DNA of 64,000 nucleotides from Desulfobacteraceae bacterium (GTDB taxonomy: Bacteria; Desulfobacterota; Desulfobacteria; Desulfobacterales; Desulfosalsimonadaceae), in the NCBI GenBank assembly GCA_011390465.1, contig JAABSH010000004.1, forward strand, positions 62,001 through 126,000, read 5' to 3'. Shown piece after piece: positions 1 to 64,000 of the stretch. A program made the translations under genes and the position numbers. A model generated the notes under the pieces. The model ran no database searches, had not been told where the DNA came from, and was given only the letters and a program-made list of their open reading frames with translations. Numbering within the stretch: position 1 is the first letter of the stretch; each line of letters opens with the position of its first letter.

Positions 1-120
1 TCTTATGGAAGTGCGCAAGGTTTGCATTAAATAGAATAGTAAGGATGCCAAAACGGTACCGGACCGACGGCACCAGACCACGGGCACGGAACTGATTTTT
101 TCCTGTTTTTTTTACCTAAA
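1..120. other. Non-coding window edge upstream of the TetR operator region
   Basis: I see no supported gene in this stretch. It becomes AT-rich towards its right end, where the operator and promoter region of the TetR gene begins. It could contain the end of a gene lying outside the window, but no convincing reading frame is visible. Confidence 0.4.
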
Positions 121-135
121 GTAAGCATAGCTTAC
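121..135. promoter_or_regulatory. Palindromic operator candidate 1 (GTAAGCATAGCTTAC)
   Basis: A perfect inverted repeat, GTAAGC-ATA-GCTTAC, lies upstream of the TetR gene. A second palindrome of the same length and outline (GTAA-N7-TTAC, with a shared central CATA) lies at 228-242. Paired palindromes of this size next to a TetR gene are typical of its own operators. Binding is inferred. Confidence 0.6.
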
Positions 136-206
136 ATTGCATTTCATTCCTTTTTTAAAAAATAATAATAAAAATCAATATGTTAATTATAGTTTAAAAA
201 ATTATA

Positions 207-242
207 TTGACATTGCCTGTAATATAAGTAATACATACTTAC
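207..242 (+). promoter_or_regulatory. Promoter candidate overlapped by operator candidate 2
   Basis: TTGACA at 207-212 is followed after 16 bp by TAATAC at 229-234, a good sigma70-type promoter. The palindrome GTAATACATACTTAC at 228-242 covers the -10 element and resembles the one at 121-135. A repressor bound here would block transcription of the downstream regulator and possibly of the metabolic genes behind it. Confidence 0.6.
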
Positions 243-297
243 AGGATTTATTGCAAAAAACAGCAAGCGTTTATTCAAAGCAGAACATGAGCCTATT

Positions 298-927
298 GTG
301 GAAAAAAAATTACCCATTGCCCCGTCATCTAAATCCGTAAGGCTGACAGCACCGCCCAGCCGTGTAAAAATCGCCAGGGCATTGAAGGTATTGTTGCAGA
401 ATAAGGATTTTAATTCCATTACCACGGCGGAAATATCCCGGGTGGCCGGCGTGAATGAAGCCCTTATCTATCGTCATTTTACAGATAAACGGGGGCTTTT
501 GCATGCGGTGCTGGCAGATTACCTCAATGATTTTGTCTCCAGCCTCAAATTTGATCTCAAAGGAATTAAAGGGGCGGTCAACAAAATCCGGAAATTTGTC
601 TGGGCATCCATTCATTATTATAATGATGACCGGGTATTTTCCAAGATTCAGCTTCTGGAGGTCCGCAATTTTCCGGGTTATTTTGAAAGTGAAACCTATC
701 AGATCGTGCGCCAGTATGCCGGGCTGCTGCTGGACATCATCAGCGAAGGCATTGAAGAAGGCTGCCTTCGCGCAGATATTGAAGCAGTCAATATCCGGCA
801 GTTCATCTTAGGGGCAATTGAACATTACTGCCTCCCGGCCATTATTTTCGGATATGATATTGATAATGACCGGGTGGCGGACAGTCTGTGCGAAGTGCTT
901 TTTGACGGTATTATCCTTAAAAATTGA
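298..927 (+). CDS. TetR/AcrR family transcriptional regulator
   Basis: A 209-residue protein of normal TetR length. The helix-turn-helix lies around residues 40-65 (ITTAEISRVAGVNEALIYRHF), the best-conserved part of the family; the C-terminal half is all-helical and would bind the ligand. The reading frame starts at GTG 298; the nearby ATG at 287 is out of frame. The gene precedes the methylmalonyl-CoA genes by 50 bp on the same strand and has two matching palindromes upstream, so autoregulation and control of the propionate module by an acyl-CoA-like ligand is a reasonable inference. The ligand cannot be read from sequence. Confidence 0.88.
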   Translation: MEKKLPIAPSSKSVRLTAPPSRVKIARALKVLLQNKDFNSITTAEISRVAGVNEALIYRHFTDKRGLLHAVLADYLNDFVSSLKFDLKGIKGAVNKIRKFVWASIHYYNDDRVFSKIQLLEVRNFPGYFESETYQIVRQYAGLLLDIISEGIEEGCLRADIEAVNIRQFILGAIEHYCLPAIIFGYDIDNDRVADSLCEVLFDGIILKN

Positions 928-976
928 ATTGAATTTTTAAAAAATAAAACAGCGTTTCCAGGCAAAGGAGCAAATC

Positions 977-1378
977 ATGAAAATATTGAAAATCGACCAT
1001 CTCGGCATTGCGGTAAACAGCACGGAAGACGGGAAAAATTTTTGGTCCGGTATTCTGGGGCTGGAGTTTGAAGGAGATGAAACCGTGGAAACCCAGAAAG
1101 TCAAAACCGCTTTTTTCCCGGTAGGGGAAAGTGAAATTGAGCTTCTGGAATCCACCGCACCGGACGGCCCCATTGCCAGGTTTATTGAAAAAAAAGGAGA
1201 AGGCATTCAGCATGTGGCCTTCCGCGTGGACAACATCGAGGCCGCCCTTGCGGAACTCAAAGAAAAAGGGGTAAAACTCATTGATGAAACCCCCCGCATG
1301 GGCGCGGGCGGCGCGAAAATTGCGTTTCTGCATCCCAAGGCCACGGCCGGGGTGCTGGTTGAATTGTGTGAAAGATAA
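977..1378 (+). CDS. mce: Methylmalonyl-CoA epimerase (VOC fold)
   Basis: The 133-residue vicinal-oxygen-chelate protein interconverts (R)- and (S)-methylmalonyl-CoA. Family signatures are visible: IDHLGIAV at the N-terminus with a metal-ligand His, [12 protein letters not shown] in the middle with a second His, and a C-terminal VELCE with the Glu ligand. Length matches bacterial epimerases. A strong ribosome site (AAAGGAG) precedes ATG 977. It is followed 10 bp later by methylmalonyl-CoA mutase, so the two are co-transcribed. The epimerase is needed because the carboxyltransferase product and the mutase substrate have opposite stereochemistry. Confidence 0.95.
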
Positions 1379-1388
1379 GGAGGCCCAG

Positions 1389-3518
1389 ATGAAACACCAT
1401 CCGGATATGGAAAAATGGCATAAACTGGCGGAAAAGGAACTCCGGGGCACGTCCGTGGCGTCGCTTACCCGGACCACGCCTGAAGAAATCGACGTTAAAC
1501 CCTTATATACCGCTGAAGATTTAGAAAATCTGGAGTTTGTCAACGTGCTTCCGGGATTCGACCCTTTTGTGCGGGGAGTGCGGGCCACCATGTACGCGAA
1601 CCGGCCCTGGACCATCCGCCAGTACGCGGGGTTTTCAACGGCCAAAGAATCCAATGAATTTTACCGCAGGAACCTGGCGGCCGGCCAGAAAGGGCTTTCC
1701 GTGGCCTTTGATCTGCCCACCCACCGGGGCTATGATTCCGACCATCCCCGGGTTGTCGGCGATGTGGGCAAGGCCGGCGTGCCTGTGGATTCGGTCGAAG
1801 ACATGAAAATCCTGTTTGACGGCATCCCCTTGGACAAGATGTCGGTCTCCATGACCATGAACGGCGCGGTGCTGCCGGTGCTGGCCGGTTATATCGTGGC
1901 GGCCGAGGAGCAGGGCGTGTCCCAGGAAAAACTCATGGGCACCATTCAGAATGATATTTTAAAAGAATATTTGACCCGCAATACCTATATTTATCCGCCG
2001 GAACCCTCTATGCGGATTGTCTCGGACATTATCGGATACTGCTCAAAAAACATGCCCAAATACAATACCGTTAGCATCAGCGGGTATCACATGATGGAAG
2101 CGGGCGCGGATTCTGTGCTGCAGACCGCATTTACCATTGCCGACGGCATTGAATATGTGAAAGCCGCGTTAGCCGCCGGACTGGATATTGACGATTTTGC
2201 TCCGCGTCTGTCTTTTTTCTTTGGCATTGGCATGAATTTTTTCATGGAAATTGCCATGCTCCGGGCAGCCCGTTTTCTGTGGGCCGATCTCATGAAACAG
2301 TTCAACCCCAAAAATCCGAAATCGCTCATGCTGCGCACCCATTGCCAGACCTCGGGGTGGAGCCTCACCCAGCAGGATCCGTACAACAATATTGTGCGCA
2401 CCACCCTGGAGTGCCTGGCCGCGGTCTTGGGCGGCACCCAGTCCCTGCATACCAATTCCTTTGACGAGGCTGTTAGCCTGCCCACGGATCTGTCCGCACG
2501 GGTGGCCAGAAATACCCAGATTATCGTGCAGGAAGAATCTCAGGTGACCCGGGTCGTGGATCCCCTGGGCGGTTCCTATTATGTGGAATCCCTGACCCGG
2601 TCGATTATTGAAAAATCCCGGGCCATTATCGATGAAGTGGAAAAACTGGGGGGCATGACAAAAGCCATTGTTTCGGGAATGCCCAAAATGCGCATTGAAG
2701 AATCTTCTGCCCGGCGCCAGGCCCGTATTGATCAGGGAAAAGACGTGATTGTCGGCGTCAATAAATACCAGGTGGAAGACGAAGCGCCCATGGCGGTGCG
2801 GGAAATATCTTCTGAAGTCCGGGATCAGCAGGTGGCGCGGCTTAAAGAGGTAAAAGCGAACCGGGACAATGCGGCTGCTTTAAAAGCACTGCAAGCTGTC
2901 ACCAATTGTGCCGACGCGGGCGGCAATTTGCTGGAAGTGACCATTGACGCGGTCCGCAAGCGGGCCACCTTAGGGGAGATATCTGATGCCATGGAAAAGG
3001 TGTTTGGCCGGTATGTGGCCACAACCCAGTGCATATCCGGTGTTTATGCGTCCGAATATCAGGACAGTGAGGTGATTGCCGCGCTTCGAAAACGGACCCA
3101 GGTCTTTGCGGAAAAACAGGGCCGCCGTCCCCGGATTCTGGTCACCAAAATGGGCCAGGACGGCCACGACCGCGGCAGCAAGGTAGTGGCAACCGCGTTT
3201 GCGGATTTCGGGTTTGATGTGGATATCAGCCCCATGTTCCAGACCCCGGAAGAGGCCGCGCGCATGGCGGTGGAAAATGACGTGCATGTGGTGGGGGTTT
3301 CCAGTCTGGCCGCCGGCCATAAGGTGCTGGTGCCGGAGCTGATTGCCGCCCTTAACAAAGAAGGCGCAGAAGACGTGCTGGTGGTGGTGGGCGGCATTAT
3401 TCCGCCCTCAGATTATGATTTTCTCTATGAAGCCGGGGTATCCAAAGTGTTCGGTCCGGGCACGGTGATCACGGAATCCGCCAACCAGGTGCTGAATGCC
3501 CTGGAAAACAGATCGTAA
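1389..3518 (+). CDS. Methylmalonyl-CoA mutase, single-chain (catalytic plus B12 domain)
   Basis: Interconverts (S)-methylmalonyl-CoA and succinyl-CoA using adenosylcobalamin. The 709-residue chain carries the TIM-barrel catalytic domain (about 1-530, including the [15 protein letters not shown] and [15 protein letters not shown] stretches) and a C-terminal cobalamin domain with the DxHxxG motif at D591-H593-G596, then SSLAAGH and VVVGGIIP. Start chosen at ATG 1389, preceded by AAGGAGG; the open frame extends further upstream only by overlapping the epimerase gene. Length fits single-subunit or homodimeric mutases rather than split MutA/MutB. The chaperone GTPase gene follows directly, as is usual. 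Confidence 0.96.
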
Positions 3519-3533
3519 CAATTGCGGCAGCTG

Positions 3534-4514
3534 ATGATGGAAACGGATCCTGAATTTTATGTGGCCGGTGTTCGCGCGGGAAACCGCAAGGTGATTGCCA
3601 AAACCATCACCTTGATTGAAAGTTCTTTGGCGGCGCATCAGGAATTGATTGCAACGGTGATGGACCGTCTGCTGCCGTTTACCGGAGACGCCGTCCGGTT
3701 GGGCATTACCGGGGTCCCGGGCGTTGGAAAGAGCACGTTTATTGAAAGCCTGGGAACCTATCTGCTGGATCGCGGCCACCGGCTGGCCATTCTGGCGGTG
3801 GACCCTTCCAGCACCCACAGCGGCGGCAGCATCATGGGCGATAAAACCCGGATGGAAAAATTGTCCATCCATCCGGATGCGTTCATCCGCCCGTCGCCTT
3901 CCGGCGGCACCCTGGGCGGGGTGTCCCGCAAAACCCGGGAATCCATGCTCGTCTGCGAAGCCGCGGGGTTTGATGTAATTATTGTCGAAACCGTGGGGGT
4001 TGGCCAGTCCGAGGTGAGCGTGGCCGCCATGGTGGATTTTTTTCTGCTGCTTATGCTGGCCGGTGCCGGTGATGATCTCCAGGGCATCAAACGGGGCATT
4101 CTGGAGCTTGCGGACGCCATTGTGGTCAACAAGGCAGACGGCGACAACGTGGACAAAGCCCGTCAGGCACGAAAGATTTTTGAAGAAACCATGCATCTTT
4201 TTTCACTGGAAACCCCGGAATGGACCCCAACGGTGCTGACCTGCAGCGCCCTTGAAAACACGGGCATTTCCCAGGTGTGGGAGACGGTGCGCGCGCATCG
4301 CGAAAAGCTAACCGCGTCCGGCGCGCTCACTGAAAAAAGAAAAAAACAGGCCCTGGCGTGGATGCGCACTATGCTGGAAGAGGGGTTGAAAGACTGGTTT
4401 TATGAGATGCCGTCAGTAAAAAAACTGCTGCCCGAGATGACATGGGCGGTGGAACGGGGAACCCTCTCCCCGACCACAGCGGTAAAAAATCTAATGGCCG
4501 TGTTAACCAAATAG
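3534..4514 (+). CDS. meaB: MeaB/ArgK-type GTPase chaperone of methylmalonyl-CoA mutase
   Basis: A G3E-family GTPase that gates adenosylcobalamin loading and protects the mutase from inactivation. The P-loop GVPGVGKST is at residues 60-68 and the guanine-specificity motif NKAD at 199-202; the stretch between them (VDPSSTHSGGSIMGDKTRM, VETVGVGQSE) is characteristic of the MeaB branch. It begins 15 bp after the mutase stop. ATG 3534 (followed by another ATG at 3537) gives the usual MeaB N-terminus; a TTG at 3522 would add four residues. Neither has a strong ribosome site, which suggests translational coupling to the mutase. Confidence 0.93.
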   Translation: MMETDPEFYVAGVRAGNRKVIAKTITLIESSLAAHQELIATVMDRLLPFTGDAVRLGITGVPGVGKSTFIESLGTYLLDRGHRLAILAVDPSSTHSGGSIMGDKTRMEKLSIHPDAFIRPSPSGGTLGGVSRKTRESMLVCEAAGFDVIIVETVGVGQSEVSVAAMVDFFLLLMLAGAGDDLQGIKRGILELADAIVVNKADGDNVDKARQARKIFEETMHLFSLETPEWTPTVLTCSALENTGISQVWETVRAHREKLTASGALTEKRKKQALAWMRTMLEEGLKDWFYEMPSVKKLLPEMTWAVERGTLSPTTAVKNLMAVLTK

Positions 4515-4606
4515 AGGCTTGATGAATTGCTTTTTTTAGTACATTATTTTACGATTCTGAAAATCACAAAGATTTATATACGCCTTGAGATGAAAGGACG
4601 GAAAAA

Positions 4607-6160
4607 ATGGATAGTGTCGCAGATAAAATCAATGAATTGAAAACCTTGAAAGAAAAAGCCAGCCAGCATGGCGGCGAAAAAGCGGTCAGCAAACACAAGG
4701 AAAAAGGCAAACTCACGGCCCGGGAGCGGCTCACTGCCTTTTTTGATGACGGAACCTTCCGGGAAGTGGATATGTTTGTCAAACACCGGTGCGTTAATTT
4801 TGGGATGGAAAATATTGAGATTCCCTCGGACGGCGTGGTAACCGGCTACGGAAAAGTGAACGGCCGCCCGGTGTTTGCCTATGCGCAAGATTTTACCTCC
4901 CGGGCCGGATCTTTAGGGGAGATGCACGCCAGAAAAATCTGCAAAGTCATGGATATGGCCCACAAAGCCGGCGCGCCGATGGTGGGGATGAATGATTCCG
5001 GCGGGGCGCGGATTCAGGAAGGGGTGGACGCCCTGTGCGGGTATGGGGAAATTTTTTATCGCAACTCCCTGTGCTCGGGCGTCATCCCGCAGATTTCCGC
5101 CATCATGGGACCCACGGCCGGGGGCGCGGTCTATTCTCCGGCCATGACGGACTGGATCTTTATGGTGAAAAACACCAGCCACATGTTCATCACAGGCCCG
5201 GAAGTGATCAAGTCCGTGACCGGTGAAAAAATCACGTTCGAGGATCTGGGCGGCGCCATGACCCACAACGAGAAAAGCGGGGTGGCCCATTTTGCCTGTG
5301 AGTCTGATGAAGACGCCATTGATCATATCAAAGAACTGCTTTCGTATCTGCCGTCCAACAATATGGAAGATCCCCCTATCCAGGCTACGGATGACGATCC
5401 GGCCCGGATAGCGCCGGAGCTGGACAGCCTGATTCCGGATGATCCCAATCAGTCCTATGACATGAAAGAGGTGATCCGCCATGTGGTGGACAACGGGGAA
5501 TTTTTTGAACCCCATGCCCATTTTGCCAAAAATATTATTGTTTGTTTTGCCCGGCTGAACGGTAAGTCCATCGGCATTATCGCCAATCAGCCCATGTTCA
5601 TGGCCGGGTGCCTGGATATTGACGCATCAGACAAAGCCACGCGGTTTATCCGGTTCTGTGACGCTTTTAACATTCCCATTTTGACTTTCTCCGATGTTCC
5701 CGGTTACATGCCGGGCAGTGACCAGGAATGGGGCGGCATCATCCGTCACGGCGCCAAACTGCTCTGGTGCTATTCCGAGGTCACAGTACCCCAGCTGCTG
5801 GTCATTGTCCGCAAGGATTACGGCGGGGCCTATCTTGCCATGTCTTCCAAGCACCTGGGCGCGGACTTTGCCTTTGCCTGGCCCAGCGCGGAGATCGCGG
5901 TCATGGGCGCGGCCGGCGCGGCCAATATTATCCACCGCAAGGAAATCAGCAGCGCGGAAGATCCCGCAGCCAAACGCCAGGAAAAAATCGATGAATACCG
6001 GGATCTGTTTTCAAATCCCTATTGCGCGGCCAATCGGGGCTATGTTGATGATGTGATTGTGCCCAGCGAAACCCGGGTCCGGCTGATCGAGGCCCTGGAG
6101 ATTATGTACAACAAGCGACAGACCCTGCCGCCCAAAAAACACGGTAATATTCCGGCGTAG
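4607..6160 (+). CDS. Acyl-CoA carboxyltransferase, 12S-like (propionyl/methylmalonyl-CoA specific)
   Basis: A 517-residue carboxyltransferase of the biotin-dependent crotonase-fold family, the length of propionyl-CoA carboxylase beta, methylmalonyl-CoA decarboxylase alpha and the 12S subunit of transcarboxylase. It has the two oxyanion-hole regions typical of the family (GMNDSGGARIQEGVDAL in the N-half; FSDVPGYMPGSDQEWGGIIRHGAKLL in the C-half). A good ribosome site (AAAGGACGG) precedes ATG 4607. With the biotin-carrier-fused 5S-like subunit downstream and no biotin carboxylase gene nearby, the best reading is the acyl-CoA half of a methylmalonyl-CoA:pyruvate transcarboxylase. Use as a classical carboxylase beta chain cannot be excluded. 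Confidence 0.9.
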   Translation: MDSVADKINELKTLKEKASQHGGEKAVSKHKEKGKLTARERLTAFFDDGTFREVDMFVKHRCVNFGMENIEIPSDGVVTGYGKVNGRPVFAYAQDFTSRAGSLGEMHARKICKVMDMAHKAGAPMVGMNDSGGARIQEGVDALCGYGEIFYRNSLCSGVIPQISAIMGPTAGGAVYSPAMTDWIFMVKNTSHMFITGPEVIKSVTGEKITFEDLGGAMTHNEKSGVAHFACESDEDAIDHIKELLSYLPSNNMEDPPIQATDDDPARIAPELDSLIPDDPNQSYDMKEVIRHVVDNGEFFEPHAHFAKNIIVCFARLNGKSIGIIANQPMFMAGCLDIDASDKATRFIRFCDAFNIPILTFSDVPGYMPGSDQEWGGIIRHGAKLLWCYSEVTVPQLLVIVRKDYGGAYLAMSSKHLGADFAFAWPSAEIAVMGAAGAANIIHRKEISSAEDPAAKRQEKIDEYRDLFSNPYCAANRGYVDDVIVPSETRVRLIEALEIMYNKRQTLPPKKHGNIPA

Positions 6161-6227
6161 TACAGTTGGCAGACAGTGGTTGCCATGCAACCGAAATTTA
6201 CAGGAACAGGGCATCAGCGAGGGCTTC

Positions 6228-6482
6228 ATGACGGATAAAAAAATGACGCAAAATGATGGAAAAAATAAAAAAATACTTGCGGCCATTGCCGCGGTCACCA
6301 CTTATATCAAAACCGAGCAGGAGGCCATGATGGCGTCTCAGGCGCCGCCATCTCAGCGAGAGGTCACTGAAGCGCCGCCGCTGGTGCTGAATTTGTGGGG
6401 GATCGGCGGACGGCAGCAGCAGATGCAGATGCGCCAAATGATGCAAATGAAAGCCTTTCATGGCGCGCGCGTGAAATTCTAA
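6228..6482 (+). CDS. Small protein of the carboxyltransferase cluster, OadG/delta-like tail
   Basis: An 84-residue protein between the two carboxyltransferase subunits. It has a short helix (KKILAAIAAVTTYIKTEQEA, about 13-32), a Pro-rich linker, then LVLNLWGIGGRQQQ and a Met/Gln-rich basic tail. The AAIAAVTTYI...E pattern resembles the cytoplasmic tail of OadG/MmdD small subunits of sodium-pump decarboxylases, but the usual N-terminal membrane helix is absent. ATG 6228 is chosen because GAGGG lies just upstream; an ATG at 6180 in frame would add 16 residues. A plausible role is as an assembly or tethering subunit between the 12S- and 5S-like proteins. Function not established. Confidence 0.7.
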   Translation: MTDKKMTQNDGKNKKILAAIAAVTTYIKTEQEAMMASQAPPSQREVTEAPPLVLNLWGIGGRQQQMQMRQMMQMKAFHGARVKF

Positions 6483-6533
6483 TACAATTTTGAAACCTAT
6501 GAAACGTCACAGGATATAAACGAGGAGATTCCC

Positions 6534-8576
6534 ATGAGTGATCATTTTACGGTCAAAATGCAGGCAATTAATGATTATGACAACCGTCCCAAAGCAGCCA
6601 ATCCGCTGAAAATTCAGGATTTGACCCTGCGTGACGGGCACCAGTCCCTGTTTGCCACCCGGGGCCGCACCGAGGATATGATTCCGGTAGCGGAAATGAT
6701 GGATGAAATCGGCTTCTGGGGAGTGGAAGTCTGGGGCGGGGCCACTTTTGACACCATGCACCGGTTTTTGAATGAAGATCCATGGCAGCGGCTGCGCACC
6801 TTGAAACGGTATTTCAAAAAAACCCCGTTTTCCATGCTGTTGCGGGGACAGAACATTGTGGGATACCGCAATTACGCGGACGACGTGGCAAAAGCCTTTG
6901 TGGAAAAAGCCGCGGAAAACGGCATGGACATCTTTCGCACCTTTGACGCGTTAAACGATTTCCGGAATTTTGAAACCGTGGTGGCGGCCATCAAGGACTG
7001 CGGCAAGCATTTTCAGGGCTGCATCTGCTATTCGCTCACCGAACCCCGCATGGGCGGCGAGGTCTATAATCTGGATTACTACATCAATAAAGCCAGAGAC
7101 CTTGAAAAAATGGCGGCCGACAGTATCTGCATCAAGGATATGGCAGGACTCATGGCCCCTTATGATGCTTTTGAACTGATCAAGACGCTCAAGGAAACCA
7201 CTAATATTCCCATTCACCTGCACAGTCATTTTACCTCGGGCATGGCGCCCATGACCCATTTAAAAGCGGTGGAGGCAGGTGTTGACATTATTGATACCTG
7301 CATGAGCAGTTATGCCTACCGCACTTCCCATCCGGCGGTGGAGCCCATGGTGATGAGCCTCATCGGCACCAACCGGGATACGGGATTTGATATCAAAAAA
7401 CTCGCAAACATCAATATGGTGCTGGAAAAAGAGGTGCTGCCCAAATACAAGCATCTGCTCGACGATTCCAAGGTTTCCATTATTGACATCAATGTGCTGC
7501 TGCATCAGACCCCGGGCGGCATGCTTTCCAACCTGGTGAACCAGCTTCGGGAAATGGACGCCCTGGACCGGATCAATGAGGTGTATGCGGAACTGCCCCG
7601 GGTACGCAAAGACCTGGGCCAGATTCCCCTGGTCACTCCCACCAGCCAGATCGTGGGCACCCAGACCGTCAACAATGTGCTGTTTGACGATGATGACGAA
7701 GACTATAAGATGATTACGGCCCAGGTAAAGGATTTGTGTTACGGTCTGTATGGAAAAACCGCGGTTCCCATTAATTCCAAGCTTCAGAAAAAAGCCCTCA
7801 AAGGGTATGAGCGGGGTTCCAAACCCATTACCTGCCGCCCGGGCGAGGTGCTGGAGCCGGAACTGGAAAAATCAAAAAAAGAGCTGGAAGGCCTTACTTC
7901 GGATATGGAGGACATTATTCTTTATACCCTGTATCCGGTGACCGGGAAAAAATTTCTCATGTGGAAATACGGCAAGGAAACTCCGCCGGATTCGGTCAAG
8001 CCCAGAACCCTTGAAGACGTGAAACAGGAAGAGGAACTCATTGCCAAGGCCAAAGCCGGCAAGCTTGTGGAAAGAGAAGAAAAAGAACTCCCGGAAAAAA
8101 GCGAATATGCCCGGACGTTTAATGTGTTTGTTGATGATGAGTTCTATGAAGTGAGTGTTGATGAACCCGATGGCCCGCCCATGGTCACCTATGCGCCGCC
8201 GGCAGGGCAATCCGCGGCCCCGCCGCAGCCGCCGGCACCGGCCGCCAGAGTATCGGGAGCCCCGGCGCGAAAAGCGCCTCCGGCGCCAAAACCAAAAGCA
8301 CCGGCATCGGAATCCAAACCCGCATCCAAACCCGCGCCCACACCGGCGGCAGCCAGTGCCGACGGCACGCCGCTCACCGCGCCCATGCCCGGCATGATTA
8401 TTTCTTATGCCAAAAAAGTCGGGGACACCGTGGAAAAAGGCGATCCCGTGGTGGTTCTGGAAGCCATGAAAATGGAAAATTCCCTGCCCGCGCCGGTGAG
8501 CGGTACGATTAAATCCATTAATTTCAACAGCGGGGATTCAGTTTCCAAAAACGACGTGCTGTGCGTGATCGGATAG
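6534..8576 (+). CDS. Pyruvate/oxaloacetate carboxyltransferase fused to biotin carrier (5S+1.3S-like)
   Basis: The 680-residue protein transfers carboxyl between biotin and pyruvate/oxaloacetate. The carboxyltransferase TIM barrel starts with TLRDGHQSLFATR (metal-binding Asp), has CIKDMAGL with the carbamylated-Lys motif and HLHSHFTSGMAP with metal-ligand His residues; a conserved C-terminal carboxylase domain follows to about 550. A Pro/Ala/Lys-rich linker (about 560-610) leads to a biotinyl domain with EAMKMEN and the acceptor Lys at 646. In Propionibacterium transcarboxylase the 5S and 1.3S parts are separate; here they are fused, as in OadA/PycB. With the 12S-like gene it would move CO2 between methylmalonyl-CoA and pyruvate without ATP. 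Confidence 0.92.
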   Translation: MSDHFTVKMQAINDYDNRPKAANPLKIQDLTLRDGHQSLFATRGRTEDMIPVAEMMDEIGFWGVEVWGGATFDTMHRFLNEDPWQRLRTLKRYFKKTPFSMLLRGQNIVGYRNYADDVAKAFVEKAAENGMDIFRTFDALNDFRNFETVVAAIKDCGKHFQGCICYSLTEPRMGGEVYNLDYYINKARDLEKMAADSICIKDMAGLMAPYDAFELIKTLKETTNIPIHLHSHFTSGMAPMTHLKAVEAGVDIIDTCMSSYAYRTSHPAVEPMVMSLIGTNRDTGFDIKKLANINMVLEKEVLPKYKHLLDDSKVSIIDINVLLHQTPGGMLSNLVNQLREMDALDRINEVYAELPRVRKDLGQIPLVTPTSQIVGTQTVNNVLFDDDDEDYKMITAQVKDLCYGLYGKTAVPINSKLQKKALKGYERGSKPITCRPGEVLEPELEKSKKELEGLTSDMEDIILYTLYPVTGKKFLMWKYGKETPPDSVKPRTLEDVKQEEELIAKAKAGKLVEREEKELPEKSEYARTFNVFVDDEFYEVSVDEPDGPPMVTYAPPAGQSAAPPQPPAPAARVSGAPARKAPPAPKPKAPASESKPASKPAPTPAAASADGTPLTAPMPGMIISYAKKVGDTVEKGDPVVVLEAMKMENSLPAPVSGTIKSINFNSGDSVSKNDVLCVIG

Positions 8577-8670
8577 GGTTGCAGGTTGCAGTGACGGCGG
8601 CTTGAACACCATGTGTTATTTTTGGTTTCTGTCATTGGTTTAAAAAAGATAAACAGTCGGAGAAAGTTAA

Positions 8671-9834
8671 ATGAAAATTCATGAATTTCAGGCAAAACAG
8701 GTGTTTCGAAAATACCAGGTGCCGGTGCCCGAGGGTGAAGTGGCCACAACCCCGGCCAAGGCCCGGGAAGTTGCCGCCAAAATGGATCGGTTTCCCGTGG
8801 TGGTCAAAGCCCAGATCCATGCCGGGGGCCGGGGCAAAGGGGGCGGCGTGCAGCTGGCCCATTCTCTGGAAGAGGTGGAAACCCATGCAAAGGCCATTAT
8901 CGGCATGAATCTGGTCACCCATCAGACCGGGCCTGAAGGCAAAACCGTCAAGCAGGTGCTGGTGGAAGCAGGGGTAGATATTGAGAAAGAACTTTACCTC
9001 AGCCTGATTCCGGATCGGGAGACTGCTTCCATTATGGTGATTGCCAGCCAGGCCGGTGGCATGGATATCGAAGAAGTGGCCGCCAACACCCCTGAAAAAA
9101 TTATCAAGGTGTATGTCAATCCCCTTGCCGGCATCCAGCCGTTTCACTGCCGCAATGTGTGTTTTGGATTGAATCTGCCCGCTCCGGTGATGAAAGAATT
9201 CACCAACCTCCTGAAACAGCTTTACCAGCTGTTTGTGGAAAATGACTGTTCTCTGGTGGAGATCAATCCCCTGGTGATTACCCGGGACAAGAGAGTGCTG
9301 GCCCTGGATGCCAAAATGGATTTTGACGACAATGCCATGTTCCGGCACAAGGATCTTCTGGAATTCCGGGATCAAGACGAAGAAGATCCCCTGGATGTGG
9401 AAGCCTCTAAATACAATCTCAACTATATCAATCTGGACGGCACCGTGGGCAATATGGTCAATGGCGCGGGTCTTGCCATGGCGGTCATGGATACCATCAA
9501 ACTGGCGGGCGCGGAGCCGGCCAATTTTCTGGATGTCGGCGGCGGCGCCACCGCGGAAATGGTGGAAAACGGGTTTAAGATTATTTTGTCGGACAGCAAG
9601 GTAAAAGCCATTCTGATCAATATTTTCGGCGGCATCCTCCGGTGCGACGTGCTGGCAAAAGGGGTGGTGGAAGCAGCCCGCAACACCAAAATTCATGTGC
9701 CCCTGGTGGTGCGCATGGAAGGCACCAATGTGGAAGAAGGCCGCCGCATCCTGGCCGAATCCGGTCTTGAACTTTTTACTGCCGCGGATATGAAATCCGC
9801 CGGCGAGATTGTCGCCAAAATCGCGGCCGCTTAA
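8671..9834 (+). CDS. sucC: Succinyl-CoA synthetase beta subunit
   Basis: The 387-residue subunit has an ATP-grasp nucleotide-binding domain at the N-terminus ([22 protein letters not shown], then [20 protein letters not shown]) and the CoA-ligase beta domain with [13 protein letters not shown] near residue 320-335. Length matches E. coli SucC (388). It forms the alpha2beta2 or alpha-beta enzyme with the next gene, interconverting succinyl-CoA plus NDP/Pi with succinate, CoA and NTP. In this cluster it follows the mutase step and is the substrate-level phosphorylation site during propionate oxidation. The start ATG 8671 is preceded by CGGAGAAAG. Confidence 0.97.
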
Positions 9835-9873
9835 TGGATTAACCCGAAGAAAAAGACAAAGGAATAAATTCAG

Positions 9874-10746
9874 ATGAGTGTTTTTGTAAACGCTGAGACA
9901 CGGCTCCTTGTTCAGGGGATTACCGGAAAAGAGGGACAGTTTCACACCCGTCAGTGCGTGGATTACGGCACCCGGGTCGTGGCCGGCGTCACCCCGGGCA
10001 AGGGCGGCACGGACATGGACGGCATCCCGGTATTTAACGGTGTGCAGGAAGCGGCCCGGGAAACCGGGGCCAACTGCAGCATGATTTTTGTGCCTCCGCC
10101 TTTTGCCGCAGATGCCATTATGGAATCCCTGTCCGCCGGAATTGAGCTGATTGTGGCCATTACCGAAGGGATTCCAGTGCTGGATATGATGAAAGTGAAA
10201 CAGATGCTGAAAATGTCTGATTCCCGGCTTATCGGCCCCAACTGTCCCGGCATTATCACGCCCGGCGCGGCCAAGGTCGGCATCATGCCGGCGGCCATTC
10301 ACAAACCCGGCGGCCCCATTGGCGTGGTATCCCGGTCCGGCACCCTGACCTATGAAGTGGTGTTTCAGCTCACCGGAAAAGATATCGGCCAGACCACCTG
10401 CATCGGTATTGGCGGTGATCCGGTAAACGGCACCAATTTTATTGATTGCCTCGCAGCCTTTGAAAATGATCCGGAAACCAAAGGCATCGTGATGGTGGGC
10501 GAGATCGGGGGCCGGGCTGAAGAAGACGCGGCCGCGTTTATCAAGGAAAAGGTCACCAAACCGGTGGTGGGGTTTGTTGCCGGATTGACCGCTCCCCCGG
10601 GCCGGCGCATGGGCCATGCCGGCGCCATTATCAGCGGCGGCAGCGGCACGGCAGCGGCAAAAATTGCCGCGTTAAAAGACGCTGGCGTGCATGTGTGCGA
10701 AAATCTCGGGTATATCGGAGAGATTTGCGCGGATGTGTTTTCATGA
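9874..10746 (+). CDS. sucD: Succinyl-CoA synthetase alpha subunit
   Basis: The 290-residue partner of SucC carries the CoA-binding Rossmann domain ([24 protein letters not shown] at the N-terminus) and the ligase domain with the phospho-His loop [13 protein letters not shown], where H248 is the residue that is transiently phosphorylated. Length matches the family (about 290). It starts 39 bp after sucC with AAAGGAAT upstream of ATG 9874. All family signatures are intact, so the enzyme should be active. Confidence 0.97.
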
Positions 10747-10804
10747 CGGCTGATGCGGTTGCTGTTTTTATCCTTTTTTATTTTTAACATCCGGAGATTC
10801 AAAG

Positions 10805-11446
10805 ATGAACTGGTTTTTTGAATTACTGCGCGCATCCATCGGCAAAAAACTGCTGATGGCCCTGACCGGGCTGGCGTTTTGTCTGTTTCTGCTGATTCAC
10901 CTGATCGGCAATTTAACTTTGTACGGGGGAAAAGACCTGTTTCTTTCTTATGTGGATCATCTGCATGCCTTGGATCCCATCATCCGTGTGGCGGAAATCG
11001 GGCTCTTGTTTTTTGCCGTCATTCATGTTTTTACCGGGCTGCTCCTGTTCTGGCAGAACCTTCAGGCCCGGCCGGTACGGTATCAGGTCAATAAAAATGC
11101 CGGGGGCCGGACCCTTGGGTCCGCCACCATGCCCTATACCGGGATATTTATTCTGGGGTTTGTGGTGGTGCATCTGTTGAACTTTCATTTTATTGACCAC
11201 AGCCAGCAGAGTGTGTTTCAGGCCATGGACACCACTTTTTCCCTGCTGCCCTATGTGATTTTTTATACCTTTGCCGTGATTGTGGTGGCGGTGCATGTGA
11301 GCCACGGATTCTGGAGCCTTTTTCAGACCCTGGGCGCCAATCACATTAAATACATGCCCGCCATCAAAGGGCTGGGTGTGGTCTTAAGTTTGCTGGTGGC
11401 TGCCGGATTCGGGTTTATACCGGTGTATGTTTCTTTTTTAATGTAA
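10805..11446 (+). CDS. sdhC: Succinate dehydrogenase/fumarate reductase type B cytochrome b subunit
   Basis: A 213-residue integral membrane protein with five predicted helices, matching the single diheme cytochrome b subunit of type B enzymes (Wolinella FrdC, Bacillus SdhC). Candidate heme-ligand His residues sit within helices, for example LIHLIGNL, AVIHVFTGLLL, FVVVHLLNFHF and VAVHVSHGFW. It transfers electrons between menaquinone and SdhB. Gene order C-A-B is that of the Wolinella/Bacillus type. In type B enzymes of anaerobes, succinate oxidation by menaquinone is uphill and coupled to the proton potential, which fits use in propionate oxidation. Confidence 0.93.
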   Translation: MNWFFELLRASIGKKLLMALTGLAFCLFLLIHLIGNLTLYGGKDLFLSYVDHLHALDPIIRVAEIGLLFFAVIHVFTGLLLFWQNLQARPVRYQVNKNAGGRTLGSATMPYTGIFILGFVVVHLLNFHFIDHSQQSVFQAMDTTFSLLPYVIFYTFAVIVVAVHVSHGFWSLFQTLGANHIKYMPAIKGLGVVLSLLVAAGFGFIPVYVSFLM

Positions 11447-11473
11447 ATTCAGTTTTAAGGTGAAGGAATATCT

Positions 11474-13402
11474 ATGAGTGCGGAAGTCAAGTTGGATGCC
11501 AAAATTCCGGACGGGCCTTTGGCGGAAAAATGGGACCGGCACCGGTTCAATTTAAAGCTGGTCAATCCGGCCAACAAAAAAAAGTTTAACATTATCGTGG
11601 TGGGCACCGGCCTTGCCGGCGCGTCCGCTGCCGCCACTCTGGCGGAACTGGGATATAATGTCCAGAATTTCTGTATTCAGGACAGTCCGCGCCGGGCCCA
11701 CAGCATTGCAGCCCAGGGCGGCATCAATGCGGCCAAAAACTATGCCAATGACGGCGACAGTGTGTGGCGGCTGTTTTATGATACGGTCAAGGGCGGGGAT
11801 TTCCGGGCACGGGAAGGAAATGTTTACCGCCTGGCCCAGTTGAGCTGCAATATTATCGACCATTGCGTGGCCCAGGGCATTCCCTTTGCCCGGGATTACG
11901 GCGGGCTGCTGGACAACCGCTCTTTTGGCGGGGCCCAGGTTTCCAGAACCTTCTATGCCAAAGGCCAGACCGGCCAGCAGCTGCTTCTGGGCGCCTACAG
12001 TTCGCTCATGCGCCAGGTGGCCGCCGGTATGGTGACCCTTTATCCCCGCCGGGAAATGCTGGATCTGGTGGTGGTGGACGGCAAAGCCCGGGGGATTGTG
12101 GTGCGCAACCTTATCACCGGAGAGATGGAAACCTACAGCGCCCATGCCGTGGTGCTGGCCACCGGCGGATACGGCAATGTGTTTAATCTTTCCACCAATG
12201 CCATGGCCTCCAATGTGACGGCCGCGTTCCGGGCTTACAAAAAAGGCGCGTTTTTTGCCAACCCCTGTTTTACCCAGATTCATCCCACCTGCATTCCGGT
12301 CCATGGCACTTATCAGTCCAAACTGACCCTTATGAGCGAAAGCTTGCGGAACGACGGCCGGGTCTGGGTACCCAAAAAACCCGGAGACAAGCGGAAGCCT
12401 GCCGATATTCCGGAATCGGAACGGGATTATTACCTGGAAACCAAATACCCGAGTTTCGGCAATCTCGTGCCCCGGGATGTGGCTTCCCGTAACGCCAAGG
12501 AACAGTGCGATTTAGGCAAGGGCGTGGGCGAAACCGGGCTTGCGGTATACCTTGATTTTGCGGACGCCATCAATCGCTATGGCCAGGATGTGATTGCCGG
12601 AAAATACGGCAATCTATTTGAAATGTATGAAAAAATCACCGGCGAAAATCCTTATCAAACCCCGATGATGATTTATCCGGCCGTGCATTACGCCATGGGC
12701 GGGCTGTGGGTGGATTATAATCTTATGAGCACGGTTGACGGCCTGTTTGTTTTGGGGGAAGCCAATTTTTCCGATCACGGCGCCAACCGCCTGGGGGCCA
12801 GCGCCCTGATGCAGGGCCTGGCAGACGGGTATTTTGTGATTCCCTATACCATCGGCGGATACCTTGCCGGGACCCGTTTTCCGGAGGTTAATCCTTCTGA
12901 CAACGCAGAATTTAAAGCAGCAACAACCGCAGCCCAGGCAAAAATCGACAAGCTGCTTTCCATCAACGGCAAGCGCACCGTGGCGGAATTCCACCGGGAA
13001 CTGGGGCTGATTCTCTGGGAATACTGCGGCATGTCCAGAAATGAAGAAGGGCTTGCCAAAGCCAAAACCCTGATTCAGAAGCTTCGCGCGGAATTCTGGG
13101 AAGATGTGCGGGTGCCCGGCGCCTCCCAGGACTTGAATCAGAGCCTTGAAAACGCCGGCCGGGTGGCGGATTTTCTGGAGTTCGGCGAGCTCATGGTTGA
13201 TGATGCCATCGCGCGCAAGGAATCCTGCGGATGCCATTTCAATACCGCGTATCAGACCGAAGAAAACGAGGCCAGGCGCGATGACGACAATTTCTGCCAT
13301 GTGGCGGCCTGGGAATATGCCGGAGACGATGATTCCCCGCGGTTTCACAAAGAACCCCTTGTGTTTGAAAATGTTGAATTGTCTCAGAGGAGCTATAAAT
13401 GA
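11474..13402 (+). CDS. sdhA: Succinate dehydrogenase/fumarate reductase flavoprotein subunit
   Basis: The 642-residue catalytic subunit with covalently bound FAD. Visible signatures: the Rossmann motif [19 protein letters not shown] near 40-60, [21 protein letters not shown] containing the FAD-linking His region, HPTCIPVHG in the capping/active-site area, and [11 protein letters not shown] followed by [25 protein letters not shown]. It catalyses succinate-fumarate interconversion at the membrane face. Length and the insertion pattern are those of type B SdhA/FrdA. Its TGA stop overlaps the sdhB ATG by four bases, indicating translational coupling. Confidence 0.96.
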
Positions 13403-14154
13403 TATCAAAGACAATTAACCTGACCCTGAAAGTCTGGCGCCAGGGGCGCAAAGAGCCCATCGGACGGCTGGAGACTTACCAGGCAAAAGATATTTCCACG
13501 GATATGTCGTTTCTTGAAATGCTGGACGTGGTGAATGAGGATCTGACCAAAGCCGGCAAAGAGCCCATCGCGTTTGATCATGACTGCCGGGAAGGCATTT
13601 GCGGCATGTGCGGGGCCGTGATAAACGGCCGGGCCCACGGGCAGGAAAAAAAGACCACCCTGTGCCAGCTTCACATGCGGCATTTTAAGGACGGGGACAC
13701 CATTGTGGTGGAACCCTGGCGGGCCCGGGCGTTTCCCCTGGTCAAGGATCTGGTGGTGGACCGCAGTGCCCTTGATAAGATTATCATGGCCGGCGGTTAT
13801 ATTTCCGCAAACGCCGGCGGGGCGCCGGATGCCAATGCCATTCCCATTTCAAAAGAAGTGGCGGAAAACGCCTTTAACGCGGCTGCCTGCATCGGGTGCG
13901 GTGCCTGCGTGGCAGCCTGTCCCAATGCGTCTGCCATGCTTTTTGTCAGTGCCAAAGTGTCGCATCTGGCCCTTTTGCCCCAGGGACGGCCGGAAGCGGC
14001 CCGGCGGGCCCGGGCCATGGTGCAGGCCATGGACGCCTGCGGATTTGGAAACTGCTCCAATGAAACCGAATGCGAGGCGGAATGCCCCAAAGGCATCTCC
14101 ATTGTGGAGATTGCCCGGCTCAACCGGGAATTTTTCAAATCAGAATTTTCTTGA
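13399..14154 (+). CDS. sdhB: Succinate dehydrogenase/fumarate reductase iron-sulfur subunit
   Basis: A 251-residue electron-transfer subunit. The [2Fe-2S] ligands are in [10 protein letters not shown] plus a downstream Cys (TTLCQLHM), the [4Fe-4S] motif is [11 protein letters not shown], and the Cys set for the second and third clusters is [20 protein letters not shown]. All three clusters expected for the family appear to be present. It links the SdhA flavin to the SdhC hemes. The ATG overlaps the sdhA stop (ATGA). Confidence 0.96.
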
Positions 14155-14245
14155 TTTTACCGCCTGAACTTGCTGTAAGGAAAAAGAAGTTGTTTTTGGT
14201 TTCCATTTAACAGACAGTTCGTTGTGCGGCAGGGGGAGAAATCGC

Positions 14246-14554
14246 ATGAAAAAAACCAATGTGGCAGGCGTCAGTTCATTATTGGCCGGTGTGGCCATGT
14301 ACGGGTATGTGGCCCTGGGCAATTTCATGGGCAAATCCGGAAATCTCAAATCTTATAACAAGCAAAAAGATGCAAGCGATCACAGTTCCCTCTATGATGT
14401 GCTTCATGAGGACAATTTTGACTGGATCGAAAGCATTCCCTGGGGGAAAGGCCGGGAGGCGGCAGATTATGTGGTCACCATGCCCCTCTGGCTGTTGCTC
14501 GTAATAATCGGCGTGGTCCTCCTGGTGATCGGCGGCATCTTTATCAAAAAATGA
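14246..14554 (+). CDS. Small membrane protein downstream of sdhCAB
   Basis: A 102-residue protein with a hydrophobic N-terminal segment (about 7-28, GVSSLLAGVAMYGYVALGNF), a soluble middle with charged residues, and a strong C-terminal membrane helix (about 77-98, LWLLLVIIGVVLLVIGGIFI) ending in a Lys pair. ATG 14246 is preceded by AGGGGGAG, a near-ideal ribosome site; an in-frame TTG at 14222 lacks one. It lies 91 bp after sdhB and just before the terminator, so it may be the last gene of the Sdh transcript. I do not recognise a family. An accessory anchoring or assembly role for Sdh is only a positional guess. Confidence 0.72.
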   Translation: MKKTNVAGVSSLLAGVAMYGYVALGNFMGKSGNLKSYNKQKDASDHSSLYDVLHEDNFDWIESIPWGKGREAADYVVTMPLWLLLVIIGVVLLVIGGIFIKK

Positions 14555-14591
14555 TCCAGCCGACAACTGCGGGCTGGTATCAACCGAATTA

Positions 14592-14629
14592 AAAACGCCT
14601 GAAACACCTTGTGGTGTCTCAGGCGTTTT
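14592..14629. terminator. Bidirectional intrinsic terminator
   Basis: A 17-bp stem with one mismatch (14592-14608 with 14613-14629) and a TTGT loop, flanked by A-runs on the left and T-runs on the right. It separates the plus-strand Sdh module from the convergent minus-strand S1-domain gene and can serve both. Confidence 0.85.
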
Positions 14630-14669
14630 GGGGTTGGTCCATTGCCGAGGCAAATCACAAATCAAGATG

Positions 14670-16124
14670 TTATTGTTGATTTTTCTGTTTCAGGGCGGAC
14701 TGAAGTTTTGCCCCGAGATCTCCCATGGCCCCGGAAGCAGCGGGCTGGCTGCTGGGTGCGAATTTTTTCCAGTCCTGGGCTTCGCCTTCGGCTGCAAGGG
14801 TAATTTTCCGCTGGGTTGTGTCGATTTCTTCAACTTTTACGCTGATGGAATCATCGGTTTTCAGCTTTTCAATTTCAGCGGCATTGGGCGCGTTGTTGAT
14901 TTTTGATTTGGGCAGCAACCCCACAATGCCGGGTTCCAGAAAAATAAAATACCCAAAGCCTTCTTTTTTTTCAATACGGCCGGTGTACACCTGGCCGATC
15001 TGGTATTTCTGCCGGATGTTCAGCCAGGGATCGCCTTCTGCTTCTTTGATGCTGAGGGAGACCCGTTTATTTTCCGCATCAATATCCTTGATTGTTACCG
15101 CCACGACATCGCCGGGGGAGACCACATCTTCCGCCCGTATGATTCGCTTCAGGTAGCTCATTTCGCTGATGTGCACCAGGCCTTCAATGCCCGGCGCAAT
15201 TTCCACAAACGCCCCGAAATCCGCGCACCGGGTGACTTTGCCCTCGGTTTTGTCCCCCACTTTAAATTTTTGGTGAACGGTTTCCCACGGATCCGCAGAC
15301 ACCTGCCGCACGGACAGGGCGATTTTTCCGGTTTCTTTGTTGATATCGATAATTTTGGCCGTGACCGGGTCGCCGACCGTAAAAATTTCACCCGGATGGC
15401 CCACCCGGGACCAGGCCAGTTCGGAAATATGCGCCATGCCTTCCAAGCCCGGCACAATTTCCACAAACACCCCATAGGGCTTGATGGCGGCAACTTTGCC
15501 CTCCACCACGTCCTCGGCTGATGCATTGGCGAAAAATTCTTTTTTAGCGGCTTCCTGCTCCTGCACCAGCAAATCCCTGCGGGAAACAACGATATTTCGG
15601 CCCCGCTGTTCAAACTTGGTGATCAGAAAATTCAAACTCTGGCCCACGTATTCATCTTCATTTTCAACATATCGGGTGTCCATCTGGCTGATGGGGCAGA
15701 AAGCGGTTTTTTTCATCAAACTTACCCGGAAGCCGCCTTTGCATTTTTCCGTTACCCGGCCTTCCACGGGAATCCGGCTTTGAAAGGCATCATAGAGCAG
15801 GCGGTCGCCGCCGGCACCGGAGATGGATTTGGACAGGCGGATTTCACCGTCTCCAATAGCCACCACGTAAAGCTCCAGCTTATCGCCTTTTTCTAGATCC
15901 AGACCCTGGTCATCATTTAAAAATTCGGCTTTATCCACCACGCCGTCGGTTTTGGTGCCGGTGTTGATAAATATGTTTTGATCGCCGATGGCGATAATCT
16001 CGCCGCTGATACGGTCTCCCACCCGAAGATCCGGCTGTTCACTCATATAAGACTCAAAAAGTTCGGCAAAATTTTCTTCGTCACTGGATTCCGGGGTTTC
16101 CGGGTCAAATACATCTTCCGGCAT
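14670..16124 (-). CDS. S1 RNA-binding domain protein, ribosomal protein S1-like
   Basis: The 484-residue protein has five recognisable S1 (OB-fold) repeats after a short acidic N-terminus: about 35-105, 115-190, 205-280, 290-365 and 375-455. Repeats 3 and 4 carry the typical cores GVFVEIVPGLEGMAHISELAW and GAFVEIAPGIEGLVHISEMSY. Canonical S1 of Gram-negative bacteria has six repeats in about 560 residues, so this is either a five-repeat S1 or a second S1-type protein. It would bind mRNA at or near the 30S subunit. ATG 16124 has AAGGAG 9 bases upstream. It converges on the Sdh operon through a shared terminator. Confidence 0.9.
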   Translation of the reverse strand: MPEDVFDPETPESSDEENFAELFESYMSEQPDLRVGDRISGEIIAIGDQNIFINTGTKTDGVVDKAEFLNDDQGLDLEKGDKLELYVVAIGDGEIRLSKSISGAGGDRLLYDAFQSRIPVEGRVTEKCKGGFRVSLMKKTAFCPISQMDTRYVENEDEYVGQSLNFLITKFEQRGRNIVVSRRDLLVQEQEAAKKEFFANASAEDVVEGKVAAIKPYGVFVEIVPGLEGMAHISELAWSRVGHPGEIFTVGDPVTAKIIDINKETGKIALSVRQVSADPWETVHQKFKVGDKTEGKVTRCADFGAFVEIAPGIEGLVHISEMSYLKRIIRAEDVVSPGDVVAVTIKDIDAENKRVSLSIKEAEGDPWLNIRQKYQIGQVYTGRIEKKEGFGYFIFLEPGIVGLLPKSKINNAPNAAEIEKLKTDDSISVKVEEIDTTQRKITLAAEGEAQDWKKFAPSSQPAASGAMGDLGAKLQSALKQKNQQ

Positions 16125-16430
16125 GGCAAAATGCTCCTTGTTAAAATTTCTTGTTGACTGGGAATGCTCAGCTCATCATGATTGTTATTAAATGAGCCAC
16201 ATTTAACAAGATGTGACATGGGTTGCAAGCAATTTACCAAAATTGACGGCTTCGCAAAAAGCCCAAATTCTTTGTTGCGCTGCATCCCCAGCTGCTTCAA
16301 CGTACGCCAAGTACGCCTCATTGCTGGGGATTTGCGCGCCTCGCCAATTTTATAAAATTGGTGGATCTTTTTTCTTTGCCGTCCAAATTTGTTTTTTTAC
16401 AATTGTATCAAAATTATCGGAGCTGACATC
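16125..16430. other. Intergenic region with promoters and a dispersed repeat
   Basis: About 300 bases between the divergent S1-like gene and radical SAM gene. Most of it (16244-16382) is a repeat copy described separately. No convincing coding sequence was seen; short frames here are produced by the repeat, which yields similar nonsense peptides at both of its copies. Confidence 0.6.
16244..16382. repeat. Dispersed ~140-bp repeat, copy 1
   Basis: The segment begins TGACGGCTTCGCAAAAAG and ends TTTGCCGTC, so its outermost bases form an inverted GACGGC/GCCGTC pair. It shares long blocks with 26168-26311, such as CAAATTCTTTGTTG, CCCCAGCTGCTTCAAC and GCCAATTT. Internal inverted segments (CAATTTTATAAAATTG) are visible. 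Size, short terminal inverted bases and intergenic position suggest a MITE-like non-autonomous element. Confidence 0.65.
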
Positions 16431-17357
16431 ATGACGAAAAAATTGATTTATGGTCCTGTACCGTCCCGGCGCCTTGGGTTTTCCTTAGGGGTAGACTTGG
16501 TGCCTTACAAAATTTGTTCATATAACTGCGTTTATTGCCAGATTGGCCCCACACCGGAGACAACCCTTGAGCGCAAGCCCTATTTTCCGGGGCAGATGGT
16601 CCTTGATCAGGTTGCCGCAAGTCTTAAAAAAGGCGTTCAGCCGGATTATATTACCCTGGGCGGGTCCGGAGAGCCGACCCTGAACAGCGATATTGCGGAA
16701 ATTATCCAGGGCGTTAAAAAAATGACGGATATTCCCGTGGCCGTGATTACCAATGGTTCTCTTTTCGGAGACGAAACAGTAAGAAAGGATTTGCAGAACG
16801 CCGATGTGGTGCTGCCGTCTCTGGATGCCTGCGACGGGGCCATGTATAGAAAAATCAACCGTCCCCATCCGGATCTGGTGTTTGAGGCGGTGGCAGACGG
16901 TCTGATTGATTTCCGGAAAATGTTTGCCGGCCGGATTTGGCTGGAAATTTTTATTGTCAAAGGGATCAATGACACGGAAGCCGCCATGCGAGGATTTAAA
17001 CGCTGGACCGATCCGTGCGGGCCGGATAAAATTCATTTAAACACCGCAGTGCGGCCCACAGCGGAACAGAATATCGGCCGGGTATCTGAAGAAGACCTGA
17101 CCGCGCTTTGCGAAATTTTAGGGCCTCGGGCCGAGGTGATTGCGGCGTTTAACAAGCAGCGGCTCACCGAGGCGCAGCTGGATACGGAACAGGAAATTTT
17201 AAATATGCTGGGCCGGCGGCCGTGCACCCTGGCAGATATTGCCGGCGGGCTGGGACTGCACCAGAATGAGGTGATCAAATATGTAGAGCCCATGGTCAGC
17301 AGCCAGGCCCTTGAACTGGTCCGGATTGACGGAAACGTGTTTTACCGCAAATTGTAA
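16431..17357 (+). CDS. Radical SAM protein, wyosine-synthesis-like (COG0731 type)
   Basis: A 308-residue radical SAM protein. The cluster motif CSYNCVYCQ (CxxxCxxC) lies near residue 26-33, followed by LGGSGEPTLN (the GGE-type SAM-binding element) and VITNGSLF. The opening YGPVPSRRLGFSLGVDLVPYKIC is characteristic of the COG0731 group that is related to, but distinct from, TYW1. The last about 70 residues look like a winged-helix module (LGRRPCTLADIAGGLGLHQNEVIKYVEPMV), an unusual attachment. ATG 16431 is chosen; the frame is open further upstream into the repeat. Substrate unknown. Its 3' end overlaps the convergent 3D-domain gene by 16 bases. Confidence 0.85.
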   Translation: MTKKLIYGPVPSRRLGFSLGVDLVPYKICSYNCVYCQIGPTPETTLERKPYFPGQMVLDQVAASLKKGVQPDYITLGGSGEPTLNSDIAEIIQGVKKMTDIPVAVITNGSLFGDETVRKDLQNADVVLPSLDACDGAMYRKINRPHPDLVFEAVADGLIDFRKMFAGRIWLEIFIVKGINDTEAAMRGFKRWTDPCGPDKIHLNTAVRPTAEQNIGRVSEEDLTALCEILGPRAEVIAAFNKQRLTEAQLDTEQEILNMLGRRPCTLADIAGGLGLHQNEVIKYVEPMVSSQALELVRIDGNVFYRKL

Positions 17358-17875
17358 AAGGTTACATTTACATGCTGCCGCCCCCATTCCAGGGCCTCGG
17401 AATGGGAGCTGAAATACAGATCCAGCCGGGTGGGGCCTTTGATGGCGCTGCCCCGGTCTTCCACCACGCCGTAGCCGTATCCCGGCACGTAAAGCCGGGT
17501 GCCGAATTTGTAATACCGGGTATCTGCGGCCACCGTGCCGTCTCTGGAGCACCAGAGCCAGGGAAAAACGATCCGGAACGGAATCATCCAGGGCTTTTTC
17601 AGGCTGTTCACGGAAAAAAGGCCGGGCACCGGCTCGTGGGGTTTGGTGCCGCTGGCGGTGAGTCCGGAATAGGGCCGGCCTTTGTATTGGCCTTTATTGA
17701 TGTATTTGTTCCAGAAGTCCAGTTTCAGGTATTTCCAGCTTCCCCGCTCCCAGCAGCAGCATTTGCCGCAACCGCAGTAGGCTGTGACTTCCATTTGCTT
17801 GACGGTTTTGTGGCTGCAACCGAAACTGCCGGCAATGAGTGTTGCGAGCAGAACAGCGGTTAAAAAAAATTTCAT
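17342..17875 (-). CDS. 3D-domain cell-wall-active lipoprotein
   Basis: A 177-residue secreted protein. The N-terminus is a signal peptide ending in a lipobox-like GSFGC at Cys20. A Cys-rich patch follows (TAYCGCGKCCCWERG), then a 3D (three-Asp) domain: YSGLTASGTKP, GTRLYVPGYGYGVVEDRGSAIKGPTRLDLYF, with catalytic Asp residues in VEDRGSAIKG and RLDLY. The 3D domain is the double-psi-beta-barrel catalytic core of MltA-type lytic transglycosylases and Rpf2/YuiC-like proteins. Peptidoglycan cleavage in the periplasm is the likely role. The gene overlaps the end of the radical SAM gene on the other strand, so the two are convergent. Confidence 0.85.
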   Translation of the reverse strand: MKFFLTAVLLATLIAGSFGCSHKTVKQMEVTAYCGCGKCCCWERGSWKYLKLDFWNKYINKGQYKGRPYSGLTASGTKPHEPVPGLFSVNSLKKPWMIPFRIVFPWLWCSRDGTVAADTRYYKFGTRLYVPGYGYGVVEDRGSAIKGPTRLDLYFSSHSEALEWGRQHVNVTFYNLR

Positions 17876-17910
17876 AAATTCCTGTTCAGTGAGTTTTAAA
17901 AACTTCTGTC

Positions 17911-17970
17911 TCCCGCAGAGACGCAGAGGCGCTGAGGTTTTCCGCTCTGCGCCTCTGCGGCTCTGCGGGA
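17911..17970. repeat. Long hairpin of CAGAG words, copy 1
   Basis: Arms 17911-17932 and 17949-17970 pair over 22 bases with one mismatch, enclosing a 16-base loop. The arms are built from CGCAGAG words. Similar hairpins are at 26350-26416 and 33452-33535. It lies between two minus-strand genes and could act as a terminator or as a mobile palindromic repeat. Confidence 0.75.
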
Positions 17971-18061
17971 AAAAAATTATTTTTAGGAATGAATCAAGGT
18001 TATTGAATTTTCGGTATCACTGAAAATTTTTAATGACGATTTTAAAATTTAGACAAAACAT

Positions 18062-19243
18062 TTACCCCCAAACCCCGGGAATCCGGGTGCCGCAGAATTT
18101 GCAGCACCCATCGGTAATATTGTTTTGGGCCAGAAAATAGCCGTTGCGTTCTACCAGCAGTTTTCCGCACCCATGGCACCAGGTGTGGTTTCCTTCATGA
18201 CCGGGCACATTTCCCACATACACATACCGGATGCCGCAGTCCATGGCAATTTGCCGGAATTGGGTGAGCAGAGATACCGGCGTGGGCGGCAGGCGGTCGA
18301 GTTTGTACTGGGGAAAAAACCGCAAAAAATGCAACGGATGATCCGGCCCCAGATGATCCACAATCCATTTGCACATCTGCTGGATCATTTTGGCGTCATC
18401 CACATATCCAGGCACCACCAGGGTGGTTATTTCAAAATGGATGTTTTTTTTGTGAAGGGTCTTAAACGTATTTAAAACCGGCGCAAGACGCCCGCCGTTT
18501 AATTTCTGGTACACGGCGTCATCAAAGGTTTTTAAATTGACGTTTGCCCCGTCAAGCACCTCGCAGAGTTCGGACAGGGGCGCGGGGTTGATGTATCCGT
18601 TGGATATCCACAGGTTGGCAATGTTTTTTTCTTTTGCCTGGCGGGCCGTATCCATCATGTATTCAAACCAGGTAATGGCCTCGGAATAGGTATAGGCAAT
18701 GGATACGGCTTTTTTTTCCATAGCCGCAGCCACCACCTGCTCCGGAAAGAGCGTGTGGAACCGGACATCTTCCGGCATTACCTGGGAAATTTGCCAGTTC
18801 TGGCAGTTCAGACACCGGAAATTGCACCCGGCAGCAGCAATGGAAAGTGCCCGGGTGGCAGGTTTAAAATGAAACAACGGTTTTTTTTCAACCGGATCAA
18901 TATTCACCGAGCAGGCATTGCCATAAGCCAGGGTGTACAGGGTGCCGTCAATGTTCACCCGGGACCGGCAGATGCCGCGATCCCCGCTGTTCAGCAGGCA
19001 GTTGTGCGGGCAGATGCCGCACATCAGGGTTTTGTCGGAATACGGCACTGTGTGATCTGCTGGTCGGGACCATTTCCAGGGCCGGTTTGGAGCGGTATTT
19101 TTAAAAATACGGCCCGTGATACCAGCCGGCGCAGAGGGGGATGCATGATCTGTCCCTGCAAGGGCCAAAGCCCCGGGCACCAGGCTTCCGGCCAGGGTGA
19201 GGGCGCTTTTCTGGATAAATTGTCGTCTGGAAACAGGTTTCAT
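18062..19243 (-). CDS. AmmeMemoRadiSam system radical SAM enzyme with Tat-like leader
   Basis: A 393-residue radical SAM protein of the AmmeMemoRadiSam group (related to pyruvate-formate-lyase activating enzymes). The core cluster motif is CNFRCLNCQNW; an N-terminal Cys set CGICPHNCLLNSGDRGICRSR precedes it, and a C-terminal pair of Cys knuckles (CHGCG, CCKFCG) looks like a zinc ribbon. The N-terminus SRRQFIQKSALTLAGSLVPGALALAG is a twin-arginine-type signal, implying export of a folded Fe-S protein. ATG 19243 begins this leader; the frame is open further upstream only inside the neighbouring gene. It overlaps the 3' end of the membrane gene 19240-21348 by four bases. Substrate unknown. Confidence 0.9.
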   Translation of the reverse strand: MKPVSRRQFIQKSALTLAGSLVPGALALAGTDHASPSAPAGITGRIFKNTAPNRPWKWSRPADHTVPYSDKTLMCGICPHNCLLNSGDRGICRSRVNIDGTLYTLAYGNACSVNIDPVEKKPLFHFKPATRALSIAAAGCNFRCLNCQNWQISQVMPEDVRFHTLFPEQVVAAAMEKKAVSIAYTYSEAITWFEYMMDTARQAKEKNIANLWISNGYINPAPLSELCEVLDGANVNLKTFDDAVYQKLNGGRLAPVLNTFKTLHKKNIHFEITTLVVPGYVDDAKMIQQMCKWIVDHLGPDHPLHFLRFFPQYKLDRLPPTPVSLLTQFRQIAMDCGIRYVYVGNVPGHEGNHTWCHGCGKLLVERNGYFLAQNNITDGCCKFCGTRIPGVWG

Positions 19244-21348
19244 CGGCTCATTTTTAACACCGTCAGACTGATCAGTTTTAGTGCAATCAGTGCCACGGCA
19301 GTCCACAAAATCCCCACATAAGGAATCAGAAAAATACTGGTAACCAGGGTGCCTAATGCCGCGCCCATGAGGTCCGCGGAAAACAGCCGGATGGCAGCCG
19401 GCCTGCCGCTGCCCGCAAGGTGCAGGGCCGCCGGAAACTGGGCCCCGCAAACCAGGGACACGAAAAAACCGAACACAAGAAATGAGCTGCCGGTCATAAA
19501 CTCCGGAAATCGCGTGATGCCGGCGAGAAATACGATCATCAGAGCTGTCAGCACAATTTCTCCGGTGATGAGAAACGGCGTTGCAAATTTTTTTAAGTAA
19601 TCGCTGAGAATCGCTCCCGGCAACAATCCGGCCAGAAAAACCGTGACGATCAGCCCGATTTGCAGGTAAATATAGCCGAAAAAGATTTGAAACGCAAATA
19701 TAACCAGGATTTCCGCGCCCATGGTAAAACAGCCCGTGGTGTAGAGCACAAATTCTTCTTTTGAAATATACCATAAATACAGGATGTTTATTATTGCCAG
19801 CAACAGAATGAGCACATTTGGGGACGCGGAAAACACGCGAAACCATTCATCCAGGAGAATTCTGACCAGGTGCGGGGAAAAATCCGTGTTCACGGGCGCG
19901 GTTTTTGAGATCAGCTGGTTGAGCCCCTGGATTTTTTCCAAAGGGATGTCGCCGTAAAAATATCCGCTGATATAGGCGGTGGAAATGTTTTTTTTCGCCA
20001 GCAGGGTTGGGATATCCGGATCCAGGGGGCGGCTTGCGCACACAAAAAAAAGACGGGTGCCCGGCATCATCAGCACATGCGGAAACACCTGGCGGGCTGT
20101 ATGGTAAATGGTGGAAATTTTTTCCAGTTCCACATCGCTGACATAACTGTCATAGCCTTTAACGGCAAAAGACAGCACCCCGTTATCCGTGAGCCGTGTT
20201 TTTACCAGGGCGAAAAATTCTTTTGTGAAAAACCGGTTGATCTGGAAGGTGTCTGGTTCCGGAAGGTTCAGGACAATGGCATCATAGTGCTTTTGGGTTT
20301 GCTGCAGATACTGGCGGCCGTCCTGATGAATTGCCGTGACAGCGGGATGTTGCGCCAGCAGGCCGAACCGCTGCTCCACCCGGGTCAGCGCGGGATCGAT
20401 TTCCACATAATCAATGGCAGCGACCTGGTGTTTTAAGGCCTCAGCCATCATCTGCTGATCCGCGGATACAAAAAGCACCCGGCGGGCATCTGCCACCTGA
20501 GCCAGGGGATAATGCACTGCTGCTTCAGCCGCGCCTGGATTTTTGGAAAAAAAGATGGGCCGGCCATTTTGAAAAACAGTGGTCTGATCCTGGTCCTGGA
20601 TCACCCGAAGCCGGCCAAACGGCGTTTCCTGATAAAAGGCAAGCCTGCCGGTCCCGGGCCGAAGGGTCGGTATTTCCCATGCCAGGGCCCCGGTCAGCAC
20701 CAACAGCGCCAGCAGGGTTCCGGCGGCCGGAATCCATCGGGACGCCTTCGGGTAAGATGTCCGGTAACCCCCCCAGAGCGCGGCGACAAGCAGCAGGTGG
20801 CTGGCGGCCAGGGCCTGAAACGGGGTGGCAAAATAGATCAGGGCAAATGAGAACAATGCCCCGCCGCACACATCGCCCATATTGTCAAAAACATAAATCC
20901 GGGTGCCGGAATATCCGGGGATGTGTTTTCGGAGCACGATCAGACTGTAGGGAAGCACAAATCCGATCAGCAGAGCATAGGGGGCAGTGGTGGCAAAAGT
21001 ATACATCAGGGTGGGATAAAACCCCACGGAACTGCCGCCCACAAAAATGAGCCCGTACAGTTTCCGGATGGCAATGAGCTGGACAGGGGCCAGGATGACC
21101 AGGGCAAGCGACGCGGCCCATAATTTACGGACAGAAGGGTTTTTGCCCAATGGCTGGGCCAGCAGGGTTCCAACGGCGCCGATAAACAGCCAGTTGAACA
21201 GGATGAGCGCAATCACCAGCTCGTTGCCGTTTAACAGGGAAAGAAATTCCCGGATGGTCAGAAGCTGGGTGACCACCGAGCCGATGCCCGTGGCCACCAC
21301 AACATCCCGGATGCGGGCTTCAATGTTCGGAAGCGGGCGGTTCTTCAA
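19240..21348 (-). CDS. Polytopic membrane protein with spermidine-synthase-like domain
   Basis: A 702-residue protein with about seven N-terminal membrane helices, a soluble Rossmann domain (about 225-450) and about six C-terminal helices. The soluble part resembles spermidine synthase: FGRLRVIQDQDQTTVFQNGRP, YVEIDPALTRVEQ, DGRQYLQQ. The usual Gly-rich SAM/dcSAM loop (GGGDG) is replaced by LFVSADQQM, so classical aminopropyl transfer is doubtful. The frame starts at TTG 21348, inside the end of the Memo-AMMECR1 gene (29-base overlap); no in-frame ATG with a ribosome site is nearby. Sandwiched between the two AmmeMemoRadiSam genes, it is probably a membrane partner of that system. Confidence 0.85.
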   Translation of the reverse strand: MKNRPLPNIEARIRDVVVATGIGSVVTQLLTIREFLSLLNGNELVIALILFNWLFIGAVGTLLAQPLGKNPSVRKLWAASLALVILAPVQLIAIRKLYGLIFVGGSSVGFYPTLMYTFATTAPYALLIGFVLPYSLIVLRKHIPGYSGTRIYVFDNMGDVCGGALFSFALIYFATPFQALAASHLLLVAALWGGYRTSYPKASRWIPAAGTLLALLVLTGALAWEIPTLRPGTGRLAFYQETPFGRLRVIQDQDQTTVFQNGRPIFFSKNPGAAEAAVHYPLAQVADARRVLFVSADQQMMAEALKHQVAAIDYVEIDPALTRVEQRFGLLAQHPAVTAIHQDGRQYLQQTQKHYDAIVLNLPEPDTFQINRFFTKEFFALVKTRLTDNGVLSFAVKGYDSYVSDVELEKISTIYHTARQVFPHVLMMPGTRLFFVCASRPLDPDIPTLLAKKNISTAYISGYFYGDIPLEKIQGLNQLISKTAPVNTDFSPHLVRILLDEWFRVFSASPNVLILLLAIINILYLWYISKEEFVLYTTGCFTMGAEILVIFAFQIFFGYIYLQIGLIVTVFLAGLLPGAILSDYLKKFATPFLITGEIVLTALMIVFLAGITRFPEFMTGSSFLVFGFFVSLVCGAQFPAALHLAGSGRPAAIRLFSADLMGAALGTLVTSIFLIPYVGILWTAVALIALKLISLTVLKMSR

Positions 21349-22834
21349 AATACTGGACCTGATAGGTCATGACCTCAAGATCAGATTGCTGCCACGCGTC
21401 CGGCGACAATCCCGCTTTGGCGCACAAATGGCTGAGAAAGGCCTTTTTATCCGGCAGCTGGTCCCATACCTGGGGCAGAAACGTGGCGCTGTAGGGCCCT
21501 TTCCGGATAATCAGGCCGTCGACTCCGGGCCGCAGTTTTGTCAGCAGATCCGCGCTGTCTTTGTATTCAAGGGGTTCGGGCCGGGTGAGCAGGCTGATTT
21601 CAATATCCACCCGCTCCAGTTCATCTTTGGACAGGGGCGGAAACCGGGGATCGTGAAACGCGGCATTGACGGCATTGTCTCTCACGCCGTCAAGAATGGA
21701 TTTGTCCGGCAGCAGATTGCCGATGCAGCCCCGGAGCTGATCGTTTATTTTAAGGGTGACAAAGGTTCCCCGCTGCTCGTTAAAAATATCTTTGGACAGC
21801 TCATCTTCGGGCACATCCGCATCCGGCCCGGGTACGCGCAGTTTTTCGGCAAGGGTTTTGCGGGCCACTTTCAGCAGCACGTCTCCCTGTTGTTTATCCA
21901 TTGGCTGAGATCCTTTCTGAAAATTGGGGGGGTTGGGTTCATAAAATGCAATGGCCGCATATCCCACCACCCGGTCTTTGGGGCCGGCGGTGTCGCCGCT
22001 GTTGGCATATTGAAGCACCTCCGGCTGCCAGTTGCCGCGCCGGGCAAGCAGGATGAGCGCCTGAATGGGAATTGTGCCGCAGGCAGCGTTTTGCCGGGCG
22101 GCCAGCTGTTCAGCATCCAGATTAAGAATTTGATGAAGGGTTTTTTCGTCTTTTTGTTTTGCCGCATCATAGGGCAGGTAATGGGAGAGATCAGAACTTG
22201 CCACAACAAGGGTTTCGGAATCCCGGACGGCATCAACGGCCTGAACCAGTGCCCGGGGATCGATTTTTCCCACAATGAGGGGAATGATCTGAAAATCATG
22301 AAGACTGTGCTGCAGGAACGGCAGCACCACTTCAAGGCAGTGCTCCCGGTCCGCGGAAAGGGGAAGGGCTTTGAACAGGGCAGGGTGCTGACGGATCAAT
22401 CGCTCTGCATCCGGATGTACGGGGATATCGCCCAAAGGAGTTCGGAAAAAAGATGCATCAGGGACGGCGCACCCGAAAAACCCGATCCGGTGATCCGGCC
22501 CCATGAGGATGATTTTTTTTATGGGTTGGTTTTCAAGGGCTTTTATTGCATGGGCTGCCACCGGTCCGGAATATGGATATCCGGCATGGGGAAGGATCAG
22601 GGCGAAAAGTTTTTGGTCTGCTGGAAGCGAATTCCGGGCATCGCCTGCAAGGCGGGTATATTTTTCAATCAGGGCTGTAAGCGCTTCCCTGTCGTCCGGA
22701 TAGAAGCTGCCCGCATACACCGGTTCGCGCAAAGATTCGGCTGCGGTACAGTAAGTGCAGCTCAGCAGAAAAACGCAGAGCAAAAAAAAGAGTTTAAACA
22801 TATAAAAGGGAAAAAAGGATTTCATTGTGTCCAT
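21320..22834 (-). CDS. Memo-AMMECR1 fusion protein, exported
   Basis: A 504-residue fusion of the two AmmeMemoRadiSam partner proteins. After a hydrophobic leader with a lipobox-like LLSC, residues about 35-300 are a Memo domain (EPVYAGSFYP, LILPHAGYPYSGPVAAHA, MGPDHRIGF, VASSDLSHYLPYD, with His/Asp residues as in the metal-binding pocket of Memo/LigB-like folds). Residues about 310-500 are AMMECR1 (FVTLKINDQLRGCIGNLLPDKSI, AFHDPRFPPLSKDEL, IEISLLTRPEPL). ATG 22834 or 22825 start the leader; upstream codons are unlikely. It is the first gene of a three-gene minus-strand operon. The two proteins are usually separate; fusion plus export is notable. Confidence 0.9.
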   Translation of the reverse strand: MDTMKSFFPFYMFKLFFLLCVFLLSCTYCTAAESLREPVYAGSFYPDDREALTALIEKYTRLAGDARNSLPADQKLFALILPHAGYPYSGPVAAHAIKALENQPIKKIILMGPDHRIGFFGCAVPDASFFRTPLGDIPVHPDAERLIRQHPALFKALPLSADREHCLEVVLPFLQHSLHDFQIIPLIVGKIDPRALVQAVDAVRDSETLVVASSDLSHYLPYDAAKQKDEKTLHQILNLDAEQLAARQNAACGTIPIQALILLARRGNWQPEVLQYANSGDTAGPKDRVVGYAAIAFYEPNPPNFQKGSQPMDKQQGDVLLKVARKTLAEKLRVPGPDADVPEDELSKDIFNEQRGTFVTLKINDQLRGCIGNLLPDKSILDGVRDNAVNAAFHDPRFPPLSKDELERVDIEISLLTRPEPLEYKDSADLLTKLRPGVDGLIIRKGPYSATFLPQVWDQLPDKKAFLSHLCAKAGLSPDAWQQSDLEVMTYQVQYFEEPPASEH

Positions 22835-22960
22835 GTGCCCTGAGTAAAAATTTTTTATAATGAATACAATATAATGGTGAAAAATTACTGTCAAATAAAA
22901 CATGAAGATGGTATAGTTTCCAAATTCATTATTTATATTTTTTACTGAATTGGAACGTTG

Positions 22961-25900
22961 ATGATGCGCAAGTTTCTGATTATTGTTAAATTTGTTTCGC
23001 CACAGGATTTCTGCCATTTTTATCAACAGTTTACCACCGGACAGGTGCTTGTGCCCCTGTCGCAAGCCTTGCCGGAAAAGTCGCGGGTGGTGTTAAAGCT
23101 GATTATTCCGGAAATTGAGGATTATTTCACTCAAGCCGGAACAGTGGCGGCAGCACTGCCGGTGGATCCGGAGCCAGATGCGGACTCAAGCCGCTGCACC
23201 AGCGTTCAGGTGACGCTGGATAAAAATTTTCGGGCCACGGTCTCAGACATCCGCCGGTTTTTAGGCGAAATTGATTTTTACCGGCATCTTGTGGACCCGG
23301 ATGCGCTGGTGCCGGAAATTCCCGATCCTCAACCCTTGCCGGACATTGAAGCCCCCCCGGCAGAAGAATTGTCCGGTATTGAAATGGCGATTACGGAAGA
23401 TGATATTCAGGTGCTTGAAGCCCCTCTGCCCGCTGCTGGAGGGGATTTGGACATTGCGCAGGCAGAAAATCCGCCTGCTGATGACGCTGATGCTGGTGAT
23501 ACTGATGGCGCGGGTGACAAAGCATTGGAAGAAGAGCTGTTGAATCTCAAAATGGAAAATGATGCCTTTAATGCAGGTGTCAGATTAGATGATATTGCCG
23601 GGGATGTCAGTTTTTCGCTGATGGATGAAGCCGAAGAGAAACAGTTTCAGGAAAAACAGGCTTGCGCACCGGTTTCTACGGAAATTGAAGTGGATTTTGA
23701 AACTTTTGATTTTCAGGACGGCAATCCGCCGCCGGATGCTGGGCCTGCTTCTGAAGATGTTGCCGCAGACATGCAACCGCCAGATGCCCGGGAGGACATG
23801 GAGGGCTGGGATGAAGCCGCTGTTTATGATGAGGTTTATGAGAAGGCGGATGATGACGCCGGCGGTGTAGCGTTTGAAGACCTGAAGCAGATGGTGGATC
23901 AGGCGGAATTTGAAATTGAATCCGAGCCCGAACCGGCACTTGAGACCAGAAGAATCCCCGAGAAAAAAGACCTGACCCCGGAAGAGCGGGCAAAAGCCGA
24001 ACCCGTGGGCCAGTTTTTTATGAACCTTACCAAAGCCATGCTTCGCAGCGGGTATTACGCTCCCGGCCATCCGGGCGCGGATTCGGCAAAAGCCGGGCTT
24101 TATGAAGAATTCACCACCGTTCTTGGCGATCAGCGGGAAATCATGGTCACCGATCACACCACCCGGGACGGCATTGATCTCATGATCACCGGTATTCTGG
24201 ACGAACCGGTAAGTATCCGGGTGCTGGTGGGACCGGGGGTGGCAGAGCTGTTCGTGCCCAAACTCAGCGACTATTGCGAGCGCAAACAGCTGCTCAGTTT
24301 TGCCCTTAAAAACGAGATTTCGCCGGCCCATTTTTATGAGTTTATCGATATTATGAGTGATCCCAAAGTGGATGATCACAAAGGTGATGAGGCTGGAAAA
24401 TTTCTGACCACCGCTTTTATTGAACGCGGGATTACCAATATCTCCACAGTATTTGTCGATGACATGGTCAAACTGGAAACCGATCTTCCCTGGCGGGTGG
24501 AAATGGCCATCCACCGACTGGCCAAAGATCTTAAAGTCATGCCCATGTTTAAAAATGTTAGCGGTGATGCCATTAAAAAAATGAAGCTTCAGACGGTTCA
24601 GGATATTATCCGGCCGTTGAAGCATCCCGCCTATTTGAATGATTTCCTGGTCAACTGCTATATAATCGCCAAATACGTCAAAGACATGCCGGCCGAAGAG
24701 ATCGAAGAGATGGTGGTAGAGGCTTTTTCCCTGAAGCTGCTCATCCCCACTTCCCGGTTTACCTTTAAAGAACTGGATTCCCTGAAGCAGCTAAGGGTAA
24801 AACATCCGGAAAATGACATTATTGACCGCCGGCTTGCCGGGATCCGGCGCATTCTTAAACTGATGTCCCGGCGGGTGGTGAAAGAAGAGGCCGCCGGAGC
24901 CCGTCATTTTCTGGAATACCTCTACCGGAATGAAATTCTGAGCTTTAATGAACTCCCTGCGGACGTTCAGTTTATGATTAATACCATGAAAATGGCCGAT
25001 GATGTGAGGGATAATTTTTCCAGATACGCGGACGGCATTAAAAGGGTGAAAAACCCGGAAGATGCGCTGGTGTATGTGAAATGTTTCCGCCGGGTGATGC
25101 CGGTTTTAATTGAGCGCAATGAATGGAAAACCATCAAAAACATTGCCGCGGTGATACAGCGGGCTTCCGCCGGTAAACCGGTAAACACGGAAAAAATGCA
25201 TTCCGGCCTGAAAATTGTAAAATCAGACGGCGAAGAATCTTTTGCGGGCTCTGGCCTGTTTGGTGCCATTGAATCCATGGACCGGCCGGCAGCGTTTATT
25301 TTCAAAGACGTTACCGATAAAATCATTGCAGCATATGAACAGGCAGGGCCATCACCGCGGGAATTCATTGACAAAATCATTGACAACATGGGGTCCTTTG
25401 GCGTGGATATCATCAGCCGCATGCTGACCGAGAGCAACGACCGGGAGGTGCGGAAGCAGTCTTTTGAAATTATGAAACAAAAGGGCTGGCGGGCGAAAAA
25501 ATGGGCTGAAGCTATTTTGAACAACCTGGACCGGCCATGGTATATTCACCGAAACGCCCTGATGATTCTTTCCCATGTCAGTGACCGGGACGAGGATTTT
25601 TCCGTGGTCCGGAATTTTTTAACCCATCCCCATGCCAAACTGCGGGAAGAAGCCCTGAACCTGACGGTTTCCATGAAACCAAGGGACGGTGAAACACTCA
25701 TTTTAAATGCCATTGGCGATGATGATCCCAAGGTCCGGTGGCGGGCCATGCGGTCGCTGCCGGAAATTTCGTCCATTTCAGAATCGGCCATGGAGGCGCT
25801 TCTGGCCATGATCGTGCAGCCCCTGCCAAAGGAAACCGAAGCCGCGGATAAACAGATGAAACAAACCGTGCAGATCGTGACCGCCATCAATGCCATGTCC

Positions 25901-26170
25901 CATATTCCCGTGCCCCAAAAAGTGGAAGCCGATCTTCTCGGGCTGGTGCAATCCCTTACCGAAGGGAAAAAATCCCTGTGGCACCGCGTGAAAAAAGCAG
26001 TTGCCGGCCAGGAGGAATTGCGGGTGCTGAAAGCGGTGGTCCCCCTGCTTGGAAGAATTGGCGGGACCCAGAGCGGCAGTACACTGAAAAAAATTTCCCG
26101 GCAGTATCCGGATCTTTCCGAACTGGCGGACAAAGCAGTGGACCAGATAACTGACCGGAACAAAAAATGA
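22961..26170 (+). CDS. Large HEAT-repeat protein with acidic linker
   Basis: A 1069-residue protein. The N-terminal ~60 residues form a small domain (RKFLIIVKFVSPQDFCHFYQQF, then VLVPLSQALPEKSRVVLKLIIPE) that loosely resembles a PilZ-like start. Residues about 70-330 are strongly acidic and Ala/Pro-rich, a disordered linker. Residues about 340-1069 are helical; from about 800 on HEAT repeats are evident (FLTHPHAKLREEALNLTVSM, LILNAIGDDDPKVRWRAMRSLPEI). ATG 22961 is preceded by GGAA. No catalytic motif was found. A scaffold role is inferred. Its TGA stop is the first triplet of the repeat at 26168-26311, so the original C-terminus may have been altered by insertion. Confidence 0.75.
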   Translation: MMRKFLIIVKFVSPQDFCHFYQQFTTGQVLVPLSQALPEKSRVVLKLIIPEIEDYFTQAGTVAAALPVDPEPDADSSRCTSVQVTLDKNFRATVSDIRRFLGEIDFYRHLVDPDALVPEIPDPQPLPDIEAPPAEELSGIEMAITEDDIQVLEAPLPAAGGDLDIAQAENPPADDADAGDTDGAGDKALEEELLNLKMENDAFNAGVRLDDIAGDVSFSLMDEAEEKQFQEKQACAPVSTEIEVDFETFDFQDGNPPPDAGPASEDVAADMQPPDAREDMEGWDEAAVYDEVYEKADDDAGGVAFEDLKQMVDQAEFEIESEPEPALETRRIPEKKDLTPEERAKAEPVGQFFMNLTKAMLRSGYYAPGHPGADSAKAGLYEEFTTVLGDQREIMVTDHTTRDGIDLMITGILDEPVSIRVLVGPGVAELFVPKLSDYCERKQLLSFALKNEISPAHFYEFIDIMSDPKVDDHKGDEAGKFLTTAFIERGITNISTVFVDDMVKLETDLPWRVEMAIHRLAKDLKVMPMFKNVSGDAIKKMKLQTVQDIIRPLKHPAYLNDFLVNCYIIAKYVKDMPAEEIEEMVVEAFSLKLLIPTSRFTFKELDSLKQLRVKHPENDIIDRRLAGIRRILKLMSRRVVKEEAAGARHFLEYLYRNEILSFNELPADVQFMINTMKMADDVRDNFSRYADGIKRVKNPEDALVYVKCFRRVMPVLIERNEWKTIKNIAAVIQRASAGKPVNTEKMHSGLKIVKSDGEESFAGSGLFGAIESMDRPAAFIFKDVTDKIIAAYEQAGPSPREFIDKIIDNMGSFGVDIISRMLTESNDREVRKQSFEIMKQKGWRAKKWAEAILNNLDRPWYIHRNALMILSHVSDRDEDFSVVRNFLTHPHAKLREEALNLTVSMKPRDGETLILNAIGDDDPKVRWRAMRSLPEISSISESAMEALLAMIVQPLPKETEAADKQMKQTVQIVTAINAMSHIPVPQKVEADLLGLVQSLTEGKKSLWHRVKKAVAGQEELRVLKAVVPLLGRIGGTQSGSTLKKISRQYPDLSELADKAVDQITDRNKK

Positions 26171-26311
26171 CGGCTTTGTAAAAAGTTCAAATTCTTTGTT
26201 GTGCTGCATCATCCCCAGCTGCTTCAACATAGGATTGGTACGCCGCATTGCCGGGAATTTGGGCACCTTGCCAATTTCATGAGATTGGTGAACGGTTGCT
26301 CTTTGCCGTCT
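26168..26311. repeat. Dispersed ~140-bp repeat, copy 2
   Basis: Starts TGACGGCTTTGTAAAAAG and ends TTTGCCGTC, matching copy 1 at 16244-16382 end to end with scattered substitutions and small indels. Its first three bases serve as the stop codon of the HEAT-repeat gene. Confidence 0.65.
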
Positions 26312-26538
26312 GAATCCGAATTCCAAATAAGTGCATCTTAAAAAAATCTTATCTCGCGCAGAGGCGCAGAGCTCGCAGAGAAAAAAATCTCAGCGCCTTT
26401 GCGCCTCTGCGGGATAAAAAATATTATGCACAGGAAATTCTTATTGTTCATTCAGCAGTGAAAATGCCGTTAAAAGCTTTTTACGGCTGCATCCAGGAGG
26501 ATGATTTTTGCATTTGGATTTTGGACGGCGCGACCGTC
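26171..26538. other. Gene-free stretch holding a repeat and a hairpin
   Basis: The 368 bases between the convergent HEAT-repeat and DUF89 genes contain the second dispersed repeat (to 26311), the CAGAG hairpin (26350-26416) and about 120 bases in which I see nothing. Confidence 0.6.
26350..26416. repeat. Long hairpin of CAGAG words, copy 2
   Basis: The left arm starts TATCTCGCGCAGAGGCGCAGAG and the right arm reads as its reverse complement with a one-base indel and two substitutions (…GCGCCTTTGCGCCTCTGCGGGATA region). The loop is A-rich. It has the same vocabulary as 17911-17970. Confidence 0.7.
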
Positions 26539-27396
26539 TCAGGCCGGTTTCTGGTGAATCAGCACAATGCTTTTTTGCGGATAGCCGCTGTTTTTTGCCA
26601 CCACCGGGCATTTGACCATGAAAATAAAAAGTATTTCCTTGTCCGCGTCGGACAGGGATTCATAATTTCCCTGGCCCTTGGAGATGATAATGTCCGCCGC
26701 GGTAAAAGCGGCTTTGAACGTATCCGAACAATGGTCCAGCAATGTGCCCGGGGCATCTGAACCGTTGTCAATCACCCGCACCAGATCGGTGATGCCGGTA
26801 TCCCGGGCATCTTCCATGGTAATGTCGTTGATGATGGGATTTCCCCGCACGGCATAGGTGATTTTTTCAAGGGGCAGCTGTTCCAGAAGCAGCCGGTCAA
26901 ACACAATTTCACCGGCATTGTCCCCTAAGTACAGAATGTTTTTTGCATTCCGGACAGCCTGTTCAAAATCTTCAATACTGCCGGCAAGGGGCTGGGAAAC
27001 GGCCTGGTTGAGCGTCTCTGAAATGACATCCGGCGTAATATCCGCATTTACCCCGAAATCAATAATATTGCCGGCAATGGCCAGGCGCACGGCCGCGTCA
27101 AAGGGGTGGTCTGCGGCAAGAATTTTTTGTTGAAATTCAGGGTACAGCTCCATTAAAAAATGGTTGAATTTTTTTTTGATATGTTGATACGGATCCGGGT
27201 TGCCGGATAATTGTCGCACGGTTTCGTAAACAATGCGTCCCATGGCCGGCGGCGGCTGGTTCAGGTCAATTCCGGATAATTTTTGTAAAAGCTCCCGCAT
27301 GATGCGTTCGTGCAGGTCCGGATCATGGGAAATCAGGCGGGCCGTTTTAAGGGCCTGTTGAAAAAAACAGGGAATACATTCAAGATAGGTTTTCAT
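26539..27396 (-). CDS. DUF89/ARMT1-like metal-dependent phosphatase
   Basis: A 285-residue protein of the DUF89 (ARMT1-like, damage-control phosphatase) family. Signatures: an N-terminal CIPCFFQQAL with a Cys pair, FDAAVRLAIAGNIIDFG in the middle, LYLGDNAGEIVFDRLLLEQL with the catalytic Asp-Asn pair, and VIDNGSDAPGTLL and IISKGQGNYESL further on. The prokaryotic short form with an N-terminal CxxC is common in anaerobes. Family members remove phosphate from damaged sugar or metabolite phosphates with a divalent metal; the substrate here is unknown. Its neighbours (a HEAT protein and a kinase-like protein) are on the opposite strand, so it is probably transcribed alone. Confidence 0.87.
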   Translation of the reverse strand: MKTYLECIPCFFQQALKTARLISHDPDLHERIMRELLQKLSGIDLNQPPPAMGRIVYETVRQLSGNPDPYQHIKKKFNHFLMELYPEFQQKILAADHPFDAAVRLAIAGNIIDFGVNADITPDVISETLNQAVSQPLAGSIEDFEQAVRNAKNILYLGDNAGEIVFDRLLLEQLPLEKITYAVRGNPIINDITMEDARDTGITDLVRVIDNGSDAPGTLLDHCSDTFKAAFTAADIIISKGQGNYESLSDADKEILFIFMVKCPVVAKNSGYPQKSIVLIHQKPA

Positions 27397-27721
27397 CGCT
27401 AATACTCATCGCTCAAACAGGATTAAAATTGTCGAATTTGCGGAAAATGAGCCTGTCGTCCGGAGAACCGCTTACATAGATTTCGCACGTTCACCGAAGA
27501 TGGGCCGGAATTTTTTTATCCCATAACCTATACCGCATTTTTGTGAAACACAACCCGCAATGCTTTCCGTGCGGGGTAAATTTGCTCTACCCCCAAAGTG
27601 CATAAGAATGAGTCGGTTAACGCCGGTATGGTCGGCACGGTGGCCGTAAAAAAACAGAACAGCGTTGTCCTGACGATCCGTTTTATTTATCCGTTTTATT
27701 CATTTTACGAAAGGGTTTTTT
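27397..27721. other. Intergenic region between divergent genes
   Basis: 325 bases between the divergent DUF89 and kinase-like genes, expected to hold both promoters. A short tandem duplication of ATCCGTTTTATT lies just before the kinase-like gene. I see no small gene or structured RNA. Confidence 0.5.
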
Positions 27722-29854
27722 GTGAGTATCCGAACCTTTGTTCTTCTGATTTTTTTTCTGTTTGCCGGCGTGGTGGTATTTATTGCCGCCGCCTGCTGGA
27801 ACCGGCAGGCCATTGTTCTGTCCGGCGGCGGCATTATCCCGGTGGAAAAAACATGGATCCTGTTTGATGAAGTCTATTATGAGGATCGTTCAGGCGCTTT
27901 AGAGACGGTGAAAACCCGGCAGGTGGAACGTATCGCCCGGGCCGGAATTACCGGGCCGGAAGACTGGGAAATCATTTTAAAGCAGGAAATGGCCCTCCGA
28001 AAAGTCAATTTTTCACTGCCTGGGCAATCAGGTCTTTGGCTGATTTTTGCCGCCGGGAGTATTTTTCTGGTGCTGGTTATTTTCATGCGCGAAAAGCACA
28101 GGCCCCGGCAGGGTTCGGAGAAACTGAAAGACCGTGACCCTGAAAACTTTCGCGCCATTCATATCTCCCCGGATCTTCCGGATTTCAACAAAGTGCTGCT
28201 TTATTTTCTGAATCTTTACCTGTTGCAGATGCGGGCAAAAGCAGAAGATCGATACACTTATCAGCCCCTGGATATCAATGGCCCTCTGGGCACCACGGTT
28301 TATGCATTTAAAATTCAGCGACAGGGCCACGGGCACACCCGGAAATTATCCATCGGCCCCATCGGAGAAACTAGCGGCGCCCGGAGCAAATGTTATTATT
28401 GTGTTTTTGATGATCATTTTGTGGTGAAGATTCCGCCCGTGCCGGTTGGGGATTTTGCCGAATATCTGACCAGTATCGGTTCTGATCGCCGCATTGCCCA
28501 TGCCCTGTCTCCCCGGGAGTGTCTGGTGCCCCGGCTGGCCATTATTCTGAAAAAAATTCCTGCTTTTTCAGATGCACTGGACAAAGTGCAGGGGGATGAT
28601 GAGTCAAAATGTCTGGAAATTTTGAAACTGCGGCCTGAATTCAAGGAATTTTTGAAAATCGGCGGAAGTTATGCATTTTTCATGGATTTATCCCGGCATT
28701 TTTTTCTGGGGCATATTTTAAAAGACTGTCATGAAACCGCGGGCGCGGCTTTAAATGAGATTAAAAAACATCCGGAACTGATCTGGCTGCCGGAAGCATT
28801 TGCGGACCGATACGGGGACCGGGCCGGGAATCTGAGCATCCGGCTTCAGAACCTGTTTAACCGGTTTGATGAGCAGTTAAAAGATCCGTCTGTGGCCCAA
28901 TACCGGAAAAAATCATGGTTTATTGCCATGATCGGCGCCGTGATTGACGGCAGCCGGGTGCAAACATCCCCCGGGCATCTGACGCCGGCGGTGCAAGCCG
29001 CGTTTGCGGCAGCCAAAATTTCGGATAACGGGGCGTTGAACGCCTATGCTGCCCTGGTGCGGGATTTCGCTGAAAGTCAGGTGTTTCGGCAAAACCGGAC
29101 GAGAATTGGCAGCATCTGCGCGCGGCTTGTGGAACTGCTGGCATGGCTTGACGTCAACAACGTTGCCGTTCGTGATCTCAAGCCGGACAATCTCCTGGTG
29201 GTGGGGGATCCGGCAAAATATCCACAATTTTTAAGCACGCCCCGGGAATTTGAACTGGGCCTTATTGACGTGGAACTGGCTGTCTGCATGGGGTCGGAGA
29301 ACGGAAATTATCGTTCCCAGGGTAAATTCGGCTTCCGGCCTGAATTCGAACAGCCCAGACTCGGGTGGACCCCGTTTTATGCCACCCCGTCTCACATGCT
29401 GGTAAATGAAGTGCTGGCGGATTTATACGGTGATGTGGCGGACATGCTGAAGCTGCAGGACTGGTATGCCGTGGCGGCCATGATTTATCAGAGCGTCACC
29501 GGCAAAAAGCTCTTTGATAAAACCGCAGCGCTCATATCATCCATGGGCCGGGACCTGCCCCGATACCTGGCGGACCAAAAAGATTTGAAAAAGTTTGCCC
29601 GGAAAACAACCCCTGAATTCTGGCAATGCGCAGCAGACGAAGTTGAACAAAAACTGGAAACACACAAAAAACACCTGGAAGCAGTGCATGTGGAGTTGTT
29701 CAAAAATGTCCGAAAGATGTTTGCCATATCTTCAGAAGCATCAGGGTCGGAGCGCATAAAAAACCAGATGCGCGCCATGCCGCCCGCCATGGCGGCCGGA
29801 GATTTGATTCGTCTGATGTTTGATCATGTCCGGGAGCGGATGCAGATTCACTGA
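27722..29854 (+). CDS. Membrane-anchored protein-kinase-like protein
   Basis: A 710-residue protein with two N-terminal membrane helices (about 4-22 and 101-121) enclosing a roughly 75-residue, presumably periplasmic segment, then a large cytoplasmic part. Kinase hallmarks are recognisable though divergent: a beta3-type VKIP with K236, the catalytic loop VRDLKPDNLL (D485, K487, N490) and LIDVELA (D516) in the DFG position. Between K236 and the catalytic loop lies an unusually long all-helical insertion of about 240 residues. GTG 27722 is preceded by AAAGGG. It may be a signalling kinase or an atypical kinase; no close family is recognised. It is apparently a single-gene unit. Confidence 0.75.
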   Translation: MSIRTFVLLIFFLFAGVVVFIAAACWNRQAIVLSGGGIIPVEKTWILFDEVYYEDRSGALETVKTRQVERIARAGITGPEDWEIILKQEMALRKVNFSLPGQSGLWLIFAAGSIFLVLVIFMREKHRPRQGSEKLKDRDPENFRAIHISPDLPDFNKVLLYFLNLYLLQMRAKAEDRYTYQPLDINGPLGTTVYAFKIQRQGHGHTRKLSIGPIGETSGARSKCYYCVFDDHFVVKIPPVPVGDFAEYLTSIGSDRRIAHALSPRECLVPRLAIILKKIPAFSDALDKVQGDDESKCLEILKLRPEFKEFLKIGGSYAFFMDLSRHFFLGHILKDCHETAGAALNEIKKHPELIWLPEAFADRYGDRAGNLSIRLQNLFNRFDEQLKDPSVAQYRKKSWFIAMIGAVIDGSRVQTSPGHLTPAVQAAFAAAKISDNGALNAYAALVRDFAESQVFRQNRTRIGSICARLVELLAWLDVNNVAVRDLKPDNLLVVGDPAKYPQFLSTPREFELGLIDVELAVCMGSENGNYRSQGKFGFRPEFEQPRLGWTPFYATPSHMLVNEVLADLYGDVADMLKLQDWYAVAAMIYQSVTGKKLFDKTAALISSMGRDLPRYLADQKDLKKFARKTTPEFWQCAADEVEQKLETHKKHLEAVHVELFKNVRKMFAISSEASGSERIKNQMRAMPPAMAAGDLIRLMFDHVRERMQIH

Positions 29855-29902
29855 CATCAAAAATTCGGCCAGTCCCATATCCGCCTGCCGGATTTTCCAA
29901 TT

Positions 29903-31369
29903 CTAATTTTCTTGAATGCAGCACAGTTTTTTTGCCAGCATTTTTTTGCCGGTCATGTTCACCTGGCGGGAAATCATGATCCGCTGGGCCTGGGGAGACC
30001 CGGCGCCGTGCATGGATTCCGTGAGATATCCCACAGCAGCCGTTCCCATGGTCAGGTTTTCAATGAGCCGGAGAATCCGAAACCGGTTTTCCGTGGAAAC
30101 GCCCTGTCTGGCTTTATAATATTTTTCCATCCATTTACCCACTTCCGGAGTTTTAAAATCTGCCGCCGATGGCAACGTTACCATCAGGCCGCCGGCAATA
30201 TCCTGGGCCAGGCGGGCGATTTCATAGGGAAAGCGGGTGACGTTCTGTTTGGCCACATTGGCCAGCAGGGTGTCTACGCAATAAGTGCCGCTGGCTTCCC
30301 GCCGGCCTTCTGCGGCACAGGAAACAGAGCCGCAGTAAAGGGTTTCGTTCAAATGATTCATTTCAATAATTTTATCTTTAATATGGGAGGCTTTTTCCAC
30401 GCCATTGTATTCCGCAATGGTCTGGGCCGCGCCGATGAGTACATCTCCCACCCCGGCTTTGCAGGCATAGCTCTGGCGGTGATAGGAGGCAAATTTTTCC
30501 ACCAGCATGCCGGCAAATTCATGTTCTCGGCACATGAACACCCGGTCCCAGGGAACAAACACATCGTCAAACACCACCAGGGCTTCATGACCGCCGTACA
30601 TTGGATTGCCCGTGTCCATAAGATCAGGTTTAAGGAGATCGGATTCAAGTTTTCGCGTGTCACAGGACTGGCGGCCCAGGATATAGGTGATGCCTTTGGC
30701 ATCGCTGGGCAAGGCAAAAGAAAGGGCATAATCTTTGTCCGCCGCCCGCATGGCAATGGTGGGCATCACAATCACCTCATGGGCGTTCACCGCACCGGTC
30801 TGATGGGCCTTGGCGCCCCTTACGATGATGCCGTCGCTGGTTTCAGACACCACATGCAGGTACATATCCGGATCCGGCTGCTGATGGGGGGCGAGGGACC
30901 GGTCTCCTTTGGGATCGGTCATGGCGCCGTCGCAGGTCAGGTCATTTTCCTGAACATAGGCCAGGTATTTCAGAAAACGCTCATAATAGCCGGTCTGGTA
31001 TTTCGCATCAATTTCCCAGGTGACAATGGATAAGGCGTTTAACGCGTCCATGCCCACACACCGCTGGAAACAGCACCCGGTGTGAGATCCCAGAAACCGG
31101 CCCATTCGGGTTTTGTTGATCAGATCTTCCACGCTTTGATGGATGTGGCAAAAGCGGTTGATGGTTTTTCCGGTGAGGTGGGATGTGGCCGTCATAATGT
31201 CTCTGGCCCTCGGATGCTGGGCCATTTCATAGGTTTTGGCCACTGCGTTCATGGAGGGCCGGATCATTGGATGATCCACGGGATTGTCTATTTTTTCACC
31301 AAACAGATACACCACCAGATTAAGCTTGCGCAGACTTGCTTCATATTGTTCCGCGTTCATCATTTTCAT
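29903..31369 (-). CDS. 4-hydroxybutyryl-CoA dehydratase/vinylacetyl-CoA isomerase-like flavoprotein
   Basis: A 488-residue member of the 4-hydroxyphenylacetate 3-hydroxylase fold, the length of Clostridium aminobutyricum AbfD (490). It has the Cys pair of the [4Fe-4S] site (GCCFQRCVGMD; C100 and C104, equivalent to C99/C103) and a later His and Cys (H297, C303 in YHRQSYACKAGVGD) where AbfD uses H292 and C299. Presence of these ligands separates it from oxygen-dependent hydroxylases. It would dehydrate 4-hydroxybutyryl-CoA to crotonyl-CoA. ATG 31369 is chosen because AGGAAA lies upstream; the frame extends to 31420. No other aminobutyrate genes are adjacent. Confidence 0.85.
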   Translation of the reverse strand: MKMMNAEQYEASLRKLNLVVYLFGEKIDNPVDHPMIRPSMNAVAKTYEMAQHPRARDIMTATSHLTGKTINRFCHIHQSVEDLINKTRMGRFLGSHTGCCFQRCVGMDALNALSIVTWEIDAKYQTGYYERFLKYLAYVQENDLTCDGAMTDPKGDRSLAPHQQPDPDMYLHVVSETSDGIIVRGAKAHQTGAVNAHEVIVMPTIAMRAADKDYALSFALPSDAKGITYILGRQSCDTRKLESDLLKPDLMDTGNPMYGGHEALVVFDDVFVPWDRVFMCREHEFAGMLVEKFASYHRQSYACKAGVGDVLIGAAQTIAEYNGVEKASHIKDKIIEMNHLNETLYCGSVSCAAEGRREASGTYCVDTLLANVAKQNVTRFPYEIARLAQDIAGGLMVTLPSAADFKTPEVGKWMEKYYKARQGVSTENRFRILRLIENLTMGTAAVGYLTESMHGAGSPQAQRIMISRQVNMTGKKMLAKKLCCIQEN

Positions 31370-31390
31370 GTATTTCCTGTTATAGACTGA

Positions 31391-31456
31391 AGGCTGAAGG
31401 AATTTAGGCTGAAGCATCAAAGGATTTGATCATTTTTTAATCCTTTCCTTCAGCCT
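31391..31456. repeat. Inverted repeat upstream of the dehydratase-like gene
   Basis: AGGCTGAAGGA at 31391-31401 is repeated as its exact reverse complement at 31446-31456, and a further GGCTGAAG copy lies between. The words resemble short simple-repeat arrays elsewhere in the window (48.3 and 48.7 kb). It is in the promoter region of the minus-strand gene starting at 31369. Confidence 0.55.
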
Positions 31457-31578
31457 ATTCATAAATTGTTAAATAACGGTTTGTTAATATTTTTTCGGTT
31501 TCTAAAAAAGCAAAAAATCCTGTCCGGAATGCTCCTGCTCTGTCCCTTTGCATCTGTTCTGTTTTAAAAAAACAGAGA

Positions 31579-32472
31579 TTAAACATCAGGGTTTAACAGA
31601 CAGGGCGCGTCGCCTTGCTGTTCAATTTGTATGGTTGAATGCGCGATGCCGAAGTGCTCAACCAAATATCGCTGGATTTCCGGCAGACAAATTTTTTCGG
31701 GATTTGACGGGGCGGTCACCAGATGGACGGATAAAGCGACTTCCGTAGTACTCATTGCCCAGATATGCAGATCATGGATCTGAGAGACATTTTCAAGACC
31801 GGAAAGATAAGCTTTCACGCCTTTTATATCAATATATTCAGGAACCGCGTCCATGGCAAGGTTCATGGAATCCCTTAGCAGGGACCAGGTACCGCCGAGA
31901 ATGACGATTACGATGACCATGCTGATGACCGGATCAATCATTTGCCACCCGGTGAGCATCAAAAAGCCGCCGGCAATCACAACACCCAATGAAACGCCGG
32001 CATCGGCAACCATGTGCAGGTATGCGCCCCTGATATTTAAGTCTTTTTTTTGACCGGAAACAAAGAGCCACGCAGTGATTCCATTAATAACGACCCCGAT
32101 TGCCGCCACCACGATGATGGTTACGGCTTCAACCGGCTGGGGATCGAATATTCGGCCAATGGCCTCCCAGGTAATGCCCCCAAGGGCAACCAGCAGGACC
32201 ACGGCATTGATTAACGAGGCCATAATGGTGGCTTTTCGAAAACCATAGGTCCGGTTGTCTGTCGGCGGTTTTGTCGCAAGCCAGCCCGCCCCCCAGGCGA
32301 GCAGCAGACTGAGCACATCGCTCAGATTGTGCCCGGCGTCTGCGATCAGGGCCAGCGATCCGGCTGCAACACCATAAGCCGCTTCAATGACCACAAAGAT
32401 GATATTTAACACCACGCCAATTGCATAGGCGCGATTGTAGCTGACGGCAGGATGGCGGTGTTCGTGGCCCAC
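31579..32472 (-). CDS. Cation diffusion facilitator (CzcD-type Zn/Co/Cd exporter)
   Basis: A 297-residue inner-membrane metal/proton antiporter with six helices. The intramembrane metal sites are visible as DAGHNLSDV (HxxxD, helix 2) and HMVADAGVSL (HxxxD, helix 5). The C-terminal ferredoxin-like cytoplasmic domain (about 205-290, ending in EHFGIAHSTIQIEQQGD) contains the expected HDLHIWAMS strand. A short His-rich N-terminus (MGHEHRHP) may help capture metal. Length matches the family. It lies 33 bp after the cytidylate-kinase-like gene on the same strand and may share a transcript with it. Confidence 0.93.
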   Translation of the reverse strand: MGHEHRHPAVSYNRAYAIGVVLNIIFVVIEAAYGVAAGSLALIADAGHNLSDVLSLLLAWGAGWLATKPPTDNRTYGFRKATIMASLINAVVLLVALGGITWEAIGRIFDPQPVEAVTIIVVAAIGVVINGITAWLFVSGQKKDLNIRGAYLHMVADAGVSLGVVIAGGFLMLTGWQMIDPVISMVIVIVILGGTWSLLRDSMNLAMDAVPEYIDIKGVKAYLSGLENVSQIHDLHIWAMSTTEVALSVHLVTAPSNPEKICLPEIQRYLVEHFGIAHSTIQIEQQGDAPCLLNPDV

Positions 32473-32505
32473 GACAGTTTTTCCTTTTGAAAGCGGATAA
32501 CCGGA

Positions 32506-33342
32506 TTACAATTTGTGAAACGGATTCACCGCGTGATGATCTTCCGGTTTTTTGATTTTGTTTACAACAACCGATTCAACCCCTTCAATCTTTTCAACAA
32601 TTTTTTGGATTTCTTCAGATTTAACGGTTTTTACATCCAGGGGTTCTTCCGTGCTGCCGATGCTCACAATGCCGTCATCCGCCCTGACCGTGATTTTGGG
32701 AGATATTTTAACAAGGGCCGCACAGACTTTTGCGGAAAGAAGGGCGTCGTTTAGCATTTTAATGGATTCGGGCGTGGTCTGAAAATTTGGTTTTTTCACC
32801 GTCCGGCAGATGATTTCCACGGCATCATCAACATGCAGGTTTTTGATGTGAAGCACCATATCATAGAGGCTGCTGTCCCAGGTATCAATGCCGTACAAAC
32901 GCAGTCCCCATTTTCTGCGCTCTTCATCATCTTTTTTCAGGATATAAAGGGCTTTTTCTTCTGAAATATTTTCCCGCCGAACTTCTTCCCGGACGCGATC
33001 CTTTATATCGGCGATAATTCTGATTTTAAAAACATTGGGAAGATCCAGCAAAAAATAGTGGCCGGCCAGTCCGTGATAAACAACATTGTCTTTCTGGATG
33101 TGCTGCAGCAGGGCTTTTCGGATATAACTGATATAATGTTCCTTGCCATGGGTGAACCGGTCAAGAACGGACGGGGCGTCGTGAAGGGCTCTGATGAGGC
33201 GTATCTCCGGTATGTTGAATTCTTTGGAGGCGTCCAGCAGAATATCGCGGGAAATACAATCATACCCCAGTTCAGCCGCCACTTTTTCGGCAACTTCTTT
33301 TCCCCGGCTGTATGAACCTCTTGAAATAGTGATAATGGACAT
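32506..33342 (-). CDS. Cytidylate-kinase-like protein with C-terminal BON-like domain
   Basis: A 278-residue protein of the cytidylate-kinase-like family (AAA-type nucleotide kinase fold). The N-terminus MSIITISRGSYSRGKEVAEKVA is the modified P-loop of this group, followed by YHGLAGHYFLLDLP and RIIADIKDRVREEVRREN (the LID-like region). The last about 80 residues (ISPKITVRADDGIVSIGS, VEKIEGVESVVVNKI) look like a BON-type repeat, an unusual fusion for a nucleotide kinase. Authentic CMP kinase activity is doubtful; a sensory or regulatory role is possible. Start ATG 33342 is preceded by AAGGAGAT. Confidence 0.75.
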   Translation of the reverse strand: MSIITISRGSYSRGKEVAEKVAAELGYDCISRDILLDASKEFNIPEIRLIRALHDAPSVLDRFTHGKEHYISYIRKALLQHIQKDNVVYHGLAGHYFLLDLPNVFKIRIIADIKDRVREEVRRENISEEKALYILKKDDEERRKWGLRLYGIDTWDSSLYDMVLHIKNLHVDDAVEIICRTVKKPNFQTTPESIKMLNDALLSAKVCAALVKISPKITVRADDGIVSIGSTEEPLDVKTVKSEEIQKIVEKIEGVESVVVNKIKKPEDHHAVNPFHKL

Positions 33343-33451
33343 TGCGATCTCCTTTGGTGTTCAAGCCTGAATTATTTATAGTTATAGTTATTTCAATATG
33401 TAAACGTTGCGCTGATTTTTTAAGCTAATGAAACAGTCACAATTTAAAGAA

Positions 33452-33535
33452 AACCACAGAGAACACGGAGATCACAGAGAGGGTTGATTGCAGACATAAA
33501 AAAATCTCTCTGTGTCCTCAGTGTCCTCTGTGGTT
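33452..33535. repeat. Long hairpin of CACAGAG words, copy 3
   Basis: An arm beginning AACCACAGAGAACACGGAG pairs with the arm ending GTCCTCTGTGGTT over about 30 bases with a handful of mismatches. It sits in the gap between the M48 protease operon end and the kinase-like gene and resembles the CAGAG hairpins at 17.9 and 26.4 kb. Confidence 0.7.
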
Positions 33536-33608
33536 AAAACAATCCTTTTTTATAAAAATGAACCGTTGAAAAAATCCGCAGTTTTTTAAGACGCCGTCAA
33601 GGGGGTGT

Positions 33609-34532
33609 TTACAGCATCTGCCGGTAGGTCATAAACCGGTTTTTGACCTTGGCCATGCGGGCGGCGTCCGGATAGTTTTTCCGCAGGGCATAGCATTTTT
33701 CAAGCCTTGAAGACAGGGGTGGATGGGTGGAAAACCAGGACCCTTTGGTGGTGGCGGTGGCTTCTTTCTGCTGGAGCATTTTCAGGACCCGGACCAGACC
33801 TTCGGGATCGTATCCTGTGCGGTAGGCCCCTTCCATACCGGCGGCATCCGCCTCATACTCCATGTTTTTGTCCAGGCCTTTGTCAAACAGTACGGTCTGG
33901 AGATTGCCCACCATGTCCCGGAATTGTTTGCCTTCCTCCCCGTCCATATTGATGGTGCCGAGTTTGGCCGCGCCTTCCAGAAATTTGGCCCGCCGCACCG
34001 AGCTCAGGGCATGCTTGTGTGCCACATGGCCCACTTCATGGGCCAGCACACAGGCCAGTTCTGCTTCATCTTCCATGCCCTTTACCAGGGAACTGCTCAG
34101 AAAAATAATGCCCCCGGGACAGGAAAAAGCATTGTACACCGGGGAATCCACCACCACAAAATAATAGGGGATTTCCGGGCGGGAGGAGTTTTTCGCCACG
34201 ACCCGGCCCAGGGTGGTGACATAGGTCTGAAGTTTTGTGTTTTCCACCGGCAGTCCGTAATACTGAAAACCTTCCAGGGCCAGGCTTTCGCCGATGGTGT
34301 ATTCGGACTGGTAATCAATGCCCTGGGCGCTCTGAACAATACCGGTGAGGCCTTCCAGGGCCTGTTTGGCCTTGTTGAGGTCTTTGTTTTTTCCTTCCGG
34401 ATCAAGGGCTTTGAACAGGTCAAAGGCGCAGGCCGGGCCGGCGAGAAAAACAGCCACCGGGCCGATCAGTTTCAGAAAATCCCGGCGGGTGGTTTTTTTG
34501 GGGATGCGGGTATGGGATAAGGAATGGGTCAT
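33609..34532 (-). CDS. M48-family metalloprotease with Tat-type signal
   Basis: A 307-residue periplasmic zinc protease. The active-site motif is HEVGHVAHKH in VLAHEVGHVAHKHALSS, with a downstream Glu (EYEADAAGMEGAY) as third zinc ligand, as in BepA/LoiP-type M48C enzymes. The N-terminus KKTTRRDFLKLIGPVAVFLAGPACAF is a twin-arginine signal. Family members degrade or assist misassembled envelope proteins. It is the last gene of the minus-strand operon that starts at 48275, 21 bp after the SH3-domain gene, so it probably serves the same envelope system. Confidence 0.92.
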   Translation of the reverse strand: MTHSLSHTRIPKKTTRRDFLKLIGPVAVFLAGPACAFDLFKALDPEGKNKDLNKAKQALEGLTGIVQSAQGIDYQSEYTIGESLALEGFQYYGLPVENTKLQTYVTTLGRVVAKNSSRPEIPYYFVVVDSPVYNAFSCPGGIIFLSSSLVKGMEDEAELACVLAHEVGHVAHKHALSSVRRAKFLEGAAKLGTINMDGEEGKQFRDMVGNLQTVLFDKGLDKNMEYEADAAGMEGAYRTGYDPEGLVRVLKMLQQKEATATTKGSWFSTHPPLSSRLEKCYALRKNYPDAARMAKVKNRFMTYRQML

Positions 34533-34553
34533 GATTTCCTCCGTTTTTATCTG

Positions 34554-35081
34554 TTATTCAGAATATTCGCCAATTTTTTCCTGTTTTAAAAACTGCTCAA
34601 TGTCCGCGTCTGTTACCGCCAGGGATGTGACAAAATCCAGGGCATCCTGGGTTTGCTGGGGCGTGCCCGTGCTTTCCGCGTATTTTCGGGCTTCCGGAGA
34701 CAGCCCCCGGATGCTGCGGGACGAGCTGGCTGCGTCCGCGCTGATGTCGCTTCCGGTGAGTCCGCCCAGCAGGCCCCCAAGGCCGGCGCCGTCACCTTCA
34801 ATATCTTCGATTTCCGGTTTTTCTTCTGAAACCCTGCCCCGGTAAATCCAGCCGGTCAGATTGTCCGCGGTGGTGACCCGGTACCACCGGCCGTCTGTGG
34901 CCTCCAGGGTCAGTTCCGCGCCCCGGGAGAGCTCGGCAAGGGTTTCTGACGCGCTGGAACTCTCGGATTTCAATTCCGCGGTATCAGATGTGACGTATAA
35001 GGGGGTGGCGGCAAAAACCGGAAACGCCGTGGCCGCTGCCGTCAGAAACAGGAAAACAACCAAAACATGCCATTTTTTCAT
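34554..35081 (-). CDS. Secreted bacterial SH3-domain protein
   Basis: A 175-residue protein with a cleavable signal peptide (cut near AFPVFA-ATPL) and one SH3b domain (about 28-85: LYVTSDTAELKSESSSASETLAELSRGAELTL, then GRWYRVTTADNLTGWIYRGRV). A Gly-rich linker and a helical C-terminal tail rich in acidic residues follow. SH3b domains bind peptidoglycan or peptide partners in the envelope. Placed between the giant CHAT gene (28 bp away) and the M48 protease (21 bp), it may be an adaptor or a CHAT/M48 substrate. The last assignment is inference. Confidence 0.85.
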   Translation of the reverse strand: MKKWHVLVVFLFLTAAATAFPVFAATPLYVTSDTAELKSESSSASETLAELSRGAELTLEATDGRWYRVTTADNLTGWIYRGRVSEEKPEIEDIEGDGAGLGGLLGGLTGSDISADAASSSRSIRGLSPEARKYAESTGTPQQTQDALDFVTSLAVTDADIEQFLKQEKIGEYSE

Positions 35082-35109
35082 CTAAGCACCTCTTTTAAAG
35101 TGGTTTAAT

Positions 35110-38100
35110 TTAATAATAATCTCCGACCAGTGTAAAGGCCCCCCAATAGCCGGGATGGGGATACCGGGACTTGACATGAAGGGCCGCCTGGCGGAGGCAG
35201 TCTGCCTTGTTCTGGTTCATGTACAACCGGTAAAAGGTTTTGATCAAGATGGCGGTGGATACATCGCTGACCCGCCACAGACTGGAAATTACCGTGTGAG
35301 TGCCGGCGTAGAAAAATGACCGGTTCAGCCCCACCACGTCGTCGCCCGCGGTGATTTTGCCCAGCCCGGTCTGGCAGGCGCTTAAAAATACCATGTCCGC
35401 GTCCACGGTCAGGCCGAAGATTTCACCTGCTTCCAAATTACCGTCAAGGCCGGGGTTTGTAAAGGTTTTATCCTCTGCTTCGGAGAGTTTAATGGCCGAG
35501 AGCAGGGGATTGACGGGATCAAATTCCCCGTGGGACGCGATGTGGATAATGTCAAAGCCTGCGATGTTGTTCACCACCCAGGCTTCGGTGGCGTTTTCAC
35601 GGGTCAGAAGGGTGATATCCGGAAAATTCCATTGCAGGGAGCTGACTTCCTGCTCCGCAAAGGGCAAATCCAGAATCGGATCGCCCAGATCCGGATTGCC
35701 CACGGCCAGGACCCGGGGACTGCGGTAAGGACGGGACGTGCGCCGGCTCAAGGTGTATTCCAGCACAGCAGCGCTGGGCACATAAAACAGGGCATGGTGG
35801 TCCATGACAAAACCCGCATTATTTTTCAATGTGGCAAAAGACAGGTAATGCAGGGCCCCATGCGGGCAGATGCCCACGGTATGGGAATCTGCAAGATAAG
35901 GGGCTGCCGGTGCCATGAGCGTGGCGTATAAATCCTCGGCATGGGTTTCATAGGGCTCGATGTTCTGGATGATGCGCCGGTATTCCAGTATTTTCTGCTC
36001 CAGCGCGCCGCGATCCGCCGGGGTTCGCACCAGGCGCAGCCGGTTTTCCGGCTGATCGCTTTCCGGCGTATTGCGCTCTGGTTGCAGAATCCAGCACAGC
36101 ACTTCATCGTCTAAGAGATAATAGGAAAGCAGCACAGTGCCGGGATCCAGGTAGCTGATGAGCCGGTCGATCTCCACCGGCGGTACGCTTACCATGGCAG
36201 CCAGCTGGGGGTTTTTAAGCTGCATGTCGATCATCAAATTGTCCAGGTCATGGGATAAATCCGCCACGGTTTTGCGGTAGATCTCCTGTTCCGCGGGCGT
36301 TGCCGCCGCCAGCAGTTTTTGCGCTGTATCAAGTTCTGAGTTGAGAATCTGCTGCCGCTGGTACCATTTTTCGTCCTGGTCGCTGGAAAACCGGATATTC
36401 TGGCCCCCGAGAAGATCAATAAAATTCCGGGCCCGGGAACGTTCCGCGATTTCAAAAGCAGCTTCCGGCCGGTTCTGATCCGCCAGGAGTTTTACCAGGG
36501 TTTCATATACAGAGAGCTTGTTGGCAATAAAATTTTCCCGAAGCTGATTTACCTTTATATCGCTTCGGAGCTGTTCAATAATGTCAAGGGCTTCACGCAG
36601 CAGGGATTCCGCTGCTGAAGGATCGCCGGCAGGGTGAATGCGGAGCTTTGCCAGACCAAACAGGGCCCGCCACAGGGTTTCCCGGATCATCATGGATTCG
36701 GACAGCTCCCGGGCGGTTTTGTAGGCGGTTTCCGCTGCTTCGTATTGTTCCAGGGCCGCCAGGGCATGGCCCTTGCCCAGAATGGCTTTGGCCGCGTTGA
36801 TGCGGTTGCCGATGGCAGTTGAAATCTTATAGGCCTGATCAAAGAGCGCCGCGGCCGCCTCCGGCTGGTTCAGTTTTAAATAGGTCAGGGCTTTGTTGCG
36901 ATAGTCATAGGCCAGACCCCATTGACTGCCAATGGCTGTGTCAATTTCAATGGCCTGGTCAAAGGTCTCGAGAGCAGTCTCAAAATTACCCATATCCCGG
37001 TGGATGAGGCCCATGTTATTGAGGGTGGAGGCGACTTCATCTTTGCGGATGCGCAGATTGCGGGCATTTTCCAGGGCGTTTGCCAGAACGGACAGGGCCT
37101 TGTCGTAATTGCCCAGGGTCCACCAGATCAACCCTTCGGTGTTTTGGCAAAGCACCTGCATCAAGGCAAGGTTTTCCTGTTTTGCGATAGTGTAACTCCG
37201 GCGCTGAAAGGTAAACGCCTGTTCGTATTTTCCCTGAAACCAGGCATTGTTGGCTTTTTCAATCAAAATGGCGGCCTGCATGTCCGTTGCTTCCGGTGTC
37301 CGGGTGGTGATAAGGGCAAGGCTCTCATCAAAACAGGTTTCCGCTGCCGTAAAATTTCCCAGCAGCCGGTGGCACCGGCCGATGTTGAGCTGGGATTCAG
37401 CGGTTTTTTCAACTTCATCTGCTGCTTTAAAAATGTCAACCGCCTTTTCATAGCTGGTGATGGCCATGGCATACTGATTGAGGCGCAGGTCATACACCCG
37501 GCCGATGTGCAGAAACTGTTCCCCCAGCAGGGTGTCCCGGTTCAGATCTTTGCTCAGGTCTGCCGCGGTTTTGAAACGGGTGAGGGCGCCGTGGAAGCTG
37601 GTGGCATTTTCAAGCACAATGCCCAGTTCGGCAACCGCGTTGACCAGATCGTCGTCCGGCGGCTGTTCAGCCATGATGGTGACGGCCTGTTCCATCGCGG
37701 GAATGGCTTTTTCATACTGATTTTTTTTGGCGTGCATCAGCCCCAGCCGCAGCAGGGCTTCCGCGTGATCCCGGGAATCCGGGGCCATGTCTGAATAAAG
37801 AGATACCAGCTCCCGGGCAAACACCAGGGCCTGATCCATGCGGCCGGCCCGGTAGGCGCTTTCCCGGCCGTATTTGTAAAGATCCGGCAGATACGGGTCA
37901 AAGGCCGGAATTTCATTGGCAACGGTAATGGCATGGGTGAAAAAAACCGCTGCCCCGGCATAATCCTGATGGTCAAACCGGGTGCGCCCGGCTTTGACGT
38001 AATGGATAAAATTGCTTTTTGCAAATGCGGCAGCTTCTTTTTTGTTCATGCCCTGGTATCCTAAATAAAGCACCGGGTAGCGTGCCGGATAAAGTTCCGG

Positions 38101-41100
38101 GCCGGGATGTTTTTGAAGGGCTGCGGTCAAGGCGTCCAGACTGGATTTTTCCGCGTAATTTGCAAGAACATCCGTCGTAAAAGCCGGATAAACAGCCGGA
38201 TCAACAGCCGGATTCGAATCCTGCTGTTCCGTTACAATCAGGGAGGGACACTGAAAAATGGCAAAAACATGGCCCAGAATAAATATATCCGCAGGATCGG
38301 CAGGCTTGGCAGTGTTGACCATGGCAAGGGACAGACTGCCGGCCCGGGCCAGCAGGGTTTCCAGGGAAGCCCGGGCATTGTCGTCCGGATAAACAGCCAT
38401 GATCTGCCGGGCTGGTTCACCGGGGGTGACCGGCACCGTGGTGGATCGTACCGGTCCCCGGGCCATGACCAGGGTGTTGATGTCTGACAGGGATTGGAAT
38501 CCGGCATCCGGATCAATTTCGGTTTTTTCAGGTGAGTTGAAATCCGTCAGGTGATAAGTCTCAATCACGGAAGATGGAAACGCCATGTCCGGAATGGCCA
38601 TGAGGTTTTGTTTAAACGGTTTCCGGCTGGTGATGCATCGTTCCAGATGCTTGGCGCTCAGGCAGAACGGAAAGCGGTTATCAAGGCCCGTGGAAAAGGG
38701 AAATTCAGTGGCAATATACGGGGTTGTCCAGTCAACGGCGTCCGCGATTTTTTCCTTCAGGATTTTAGGTGTGTCCGCGATAAAGCCTGTGGTTTCATCG
38801 TCTCTGGTGATCAGAAAAACCGCGCAGGGAAACTGCTGGAAGCCGGAAAAAACAATTCTTGCCGCCGCGTCATCCATGGTGAGGGTGTCTGCCAGATCCA
38901 TGACGTCAAAGGGAACCGGGGCCAGCAGGGTGATAAAATCCGGTGGCGATCCCGGGGGGTGATCGTAAAACGCATCCTCACAGGTCTGATAATACTGGTG
39001 AATCTGATCCTTCAGGATGCGGGAAAGGTCCTGGGTCTGGCTCTGGCTCTGGGCCAGGGTCTGGTTGTCTTGGGTTTGGCTGGTTTCACGGGCCGGTTTC
39101 AGGTTGATTTCAGCCAGGTCTTGGGCGGTTTTTTCGATTTCCTGGTCCAGAGCCATGAGAAAAATTGCAAGATCCCGGACGGTGTTGTCCTGGATCGTCC
39201 GGTACGGCCCGGGCAGGTTTTCATTGTCCGGCCCCAGGAATTCCGCGAGCAGGGTTTGTTCATTTTCAAGGCGCTGGCGGACAAATGGCCGGCGCTCCGG
39301 GGTTGCGGCGGCCAGTTCTTTTTCAAGGGACTGGAGGGTGGTGAGCCGGGGAAACAGATCTGCAAAAAACGCTTTGTCTGCCCGGGTCCTGGCCCGGACA
39401 AAAGGCGCCAGCCGGTGAAACCGCTCCAGTTCGGAAATGGTTTCCGCCAGATCAAGAGCGGCCGCTGCATTGCCTGCGGCCAGTTGTTTAAACACCAGGG
39501 TGGAAAAAGCACCCGTAATTTCTCCGGGCAAACATCCAGCCCGGGAAAGGGGGACTTGGGACAGGATTTCAAGGGCGTTTTCAAGCGCACCCAGCCCGGC
39601 CCGGGCCCGCCATTGGATATCCGGAAACACGCCCATTTCGGAAAACTGAAGGGCGTTCTGGAAGTTTTGTGCTGCCGCGTCCGGGTCCCCCAGATCATGG
39701 CAAAGCGCAGCCAGGTTCAGATACAGGGCTGAACCGAGTTCCAGATCCTGCCGGGTAAGCGCGGATTTTTGGCTTTTAAAATTGGCAATCCCCCGCATGA
39801 AGTGGTGGAACGCCTGCTGTTCCAGAAGCGTTTTGAGAACCGCGGTTTCTATTTTTGCCGGTGTTTGGGCTGCTTCAGCAGTCACATCAACGGATACCGG
39901 GCAGGCGTCTGCGGCATTGGCATAAAATACTCCCATCAGATTGTGAAACCGCAGTACCAGAGAAGCGCCGCTGATATCTCCGGTGCGGGTGAGCAGGGCT
40001 TCCGCCTGCTGCTCCAGTTCCTGGAATTCCCGCACCTGGCGGCCCGGCCACGAGTCTACCATCAGAGCGGTTGCGGCCGCAGCCATGTTAAAAAGATTCT
40101 GGGCCGTGCTCACGGGATTTGCAAGCCCAAGACAAAGCCGGGCGGAATCCGCAAACCGGTCAAAAGCCTCAGCCGGGTCCTTGTCCGCATATGCCATGAG
40201 CCCTGCCCGGTGGTGCAGCAGGGATACGCCGTATTGATCTGCTTCAGCAATTTTTTCCAGATCCACGTACTCCTGGACCCGGGCGTCCAGCTCCCGGCGG
40301 GCATCTCTGAGATGGCCCAGCTCCAGCTGAATCCGGGAGATAAACGTATCTGCCAGGCGTTTTTCCTGAGCCTCTGAAAATCCGTGGGCTGCCTGGGTGG
40401 CGCCGGCCGCGTCCAGGGAGGTGGATACGGAAATACCAATGAGTCCGGATTTTTCTTTTTCCTGTTTTTCCGGCACGCCGTGGCGCTGGAGCAGGGTGCG
40501 CACCTGCTCAAATCCTTCCAGTGCTTTGGTGAGCAGCCGGACGCGCTGCCGGCCCGTGGCTGTAGCGGCCAGCAGATAGGTATTATAGCTGACGGATCGC
40601 TGGTTGCGGGCCAGGTTTTGAAAGTTGCCGGATTTTTCATTAATGGAAAAGACCTGCTCAAAGATATGGGCGGCTTTTTCAAATTCCTGATTTTCCTGAT
40701 ACGCCAGGCCCAGCCGGTCTGAAATATCAGCCTGAAGTTCCACCAGCCGCTCGGGAAAGGCCAGAGCATCCTGAACCTGGCGGGTGAGCGCATTCAGGTT
40801 TTGCCGGGCATCGGAAATGGGCCGGCGGGCCGGAAGATTTTCAGTGGCCGCGTTAAACGCCGCTGCCAGATTTGCGGCGGCCTGGTTGACATCCGTCTGG
40901 TCTTGGATCAGACGTTCCATATTTTTTTTGTAAATCTGCCATTTTTCAGACGGCGGGGCAGCAGCAGCATCTGCAAGGGCCGCGGACCGAAGGTTTTGTT
41001 TGGACTGGCGCAGGGCAAGCGCGTCTGCGGCGGGTTTGGTGGTTTCCAGATCGCCTGCTGCCAGAATAATCCGGTCTTTGATGTATTGGCGCAGCCGGTC

Positions 41101-43914
41101 AAAGGCCCGGGTCGGGGCCAGGGGATCCATGTGGGTGGTGATCTGGTCTCTGGCCTGGGAAAAAAGGGTAATGGTGGTTTCCATATCATTGATCTGAAAC
41201 GCGCATTCCCCGAACCGCTTCAGAAAAACCAGGTGGGTGGAAACCTCTGGAAACGGCATTTCCCGCTCCTGGCGGCGGGAATAAAATTCATATGCCTTGT
41301 TGTACTGGCCCAGCAGATAATAACTGTTTCCCAGATTCAGTTCCAGATTGGCCGCGTTTTCCGGGTCAATGTCCGAATCATTTAAAAAATAGGCTTTTTG
41401 GTATGCCATGAGGGCTTTTTCCAGCCGGTTGGACTGGTTGTACACGGTTTCCTGAACTTCGTACACATATCCCAGGGTCTGGTGAAAATACTCAACACTG
41501 CTGTCGTAGCGCAGGGCTTTTAAGATCAATTTTTCAGCGGATTCAGCATCATCAGCGGTGTTCCGGTAGGTCAGGCAGAGTCCGGTGCAGTACAGGGCCA
41601 CTGGGTTGTCCGGAGCCGCGTCCAGGGTCTGTCGGTACCGGGCCAGCACGCTTTCAATATCGCCCGCGGCTGCCGCGCATTTGATATATCCCCGGTGGGC
41701 CGGTACAATGGTGCTGTCATAGTCCATGAGTTCCTTGAACAGGCTCCGGGCGGACGGAATTTCCCCCAGCCGGTACAAAAATTCTCCTGCTGAAATGTTT
41801 TTCCGGATATACCCCTGGCGGGCCAGCTGGTAAATCCGGTCCCCGGCGTCGCGCAAACGGATTTCCTGCTCATAGAGGTCAATGGCCTCCCGGAACCGTT
41901 CTTCGCGGTATAAAATTTCCGCAAGGGACAGCCGGGCCGCAGCGGTCTGGGTGGTCAGGGCGGAAGCAGCGTCCAGAACATTCTGATACGCGGTTTTTGC
42001 CTGGGACAGATCTCCGGCCGCATAATAAATATCGCCGATGCGGTTCAAGGCGCCCAGGGCCAGGGGCGGGGCCGTGGCGCGGTAGGTTACGGCAATAAGG
42101 TTGAGGCTTTGGAGTTTTTCCGTCATTTCAGGTGATAAATTTTTGGAAGTTTTTTTACTTACCGTCTGGTCTTCGGCGGACCGGGTGTCCAGAATTTGGG
42201 CAATGATGTGGTCAACGGCCTGGTCCACCCAATACCGCTCATCCGGATATCCCGTGATAATGGACCGCAGGGTGTCCGTGGCCTGGTCCCCGGCCCCTGT
42301 GGTTTCATAAATCCGGGCTTTGAGAAACAGGGCATGGGCTTTTTGGGCGGGTGTGGCGGCCGGGTCGGACAATACCGCCTCCATTTGATCCAGGGCCCCT
42401 GTTTTTTCAAGTAATCCGGCATTTGCCGCAAACAGCAGCCGCACTTTTTCAAGCCGGGCTTCGGCCGCAATGGTGCCGGGATGGGCCGCGGCAATGTCTT
42501 TCAGAAACCCCAGGCTTTTTTCGCGCAGGGCGGTTTTTTCAGAATCTTTGGTGGCGTTCGCCGCCGCCTGCATAAATTCAATGCCCACCTGGTGCACGGC
42601 CGCCAGTCCGGCTTCCGGCAGCAGGTCCGCATACCGGGTGCGCACAAACTGATACGCGCCAAGGGCGGATGCCGGCAGGTTGAGATCCTGATAAATTTGT
42701 CCGGTTTCAAAACCGGCTTTTGCGGCGATTTTTTCATTGTCTGAAAATTTTTCCACCACCCGGATGTAGGCAAGAATCGCGGCATAGGGATCATAGGGGA
42801 TCTGCCCGGCAATGGCCTGGGCGGCTGCGAGTTGGGCCTCTGCGCTGTTCATGGTCTGCACGGCCCCTTGTTCGGGAATGGCCCAGCAGTTGCTGACACC
42901 GGCCCGGTCGGAGAGAAAATAAATCCGGCCGTCTGCTGCAAAGGGTTTAAACGAGATCTGGTCCAGGGGGGTCACCGGAAACGGAATGGCCCCGTCCGTC
43001 TTGATGTCAACGCCGATGTTGAGTCGGCAGATCACGGCATGATCTTCTGCGGTGAGCTGACCGTCATGATTGGTGTCTGAGCCGATTCTGGCAAAATACA
43101 GGGTGCGGCTGTCCGGATGCCAGGACGGAAACATGTCAATGGCCGGGCCGCTGGTCACCTGCCGCAGAGTGGAATCCCGGGTGGTTAAGATAAAAATATC
43201 GCCGGAAGCATCTCTTCGGGTGGACACAAAGGCCAGGGAGTTGTTGTCCGGAGAAAGGGCGCCGTTTGCGGCGTTGCCCCCGGTCATAATGGCAGCGGGC
43301 CGGGGAAGGGGCTGGTTGGGAGCATTGCCTGCGGAGCGCAGTTTTTCAAGGTCTGTTTTTTTAAGATCCATAAAAACCAAGCCCCGGCCCTGGTTGCCGG
43401 TGGCCTGATGAAAATAGAGAAACCGGCCGTCATTGGAAAAAAAAGGGGCACCGTCTTCGGTACTCCGGCCGGTCAGCCGAACCGGTACCGGGTCGTCCAT
43501 TTGCCGGTCCATGAGATAAATATCGCCTTTAACGTCAAACGCCGTGTCCACATAGGCAATAAACCGGCTGTCCCGGGAAATGGCTGGGCTGGATTTAACG
43601 GATGGGCCGGATGCCAGTTTTTCCGGCAGCAGCACTTTTTCCGGATCAGCAGACCCCAGCCAGAGCGTGAGCTGATTGTCCTCTCCGCTGGTGTAGACAA
43701 TATGCCGGCCGTCCGGGGAAACTGCCATGTCCAGCACGGATTCCGTGCGCGAGGTAATCTGTATTGGGGGATGCATGAGATCATCCGTATCCGGCAGGGC
43801 CGGCGCGGCGTACGCCTGTTGTATCGCACCCATCAGGCAAACTGCAAAAATTGCGGTCCAGCAGGCTGATAATACCAATGCCGCCAATGGATTGGAAATT
43901 AGCTGTTTTTTCAT
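35110..43914 (-). CDS. Giant exported propeller-TPR-CHAT protease-like protein
   Basis: A 2934-residue protein. A signal sequence (about 1-37) is followed by a TolB/WD40-like beta-propeller (about 45-340, blades such as SPDGRHIVYTSGED, SRDSRFIAYVDTAF, SPDNNSLAFVST; one contains an EF-hand-like DTNHDGQLTAED loop). Then come very long arrays of TPR repeats in two blocks (about 380-1600 and 1960-2520). The C-terminus (about 2610-2934) is a CHAT domain (caspase fold) with the catalytic pair H2795 (IASHGEFDP) and C2847 (FLSACQTGLG). A degenerate CHAT-like region lies between the TPR blocks. The ATG overlaps the stop of the lipoprotein gene by four bases. A secreted or periplasmic caspase-like protease activated through its TPR/propeller part is inferred; its substrate may be a neighbour. 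Confidence 0.88.
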   Translation of the reverse strand: MKKQLISNPLAALVLSACWTAIFAVCLMGAIQQAYAAPALPDTDDLMHPPIQITSRTESVLDMAVSPDGRHIVYTSGEDNQLTLWLGSADPEKVLLPEKLASGPSVKSSPAISRDSRFIAYVDTAFDVKGDIYLMDRQMDDPVPVRLTGRSTEDGAPFFSNDGRFLYFHQATGNQGRGLVFMDLKKTDLEKLRSAGNAPNQPLPRPAAIMTGGNAANGALSPDNNSLAFVSTRRDASGDIFILTTRDSTLRQVTSGPAIDMFPSWHPDSRTLYFARIGSDTNHDGQLTAEDHAVICRLNIGVDIKTDGAIPFPVTPLDQISFKPFAADGRIYFLSDRAGVSNCWAIPEQGAVQTMNSAEAQLAAAQAIAGQIPYDPYAAILAYIRVVEKFSDNEKIAAKAGFETGQIYQDLNLPASALGAYQFVRTRYADLLPEAGLAAVHQVGIEFMQAAANATKDSEKTALREKSLGFLKDIAAAHPGTIAAEARLEKVRLLFAANAGLLEKTGALDQMEAVLSDPAATPAQKAHALFLKARIYETTGAGDQATDTLRSIITGYPDERYWVDQAVDHIIAQILDTRSAEDQTVSKKTSKNLSPEMTEKLQSLNLIAVTYRATAPPLALGALNRIGDIYYAAGDLSQAKTAYQNVLDAASALTTQTAAARLSLAEILYREERFREAIDLYEQEIRLRDAGDRIYQLARQGYIRKNISAGEFLYRLGEIPSARSLFKELMDYDSTIVPAHRGYIKCAAAAGDIESVLARYRQTLDAAPDNPVALYCTGLCLTYRNTADDAESAEKLILKALRYDSSVEYFHQTLGYVYEVQETVYNQSNRLEKALMAYQKAYFLNDSDIDPENAANLELNLGNSYYLLGQYNKAYEFYSRRQEREMPFPEVSTHLVFLKRFGECAFQINDMETTITLFSQARDQITTHMDPLAPTRAFDRLRQYIKDRIILAAGDLETTKPAADALALRQSKQNLRSAALADAAAAPPSEKWQIYKKNMERLIQDQTDVNQAAANLAAAFNAATENLPARRPISDARQNLNALTRQVQDALAFPERLVELQADISDRLGLAYQENQEFEKAAHIFEQVFSINEKSGNFQNLARNQRSVSYNTYLLAATATGRQRVRLLTKALEGFEQVRTLLQRHGVPEKQEKEKSGLIGISVSTSLDAAGATQAAHGFSEAQEKRLADTFISRIQLELGHLRDARRELDARVQEYVDLEKIAEADQYGVSLLHHRAGLMAYADKDPAEAFDRFADSARLCLGLANPVSTAQNLFNMAAAATALMVDSWPGRQVREFQELEQQAEALLTRTGDISGASLVLRFHNLMGVFYANAADACPVSVDVTAEAAQTPAKIETAVLKTLLEQQAFHHFMRGIANFKSQKSALTRQDLELGSALYLNLAALCHDLGDPDAAAQNFQNALQFSEMGVFPDIQWRARAGLGALENALEILSQVPLSRAGCLPGEITGAFSTLVFKQLAAGNAAAALDLAETISELERFHRLAPFVRARTRADKAFFADLFPRLTTLQSLEKELAAATPERRPFVRQRLENEQTLLAEFLGPDNENLPGPYRTIQDNTVRDLAIFLMALDQEIEKTAQDLAEINLKPARETSQTQDNQTLAQSQSQTQDLSRILKDQIHQYYQTCEDAFYDHPPGSPPDFITLLAPVPFDVMDLADTLTMDDAAARIVFSGFQQFPCAVFLITRDDETTGFIADTPKILKEKIADAVDWTTPYIATEFPFSTGLDNRFPFCLSAKHLERCITSRKPFKQNLMAIPDMAFPSSVIETYHLTDFNSPEKTEIDPDAGFQSLSDINTLVMARGPVRSTTVPVTPGEPARQIMAVYPDDNARASLETLLARAGSLSLAMVNTAKPADPADIFILGHVFAIFQCPSLIVTEQQDSNPAVDPAVYPAFTTDVLANYAEKSSLDALTAALQKHPGPELYPARYPVLYLGYQGMNKKEAAAFAKSNFIHYVKAGRTRFDHQDYAGAAVFFTHAITVANEIPAFDPYLPDLYKYGRESAYRAGRMDQALVFARELVSLYSDMAPDSRDHAEALLRLGLMHAKKNQYEKAIPAMEQAVTIMAEQPPDDDLVNAVAELGIVLENATSFHGALTRFKTAADLSKDLNRDTLLGEQFLHIGRVYDLRLNQYAMAITSYEKAVDIFKAADEVEKTAESQLNIGRCHRLLGNFTAAETCFDESLALITTRTPEATDMQAAILIEKANNAWFQGKYEQAFTFQRRSYTIAKQENLALMQVLCQNTEGLIWWTLGNYDKALSVLANALENARNLRIRKDEVASTLNNMGLIHRDMGNFETALETFDQAIEIDTAIGSQWGLAYDYRNKALTYLKLNQPEAAAALFDQAYKISTAIGNRINAAKAILGKGHALAALEQYEAAETAYKTARELSESMMIRETLWRALFGLAKLRIHPAGDPSAAESLLREALDIIEQLRSDIKVNQLRENFIANKLSVYETLVKLLADQNRPEAAFEIAERSRARNFIDLLGGQNIRFSSDQDEKWYQRQQILNSELDTAQKLLAAATPAEQEIYRKTVADLSHDLDNLMIDMQLKNPQLAAMVSVPPVEIDRLISYLDPGTVLLSYYLLDDEVLCWILQPERNTPESDQPENRLRLVRTPADRGALEQKILEYRRIIQNIEPYETHAEDLYATLMAPAAPYLADSHTVGICPHGALHYLSFATLKNNAGFVMDHHALFYVPSAAVLEYTLSRRTSRPYRSPRVLAVGNPDLGDPILDLPFAEQEVSSLQWNFPDITLLTRENATEAWVVNNIAGFDIIHIASHGEFDPVNPLLSAIKLSEAEDKTFTNPGLDGNLEAGEIFGLTVDADMVFLSACQTGLGKITAGDDVVGLNRSFFYAGTHTVISSLWRVSDVSTAILIKTFYRLYMNQNKADCLRQAALHVKSRYPHPGYWGAFTLVGDYY

Positions 43915-44519
43915 GATGCTTCCTTTTTAACCTGCCAGTCGCCGTTTTCATCCTGGATTTTTTCGCCGGGTCTGGCGTTTTCCGCGTTGATTTTTGCAAA
44001 CACGCTTTGGACCGCCCCAAGCTCGGATTCATCCAGGTCCTCATTCATATGGATGACCCGCATCATGATGGCCTGGCGGGCTTTATTGATTTTTTCGATC
44101 ACAAAATTAAATTCTTCCCGGGTATACCGGCTGGCAAAATCCTGAAGCGATTCCGGCACATTTTCCCGGTCAATGCCAAAGGCCGTCACCAGGCCCTGAT
44201 TGTTTTCCCCGGCCCAGCCCAGCTGTTTAAACCGTTCCAGATCGTCTGCGTGAAAATCAAGGGTCTGCATGGCTGCCACCGCATCTTTGTATTCCCTGCT
44301 GTGGGCCGGAGGCCGGGAGATCTGGCCCGTGGAATCCACTCCCCGGACCGACGCGGCCAAAAGCATCTGGGTGTCCAGGGCGTTATAAGCGCCCAGCACC
44401 TGGTTTTCCAATGCAGTGCGTTCGCTGAGCATTTCCACCTGAACATTTGCCAGGGTGCATCCAAAAAACAGGCACCCGGCGACAAAAACCGCAATGAGAA
44501 AAAAAACATGTGTTTTCAT
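43911..44519 (-). CDS. DUF1318/YdbL-like lipoprotein
   Basis: A 202-residue lipoprotein: signal with lipobox at VAGC (C16) or FFGC (C21), then VEMLSERTALENQVLGAYNALD, which is typical of delta-proteobacterial DUF1318 proteins, and a C-terminal segment ending ENARPGEKIQDENGDWQVK that matches the end of YdbL-type proteins (Pro-Gly, then Gly-x-Trp). In E. coli YdbL acts with the AsmA-like YdbH and lipoprotein YnbE in a bridge for phospholipid transport. Here the upstream gene (12 bp away) is AsmA/YdbH-like, so the same type of complex is likely, with the YdbL part carried on a lipid anchor. Its stop overlaps the CHAT start (ATGA). Confidence 0.72.
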   Translation of the reverse strand: MKTHVFFLIAVFVAGCLFFGCTLANVQVEMLSERTALENQVLGAYNALDTQMLLAASVRGVDSTGQISRPPAHSREYKDAVAAMQTLDFHADDLERFKQLGWAGENNQGLVTAFGIDRENVPESLQDFASRYTREEFNFVIEKINKARQAIMMRVIHMNEDLDESELGAVQSVFAKINAENARPGEKIQDENGDWQVKKEAS

Positions 44520-44531
44520 GGGAAAATCCTT

Positions 44532-47500
44532 TTATGGCGATTCAAAAGAAAGGGTTGTGGTGTTATCGTCTGTTTTCGTGAAAACAATGCGCCGGGCCCC
44601 GGCCTTTTGCAGAAGATCTGAAACCTGTGCCAGCCCGGCAAGATAGGGTTCAAATTGATTGAGTCCCGGAACGGACGCAATATTGAGCCGCCGGATTTGG
44701 GGCAGGGGGATGTCCATGCCCTTGATGCTCACCATGCCGCTGAAAGACAAAAATCCGTCCCGGATGTCGATGCGAATATTTTTGGGAGACCCGGTTTTCA
44801 GAAACTGGCGCTGGGCCATGATGGCTTCATTGCTTTCATAGGGGTCCAGAGCATAAAGCAGCCGCTCCAGGGCCCGGGCCCCGATCCGGGTGAAATTCAG
44901 GGTAATGCGGGCATTTTCCAGCAGGGGCCGGAGCTCGTGAGTGATGGGGAAATCCGCGTACAGGGCTCCGCTGATGTCTGCGCTGGCGCGGTCTTGCCCC
45001 GCAAACGCCCGGGGAAAGACCTGGGAGAAATTGATGCCGGAAAAGGTAAGAGCGGTGTTTGCGCCAACCATCTGCTCGCTGCGGGTCAGGGCAATGGATC
45101 CGTTGATGGTGCCCCCCAGAAGATCCAGTTGAAAATAATCCATCCGGGGCAGGCCGTCTGCCAGCCGCAGCAAAAGCATGGACGGGCCCATGGTCAGGGG
45201 AAACGGGGCTGCCATAATGTCTGCCGTGTCAAAGGAAAGGGCCGGGGCCGGGTTCATGCGCTCGTGAAGATACCGGATATGCTGCAGGATATCGCCAGAC
45301 CGAACTTCACCGGTCCGGGCCGAAGAAATTGAAAGAATGTCCTGGGAAAGCCCGGGTGTTTCAAAAACCTGGCCCGGCCGGGCAGACGTGCCGATCAGAT
45401 AGGTTTTTGAAAGATCCATATTTGTAAAAAGGGTTTCGATCGTCGCGGTATCCGGCAGGGTGATGTTCATGTTTTTGGTGGTGATCGCCACGCTGCCGCT
45501 CACAGCTTGCTCCGGCTGATTTTGAAAGGAAATATCACATCCCGCAAAGCCGCTTACATCAATGGCTTCCAGCCCTGGAAGGCCTGCCTGTTTCAGCAGG
45601 TTGCATTCCGGCACTGTGATGGTCGCGGATACATCTGCCCCAAGCATCCTCAGCCAATCTGTTACTGGCGGCAGGGGCGATGCAGAGATGAGAGTGTTCA
45701 GGTGATCCAGGGTTGCGGTGATGGATTCCTGAACCCCGGCCGGCTCCATGGCAAAAGACTGGGAAAGGGAAAGTGTGGAAGCATCCCGGTGGGACGCGGA
45801 AATGGAAAAATCGGCAGTTAAAGGGGTAGCGGCAGCCAATCCGGGAATGCCGGTTATGGCGTTTGCGTGAATACCAGAGGCCAGTTCGCCGATGCCGGTA
45901 TTGCCGTCAAGGCGATACTGAAGCAGGGGCGCTCCCTCCAGTCCCGCAAGGGTGACTGGCGGGGCATCCGCCGTGGGAATTTTAAATTCTGAATTGTTCA
46001 GCAAAAGTTCAAGATTGAGAGCATTGACAAATCCCAGGTTGCCGGCGATTTTTTTGTGTGTGAGGGCTTCTATGGTGGTTTCATCCGGCCGCCGGCCTTT
46101 GGCGGAAAGGGCAAGGGCCAGATCACCGGTTCCGGAAATGCCGGCCCTAAGATTGCGGGGCAGAGTTTCAAACAGGGCCCCAAGATCAGCGGACACAGCC
46201 AAGTCTGCGTCAAAGGAGACGTTTCCCGTATCTTTTGCGGTGGCAATAAGCGAGATGTCCACTATCGAGATGTCCACTGCGTTTTCCGCCTGCACCCGGG
46301 CGATAAAATCTGAGATATCCACAGACAGGGGGGACAGTTGGTTCAAAATAAAATCCCCTGCTGCCAGATGAATGTCCACGCCGGTTTCCATCTCCCCCAT
46401 GCCCGGGGCCAGCAGGGTGATGCGGCCGGCCCCGGCATCCAGATGATCCAGGGCCGCCTGGATGCCGCCCCCGGGGGAAAGAACGGCGGAGAGGTTGAGG
46501 GACTGGGAAATGGTTTTTATGCGTGCCAGTTCCGGCAAGGTGACAGCGTCAATTTTAAGTTTATCAGACAGGGAAAGATCGCCGGCAATCCCGAAATCCG
46601 ATTTTTCAGATAACCTGAAGTTTTCAAGATTTGCGTTCAAAGAATCCAGCCGGATGCCTGAGAGCGTAATCGCGCTGGTGTCATGGCCGGATATCAGGTT
46701 ATCAACGGCAAGTCCCAGCACAAGCCCGGCACTCACCGGGAAAAGATCCTGAAGCCCAGTGGTGAGCTTATGCAGCGTGAGCTGGCCGCCTTCCACCCGG
46801 ACAAGGGGGGAGGCGTCTGCTGCATTTGTGAGCGTTACGGCCGGCAGCCGGATTGTCAGGTCCCTTACCTGCGCGTCAGCAGCCCCAGCAGGCAGGTATC
46901 CGTCAAATTTCAAAAGGCTTGCGGAAATCAACGCCTTATCATCAGAATGACGGGGCAGGGCAAGGGTATCCGGCACAAAAGCGCCGGCAAAATTAACGAT
47001 TTCATCCACATCCAGATGCAGGGGGGAAATGGCAAAATTGATTTTTCGGTTATCCTGCATCAGATGTTCCACCTGGCCGGTTGCCTGGAGGGTGCTGTTT
47101 TCGAGCAGATCAAGGGTTAGGTTTTCTATCGCCAGCGTTTCTTCCGGCAGGTTGGCTGTTCCCTTGAGAAGAATGCCGAAGTTGCCCGGGCCAAGGGATT
47201 TTTCGCCAACAAGCGGCCCGGAAAGGGCCAGGCCGGCCGCAGACAAAGTGGCATCAAACGCCAGGGGCTGGTCCGGATCGGTGGTGGCTTGCGCCTGAAA
47301 ATCAATGTTGCCGTCAATGTCGTCCGGAGAAAGGTTTTTTGGCAGAAAAGGCGCAGCTGCTGCCATGACGGTTTCAAGCTGGAGCTGAATAGTGCCTTTT
47401 GCAAGAGATGCGGCCATGTCCGCGGTGAGCTCGGCTGCAATTCCGGGCAGATCCGCAAAAAGACGGCCGGCCATGCGGTCCAGGGTTAAAATGCCGTTTT

Positions 47501-48275
47501 CGTCAAAAATCTGCTGAAGCGCAAGGGACAGGGTGGACCGGGGAAGCCGGGTCTGGCTGCCGTTGACATTAAGATTCACGTTAAGCCCCAGATCAAGGTG
47601 GAGCGGTGCTGTCTTTAACGACGGCGCGTCAAGAAAGAGCACAAGGTTTTCAATCTCATAGCGCTCATTTTTGGCCTGATCTTCATACACCACATGGATG
47701 TTGTCAAACCGGATGGATGTGGTGATATCCCGAATCACGGCCGGCAGAGAAGGCGGTGACGTTTTTTTCGGCGGCGTCTCAGGGGCAGGAGATTTTTGTT
47801 CTGATGATTTTTGAGTCGTCCCTTTTTTAGTCGTCTGAGAGCCGGCAGCACCCAGGGTTTCAACATTTAAAACACCGTCCGGATTTTTAACAATATGAAC
47901 ATCCAGACCGGAAACCTGAAGCTCAAGCTGTATTTTTTGATTTACCAGGCTTTTGATATCCGGTTTCAGGATAAACGCATCAAGGGCTGCTATGGGCTGG
48001 CGTGAAAATGCCGGCTCGTCCGGAACGGAAAGATGGGTAATTTGGATGCCCCGGGACCAGGACCACTCAAGATTCCCAAGGGCCACTTCCCGGCCAATAG
48101 CATTGGATGCGGTTTTTTGGACAGCCCTGTTGCACCAGTCCGTGGACACAATTGTCGGCAGAAACGCCAGAACCAGCCCAACCACCAGCACCAGCCCGAG
48201 AATGAAATAAAGGCTGTATTTCAGTAATCGCAGCAGGCTTTGAAAGAAATGGCGTTTTTTGTATGATTTCGGCAT
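44532..48275 (-). CDS. AsmA/YdbH-like intermembrane transport protein
   Basis: A 1247-residue protein anchored by one N-terminal helix (about 14-38, LLKYSLYFILGLVLVVGLVLAF) with the rest in the periplasm as extended beta-repeat. The first about 150 residues have the AsmA-type start (VALGNLEWSWSRGIQITHLSV, then a low-complexity Ser/Thr/Pro/Lys linker at about 145-175). The body is the repetitive beta-groove pattern (SLALQQIF, LDLLENSTLQATGQV, AIENLTLDL) and the C-terminus (LSFSGMVSIKGMDIPLPQIRRLNIASVPG, DLLQKAGARRIVFTKTDDNTTTLSF) resembles the YdbH end. AsmA-like proteins form lipid-conducting bridges between membranes. It is the first gene of the five-gene operon running to 33609. Confidence 0.8.
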   Translation of the reverse strand: MPKSYKKRHFFQSLLRLLKYSLYFILGLVLVVGLVLAFLPTIVSTDWCNRAVQKTASNAIGREVALGNLEWSWSRGIQITHLSVPDEPAFSRQPIAALDAFILKPDIKSLVNQKIQLELQVSGLDVHIVKNPDGVLNVETLGAAGSQTTKKGTTQKSSEQKSPAPETPPKKTSPPSLPAVIRDITTSIRFDNIHVVYEDQAKNERYEIENLVLFLDAPSLKTAPLHLDLGLNVNLNVNGSQTRLPRSTLSLALQQIFDENGILTLDRMAGRLFADLPGIAAELTADMAASLAKGTIQLQLETVMAAAAPFLPKNLSPDDIDGNIDFQAQATTDPDQPLAFDATLSAAGLALSGPLVGEKSLGPGNFGILLKGTANLPEETLAIENLTLDLLENSTLQATGQVEHLMQDNRKINFAISPLHLDVDEIVNFAGAFVPDTLALPRHSDDKALISASLLKFDGYLPAGAADAQVRDLTIRLPAVTLTNAADASPLVRVEGGQLTLHKLTTGLQDLFPVSAGLVLGLAVDNLISGHDTSAITLSGIRLDSLNANLENFRLSEKSDFGIAGDLSLSDKLKIDAVTLPELARIKTISQSLNLSAVLSPGGGIQAALDHLDAGAGRITLLAPGMGEMETGVDIHLAAGDFILNQLSPLSVDISDFIARVQAENAVDISIVDISLIATAKDTGNVSFDADLAVSADLGALFETLPRNLRAGISGTGDLALALSAKGRRPDETTIEALTHKKIAGNLGFVNALNLELLLNNSEFKIPTADAPPVTLAGLEGAPLLQYRLDGNTGIGELASGIHANAITGIPGLAAATPLTADFSISASHRDASTLSLSQSFAMEPAGVQESITATLDHLNTLISASPLPPVTDWLRMLGADVSATITVPECNLLKQAGLPGLEAIDVSGFAGCDISFQNQPEQAVSGSVAITTKNMNITLPDTATIETLFTNMDLSKTYLIGTSARPGQVFETPGLSQDILSISSARTGEVRSGDILQHIRYLHERMNPAPALSFDTADIMAAPFPLTMGPSMLLLRLADGLPRMDYFQLDLLGGTINGSIALTRSEQMVGANTALTFSGINFSQVFPRAFAGQDRASADISGALYADFPITHELRPLLENARITLNFTRIGARALERLLYALDPYESNEAIMAQRQFLKTGSPKNIRIDIRDGFLSFSGMVSIKGMDIPLPQIRRLNIASVPGLNQFEPYLAGLAQVSDLLQKAGARRIVFTKTDDNTTTLSFESP

Positions 48276-48302
48276 TTTTGAGTGTCTTTTGGGAATCAGA
48301 AG

Positions 48303-48668
48303 TCAGGAGTCAGAAGTCAGAATCGCGCGGATGTACCCCTCAAGTAGCTTACTGACTTCTGCAATTATCCGCAAGGGCTCAGAAACGTCGCCATATTCAA
48401 GATCATTGGCAAGTATCAGATAATACCGGCATTCCTCAAGAGACCCCTGGGCAATGTTGAGAAACCGAATTTTATCTTTTGGCCCCCGCTTCCTGAATCC
48501 TTCGGCTATATTGGCTGCAATGGATACCGATGCCCGACGGAATTGAGAAGACAGGCCATAAATTTCAGATCTGGGAAACGACTGCGTCAACCGATAAACC
48601 ACAAGCACAAATTGATGGGCTTTTTGCCAAACGATCAGATCCTCAAACCGCTTTGCCGGCTCCCTCAT
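48303..48668 (-). CDS. Four-helix-bundle protein (S23/bAvd-like)
   Basis: A 121-residue protein of the four-helix-bundle family named from genes found in 23S rRNA intervening sequences and related to bAvd of diversity-generating retroelements. Signatures: FEDLIVWQKAHQFVLVVYRLT, LSSQFRRASVSIAANIAEGF, and FLNIAQGSLEECRYYLILAND. No reverse transcriptase or variable repeat is nearby. The C-terminal residues LTSDS are encoded by the TCTGACT-type repeat that flanks the gene, and a longer heptamer array (48665-48738) precedes it. Function of stand-alone members is unknown. Confidence 0.88.
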   Translation of the reverse strand: MREPAKRFEDLIVWQKAHQFVLVVYRLTQSFPRSEIYGLSSQFRRASVSIAANIAEGFRKRGPKDKIRFLNIAQGSLEECRYYLILANDLEYGDVSEPLRIIAEVSKLLEGYIRAILTSDS

Positions 48669-48738
48669 TCTGACTCCTATATTCTGTCTCCTGTCTTCTG
48701 TCTTCTGACTTCTGTCTTCTGACTTCTGTCTTCTATCT
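48665..48738. repeat. Heptamer simple-repeat array (TTCTGTC/TTCTGAC)
   Basis: About ten imperfect tandem copies of TTCTGTC or TTCTGAC fill the gap between the four-helix-bundle gene and the glpD stop codon. A short related array (AGTCAGAAGTCAG) lies on the other side at 48298-48323, so the gene is bracketed by the same heptamer vocabulary. Confidence 0.85.
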
Positions 48739-48739
48739 T

Positions 48740-50296
48740 CTATAAAACATACCCCTTTGCCAGTTCCTGATACGCCTCAACCTGCCCACTTACCCAGGCC
48801 GCATCTTTTTTCAGCTCCACCGCCATCATCTCCGCCACCCGGGGCGCCATTTCCATGCTGGCCCGGGCATCCAGAAGCAAAGCCCGGGTGCGTCTTGACA
48901 GAAAATCCTCAACTGTCCGGGCCATTTCCCGGCGCACCGCCCAGACCACTTCACCGGCCAGGGTGGTGAAGTTTTGATGCAGGGGTTTTTTCAGCTCGGG
49001 CTGGTCATAGATCATATCATTGATGACCGGGGCATCCGCGCCGTAAATGGCCAGGTCCCCGAATTTTTCCGAATGATTGTGGTATCCGTGAATCTGCAAA
49101 TCTGCCGTGACGGAGGACTTTTCATCCAGCCGTGCCACCATGGCGGCCTGGTCAATGGTGTCTTCGGCCATGCGTCGGCAGGTGGTCCATTTTCCGCCGG
49201 TAATGGTGACCAGGCCGGACCGGGAAATATAGATGGTGTGGTCCCGGGAGATGGCCGCGGTGTTGCCATCTTCGCCCTGACTCACCAGGGGCCGGAGACC
49301 GGCAAACATGCTCAGGACATCGGATGCCACTGGATCTTTGGTGAGATACTTGGCCGCGTGGGACAGCAGGAATTCAATTTCTTCAGCCAGGGGCCGGGGT
49401 TCAAGGGACGCTTCTTTGACCGGCGTATCTGTGGTGCCCACAACAACTTTGTCATGCCAGGGCGTGGCAAACAGCACCCGGCCGTCCGCGGTATGGGGCA
49501 CCATAATGGCACTGTCGCCCGGCAGAAATGATTTGTCCAGCACCAGGTGAATGCCCTGGCTCAGGGTGAGCATGTTTTTGGCGTTCGCATCATCCATGTG
49601 AATGATGTCATCCGTAAACACGCCGGTGGCATTGATCACGCCTTTGGCCCGGAGCTCAAATTCCTGTCCGGTTTCAACATCTTTTGCAAGAACACCGGCC
49701 ACAAATTCTTTATCCTTGATCAGGCCGGTGACCTTGACATAATTGAGCACGGTTGCGGACTGATTCACCGCGGTCTGGGCCATGTTAATGGCCAGACGTG
49801 AATCGTCAAACTGGCCGTCGTAATAGATCACCCCGCCGCGAAGGCCTTTTGGCTCCACCGTGGGAAGGTATTCCAGGGTTTTTTCCTTGGACAGAAATTT
49901 GGAGTGCCCGAACCCGTGCCGGCCGGACAGCAGATCGTACACTTTCATGCCGATGCCGTAAAACGGGCCTTCCCACCAGTCATAGTTGGGCACCACAAAC
50001 CGGAGGTTGTGAACCAGGTGGGGCGCGTTTTTCCGCAAAAGTCCCCGCTCTTTCAGGGCTTCAAGCACCAGGGACACATTGCCCTGCTGCAGGTACCGCA
50101 CCCCGCCGTGAACCAGTTTGGTGCTGCGGCTGGAGGTGCCTTTTGAAAAATCATCCTGCTCCAGCAGCAGGGTGCGGTACCCGCGGGAGGCGGATTCAAT
50201 GGCCCCTGCAAGACCAGTGGCCCCGCCGCCGATGATGATCAGATCCCATGGGGTATCCGTATTTTTAAGTCGTGACAGCATCTCTTCCCGGTTCAT
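48740..50296 (-). CDS. glpD: Glycerol-3-phosphate dehydrogenase, FAD-dependent
   Basis: A 518-residue membrane-associated flavoprotein that oxidises sn-glycerol 3-phosphate to dihydroxyacetone phosphate and passes electrons to quinone. The FAD motif IIIGGGATGLAGAIESASRGY is near residues 20-40, followed by GTSSRSTKLVHGGVRYLQQGN (typical GlpD), and ITGGKWTTCRRMAEDTID towards the C-terminal domain. Length matches GlpD (about 500-560). ATG 50296 is preceded by AAGGAGGAAACA. No glycerol kinase or transporter is adjacent. The stop codon lies at the edge of the heptamer repeat array. Confidence 0.95.
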   Translation of the reverse strand: MNREEMLSRLKNTDTPWDLIIIGGGATGLAGAIESASRGYRTLLLEQDDFSKGTSSRSTKLVHGGVRYLQQGNVSLVLEALKERGLLRKNAPHLVHNLRFVVPNYDWWEGPFYGIGMKVYDLLSGRHGFGHSKFLSKEKTLEYLPTVEPKGLRGGVIYYDGQFDDSRLAINMAQTAVNQSATVLNYVKVTGLIKDKEFVAGVLAKDVETGQEFELRAKGVINATGVFTDDIIHMDDANAKNMLTLSQGIHLVLDKSFLPGDSAIMVPHTADGRVLFATPWHDKVVVGTTDTPVKEASLEPRPLAEEIEFLLSHAAKYLTKDPVASDVLSMFAGLRPLVSQGEDGNTAAISRDHTIYISRSGLVTITGGKWTTCRRMAEDTIDQAAMVARLDEKSSVTADLQIHGYHNHSEKFGDLAIYGADAPVINDMIYDQPELKKPLHQNFTTLAGEVVWAVRREMARTVEDFLSRRTRALLLDARASMEMAPRVAEMMAVELKKDAAWVSGQVEAYQELAKGYVL

Positions 50297-50435
50297 TGTT
50301 TCCTCCTTGAAATTGTTCTTGCAGATCGATTCTGATGCTCAGAATGGGCGTGTTTTGTTGGATACCTTCTATATACCATCATAAATTAAAAAATAAAATA
50401 TCTGGTTATCCATTTCCCCCAGGTTGTTACCCTTT

Positions 50436-50692
50436 GTGAATACGCTTCGGGATTATCTCAAGACCTTGAAATTGTCGAAGATGGTCGAAGTGCCGGATCA
50501 GGAGTTGTGGCCCGGGCGGAAAAGGGCAAACGGCCCACGGCCGGGGTGCTGGAGCGGCTCTTCAGCCTTGAGGCGGCGGGCTTGATGGAACGTCGGATCA
50601 AACGCCGTATTCGTGACTCGATATTGCCGGAACGAAAACTTCTCGTGCGCCAAAGAATGGTGGAAAAAAGAAGTGGATGGAGCCCCGCATAA
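50436..50692 (+). pseudogene. IS21-type IstB ATPase remnant, frameshifted
   Basis: Two frames carry pieces of an IstB-like transposition helper. From GTG 50436 one frame reads NTLRDYLKTLKLSKMVE, the usual IstB start; the next frame carries LFSLEAAGLMERRIKRRIRDSILPERKLL, the following helical part with its RRIKRRI signature. A frameshift lies between. The ATPase core and the IstA gene are absent. The sequence after KLL no longer resembles IstB. Confidence 0.55.
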
Positions 50693-50699
50693 TAAATAA

Positions 50700-50960
50700 T
50701 TATTCCAATTTATCCCAATTGGGAACGCGTCGTTTTTTTACTTTTGACATGACATCGTCAAAGCCAGACAATATTTCCTTTTTCGAATACCCCTTCAAAA
50801 AATTTGACATATATTGGCCTGCTTCAATGTTTCCAATTTCTTTGGTGAACATGTACATTGCCAGTTGATTGATTGAAACACCTTGTTCTTCTGCCACTTG
50901 TGCAATTTTATGTTTAAGGTCCGAAGGAACCCTTATGGTTAAAATATTCGCTTTAGACAT
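50700..50960 (-). CDS. Ribbon-helix-helix antitoxin-like protein
   Basis: An 86-residue protein with an N-terminal RHH (CopG/HicB-like) DNA-binding module: ILTIRVPSDLKHKIAQVAEEQGVSINQLAMYMFTKE, where the first strand and two helices are clear. The basic C-terminal tail (MSKVKKRRVPNWDKL) is the likely toxin-binding part. ATG 50960 overlaps the end of the PIN gene by eight bases and has GGAG upstream; an in-frame upstream ATG (50984) lies well inside the PIN gene. It presumably neutralises the PIN nuclease and represses the shared promoter, where a 15-bp palindrome lies at 51408-51422. Confidence 0.82.
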   Translation of the reverse strand: MSKANILTIRVPSDLKHKIAQVAEEQGVSINQLAMYMFTKEIGNIEAGQYMSNFLKGYSKKEILSGFDDVMSKVKKRRVPNWDKLE

Positions 50961-51387
50961 CTTTACTTCTCCATATTTTTGCAAACTCGCTTGGAGTTTT
51001 AATTTTCAGCTGATCAAATTTTAGCTCGGTGTTTTTGAAATCTTTTGTATTGCTTGTTACAAGATAATCGCTTTGACTGGTGACCGCTAATTCTATGACC
51101 ATATTATTTTTTTCATCTTTGAGATTTGGCCGAAATAAAAAATAGGTTTTATATGGCTTTCCAACATAGGCAATGAATCGTAGAAATTTATCAATATCCT
51201 CAGCATCCAATCCAAAATCTTCAAGAGCCTTTTTCCGTTTGAGCACATCTTCATATTCCTCAAATAATGGAACTGAAAGTGCAATTTGGATCTTCCTTTC
51301 CCGGACTTGTTGAAGAATAAAAAATGACGCTCCGTTTGCACTTTTCAGGGCTTGATAAATTATATTTGTATCCAGTGTGACCAACAT
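50953..51387 (-). CDS. PIN-domain toxin ribonuclease
   Basis: A 144-residue PIN-fold protein of the putative-toxin PIN family (COG1569 type). Acidic catalytic residues are in place: D6 in LDTNIIYQAL, Glu residues in LFEEYEDVLKRK, and Asp/Glu in NLKDEKNNMVIELAVTSQSDYLVTSNTKDF. Members are Mg-dependent RNases, often cutting tRNA or mRNA. It forms a pair with the overlapping RHH gene downstream. The order toxin first, antitoxin second, is the reverse of most type II pairs. Confidence 0.87.
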   Translation of the reverse strand: MLVTLDTNIIYQALKSANGASFFILQQVRERKIQIALSVPLFEEYEDVLKRKKALEDFGLDAEDIDKFLRFIAYVGKPYKTYFLFRPNLKDEKNNMVIELAVTSQSDYLVTSNTKDFKNTELKFDQLKIKTPSEFAKIWRSKDV

Positions 51388-51407
51388 AATTTAAGATAGT
51401 GTATGTG

Positions 51408-51422
51408 CTTGCAATATGCAAG
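51408..51422. promoter_or_regulatory. Palindromic operator candidate of the PIN/RHH pair
   Basis: CTTGCA-ATA-TGCAAG is a perfect inverted repeat 20 bases upstream of the PIN start (51387, minus strand). Its position in the presumed promoter and its symmetry suit a dimeric RHH repressor. Binding is inferred. Confidence 0.55.
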
Positions 51423-51534
51423 ATAATTCCACTCAGAGGATTGCAAAATCTTCAAAATTTTGCTGCCTCTCACGGTAAGCCCTTGCAAAGTGCCGTTACA
51501 GAGACTACCACGGATGCGAAGATCCTTCAGCCCC

Positions 51535-52764
51535 CTATGCGCCCACCTCTTTAACCAGCGCAATTGTTTTTAAATGTTTCCGGATCGCATCCCTGACAAA
51601 CGGCAGCTCATTTGCATATTCTCCGTGCTTCCAGATATCCATGAATCGTTCAACTGTTTCCCTGGCGGTTTCCAACACCCGTTTTTGCGGCAATTTGACT
51701 TTTGCGGCAAAATAGGACAGCCGGTCAAAAGACAACACCTTCATATCTCTTGATTTGGCGAATTTCAAGGCAGTGTCGGTATCGTTGATATACGGAAGGG
51801 TTGATACCATATCATAAGCCGGAGCAAGCGCTGCCAGTCTTTTATCCGGATACGTCAGGGACCAGTTTTTCAGATGCATGTCCGCGTTTCCGATGAGGAC
51901 GCTGAAAACAAGTCGTTTCACAAATTCATCAATATCATGGAGACCGCTTTCCGTCACAAGGACCCGGGCAATGTTATGATAATTTGCCCGGTCATATTTT
52001 TTTTCCGGATAAACACCGAACACCTGGGCAAAATCCTCGACATGAACAAGGGAACCATCATCGGTGCGGTCAAATCGGCGGATGACAAATGCATTGCCTG
52101 CCATTTGTCTCATTTCTTCCGGTAAACCGGAAATCTGTTGAAGCGGTATGAGCCTGATTTCCGGAACAGTGATGCCGACACCGGCAGCCAGCTTCATCAT
52201 GGTGAATTCATTTTCCGGGACCGCCGGAAAAGAGAGCGACGGTAATTTTACTATCCACGATCCCCCGCAGCCTTCCGCCGGGATCGTCATACCGCCGGAG
52301 GCTTCCATGACAGCTGAAAATTTCAATTGTACGCCTGCCAGGGAAAAACGGAGCACTTTTTCGGCAACCCCTTCGCTGTCTTTTCTTTCAACAGCGGGCA
52401 TTTCCATGGAAATATCCCGACCATCTGCCGGTGCAACATGGATGCCGCCGGGCAGGTCTTTTCCGAGTGCCCTGAGCAGAAAAAATTCACGGTTTTCATT
52501 GACCCCGGCTCTTTTAGCAAGAAACTGGCGCATGGGTCCTTCCGGGAGAAGATTGGAGAAAAAGGGGGGAAGACGGTTTTTGGTGGGGTTGATGTCCGTA
52601 ATCAGAGCCCCGGCTGTATTTTTAAACGATAGGCTTAGTGTCGGCCGGTTGCGGTCATGGATATATGCATCGGTAAATGCAAACAGGATCTGTTCACCCG
52701 GCAGCAGCACAAGGGCGCCGATGGGTCGTTGGTGGAGAAAAACCGTCAGAATGTGTTCAGTCAT
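51535..52764 (-). CDS. hipA: HipA-type serine/threonine kinase toxin
   Basis: A 409-residue HipA. The N-terminal subdomain (LTVFLHQRPIGALVLLPGEQILFAF, then PPFFSNLLPEGPMRQFLAKRAG) and the kinase core are complete. The catalytic residues are visible as D295 and N300 in GNADMHLKNWS and D318 in APAYDMVST, with the same spacing as E. coli D309, N314 and D332. HipA phosphorylates glutamyl-tRNA synthetase or related targets and stops growth. ATG 52764 overlaps the hipB stop by eight bases; an alternative ATG at 52776 would add four residues. Confidence 0.92.
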   Translation of the reverse strand: MTEHILTVFLHQRPIGALVLLPGEQILFAFTDAYIHDRNRPTLSLSFKNTAGALITDINPTKNRLPPFFSNLLPEGPMRQFLAKRAGVNENREFFLLRALGKDLPGGIHVAPADGRDISMEMPAVERKDSEGVAEKVLRFSLAGVQLKFSAVMEASGGMTIPAEGCGGSWIVKLPSLSFPAVPENEFTMMKLAAGVGITVPEIRLIPLQQISGLPEEMRQMAGNAFVIRRFDRTDDGSLVHVEDFAQVFGVYPEKKYDRANYHNIARVLVTESGLHDIDEFVKRLVFSVLIGNADMHLKNWSLTYPDKRLAALAPAYDMVSTLPYINDTDTALKFAKSRDMKVLSFDRLSYFAAKVKLPQKRVLETARETVERFMDIWKHGEYANELPFVRDAIRKHLKTIALVKEVGA

Positions 52765-53095
52765 TGTCTTTCTCATCCGGTTCTTCCTCATTTGGCTCCA
52801 GGTTGTCAAGATCATACATGGCAGTCTCCCCGGTTTCATGGGAAGGCCGTGTGATTTGTCTGACCAGGGTGCTGACCGCCGGCACGGCCTGCCGGGGAAT
52901 CAGCATCAACTCCAAATCAAGAAGCCTTGCCAGTTCCAGTAGACTGGAGGTCCGCGGGTCTATGCGTCCGTTTTCAATCTTTGACAAACGGCTTTGCGGC
53001 ATGCCGATGGCCCTTGCAAACGCGCGTTGACTCATCCCCTTGTTTTTCCGGGCCGCCTTTAGCTGATCCATCAGTTCTTTGATTGCATAAAGCAT
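52757..53095 (-). CDS. hipB: HipB-type XRE antitoxin
   Basis: A 112-residue XRE-family DNA-binding protein. The helix-turn-helix spans about residues 18-72 (GMSQRAFARAIGMPQSRLSKIENGRIDPRTSSLLELARLL). The C-terminal tail is long and acidic (LDNLEPNEEEPDEKDND), longer than E. coli HipB (88 residues). It should neutralise the overlapping hipA product and repress the promoter through the repeated TGAAATATCA sites at 53110-53151. Confidence 0.9.
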   Translation of the reverse strand: MLYAIKELMDQLKAARKNKGMSQRAFARAIGMPQSRLSKIENGRIDPRTSSLLELARLLDLELMLIPRQAVPAVSTLVRQITRPSHETGETAMYDLDNLEPNEEEPDEKDND

Positions 53096-53109
53096 AAATT
53101 GATACCTTT

Positions 53110-53151
53110 TGAAATATCATTTCTTGTTTTTGATATCATATGAAATATCAA
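53110..53151. promoter_or_regulatory. hipBA operator candidate
   Basis: TGAAATATCA occurs at 53110-53119 and 53141-53150, 31 bases apart (three helical turns). The second copy also forms an inverted repeat with 53130-53136 (TTGATAT…ATATCAA). The region lies just upstream of hipB and is the likely autoregulatory site. Confidence 0.6.
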
Positions 53152-53626
53152 TTGAAAGGTCAAATAATATCATTCAGACGGCATGGTGCGTTTGTTTTAT
53201 TTTTATTACGTCAGGAGCGCTGTGGCCAGCCCCATGAACCGGTCAAGACCCAGACCTGAGAAAAAGCAAAGCGCAGCGTAAAGTGACGTATGAGAGCATT
53301 GTGGGAAAGACTGCAAGGCAGATATCAATCCTTAAATAACATTTTGCAATCGGCGCGGGAGAGAAAAATGAGACGAAAAATAAAATAACCGCTTTTTCAG
53401 GTTGCCTGTTTTGGGTTCGGGGATAGAAGTAAAAATCGGATTGGTTTTGAAGCCGGGATGCTCTGGCTCGTAGTGACGCCGTAAGGCGTTATACGGTAAT
53501 AGTTTATGAACTTTTTTAAGATTGTCATTGACATAACGAGCAAATATTTGTTGATTCGTAAATACTTGTAAGTTGGTTTGTTTAAAAAGCAAAAACCAAA
53601 TATTTTTTATGCCTGCGATTGATTTG
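53152..53626. other. Gene-poor stretch left of the IS256-type relic
   Basis: About 470 bases with no gene I can support. A minus-strand reading frame (53332-53655, 107 codons) begins inside the IS end and continues outside it, so it is probably accidental. The remainder could be decayed DNA. Confidence 0.4.
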
Positions 53627-54458
53627 GAGCTATTGTCAAATGTTGTGTATGACATTAGGCGGCGATCCGGTTTTCAATAATACCGTCAACAAAGATTACT
53701 CCCCTGATGATTTCTGCAAGGCGCTCAGGATGATGCAGTTTTATCCACCTTTTTTGTGCGCTTTGACATAGCTGGAACGCCATGGTCAAAACGGTCAATG
53801 ATGAAAAAACAGCTCCTGACTTTAGCCGTCCTCAGACGAACAGTCGCAAACGTTGATTCTATCGGATTCGTCGTCCGAATGTGTCGCCAGTGTTCCGCCG
53901 GAAAATCATAAAAAGTTAACAGGGCCTCACGATCCTTTTGCAAACATTCTGCTGCCTTGGGATATTTGGCTTCATATGTCTGGATGAACGCATCAAAAAG
54001 GTCTCGATGCTTTTGGTCCGTCTTAAATACGGTGGCAGGTTTGCTGATGTAAAGCGGACTCTGCCTTGTTGCGGATCAGGCTGTCGATCCTGAATACGCG
54101 GCGCTTTCACCGCTATCTGGCCTAAACCGGTTTGAATTTCACGTTCCGGAAGATAGCCGTTGCGTACAATCCTTTGGCAGCCATTTTTATCCGCTATGTC
54201 TTTATATTGTTCTAAAAAATTCTCGATCTCAGCTTCCAGGGCTGCGGTAAGGAGCTTCCGGGCGCCTTGCCGGAGAATATCTGTAATAGGGTCATCAATA
54301 AACGGTTCTGGCTTTTTTAAATCGATTAAGTTATTTTTGCTCATGGTGGTTGTATCCTTTCATTTTGTTTGTTCAGAATGCCAGTGAATTGCTCGCGAAA
54401 ACAATACGCTGGAGGATACACCACCTAATATCTCAAACACAACTTTCGATCATAACTC
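53627..54458 (-). mobile_element. IS256-family element, internally deleted
   Basis: Imperfect terminal inverted repeats bound the element: GAGCTATTGTCAAATGTTGTGT at 53627-53648 and its partner at 54437-54458 (17 of 22 positions agree). Inside is a broken IS256-type transposase. A full element would be about 1.3-1.4 kb, so roughly 0.5-0.6 kb is missing. I could not find a clear target duplication. The right end stops seven bases before the NAGPA-M23 gene. Confidence 0.72.
53655..54344 (-). pseudogene. IS256/mutator-type transposase, catalytic core deleted
   Basis: The N-terminal part (54344 to about 54020) is a normal IS256 transposase start: ITDILRQGARKLLTAALEAEIENFLEQYKD, then VRFTSANLPPYLRRTKSIE. 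The C-terminal part (about 54015 to 53655) is in another frame: FDAFIQTYEAKYPKAAECL, DFPAEHWRHIRTTNPIESTFATVRLRTAKVRS and a normal end IENRIAA. The central region with the DDE residues between them is gone, and the junction lies in ACCAAAAGCATCGAGACC. A further frameshift breaks the part after VRSCF. The protein cannot be active. Confidence 0.85.
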
Positions 54459-54465
54459 GGAATAA

Positions 54466-57180
54466 ATGAAAAACCATAAATTATCTATATATTGTATCAT
54501 TATAATTTTTTCAATTTTCAATATTAATGCTATATCCTTTGCTGGAGTTCCAACGGGATTTTATCCAATCAAATCAGCTCACGGTGTGTCGCTTTATAAA
54601 AAAGACTATACAGGTGGCCAACCGGATTTTGTACAAATTGTAAATTTAAGCCAGGGCGCTAAGATTAAATTATCCCACGAAGGAATGGTCGAAGCAGGAT
54701 TGGAGGAAGGCCCTTATGGTGGGAATAATCCTACGTTTGACAGACAAAGTCTAACGCAAGCATGGAGTAATTTAACTGCATCAAATCATCAGGCATTTTC
54801 GACAACAAATGGTCAGTTTTTTAGCACTTCTTCAGATCCAACACCTTTGGCTTTTCCTCTAAAAATAAATAACATAAATGTTACTGACGGCTATGGGAAT
54901 AATGAATTTGTTGATCAGAAAAAGATGTTAGAATTATGGGCCGATCATGCTAAAATTAGTAATTTTGTACCTCAATATCTTAACACCTCGTCCGCTCCTG
55001 ATATTATCATAGGACTCTCGGAAGATGCGGATAAATCGATCAACACATACACTGGAAGAACCTTTGTCGGTATTGATGACCGGAATATGGATGGTTCTTA
55101 TGAGGTTGTTTTAATTTTTAATTCTTCATATTCCAGGCAATCGGATGCTGTATCCGTTTTGACTGGTTTTGGAGCAGACAATGTAATGATGCTTGATGGA
55201 GGCGGTTCAACGCAACTGATTTGTGAAGGCACAACCTTTATCAGTTCAACACGGGAAATTCCCCAGACGGTCGGCGTCACCTGTGCAAGCTCGCCAATAG
55301 TGATGAACTCCGGATGGTGTTTGCCGACCGGGACGGATGAATATTGTGGGTATTTAGGCTGGCTTGAATATAACAACGAAGTTTATCCATGGCACATAGC
55401 AATCGATATGTGTAATCCCCAGGGTGAATCGATTTATTCAATAGGGGATGGAGAGGTTTTGTTGTCGCGGACTGATGTAAGCGGCTATGGCCCGGAATTC
55501 ACTGATGGAGGAGCTGTCGTAATTCGTCATCAGGCGGGTGATGGCACCTGGTTTAATGCCCTATATGGTCATTTGGATAATCCCCATCAAGTGGGATCAG
55601 TTTCCAAGGGTGAAATCATCGGCTACTCAAATAGTTTCTCTCCACCCCATTTGCATTTTGGAATTCATTCTGGTTACGAATTGGCCTCAAATCCATGGAG
55701 GGGTTATTCCAGTGATAAAAATGAGACATACGACTTCGTTGATCCAATTCCATTTTTGAATGACCATCCGGTAAATACAATTCCAGAGGGCTACCTGGAT
55801 GCTGTTGATTGTAACTCATTTAGAGGGTGGGCAAAAGATGCTGATACCGCAAATCCAATAAGAATTGATTTTTATGACGGTAACGCTGATAGTGGTACTT
55901 TTATCGAAAACACAATGGCAAATATTTATAGGCCAGATGTCGGCAGTAACTGTGGTTTTAATTTTTCTGTACCAGCATCTCTTAGAGATGGAAATAATCA
56001 CTCGATTTATGCCTATGCCATTGATTCTGAAGGTGGAACAAATTTTCTCTTAATTGGTTCTCCAAAAGCGATAAATTGTGTCCTGGACGATAATTATGAA
56101 GAAAATGACAACCTTGCCAGCGCCTTTGATATTTCTCAGCACAAACAGAAATGGCTCTCTGAAATTAACGGTATGGGAAGGCAAGCCGATGAAGACTGGT
56201 ATAAAATATGTGTTTTACCAGGGCTTACCAAAGTAATCATTGATGCCCGTTTTAGTGATTCTGAAGGTGATATCGATATTCAGCTATACAACAGTATCGG
56301 CAGTAGCCTGGCAATTTCACAAACTACAACTGATAATGAATACATATCCACCCATGTGCTTAATAGTGGTTCGTATTATATAAAAGTATTTTATGGTAAT
56401 GGAAATACATATGATTTATATTGGAATAATATGCTTCCGGATATTGAATCCATTGCAATTGCCGGCCCGACTGAAATCAATGAATCGTCAGGTGCGCCAT
56501 ATGCATGTACGGCCAATTTTTCCGATGGAAGTACCCAAGACGTAACCAGCAGTGTCTCCTGGTCGGAAAATTCTTCCTATGCAACCATCGATGATAATAC
56601 TGGGTACCTGTCAACCGTTGATATTTTATCCGATCAGTCATTCACCATTACCGCAGTGTATAATGGAAAGACGGATACACATAATGTTACGATAAAAGGT
56701 GTACCCCCGGTTTTAACCGGGATCACCATAACAGGCCCTTCTGAAGTCAATGAATCATCAGGTGTGCTATATGCATGTACGGCCAGTTTTTCCGATGGAA
56801 GTACCCAAGACGTAACCAGCAGCGTCTCCTGGTCGGAGGATTCAGCCGTTGCGAGTATCTTAAACGATGGATACCTTACAATTTCAGAAGTTTCGGGGGA
56901 CAGTTCATGCAGAATTACTTCAGAATATGAACTGCAAATAGCATTTTTAGATATTGTAATAATGGATACTGAGATATCATACCCATGTGATTTTAATTCC
57001 GATGGTATGGTCAATTATCTTGATCTCAGTTTGTTTGCTGATCACTGGTTGATTACTGACGACAATCCGGAATGGGATGAAACATATAATCTTAACACGG
57101 AGCCTGCTGTATCAGGAAAACAGATCATAAATTATTTGGATTTAAGTTTTCTGGCCGATTACTGGCTGGAGTCATATTAA
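54466..57180 (+). CDS. Secreted NAGPA-M23-Big2-dockerin multidomain hydrolase
   Basis: A 904-residue secreted protein. After a signal peptide (about 1-26) comes a phosphodiester glycosidase (NAGPA) domain to about 275, with the conserved DGGGSTQ at 244-250. An M23 peptidase domain (about 300-420) follows with zinc ligands H310 and D314 (HIAID) and H395/H397 (HLHFG). Then a beta-sandwich (about 440-530), a PPC-like domain (about 540-655), two tandem Ig-like (Big2) repeats (about 660-830) and a C-terminal dockerin-type module with two DLS-F-ADHWL/ADYWL repeats. It would act on cell-wall or teichoic-like glycan outside the cell. The ATG at 54466 lies directly after a transposon end; composition is AT-rich and the dockerin style is Planctomycetes-like, which suggests acquisition. 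Confidence 0.87.
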   Translation: MKNHKLSIYCIIIIFSIFNINAISFAGVPTGFYPIKSAHGVSLYKKDYTGGQPDFVQIVNLSQGAKIKLSHEGMVEAGLEEGPYGGNNPTFDRQSLTQAWSNLTASNHQAFSTTNGQFFSTSSDPTPLAFPLKINNINVTDGYGNNEFVDQKKMLELWADHAKISNFVPQYLNTSSAPDIIIGLSEDADKSINTYTGRTFVGIDDRNMDGSYEVVLIFNSSYSRQSDAVSVLTGFGADNVMMLDGGGSTQLICEGTTFISSTREIPQTVGVTCASSPIVMNSGWCLPTGTDEYCGYLGWLEYNNEVYPWHIAIDMCNPQGESIYSIGDGEVLLSRTDVSGYGPEFTDGGAVVIRHQAGDGTWFNALYGHLDNPHQVGSVSKGEIIGYSNSFSPPHLHFGIHSGYELASNPWRGYSSDKNETYDFVDPIPFLNDHPVNTIPEGYLDAVDCNSFRGWAKDADTANPIRIDFYDGNADSGTFIENTMANIYRPDVGSNCGFNFSVPASLRDGNNHSIYAYAIDSEGGTNFLLIGSPKAINCVLDDNYEENDNLASAFDISQHKQKWLSEINGMGRQADEDWYKICVLPGLTKVIIDARFSDSEGDIDIQLYNSIGSSLAISQTTTDNEYISTHVLNSGSYYIKVFYGNGNTYDLYWNNMLPDIESIAIAGPTEINESSGAPYACTANFSDGSTQDVTSSVSWSENSSYATIDDNTGYLSTVDILSDQSFTITAVYNGKTDTHNVTIKGVPPVLTGITITGPSEVNESSGVLYACTASFSDGSTQDVTSSVSWSEDSAVASILNDGYLTISEVSGDSSCRITSEYELQIAFLDIVIMDTEISYPCDFNSDGMVNYLDLSLFADHWLITDDNPEWDETYNLNTEPAVSGKQIINYLDLSFLADYWLESY
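56521..56845. repeat. Direct repeats of 270-bp period within the Big2 region
   Basis: TCCGATGGAAGTACCCAAGA and the following ~25 bases occur at 56521 and again at 56791, nearly identical over about 45 bases. This marks a recent 90-codon duplication of the Ig-like module. Confidence 0.8.
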
Positions 57181-57264
57181 TTAAGTGTTGCTAAATGCAG
57201 TTATTCCTGTTTATTAAACATGATGCTCCCGTTAAAAGTCGGTTTCCGTTATGCTGGACTTGAT

Positions 57265-57356
57265 CCGTCATCCAGAACATATTTAAATTGATGGATTCCC
57301 GCTTTCTCTGGAATGACGAGATAAGACAATTTTTGACTTTTTACGAAGCCGTCAAA
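57265..57356. repeat. Dispersed repeat with inverted arms and GACGGCTTCG-type terminus
   Basis: An inverted pair CGTCATCCAG / CTGGAATGACG lies at 57265-57274 and 57309-57318, with GGATTCCCGCTTTC between them. The segment ends in GACTTTTTACGAAGCCGTCAA, the reverse complement of the start of the repeats at 16244 and 26168. It sits in the 209-base gap before the GT2 gene. Confidence 0.6.
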
Positions 57357-57389
57357 CATTGAAACAATAAGCTTTAAGAAAGGTAAATT

Positions 57390-58082
57390 TTGTTAAAACA
57401 ATCAGCATCACGGACCCTATCAGTTGTTATACCAGCATTAAATGAAGAAAAATCGATTTCTTTTATTATCGAGGGTTGTAAGCCCTTTGCAGATGAAATA
57501 ATAGTCATTGATGGGCACTCTATTGATCAAACTGCCATTATTGCAGAGAATCTGGGTGTTAAAGTCATTTTTGACAATAAGAAGGGAAAAGGGGATGCTT
57601 TACGGTGCTCAATACCTCATATTACAGGAGATATCGTTGTTTTTATCGATGCTGATGGGTCCCATACACCTGAGGAAATTCCAATGTTAATTGAACCAAT
57701 AGTTGCGAATGAGGCAGATCATGTAACTGGTTCAAGGTTAATTGGCGGTTCCAGTGAGTTCCATGGCGGATTTGATGAATGCTTCAGATTGATGGGGAGT
57801 TCATTCATTACAGCATGTATCAACTGGAAATTTAAAGTTCGTATCAGCGACAGTCAGAATGGATTTCGGGCTATTCGAACAAGTGTTTTGAGGCGCTTGG
57901 ATTTAAAAGAAAATATTACGACAATTGAACAGGAAATGATCATTAAAACATTGAAAAATGGTTTTCGTATAGCGGAAGTTCCGACCCATGAACATAGAAG
58001 AATTGCCGGATATTCGAAAATAGATATCAAAAAAGTCGCTTTCAGATATGTTTATTCTTTATTGAAATATCTTTTTAGATAA
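57390..58082 (+). CDS. GT2 family glycosyltransferase, DPM1-like
   Basis: A 230-residue GT-A glycosyltransferase resembling dolichol/polyprenyl-phosphate mannosyltransferase without membrane helices. Motifs: VVIPALNEEKSISFII, EIIVIDGHSIDQT (nucleotide binding), IVVFIDADGSHTPEEIP (DxD), GSRLIGG, and SDSQNGFRAIRTSVLRRL. The reading frame starts at TTG 57390 with AAAGG upstream. It probably transfers a sugar from a nucleotide donor onto polyprenyl phosphate. First gene of a compact plus-strand surface-glycan cluster. Confidence 0.9.
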   Translation: MLKQSASRTLSVVIPALNEEKSISFIIEGCKPFADEIIVIDGHSIDQTAIIAENLGVKVIFDNKKGKGDALRCSIPHITGDIVVFIDADGSHTPEEIPMLIEPIVANEADHVTGSRLIGGSSEFHGGFDECFRLMGSSFITACINWKFKVRISDSQNGFRAIRTSVLRRLDLKENITTIEQEMIIKTLKNGFRIAEVPTHEHRRIAGYSKIDIKKVAFRYVYSLLKYLFR

Positions 58083-58092
58083 ATCAGGGCTA

Positions 58093-59511
58093 ATGAAAAT
58101 ACTTTTATTAAATCCTCCGGCACCCCAAGATAAATCATTTATCAGAGAAGGTCGCTGTAATCAGGAAGCGGGTGTTTGGTCTACCTTATGGCCGCCTGTA
58201 ACATTGGCAACTGCTGGCGCAATCCTTGAAGATAAAAATTTTGTTGTTACAATTCTGGATTGTCCAGCCCAAGGAATTACTCTTCAGTCATTATTGTTAA
58301 AAATAAAAAATAATAATTATGCGATAATTGCTTGGGCGACAGCAACGCCTACGATTAAAAGCGATTTGAAGCTGGCAGATGATTTCAAACATATCAATCC
58401 AGAGACGAAAACCGTTGTTTTTGGCACACATGTTACTGTCTTAGCGGACAAGTGTTTAACGGAATCTCCAGGGCTTGATTTTGTAATAAGAAATGAACCC
58501 GAGGTGACATTATCCTATTTAGCAAGCTGTATTGAAACAGGTGGCAAATTTAAAGATATTGAGGGGATAAGTTTTAAGGATGAAAATGGACGAATCCATC
58601 ATAATAATCGTCGTCCCTTTTTGCCTGATCTGGACTGCCTTCCATTTCCTGCCTGGCATCTTTTGGATTTAAATAAATACAGACTCCCTTTGGTTGGTAA
58701 GAAGTTTTTGATACTTTCTCCAATCCGCGGTTGTCCCTTTCCCTGCACTTTTTGCACTGCCAAAACCTACTACGGGAAAAAAATTCGTAAAAAGTCGATA
58801 GGCAGATTGATGGAAGAAATCGAATATATATCCGAACGCTTTGGCATAAACCAATTTTTTATATGGGCAGATACCTTTACGGCTCAAAAGACCTATGTGA
58901 TGCAATTTTGCCAGGCAATCATAGATCGGAAATTAAATATCGGATGGACGTGCAACAGTCGTGTCGATACAGTTGACCCGGAAGTATTGAATAAGATGTC
59001 AAAATCAGGCTGTTGGATGATCAGCTTTGGGATGGAATCATCGAATCAGAAAGCTTTGGATATAGCCCAAAAAAAGATTACTGTTAAACAGTCATACCAA
59101 TCCTCAAAAATGGCTATGGAAGCTGGGTTAAAAGTAGCCGGACATTTTGTACTCGGACTTCCTGGAGATAATGAAGAAGCATTAAAAGAAACAATTAAAT
59201 TTGCAGATAAGCTGGATTTAGATATTGCCCAGTTTTATTGTGCAGTACCTTTTCCCGGATCGCCCTTATATAATTGGGCACTCAATAATGGAATGATTGA
59301 CAATGTAGAATTTGAACTGTTTAGCCAAAATAATGCAGTGATGAATCTGCCGGACCTTCCTGCAAGTTTAGTCAACAGTTATAAAAAAAAAGCGTTTTAT
59401 AAATTTTATATGAAGCCAAATCGTCTTTTTAAACTGCTTATAATGGTTCGATTCGGCGGATTAAAGAACGTATTTAAGGGCTTATTTCAAATTTTTAAAT
59501 GGAGCGGTTAA
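58093..59511 (+). CDS. B12-binding radical SAM protein
   Basis: A 472-residue protein. The N-terminal about 160 residues form a cobalamin-binding-like Rossmann domain (ILLLNPPAP, FGTHVTVLADKCL, DFVIRNEPEVTLSYL). The radical SAM core begins near 210 with RGCPFPCTFCTAK (CxxxCxxC) and continues with IWADTFTAQK and GMESSNQKALDIAQKKIT. This is the architecture of class B methylases and of BchE-like enzymes, common in glycan and natural-product clusters. In this position modification of a cluster-specific sugar or lipid is the best guess. It begins 10 bp after the GT2 gene. Confidence 0.87.
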   Translation: MKILLLNPPAPQDKSFIREGRCNQEAGVWSTLWPPVTLATAGAILEDKNFVVTILDCPAQGITLQSLLLKIKNNNYAIIAWATATPTIKSDLKLADDFKHINPETKTVVFGTHVTVLADKCLTESPGLDFVIRNEPEVTLSYLASCIETGGKFKDIEGISFKDENGRIHHNNRRPFLPDLDCLPFPAWHLLDLNKYRLPLVGKKFLILSPIRGCPFPCTFCTAKTYYGKKIRKKSIGRLMEEIEYISERFGINQFFIWADTFTAQKTYVMQFCQAIIDRKLNIGWTCNSRVDTVDPEVLNKMSKSGCWMISFGMESSNQKALDIAQKKITVKQSYQSSKMAMEAGLKVAGHFVLGLPGDNEEALKETIKFADKLDLDIAQFYCAVPFPGSPLYNWALNNGMIDNVEFELFSQNNAVMNLPDLPASLVNSYKKKAFYKFYMKPNRLFKLLIMVRFGGLKNVFKGLFQIFKWSG

Positions 59512-59539
59512 TTTGCGCATCATAGGATTATAAATATTT

Positions 59540-61225
59540 ATGAAAGTACTAGGTATTTGGGATGGTCATGATTCCGGAGCGGCAATTATAGAAGACAATA
59601 GAATTCTGTTTGCAATGAATGAGGAACGACTTACCCGTCGAAAACTTGAAATAATTTTTCCTGCCGGATCAATTGAAGCCTGTTTAAAGAATTCAAACAC
59701 TTCATGTGCTGAGATAATTGAAATTGCAGTATCGACATCTGATTTCGCAAAAACGCTTACTCGTATTTTCCCATCTTTAAAAGAAGCGTATTACATGATT
59801 CGCAGAAGGAAGGCTGAGCCGGCCAGTTCTTCTAAAATCAAGAAACACTTAAAATACAAATTAACGGAAATCCCGCCCTCAAAAATTACGAATTTCATAA
59901 GCCGTTGCTACCTTAGAAATCGATTACAAAAAATCGGGTTTAAAAATTTTAACCTACATCTGATTGATCATCATCATTGCCATGCAGTATCCGCATTCTG
60001 TAGCGGCTTTGATAGATCTACGGTGATTACATTGGATGGTCTCGGAGACGGGCTTTCAGGTTCTGTTTACAGGTTTGAGAGAGGTGAGCTTTATAGAGTT
60101 TCGGCCATCCCGGCAAGTCATTCTTTAGGCGTTTTTTTTGAACATGTGACAAACTTGATGAATATGCGCGAACTTGAAGATGAAGGTAAAGTCATGGCTC
60201 TGGCAAACTATGCCTATCCTGTGGATGACAATAACAATCCGATGATCGATTTAATGCAAATTAAAAATCTTTCGGTCAGATGCCGTTATTCTTCCCTTGC
60301 CATGTACGATGCATTAAAGAAAATTTTCTGGAAATATCCTTCAGAACAGTTTGCCTTTATGGCTCAGCGGACTTTAGAAATTAAAATTTTAGAATTGGTA
60401 AAAAACGCTGTCAATAAGACGGGCATCGATAATCTATGCCTTGCAGGCGGTGTTTTTTCAAATGTCAAGGTCAATAGATTGATTCGAAATCTTCCGGAAG
60501 TAAACAGGTGTTATGTTTTTCCGCACATGGGGGATGGTGGGTTGCCCATAGGAGCGGCTTTTGCCTTGAATAACCGGCTAAACGGCGTCTCGCAAATTTC
60601 TTTAGAAGATGTTTTTCTTGGACCCCGATATTCAGATAATGAAGTTGAGCAAGCTTTAGTACATTGTGGCATCTCATATAAAAAAAGTGAAAACATAATT
60701 AATGAGGTGGCGCAAATAATCACTTCGGGAGAAATCGTTTTCTGGTTTCAGGGACGAATGGAAATAGGGCCGCGATCCCTTGGCGCAAGGTCGATTATCG
60801 CCCGGCCTGACTCATTGGAAATAAAAGACAGACTTAATTTGCAGCTTAAAAAAAGGGTGTGGTACCAGCCTTTTTGCCCCTCCATGCTGGAAGAGGATGC
60901 AAAAGAGATATTGATTGATTATGATGGTAATCCGAATGAATTTATGACAATGGCATATCAAGTGAGGAAAAGTAAAAGGAATCTTGTTCAGGGCGTGATA
61001 AATATTGACGGCTCTTGCAGGCCCCAGATTTTAAAAAGAAAAAGTATTCTTTTGAGCTATTTGCTTGAAGAAATAAAAAAATTAACTGGAACGGGTATTC
61101 TTCTCAACACCAGTTTTAATATTCATGGAGAACCCCTTGTCTGCTCACCGGAAGATGCAATTAAAACCTTTTTGCTCACCGGAAATAGATACATGGCGAT
61201 AAATAATTACCTGGTCACTCAGTAG
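59540..61225 (+). CDS. NodU/CmcH-type O-carbamoyltransferase
   Basis: A 561-residue carbamoyltransferase. The YrdC-independent NodU family start is clear (KVLGIWDGHDSGAAIIEDNRILFAMNEERLTRRK), as are DHHHCHAVSAFCSGF (metal-binding His cluster), VITLDGLGDGLSGSVYRF, LCLAGGVFSNVKVN and the C-terminal RMEIGPRSLGARSIIARP. It uses carbamoyl phosphate to carbamoylate a hydroxyl group of a sugar. Length fits the family. It lies 28 bp after the radical SAM gene. Confidence 0.92.
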   Translation: MKVLGIWDGHDSGAAIIEDNRILFAMNEERLTRRKLEIIFPAGSIEACLKNSNTSCAEIIEIAVSTSDFAKTLTRIFPSLKEAYYMIRRRKAEPASSSKIKKHLKYKLTEIPPSKITNFISRCYLRNRLQKIGFKNFNLHLIDHHHCHAVSAFCSGFDRSTVITLDGLGDGLSGSVYRFERGELYRVSAIPASHSLGVFFEHVTNLMNMRELEDEGKVMALANYAYPVDDNNNPMIDLMQIKNLSVRCRYSSLAMYDALKKIFWKYPSEQFAFMAQRTLEIKILELVKNAVNKTGIDNLCLAGGVFSNVKVNRLIRNLPEVNRCYVFPHMGDGGLPIGAAFALNNRLNGVSQISLEDVFLGPRYSDNEVEQALVHCGISYKKSENIINEVAQIITSGEIVFWFQGRMEIGPRSLGARSIIARPDSLEIKDRLNLQLKKRVWYQPFCPSMLEEDAKEILIDYDGNPNEFMTMAYQVRKSKRNLVQGVINIDGSCRPQILKRKSILLSYLLEEIKKLTGTGILLNTSFNIHGEPLVCSPEDAIKTFLLTGNRYMAINNYLVTQ

Positions 61226-61227
61226 TT

Positions 61228-61959
61228 ATGCGAGAACAAAAAAATAACATTAGGCTTTCCGTTTTTTTCCCGTGTTATAATGAAGAATTAAATATCGATG
61301 ATCTGGTCAGTGAAACAATCAGCTTGTTAAACGACTTGGTTATTGATTATGAAATTTTAATTATCAATGACGGCAGCTCGGATAATACAGGATTACTGGC
61401 AGATTCCCTGTCAAAAAAATATGATAAAGTCCGTGTCATCCATCACGAAATCAATCAGGGCTATGGCGCTGCCTTAATCAGTGGTTTCTCAAACGCCGTT
61501 TATGAATGGGTTTTTTTTACCGATGGTGATCATCAGTTTCATATCAATGAAATAGAGAGGTTCTTGGAAAATATTGACAAAAACGATTTAATAATCGGCT
61601 TCCGGAAAAAACGGCAGGATCCCTGGCATCGAATTTTATATGCATATGCCTGGAACCGTTTGGTTCGTATTCTTTTTAATCTTAAAATTAAGGATCTGAA
61701 TTGCGCGTTTAAGCTGATAAGGAAAAACACTCTGGATCGCATCGAATTGAACTCCAGGGGTGCAAATATTAACACAGAGATTCTGTTAAAAGCGAAATAC
61801 ACAGGGGCTCAAATATATGAAATTGGGGTTTCGCATAAACCAAGAAAATTCGGAAAACAAACCGGCGGAAATCCAAAAGTTTTTCTGAAGGCCTTCCTGG
61901 AGCTGCGGGCGTTGCGGAACGAGCTCAAAAATTATCATCTGGGAGAAGAAAAGGCTTAG
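61228..61959 (+). CDS. GT2 family glycosyltransferase (polyprenyl-phosphate sugar type)
   Basis: A 243-residue GT-A enzyme: SVFFPCYNEELNIDDLVSET, ILIINDGSSDNTG, GAALISGFSNAVYEWVFFTDGDHQF (DxD equivalent DGDHQF), and FGKQTGGNPKVFLKAF. It resembles small polyprenyl-phosphate glucosyl/mannosyl transferases that supply lipid-linked sugars to GT-C enzymes. Starts two bases after the carbamoyltransferase stop and ends one base before the next ATG, so the three genes are translationally coupled. Confidence 0.9.
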   Translation: MREQKNNIRLSVFFPCYNEELNIDDLVSETISLLNDLVIDYEILIINDGSSDNTGLLADSLSKKYDKVRVIHHEINQGYGAALISGFSNAVYEWVFFTDGDHQFHINEIERFLENIDKNDLIIGFRKKRQDPWHRILYAYAWNRLVRILFNLKIKDLNCAFKLIRKNTLDRIELNSRGANINTEILLKAKYTGAQIYEIGVSHKPRKFGKQTGGNPKVFLKAFLELRALRNELKNYHLGEEKA

Positions 61960-61960
61960 T

Positions 61961-64000
61961 ATGACCGGGCTGCTCTTTTTATTTACTTCTTTATTCCTTG
62001 GTTTTGTTATTGAGGAAAAGGCAAAGCTCACGGATGACAGTCTATGGGAAAAACTCGCTTTTGCAGTGATTGTGGGATTTTTTTTTTCCACATGGCTTAT
62101 TTTTTTACTGTCATTGGTTTTCGGTTTCAACAACGTATCTGTTTTTTCGTCTTTATTCATCCTTTTTGTCTTCATTGTATATGCGTGGCCAACAGACACA
62201 AAACCCAGTCTATGGATATGGGGCATTTTTTCATCAGATAAAAAAATTCCACTGACCCTCTGGTTTTTGTTGTTGTTTATCATGCCTTTTTTTATTTTTG
62301 GGGTGTGGGAAACAGATTCAGGTGACTGGATGTTTCTTGGCAACTATACTGATCTTTCCTACCACATGTCGATCATTTCTGCATTTCTGGAACAACCCGG
62401 CTTCCCGCCCGAAAATCCTCAGTGTGCCGGCGCAAAAATGAGTTATCATTTTCTGGTGAATTTCCATTCGGCTATCCTCCATTTTGGGGGATTCAGCCTG
62501 CTGGCCGCCGTCATTATTCCACAGATATTATTTGCCTTTGCACTGGCAACAATGCTTTATTATTTTTACCGGACGCTGTTAGAGAGTGAAATATCCACTT
62601 TCTTTTCAGCAACTCTTTTTATTATGGGACACATTGCCTTTTTTAACATTCTTTCCGCATTGGCAGGGCACCCGGTTTCCCATATAAACTTCGATATCAC
62701 TTCCTGGCACAGCATAAAAGAGCATATGCTGTTTCCTTATTATAATTTTCTGAATCCCGTAATTAATTATTTTCATCCGCAGCGTCCGTTTCTATTTGCT
62801 TTCCCTCTTTCACTGATAGTTTTGTCGTCTCTTTACAAAGTGGTTTTAAAAAGGGACTCTGATTCTAAGATCCTCTTTTTCCTTTCAATGATCATCGGCC
62901 TGATGCCGCTGTTTCATGCACATACATTTCTTATTCTTGCCCCGATAATCGTTTTATCTGCATTGTATCTTCGGTTTGATTTTAAAAAGACAGTGCTGGT
63001 GCTATTGCCCTTAGGGCTGGCCCTCGGGCAGATCTGGTTTATTCTTTCCCAGCCCAAGACACCTGGATTTTCTGGATTTGATGTGCATAAATTGGGCGGT
63101 GGACTGACGGACGTAATGATATTCAATTCTGAGATTTTGGCACGGGTGTTATTCTGGATACGGACAACCGGATTCTCTTTCCTGCTCGGGCTTGCAGGAT
63201 TTTGGGCCTATTACAGAAGAAATCGATTGTTTTCCATAGTGTCTCGGGAGGGAAGGAAAAATAGTGTTTTGTTGATTTATTTTTTTGTCCCTTTTTGTTT
63301 TTTTGTGCTGATTAATTTTTACCGGTTTTCTCCCAACTGGGGCGACAGTAATAAGTTTTTTCTCTATCTGAATTTAATATTATCTTTTTTTGCAGGCAAT
63401 CTTCTTGGGCGTTGGTTTAAAAAGAATTGGGCGTGCAAGGTCGCATCGCTGGTGCTTGTTTTGGTCGCTGCAATTATCCCTTCAACAATAGAAGCTTATG
63501 GCATATTTACAAGATCCGGGAGCCCTTTTTTTTCAGGGTGTGACAGGCATGTCGCAGATTGGATAAGATATAACACCCCCGAAGACGCGATTTTTTTGAC
63601 AGCAGACACTACCATTCACTTCTTGCCCCCCTTGAGCGGCAGACGGGTGGTAGATGGGTCCTATACCAGCAATACCGGGTTTAAAAAGCCCGGAACGGAA
63701 AATGACGTCAGAAAGATTTACAAAACAGGTGATTCATCGCTGATAAAAAAATATAATATCACGCATGTTTTGCTGGGGCCCCATGAAAAAAGAAGGTATG
63801 TAACTGAGGAAAAGGCGTTCCAACAATATCGACTGATTTACGATCAAACGTGTTGCGGTGAAACCTATCAAATATTTAATGCCCGGGAAAAAGGCGTATA
63901 TCGCAAACCCGAAAAAAACCTGAGGCAACCGGAAACGCCAAACCGCAATGAAGTTTATTTAAGTGATATTGTCCCGGTCAAGGTCACTCAGAGTATTGGG
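61961..64000 (+). CDS. Polytopic membrane protein, GT-C-like, 3' end beyond window
   Basis: From ATG 61961 the frame stays open for 680 codons to the window end. It starts with TM helices (LLFLFTSLFLGFVIEEKAK, AVIVGFFFSTWLIFLLSLVFGF) and has about twelve in all. A periplasmic loop after the third or fourth helix has WETDSGDWMFLGNYTDLSYHM and MSYHFLVNFHSAILHFGG. A C-terminal soluble part has HVADWIRYNTPEDAIFLTADT, then FLPPLSGRRVVDGSYTSNTGF, a pattern seen in large membrane sugar-transferase-like proteins. The upstream neighbour is a polyprenyl-phosphate sugar GT2, the usual donor supplier of GT-C enzymes. Exact family and acceptor unknown. Confidence 0.8.
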   Translation, partial: MTGLLFLFTSLFLGFVIEEKAKLTDDSLWEKLAFAVIVGFFFSTWLIFLLSLVFGFNNVSVFSSLFILFVFIVYAWPTDTKPSLWIWGIFSSDKKIPLTLWFLLLFIMPFFIFGVWETDSGDWMFLGNYTDLSYHMSIISAFLEQPGFPPENPQCAGAKMSYHFLVNFHSAILHFGGFSLLAAVIIPQILFAFALATMLYYFYRTLLESEISTFFSATLFIMGHIAFFNILSALAGHPVSHINFDITSWHSIKEHMLFPYYNFLNPVINYFHPQRPFLFAFPLSLIVLSSLYKVVLKRDSDSKILFFLSMIIGLMPLFHAHTFLILAPIIVLSALYLRFDFKKTVLVLLPLGLALGQIWFILSQPKTPGFSGFDVHKLGGGLTDVMIFNSEILARVLFWIRTTGFSFLLGLAGFWAYYRRNRLFSIVSREGRKNSVLLIYFFVPFCFFVLINFYRFSPNWGDSNKFFLYLNLILSFFAGNLLGRWFKKNWACKVASLVLVLVAAIIPSTIEAYGIFTRSGSPFFSGCDRHVADWIRYNTPEDAIFLTADTTIHFLPPLSGRRVVDGSYTSNTGFKKPGTENDVRKIYKTGDSSLIKKYNITHVLLGPHEKRRYVTEEKAFQQYRLIYDQTCCGETYQIFNAREKGVYRKPEKNLRQPETPNRNEVYLSDIVPVKVTQSIG

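Follow-up and report, generated by a model that had tools for sequence, protein, structure and literature searches.

Five minus-strand genes in a stretch of 64,000 nucleotides from a Desulfobacteraceae bacterium (contig JAABSH010000004.1, positions 62,001 to 126,000, called the window in the following) point to an unstudied cell-envelope system. In sulfate-reducing bacteria and related organisms, a predicted lipid-bridge protein and a giant secreted relative of separase, the protease that separates chromosomes in human cells, are almost always passed on as a pair, even where their genes have become unlinked. To our knowledge, no system has been described in which a lipid-transfer bridge is coupled to a clan CD protease, and our literature search found no paper joining the CHAT domain with AsmA or the CHAT domain with M48. 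The literature pairing CHAT domains with Desulfo consisted of the work on Craspase (TPR-CHAT), plus a cyanobacterium. The arrangement bears on how phospholipids cross the periplasm and on how AsmA-type bridges are regulated. As the predicted bridge and a protease module are co-inherited here, in bacteria for which the search brought up no earlier description, proteolytic control of the bridge becomes testable with purified proteins.

The operon encodes Asm (44532–48275, 1247 aa), a YdbL-like lipoprotein (43911–44519, 202 aa), a giant TPR protein that is exported, carries two CHAT modules and is referred to as the CHAT protein (35110–43914, 2934 aa), an exported SH3 protein (34554–35081, 175 aa) and an exported M48 metalloprotease (33609–34532, 307 aa). 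An earlier note on this DNA had described five genes on one strand separated by 12, −4, 28 and 21 bases and had assigned a membrane or export signal to each of them; the open reading frames bear out the former, and reading and alignment confirmed the latter, with a single N-terminal transmembrane segment read in Asm and Sec-type signals read in the CHAT and SH3 proteins. The operon is flanked upstream by a four-helix IVP-type gene (48303–48668) and a GlpD-like FAD gene (48740–50296), and on its downstream side by genes for a cytidylate-kinase-like protein, a CDF transporter and an HpaB-like protein. A phmmer search at E 1e-4 of 38 relative loci, many of which end at contig ends, recovered none of these five flanking genes and only operon genes, and the conserved unit appears from these comparisons to be the five operon genes without their flanks. 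The genome of the window holds one CHAT match and one DUF1318 match. Predicted promoters (20 sites vs 11.1 in shuffles) and terminators (48 sites vs 26.6 in shuffles) were set aside as evidence, many of them being located within coding sequence.

The AsmA identity that had been proposed for Asm stands by way of its relatives rather than by the window's own copy, which matched zero Pfam models at E 0.1. Among 34 orthologs, 15 match AsmA (PF05170), 18 DUF748 and 16 YhdP, and we assign Asm to the AsmA clan on account of these ortholog profile matches and the predicted fold. A model of residues 40–1235 built with 34 sequences is nearly all beta (pLDDT 82.8, pTM 0.55). Its nearest Foldseek match is the LPD-3 lipid-transfer complex (7.4e-5), ApoB100 being the one other entry at E≤0.001, and VIA placed an ApoB fragment at Z 16.9 and Vps13, across the N-terminus, at Z 8.9 in a list that also contains many outer-membrane barrels at Z 8–12. 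With a TM-score of 0.16 for LPD-3, the bridge fold is a local resemblance and not proof. Asm is predicted to be an inner-membrane-anchored AsmA-clan protein with bridge-like lipid transfer. The YdbL-like protein matches DUF1318/YdbL (PF07027) at 31.6 bits (cut-off 27) and consists of a lipobox, a conserved N-terminal stretch and a C-terminal DUF1318 domain (residues 91–198). Its lipoprotein Cys21 is invariant in 18/18 aligned proteins and likewise in the 38 rows of profile A12. Against PDB entry 28oj (“probable chaperone-like protein YdbL”) its profile reached only E 0.071, and the literature using the term DUF1318 was work on the hemp rhizosphere.

The closest described counterpart of these two genes is the ydbH-ynbE-ydbL operon of E. 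coli, presented in the available part of PMC8593681 as an AsmA-like phospholipid bridge system. Both arrangements have an inner-membrane AsmA-clan protein with a DUF1318 gene directly after it, and an outer-membrane lipoprotein partner would be expected in both. Here, however, the 12-base gap leaves no separate YnbE gene, the role of lipoprotein falls to the DUF1318 protein, and CHAT, SH3 and M48 are added. An hhalign comparison of Asm with E. coli YdbH, entered as a single sequence, gave no match (probability 1.7). Asm and the YdbL-like protein may transport phospholipids.

From N- to C-terminus, the CHAT protein is composed of a signal peptide, a TolB-like propeller, TPRs, a degenerate CHAT module, further TPRs and the catalytic CHAT domain. 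The propeller (42880–43776, minus strand, residues ∼47–345 with approximate limits) scores 77.6 bits as PD40; it resembles the propeller of TolB of the Tol-Pal system but belongs to a much larger protein and reaches 75.1 bits on the TolB model, below its cut-off of 343. The catalytic domain (35119–35940, minus strand, residues 2659–2932) matches PF12770 at 185.8 bits, and the catalytic residues named in the earlier note are correct: the dyad is intact, with H2795 present in 57/57 aligned proteins and C2847 in 56/57, the remaining one having a gap. Conserved in 55/57 with two gaps, D2884 is presumably comparable to the Asp of the separase S1 pocket. In the consulted part of PMC4626109, the acidic residues assigned to separase, gingipain and MALT1 are different ones. 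A search of the catalytic CHAT profile against PDB sequences returned no match at E 0.01. We infer that the CHAT protein is proteolytic and may prefer Arg at P1.

The degenerate module (37960–38952, minus strand, residues 1655–1985) was modelled by AlphaFold2 with a pLDDT of 87.2 and a pTM of 0.88, and the predicted fold is that of a pseudo-protease, with VIA giving separase (5fc2) at Z 15.2 and Csx29 (8d9f) at Z 14.5. Foldseek found no match for it at E 0.001, its best rows being GSU0716 (3bij, 3.0e-3) and separase (5mz6, 6.8e-3, probability 0.99), and when the mid region was compared with the catalytic CHAT in hhalign, using 10 sequences on either side, no match resulted (probability 0.1). 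A conserved His or Cys is missing after both expected strands. The only His and Cys frequent near the site, H1882 (34/43) and C1889 (23/43), are situated in the inter-strand helix and behind it, for which reason the module is read as inactive, as judged from the model without residue-level superposition. Csx29, the TPR-CHAT protein of Craspase, carries after its TPR domain both a pseudo-caspase and an active caspase domain, according to the portion of PMC10028731 at hand. Separase and Csx29 share with the CHAT protein a helical-repeat scaffold, a pseudo-protease and an active clan CD protease, whereas the protein described here is exported, measures ∼2900 aa, carries a TolB-like propeller and has a degenerate part that forms a complete CHAT-like unit of its own, ∼670 residues N-terminal to the catalytic CHAT. 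On the NCBIfam model of Csx29 it reaches 26.6 bits, below the cut-off of 300.

The SH3 protein matches SH3_3 (PF08239) at 31.1 bits (cut-off 27), and an alignment of seven such proteins shows a Gly-rich linker and a conserved C-terminal region. Within the linker, the motif SSSRSIRGLS (34698–34727, minus strand, residues 119–128) is the proposed CHAT cut site. Fusions and the window's copy included, R-S-x-R is found in 42/46 SH3 proteins and an acidic residue (Asp/Glu) three positions before the first Arg in 37/46, the window's copy having Ser there; the four proteins in which R-S-x-R is missing include that of the deep-branching locus L172 and the fusion L114. An earlier count of the motif gave 35/38 SH3 proteins vs 32/863 unrelated open reading frames of 150–250 codons. 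In 6/7 natural SH3-M48 fusions the motif sits between the two domains. As far as PMC4626109 could be consulted, separase follows the consensus D/E-x-x-R with Arg at P1, and the conserved linker motif D-x-x-R-S-x-R resembles this cut site. Csx29 cuts a partner which what is accessible of PMC10028731 does not describe as an Arg-site substrate, and this counts against the proposed cleavage.

The M48 protein matches Peptidase_M48 (PF01435) at 111.9 bits and has the metalloprotease motif HEVGH. Its signal TRRDFLK is twin-arginine-like, with both Arg and the Phe invariant in 7/7 aligned proteins, and the pattern RRxF[LIV] occurs in just 13/42 M48 proteins of the wider set. HExxH is present in 37/42, the others being the fusions L103, L114 and L125, L142, and L135, whose gene is split over two open reading frames. 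BepA and LoiP are M48 proteases of envelope quality control, and the M48 protein is exported and carries HExxH as they do; it differs from them in scoring 76.2 bits against a cut-off of 570 (BepA) and 40.7 against 365 (LoiP), and in having an SH3 partner, either separate or fused.

We propose, at a probability of roughly 40 %, that the five proteins form a cell-envelope system of three modules in which CHAT would cut the SH3 linker to control M48. Asm and the YdbL-like protein would constitute a lipid bridge linking the inner membrane with an outer-membrane lipoprotein. The giant CHAT protein would act as a periplasmic separase-like protease, assembled from a TolB-like docking or sensing propeller, TPR solenoids, the pseudo-protease module and the active CHAT, and the third module would pair SH3 as a wall-binding protein with M48 as its metalloprotease. 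Using propeller and TPRs, CHAT would monitor the bridge or the envelope and, in response to a putative trigger, cut the SH3 linker at D-x-[SA]-R↓S-x-R, so that M48 would be released or activated and faulty envelope parts cleared. A more specific version, a periplasmic separase-like switch in which the double-CHAT protein senses the state of bridge or envelope, cuts an SH3 wall tether at D-x-x-R, frees M48 and governs the bridge, is tentative and somewhat doubtful. If it were true, the logic of separase, with its helical scaffold, pseudo-protease, active CHAT and Arg site in the linker of a partner, would operate outside the cytoplasm. Counted for the mechanism were the co-retention of CHAT and YdbL-like genes, the 26 of 28 genomes with a strong SH3 match that carry CHAT, the seven fusions, the separase/Csx29 fold of the degenerate module, the invariant dyad and the frequency of the linker motif; counted against it were the paralogous SH3-M48 pairs described below, the missing acidic residue in the window's SH3 protein, the SH3 proteins without R-S-x-R, the three fusions without HExxH, the only local resemblance of the bridge fold and the four CHAT genomes without a proper SH3.

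The rival with the best standing, though an unlikely one, is a constitutive assembly or quality-control machine, in which CHAT would serve chiefly as scaffolding for building or placing the Asm bridge, and CHAT and M48 would continuously remove misassembled parts, with no signalled switch. The giant TPR and propeller architecture of CHAT, a housekeeping-like distribution and the fact that M48 scores on the BepA model, if far below its cut-off, are in keeping with such a machine. Against it, a degenerate module together with a linker motif conserved in SH3 looks more like cleavage that is specific and regulated.

Cleavage of the SH3 protein by CHAT, as suggested in the earlier note, is plausible, since a conserved separase-type Arg motif is present in the linker of SH3. 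The suggestion is qualified by paralogous SH3-M48 pairs (L126–L128 and L133), which have A-R-G-L at the place of the motif and lack R-S-x-R. Two of these pairs were checked (L127 and L133), and both adjoin a CHASE2-cyclase gene; L133 stems from a genome without a CHAT match (G144). As R-G-L is kept in these paralogs, one of which belongs to that CHAT-less genome, M48 may be what the motif serves, and its standing as a CHAT-specific feature is weakened. We consider it rather improbable that CHAT is active on another substrate, be it the YdbL-like protein, the Asm linker, M48 or a protein from outside the operon, and that the motif serves SH3-M48 pairing. The retention of R-G-L and the persistence of the CHAT gene in genomes without a found SH3 would agree with such a substrate, but R-S-x-R and the Asp are seen in the CHAT-linked SH3 proteins and not in the four paralogs.

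Turning from the proposed cut to the inheritance of the five genes, 17 of the 38 loci collected by any DUF1318 match contain a long YdbL-like gene, and these comprise six with the complete five-gene order, eight with the identical order as far as the contig or stretch end, two with Asm-YdbL but no adjacent CHAT, and one with YdbL alone. A profile scan of genome contigs with one CHAT region (profile A6) yielded 49 named loci, among them loci of Desulfobacterales, Desulfovibrionales, a Desulfobulbaceae and a Desulfohalobiaceae bacterium. The order Asm-YdbL-CHAT is kept in 39/49; YdbL-CHAT occurs without Asm in 5/49, four of which begin near a contig end, and CHAT has neither Asm nor YdbL in view in 5/49, one of which lies at a contig start. 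Downstream of CHAT, SH3 is followed by M48 in 12/49 loci, the two are naturally fused in 7/49, all in one well-supported clade with Desulfovibrionaceae, and SH3 stands alone at a contig end in 2/49; neither is in view in 28/49, in many cases owing to the contig end. All five genes are found in order in the deep branch G292 (locus L172), where Asm scores 86 bits and SH3 76 bits. Judged from the 39/49 loci, the conservation of the order Asm-YdbL-CHAT exceeds chance.

In an order sample of 242 genomes, profiles for CHAT (A6) and the YdbL-like protein (A1), both applied at E≤1e-20 and built from the very relatives being counted, each matched 29 genomes, and these are the identical set with zero discordant. 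CHAT and YdbL-like genes are unlinked, on separate contigs or far apart, in 11 of these 29, draft contigs limiting such calls; G148 has CHAT at 0.42 Mb, SH3 at 1.56 Mb and YdbL at 7.51 Mb of one contig of 8,027,777 bases. Genomes with only the ordinary short DUF1318 protein (e.g., G020, G037, G038, G039, G041, G045, G049, G050) have no CHAT match, and G003, G057 and G059 contain both the long and the short kind. A phylum sample of 297 genomes, in which the YdbL-like protein was sought with profile A12, contains it in 8 and CHAT in 11, all 8 being within the 11; CHAT occurs without it in G360 (86 % complete), G387 (79 % complete) and G502. Full-length Asm is absent from 20/20 CHAT-negative genomes tested. 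In 11 of these the Asm profile matches N-terminal regions of ∼200 residues at 45–76 bits, and the three such proteins inspected belong to the AsmA family. Because CHAT and YdbL occupy the same 29 of 242 genomes, 11 of them unlinked, and coincide in 8/11 in the phylum sample, Asm/YdbL and CHAT look functionally linked by their genomic distribution. The outcomes that the earlier note had named as speaking against its proposal were an order conserved in no relative and unrelated distributions of the Asm/YdbL pair and CHAT; both checks came out in its favour, since the order is conserved and the distributions in the order sample are the same even when the genes are unlinked. Conserved order and shared distribution also support its view of one functional unit.

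Matches to SH3 at E≤1e-30 occur in 28/242 genomes, 26 of which are CHAT genomes. As for the other two, G262 has a CHAT C-terminus adjoining SH3 at a contig end, and G112 is 65 % complete. SH3 was not found at this threshold in the CHAT genomes G046, G094 and G117, and with the genome of L090 they make up the four CHAT genomes in which no proper SH3 was found. Eight loci (L113, L115, L118, L119, L107, L105, L110 and L090) have CHAT without an adjoining SH3/M48 pair. As 7/8 of these genomes hold SH3 elsewhere, with M48 adjacent in all six read whole, loss of SH3/M48 was rejected for all but the genome of L090. Asm mostly stays with YdbL, and SH3 with M48: among 12 dispersed genomes Asm still adjoins YdbL in 8, a long Asm match lies elsewhere in G057, G102 and G150, G326 has only a 54-bit match, and M48 adjoins SH3 in 9/9 dispersed genomes whose SH3 locus was read. 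This dispersal of genes with the parts kept was absent from the earlier note, as were the SH3-M48 fusions, the TolB-like propeller and the degenerate CHAT module.

Naive hypergeometric probabilities, which ignore phylogeny, are 10^−37 for CHAT/YdbL and 2×10^−29 for CHAT/SH3. On a quick tree of 57 rows, which omits near-identical rows and G150 (CHAT split over two frames), CHAT-YdbL linkage changes five times by parsimony, and well-supported branches make two of these changes unavoidable; the states are clustered, and there are therefore fewer events than genomes. This clustering, the relatedness of the sampled genomes and the persistence of operons by inertia would suit modules that are neighbours by descent only and have no functional link. 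Such a reading is very unlikely in view of the co-retention after dispersal and the repeated changes of linkage, and genomes with a single module (CHAT vs YdbL-like) number none in the order sample and three, all CHAT-only, in the phylum sample. That CHAT is a death or antiphage effector killing the cell upon envelope breach, a reading that takes up the death switch of the earlier note and the CHAT proteases of CRISPR-guided caspase systems (PMC10028731, in the part available), found no support and is hardly credible given the long-term co-retention with a lipid bridge in an operon conserved across the phylum and a match of TPR only in the defence library PADLOC. In G089, the CHAT gene is broken by rearrangement or misassembly, its N part lying in L086 and its C part adjoining SH3-M48 in L148.

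Between the GlpD-like gene and the gene for the AsmA-clan bridge-like protein of the operon lies a minus-strand gene of the four-helix-bundle IVP type (48303-48668; PF05635, TIGR02436), which is accompanied on both sides by the short repeats AGAAGTCAGAAG / GACTTCTGACTTC and had no counterpart among the 38 relative loci fetched for any DUF1318 match and searched for the operon and its flanking genes. This gene possibly represents a small mobile insertion. A ACCACAGAGGACACTGAGG...CTCTGTGGTT-type inverted repeat, spotted by eye 3' of the M48 metalloprotease gene (33455-33535), is a possible terminator or dispersed hairpin.

Paralogous SH3-M48 pairs were found apart from the CHAT gene in loci L126, L127, L128 and L133 and constitute a separate SH3-M48 system. 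A CHASE2-adenylate/guanylate cyclase adjoins the pair in L127 and L133, and a FadL-like outer-membrane protein is also encoded nearby in L127. The HExxH motif is missing from the single-protein SH3-M48 fusions of L103, L114 and L125, which, judged by their sequences, are putative pseudo-proteases that have lost it.

L107, labelled Candidatus Magnetocorallium paracelense and assigned to Nitrospirota in the taxonomy used for the CHAT tree, carries YdbL-like and CHAT genes, whose presence there would reflect either transfer or a binning error. The CHAT gene of genome G089 is split into two distant pieces (L086 and L148) on one chromosome-sized contig, a rearrangement or misassembly. In the relatives' loci L033, L036 and L037, a 940-aa TM-anchored protein is followed by a DUF1318 lipoprotein starting CVTINIYFPAEK; this second such pair is perhaps an ordinary YdbH-YnbE/YdbL system beside the one in the operon.

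Elsewhere in the window, a PIN-domain protein (50953-51387, minus strand; PF13470) and a small ribbon-helix-helix-like frame recognized by reading just downstream likely form a toxin-antitoxin pair. The G+C content falls to 0.37-0.41 over 54001-64000, compared with about 0.47-0.57 across the first 50 kb, and this low-G+C segment is a possible island.
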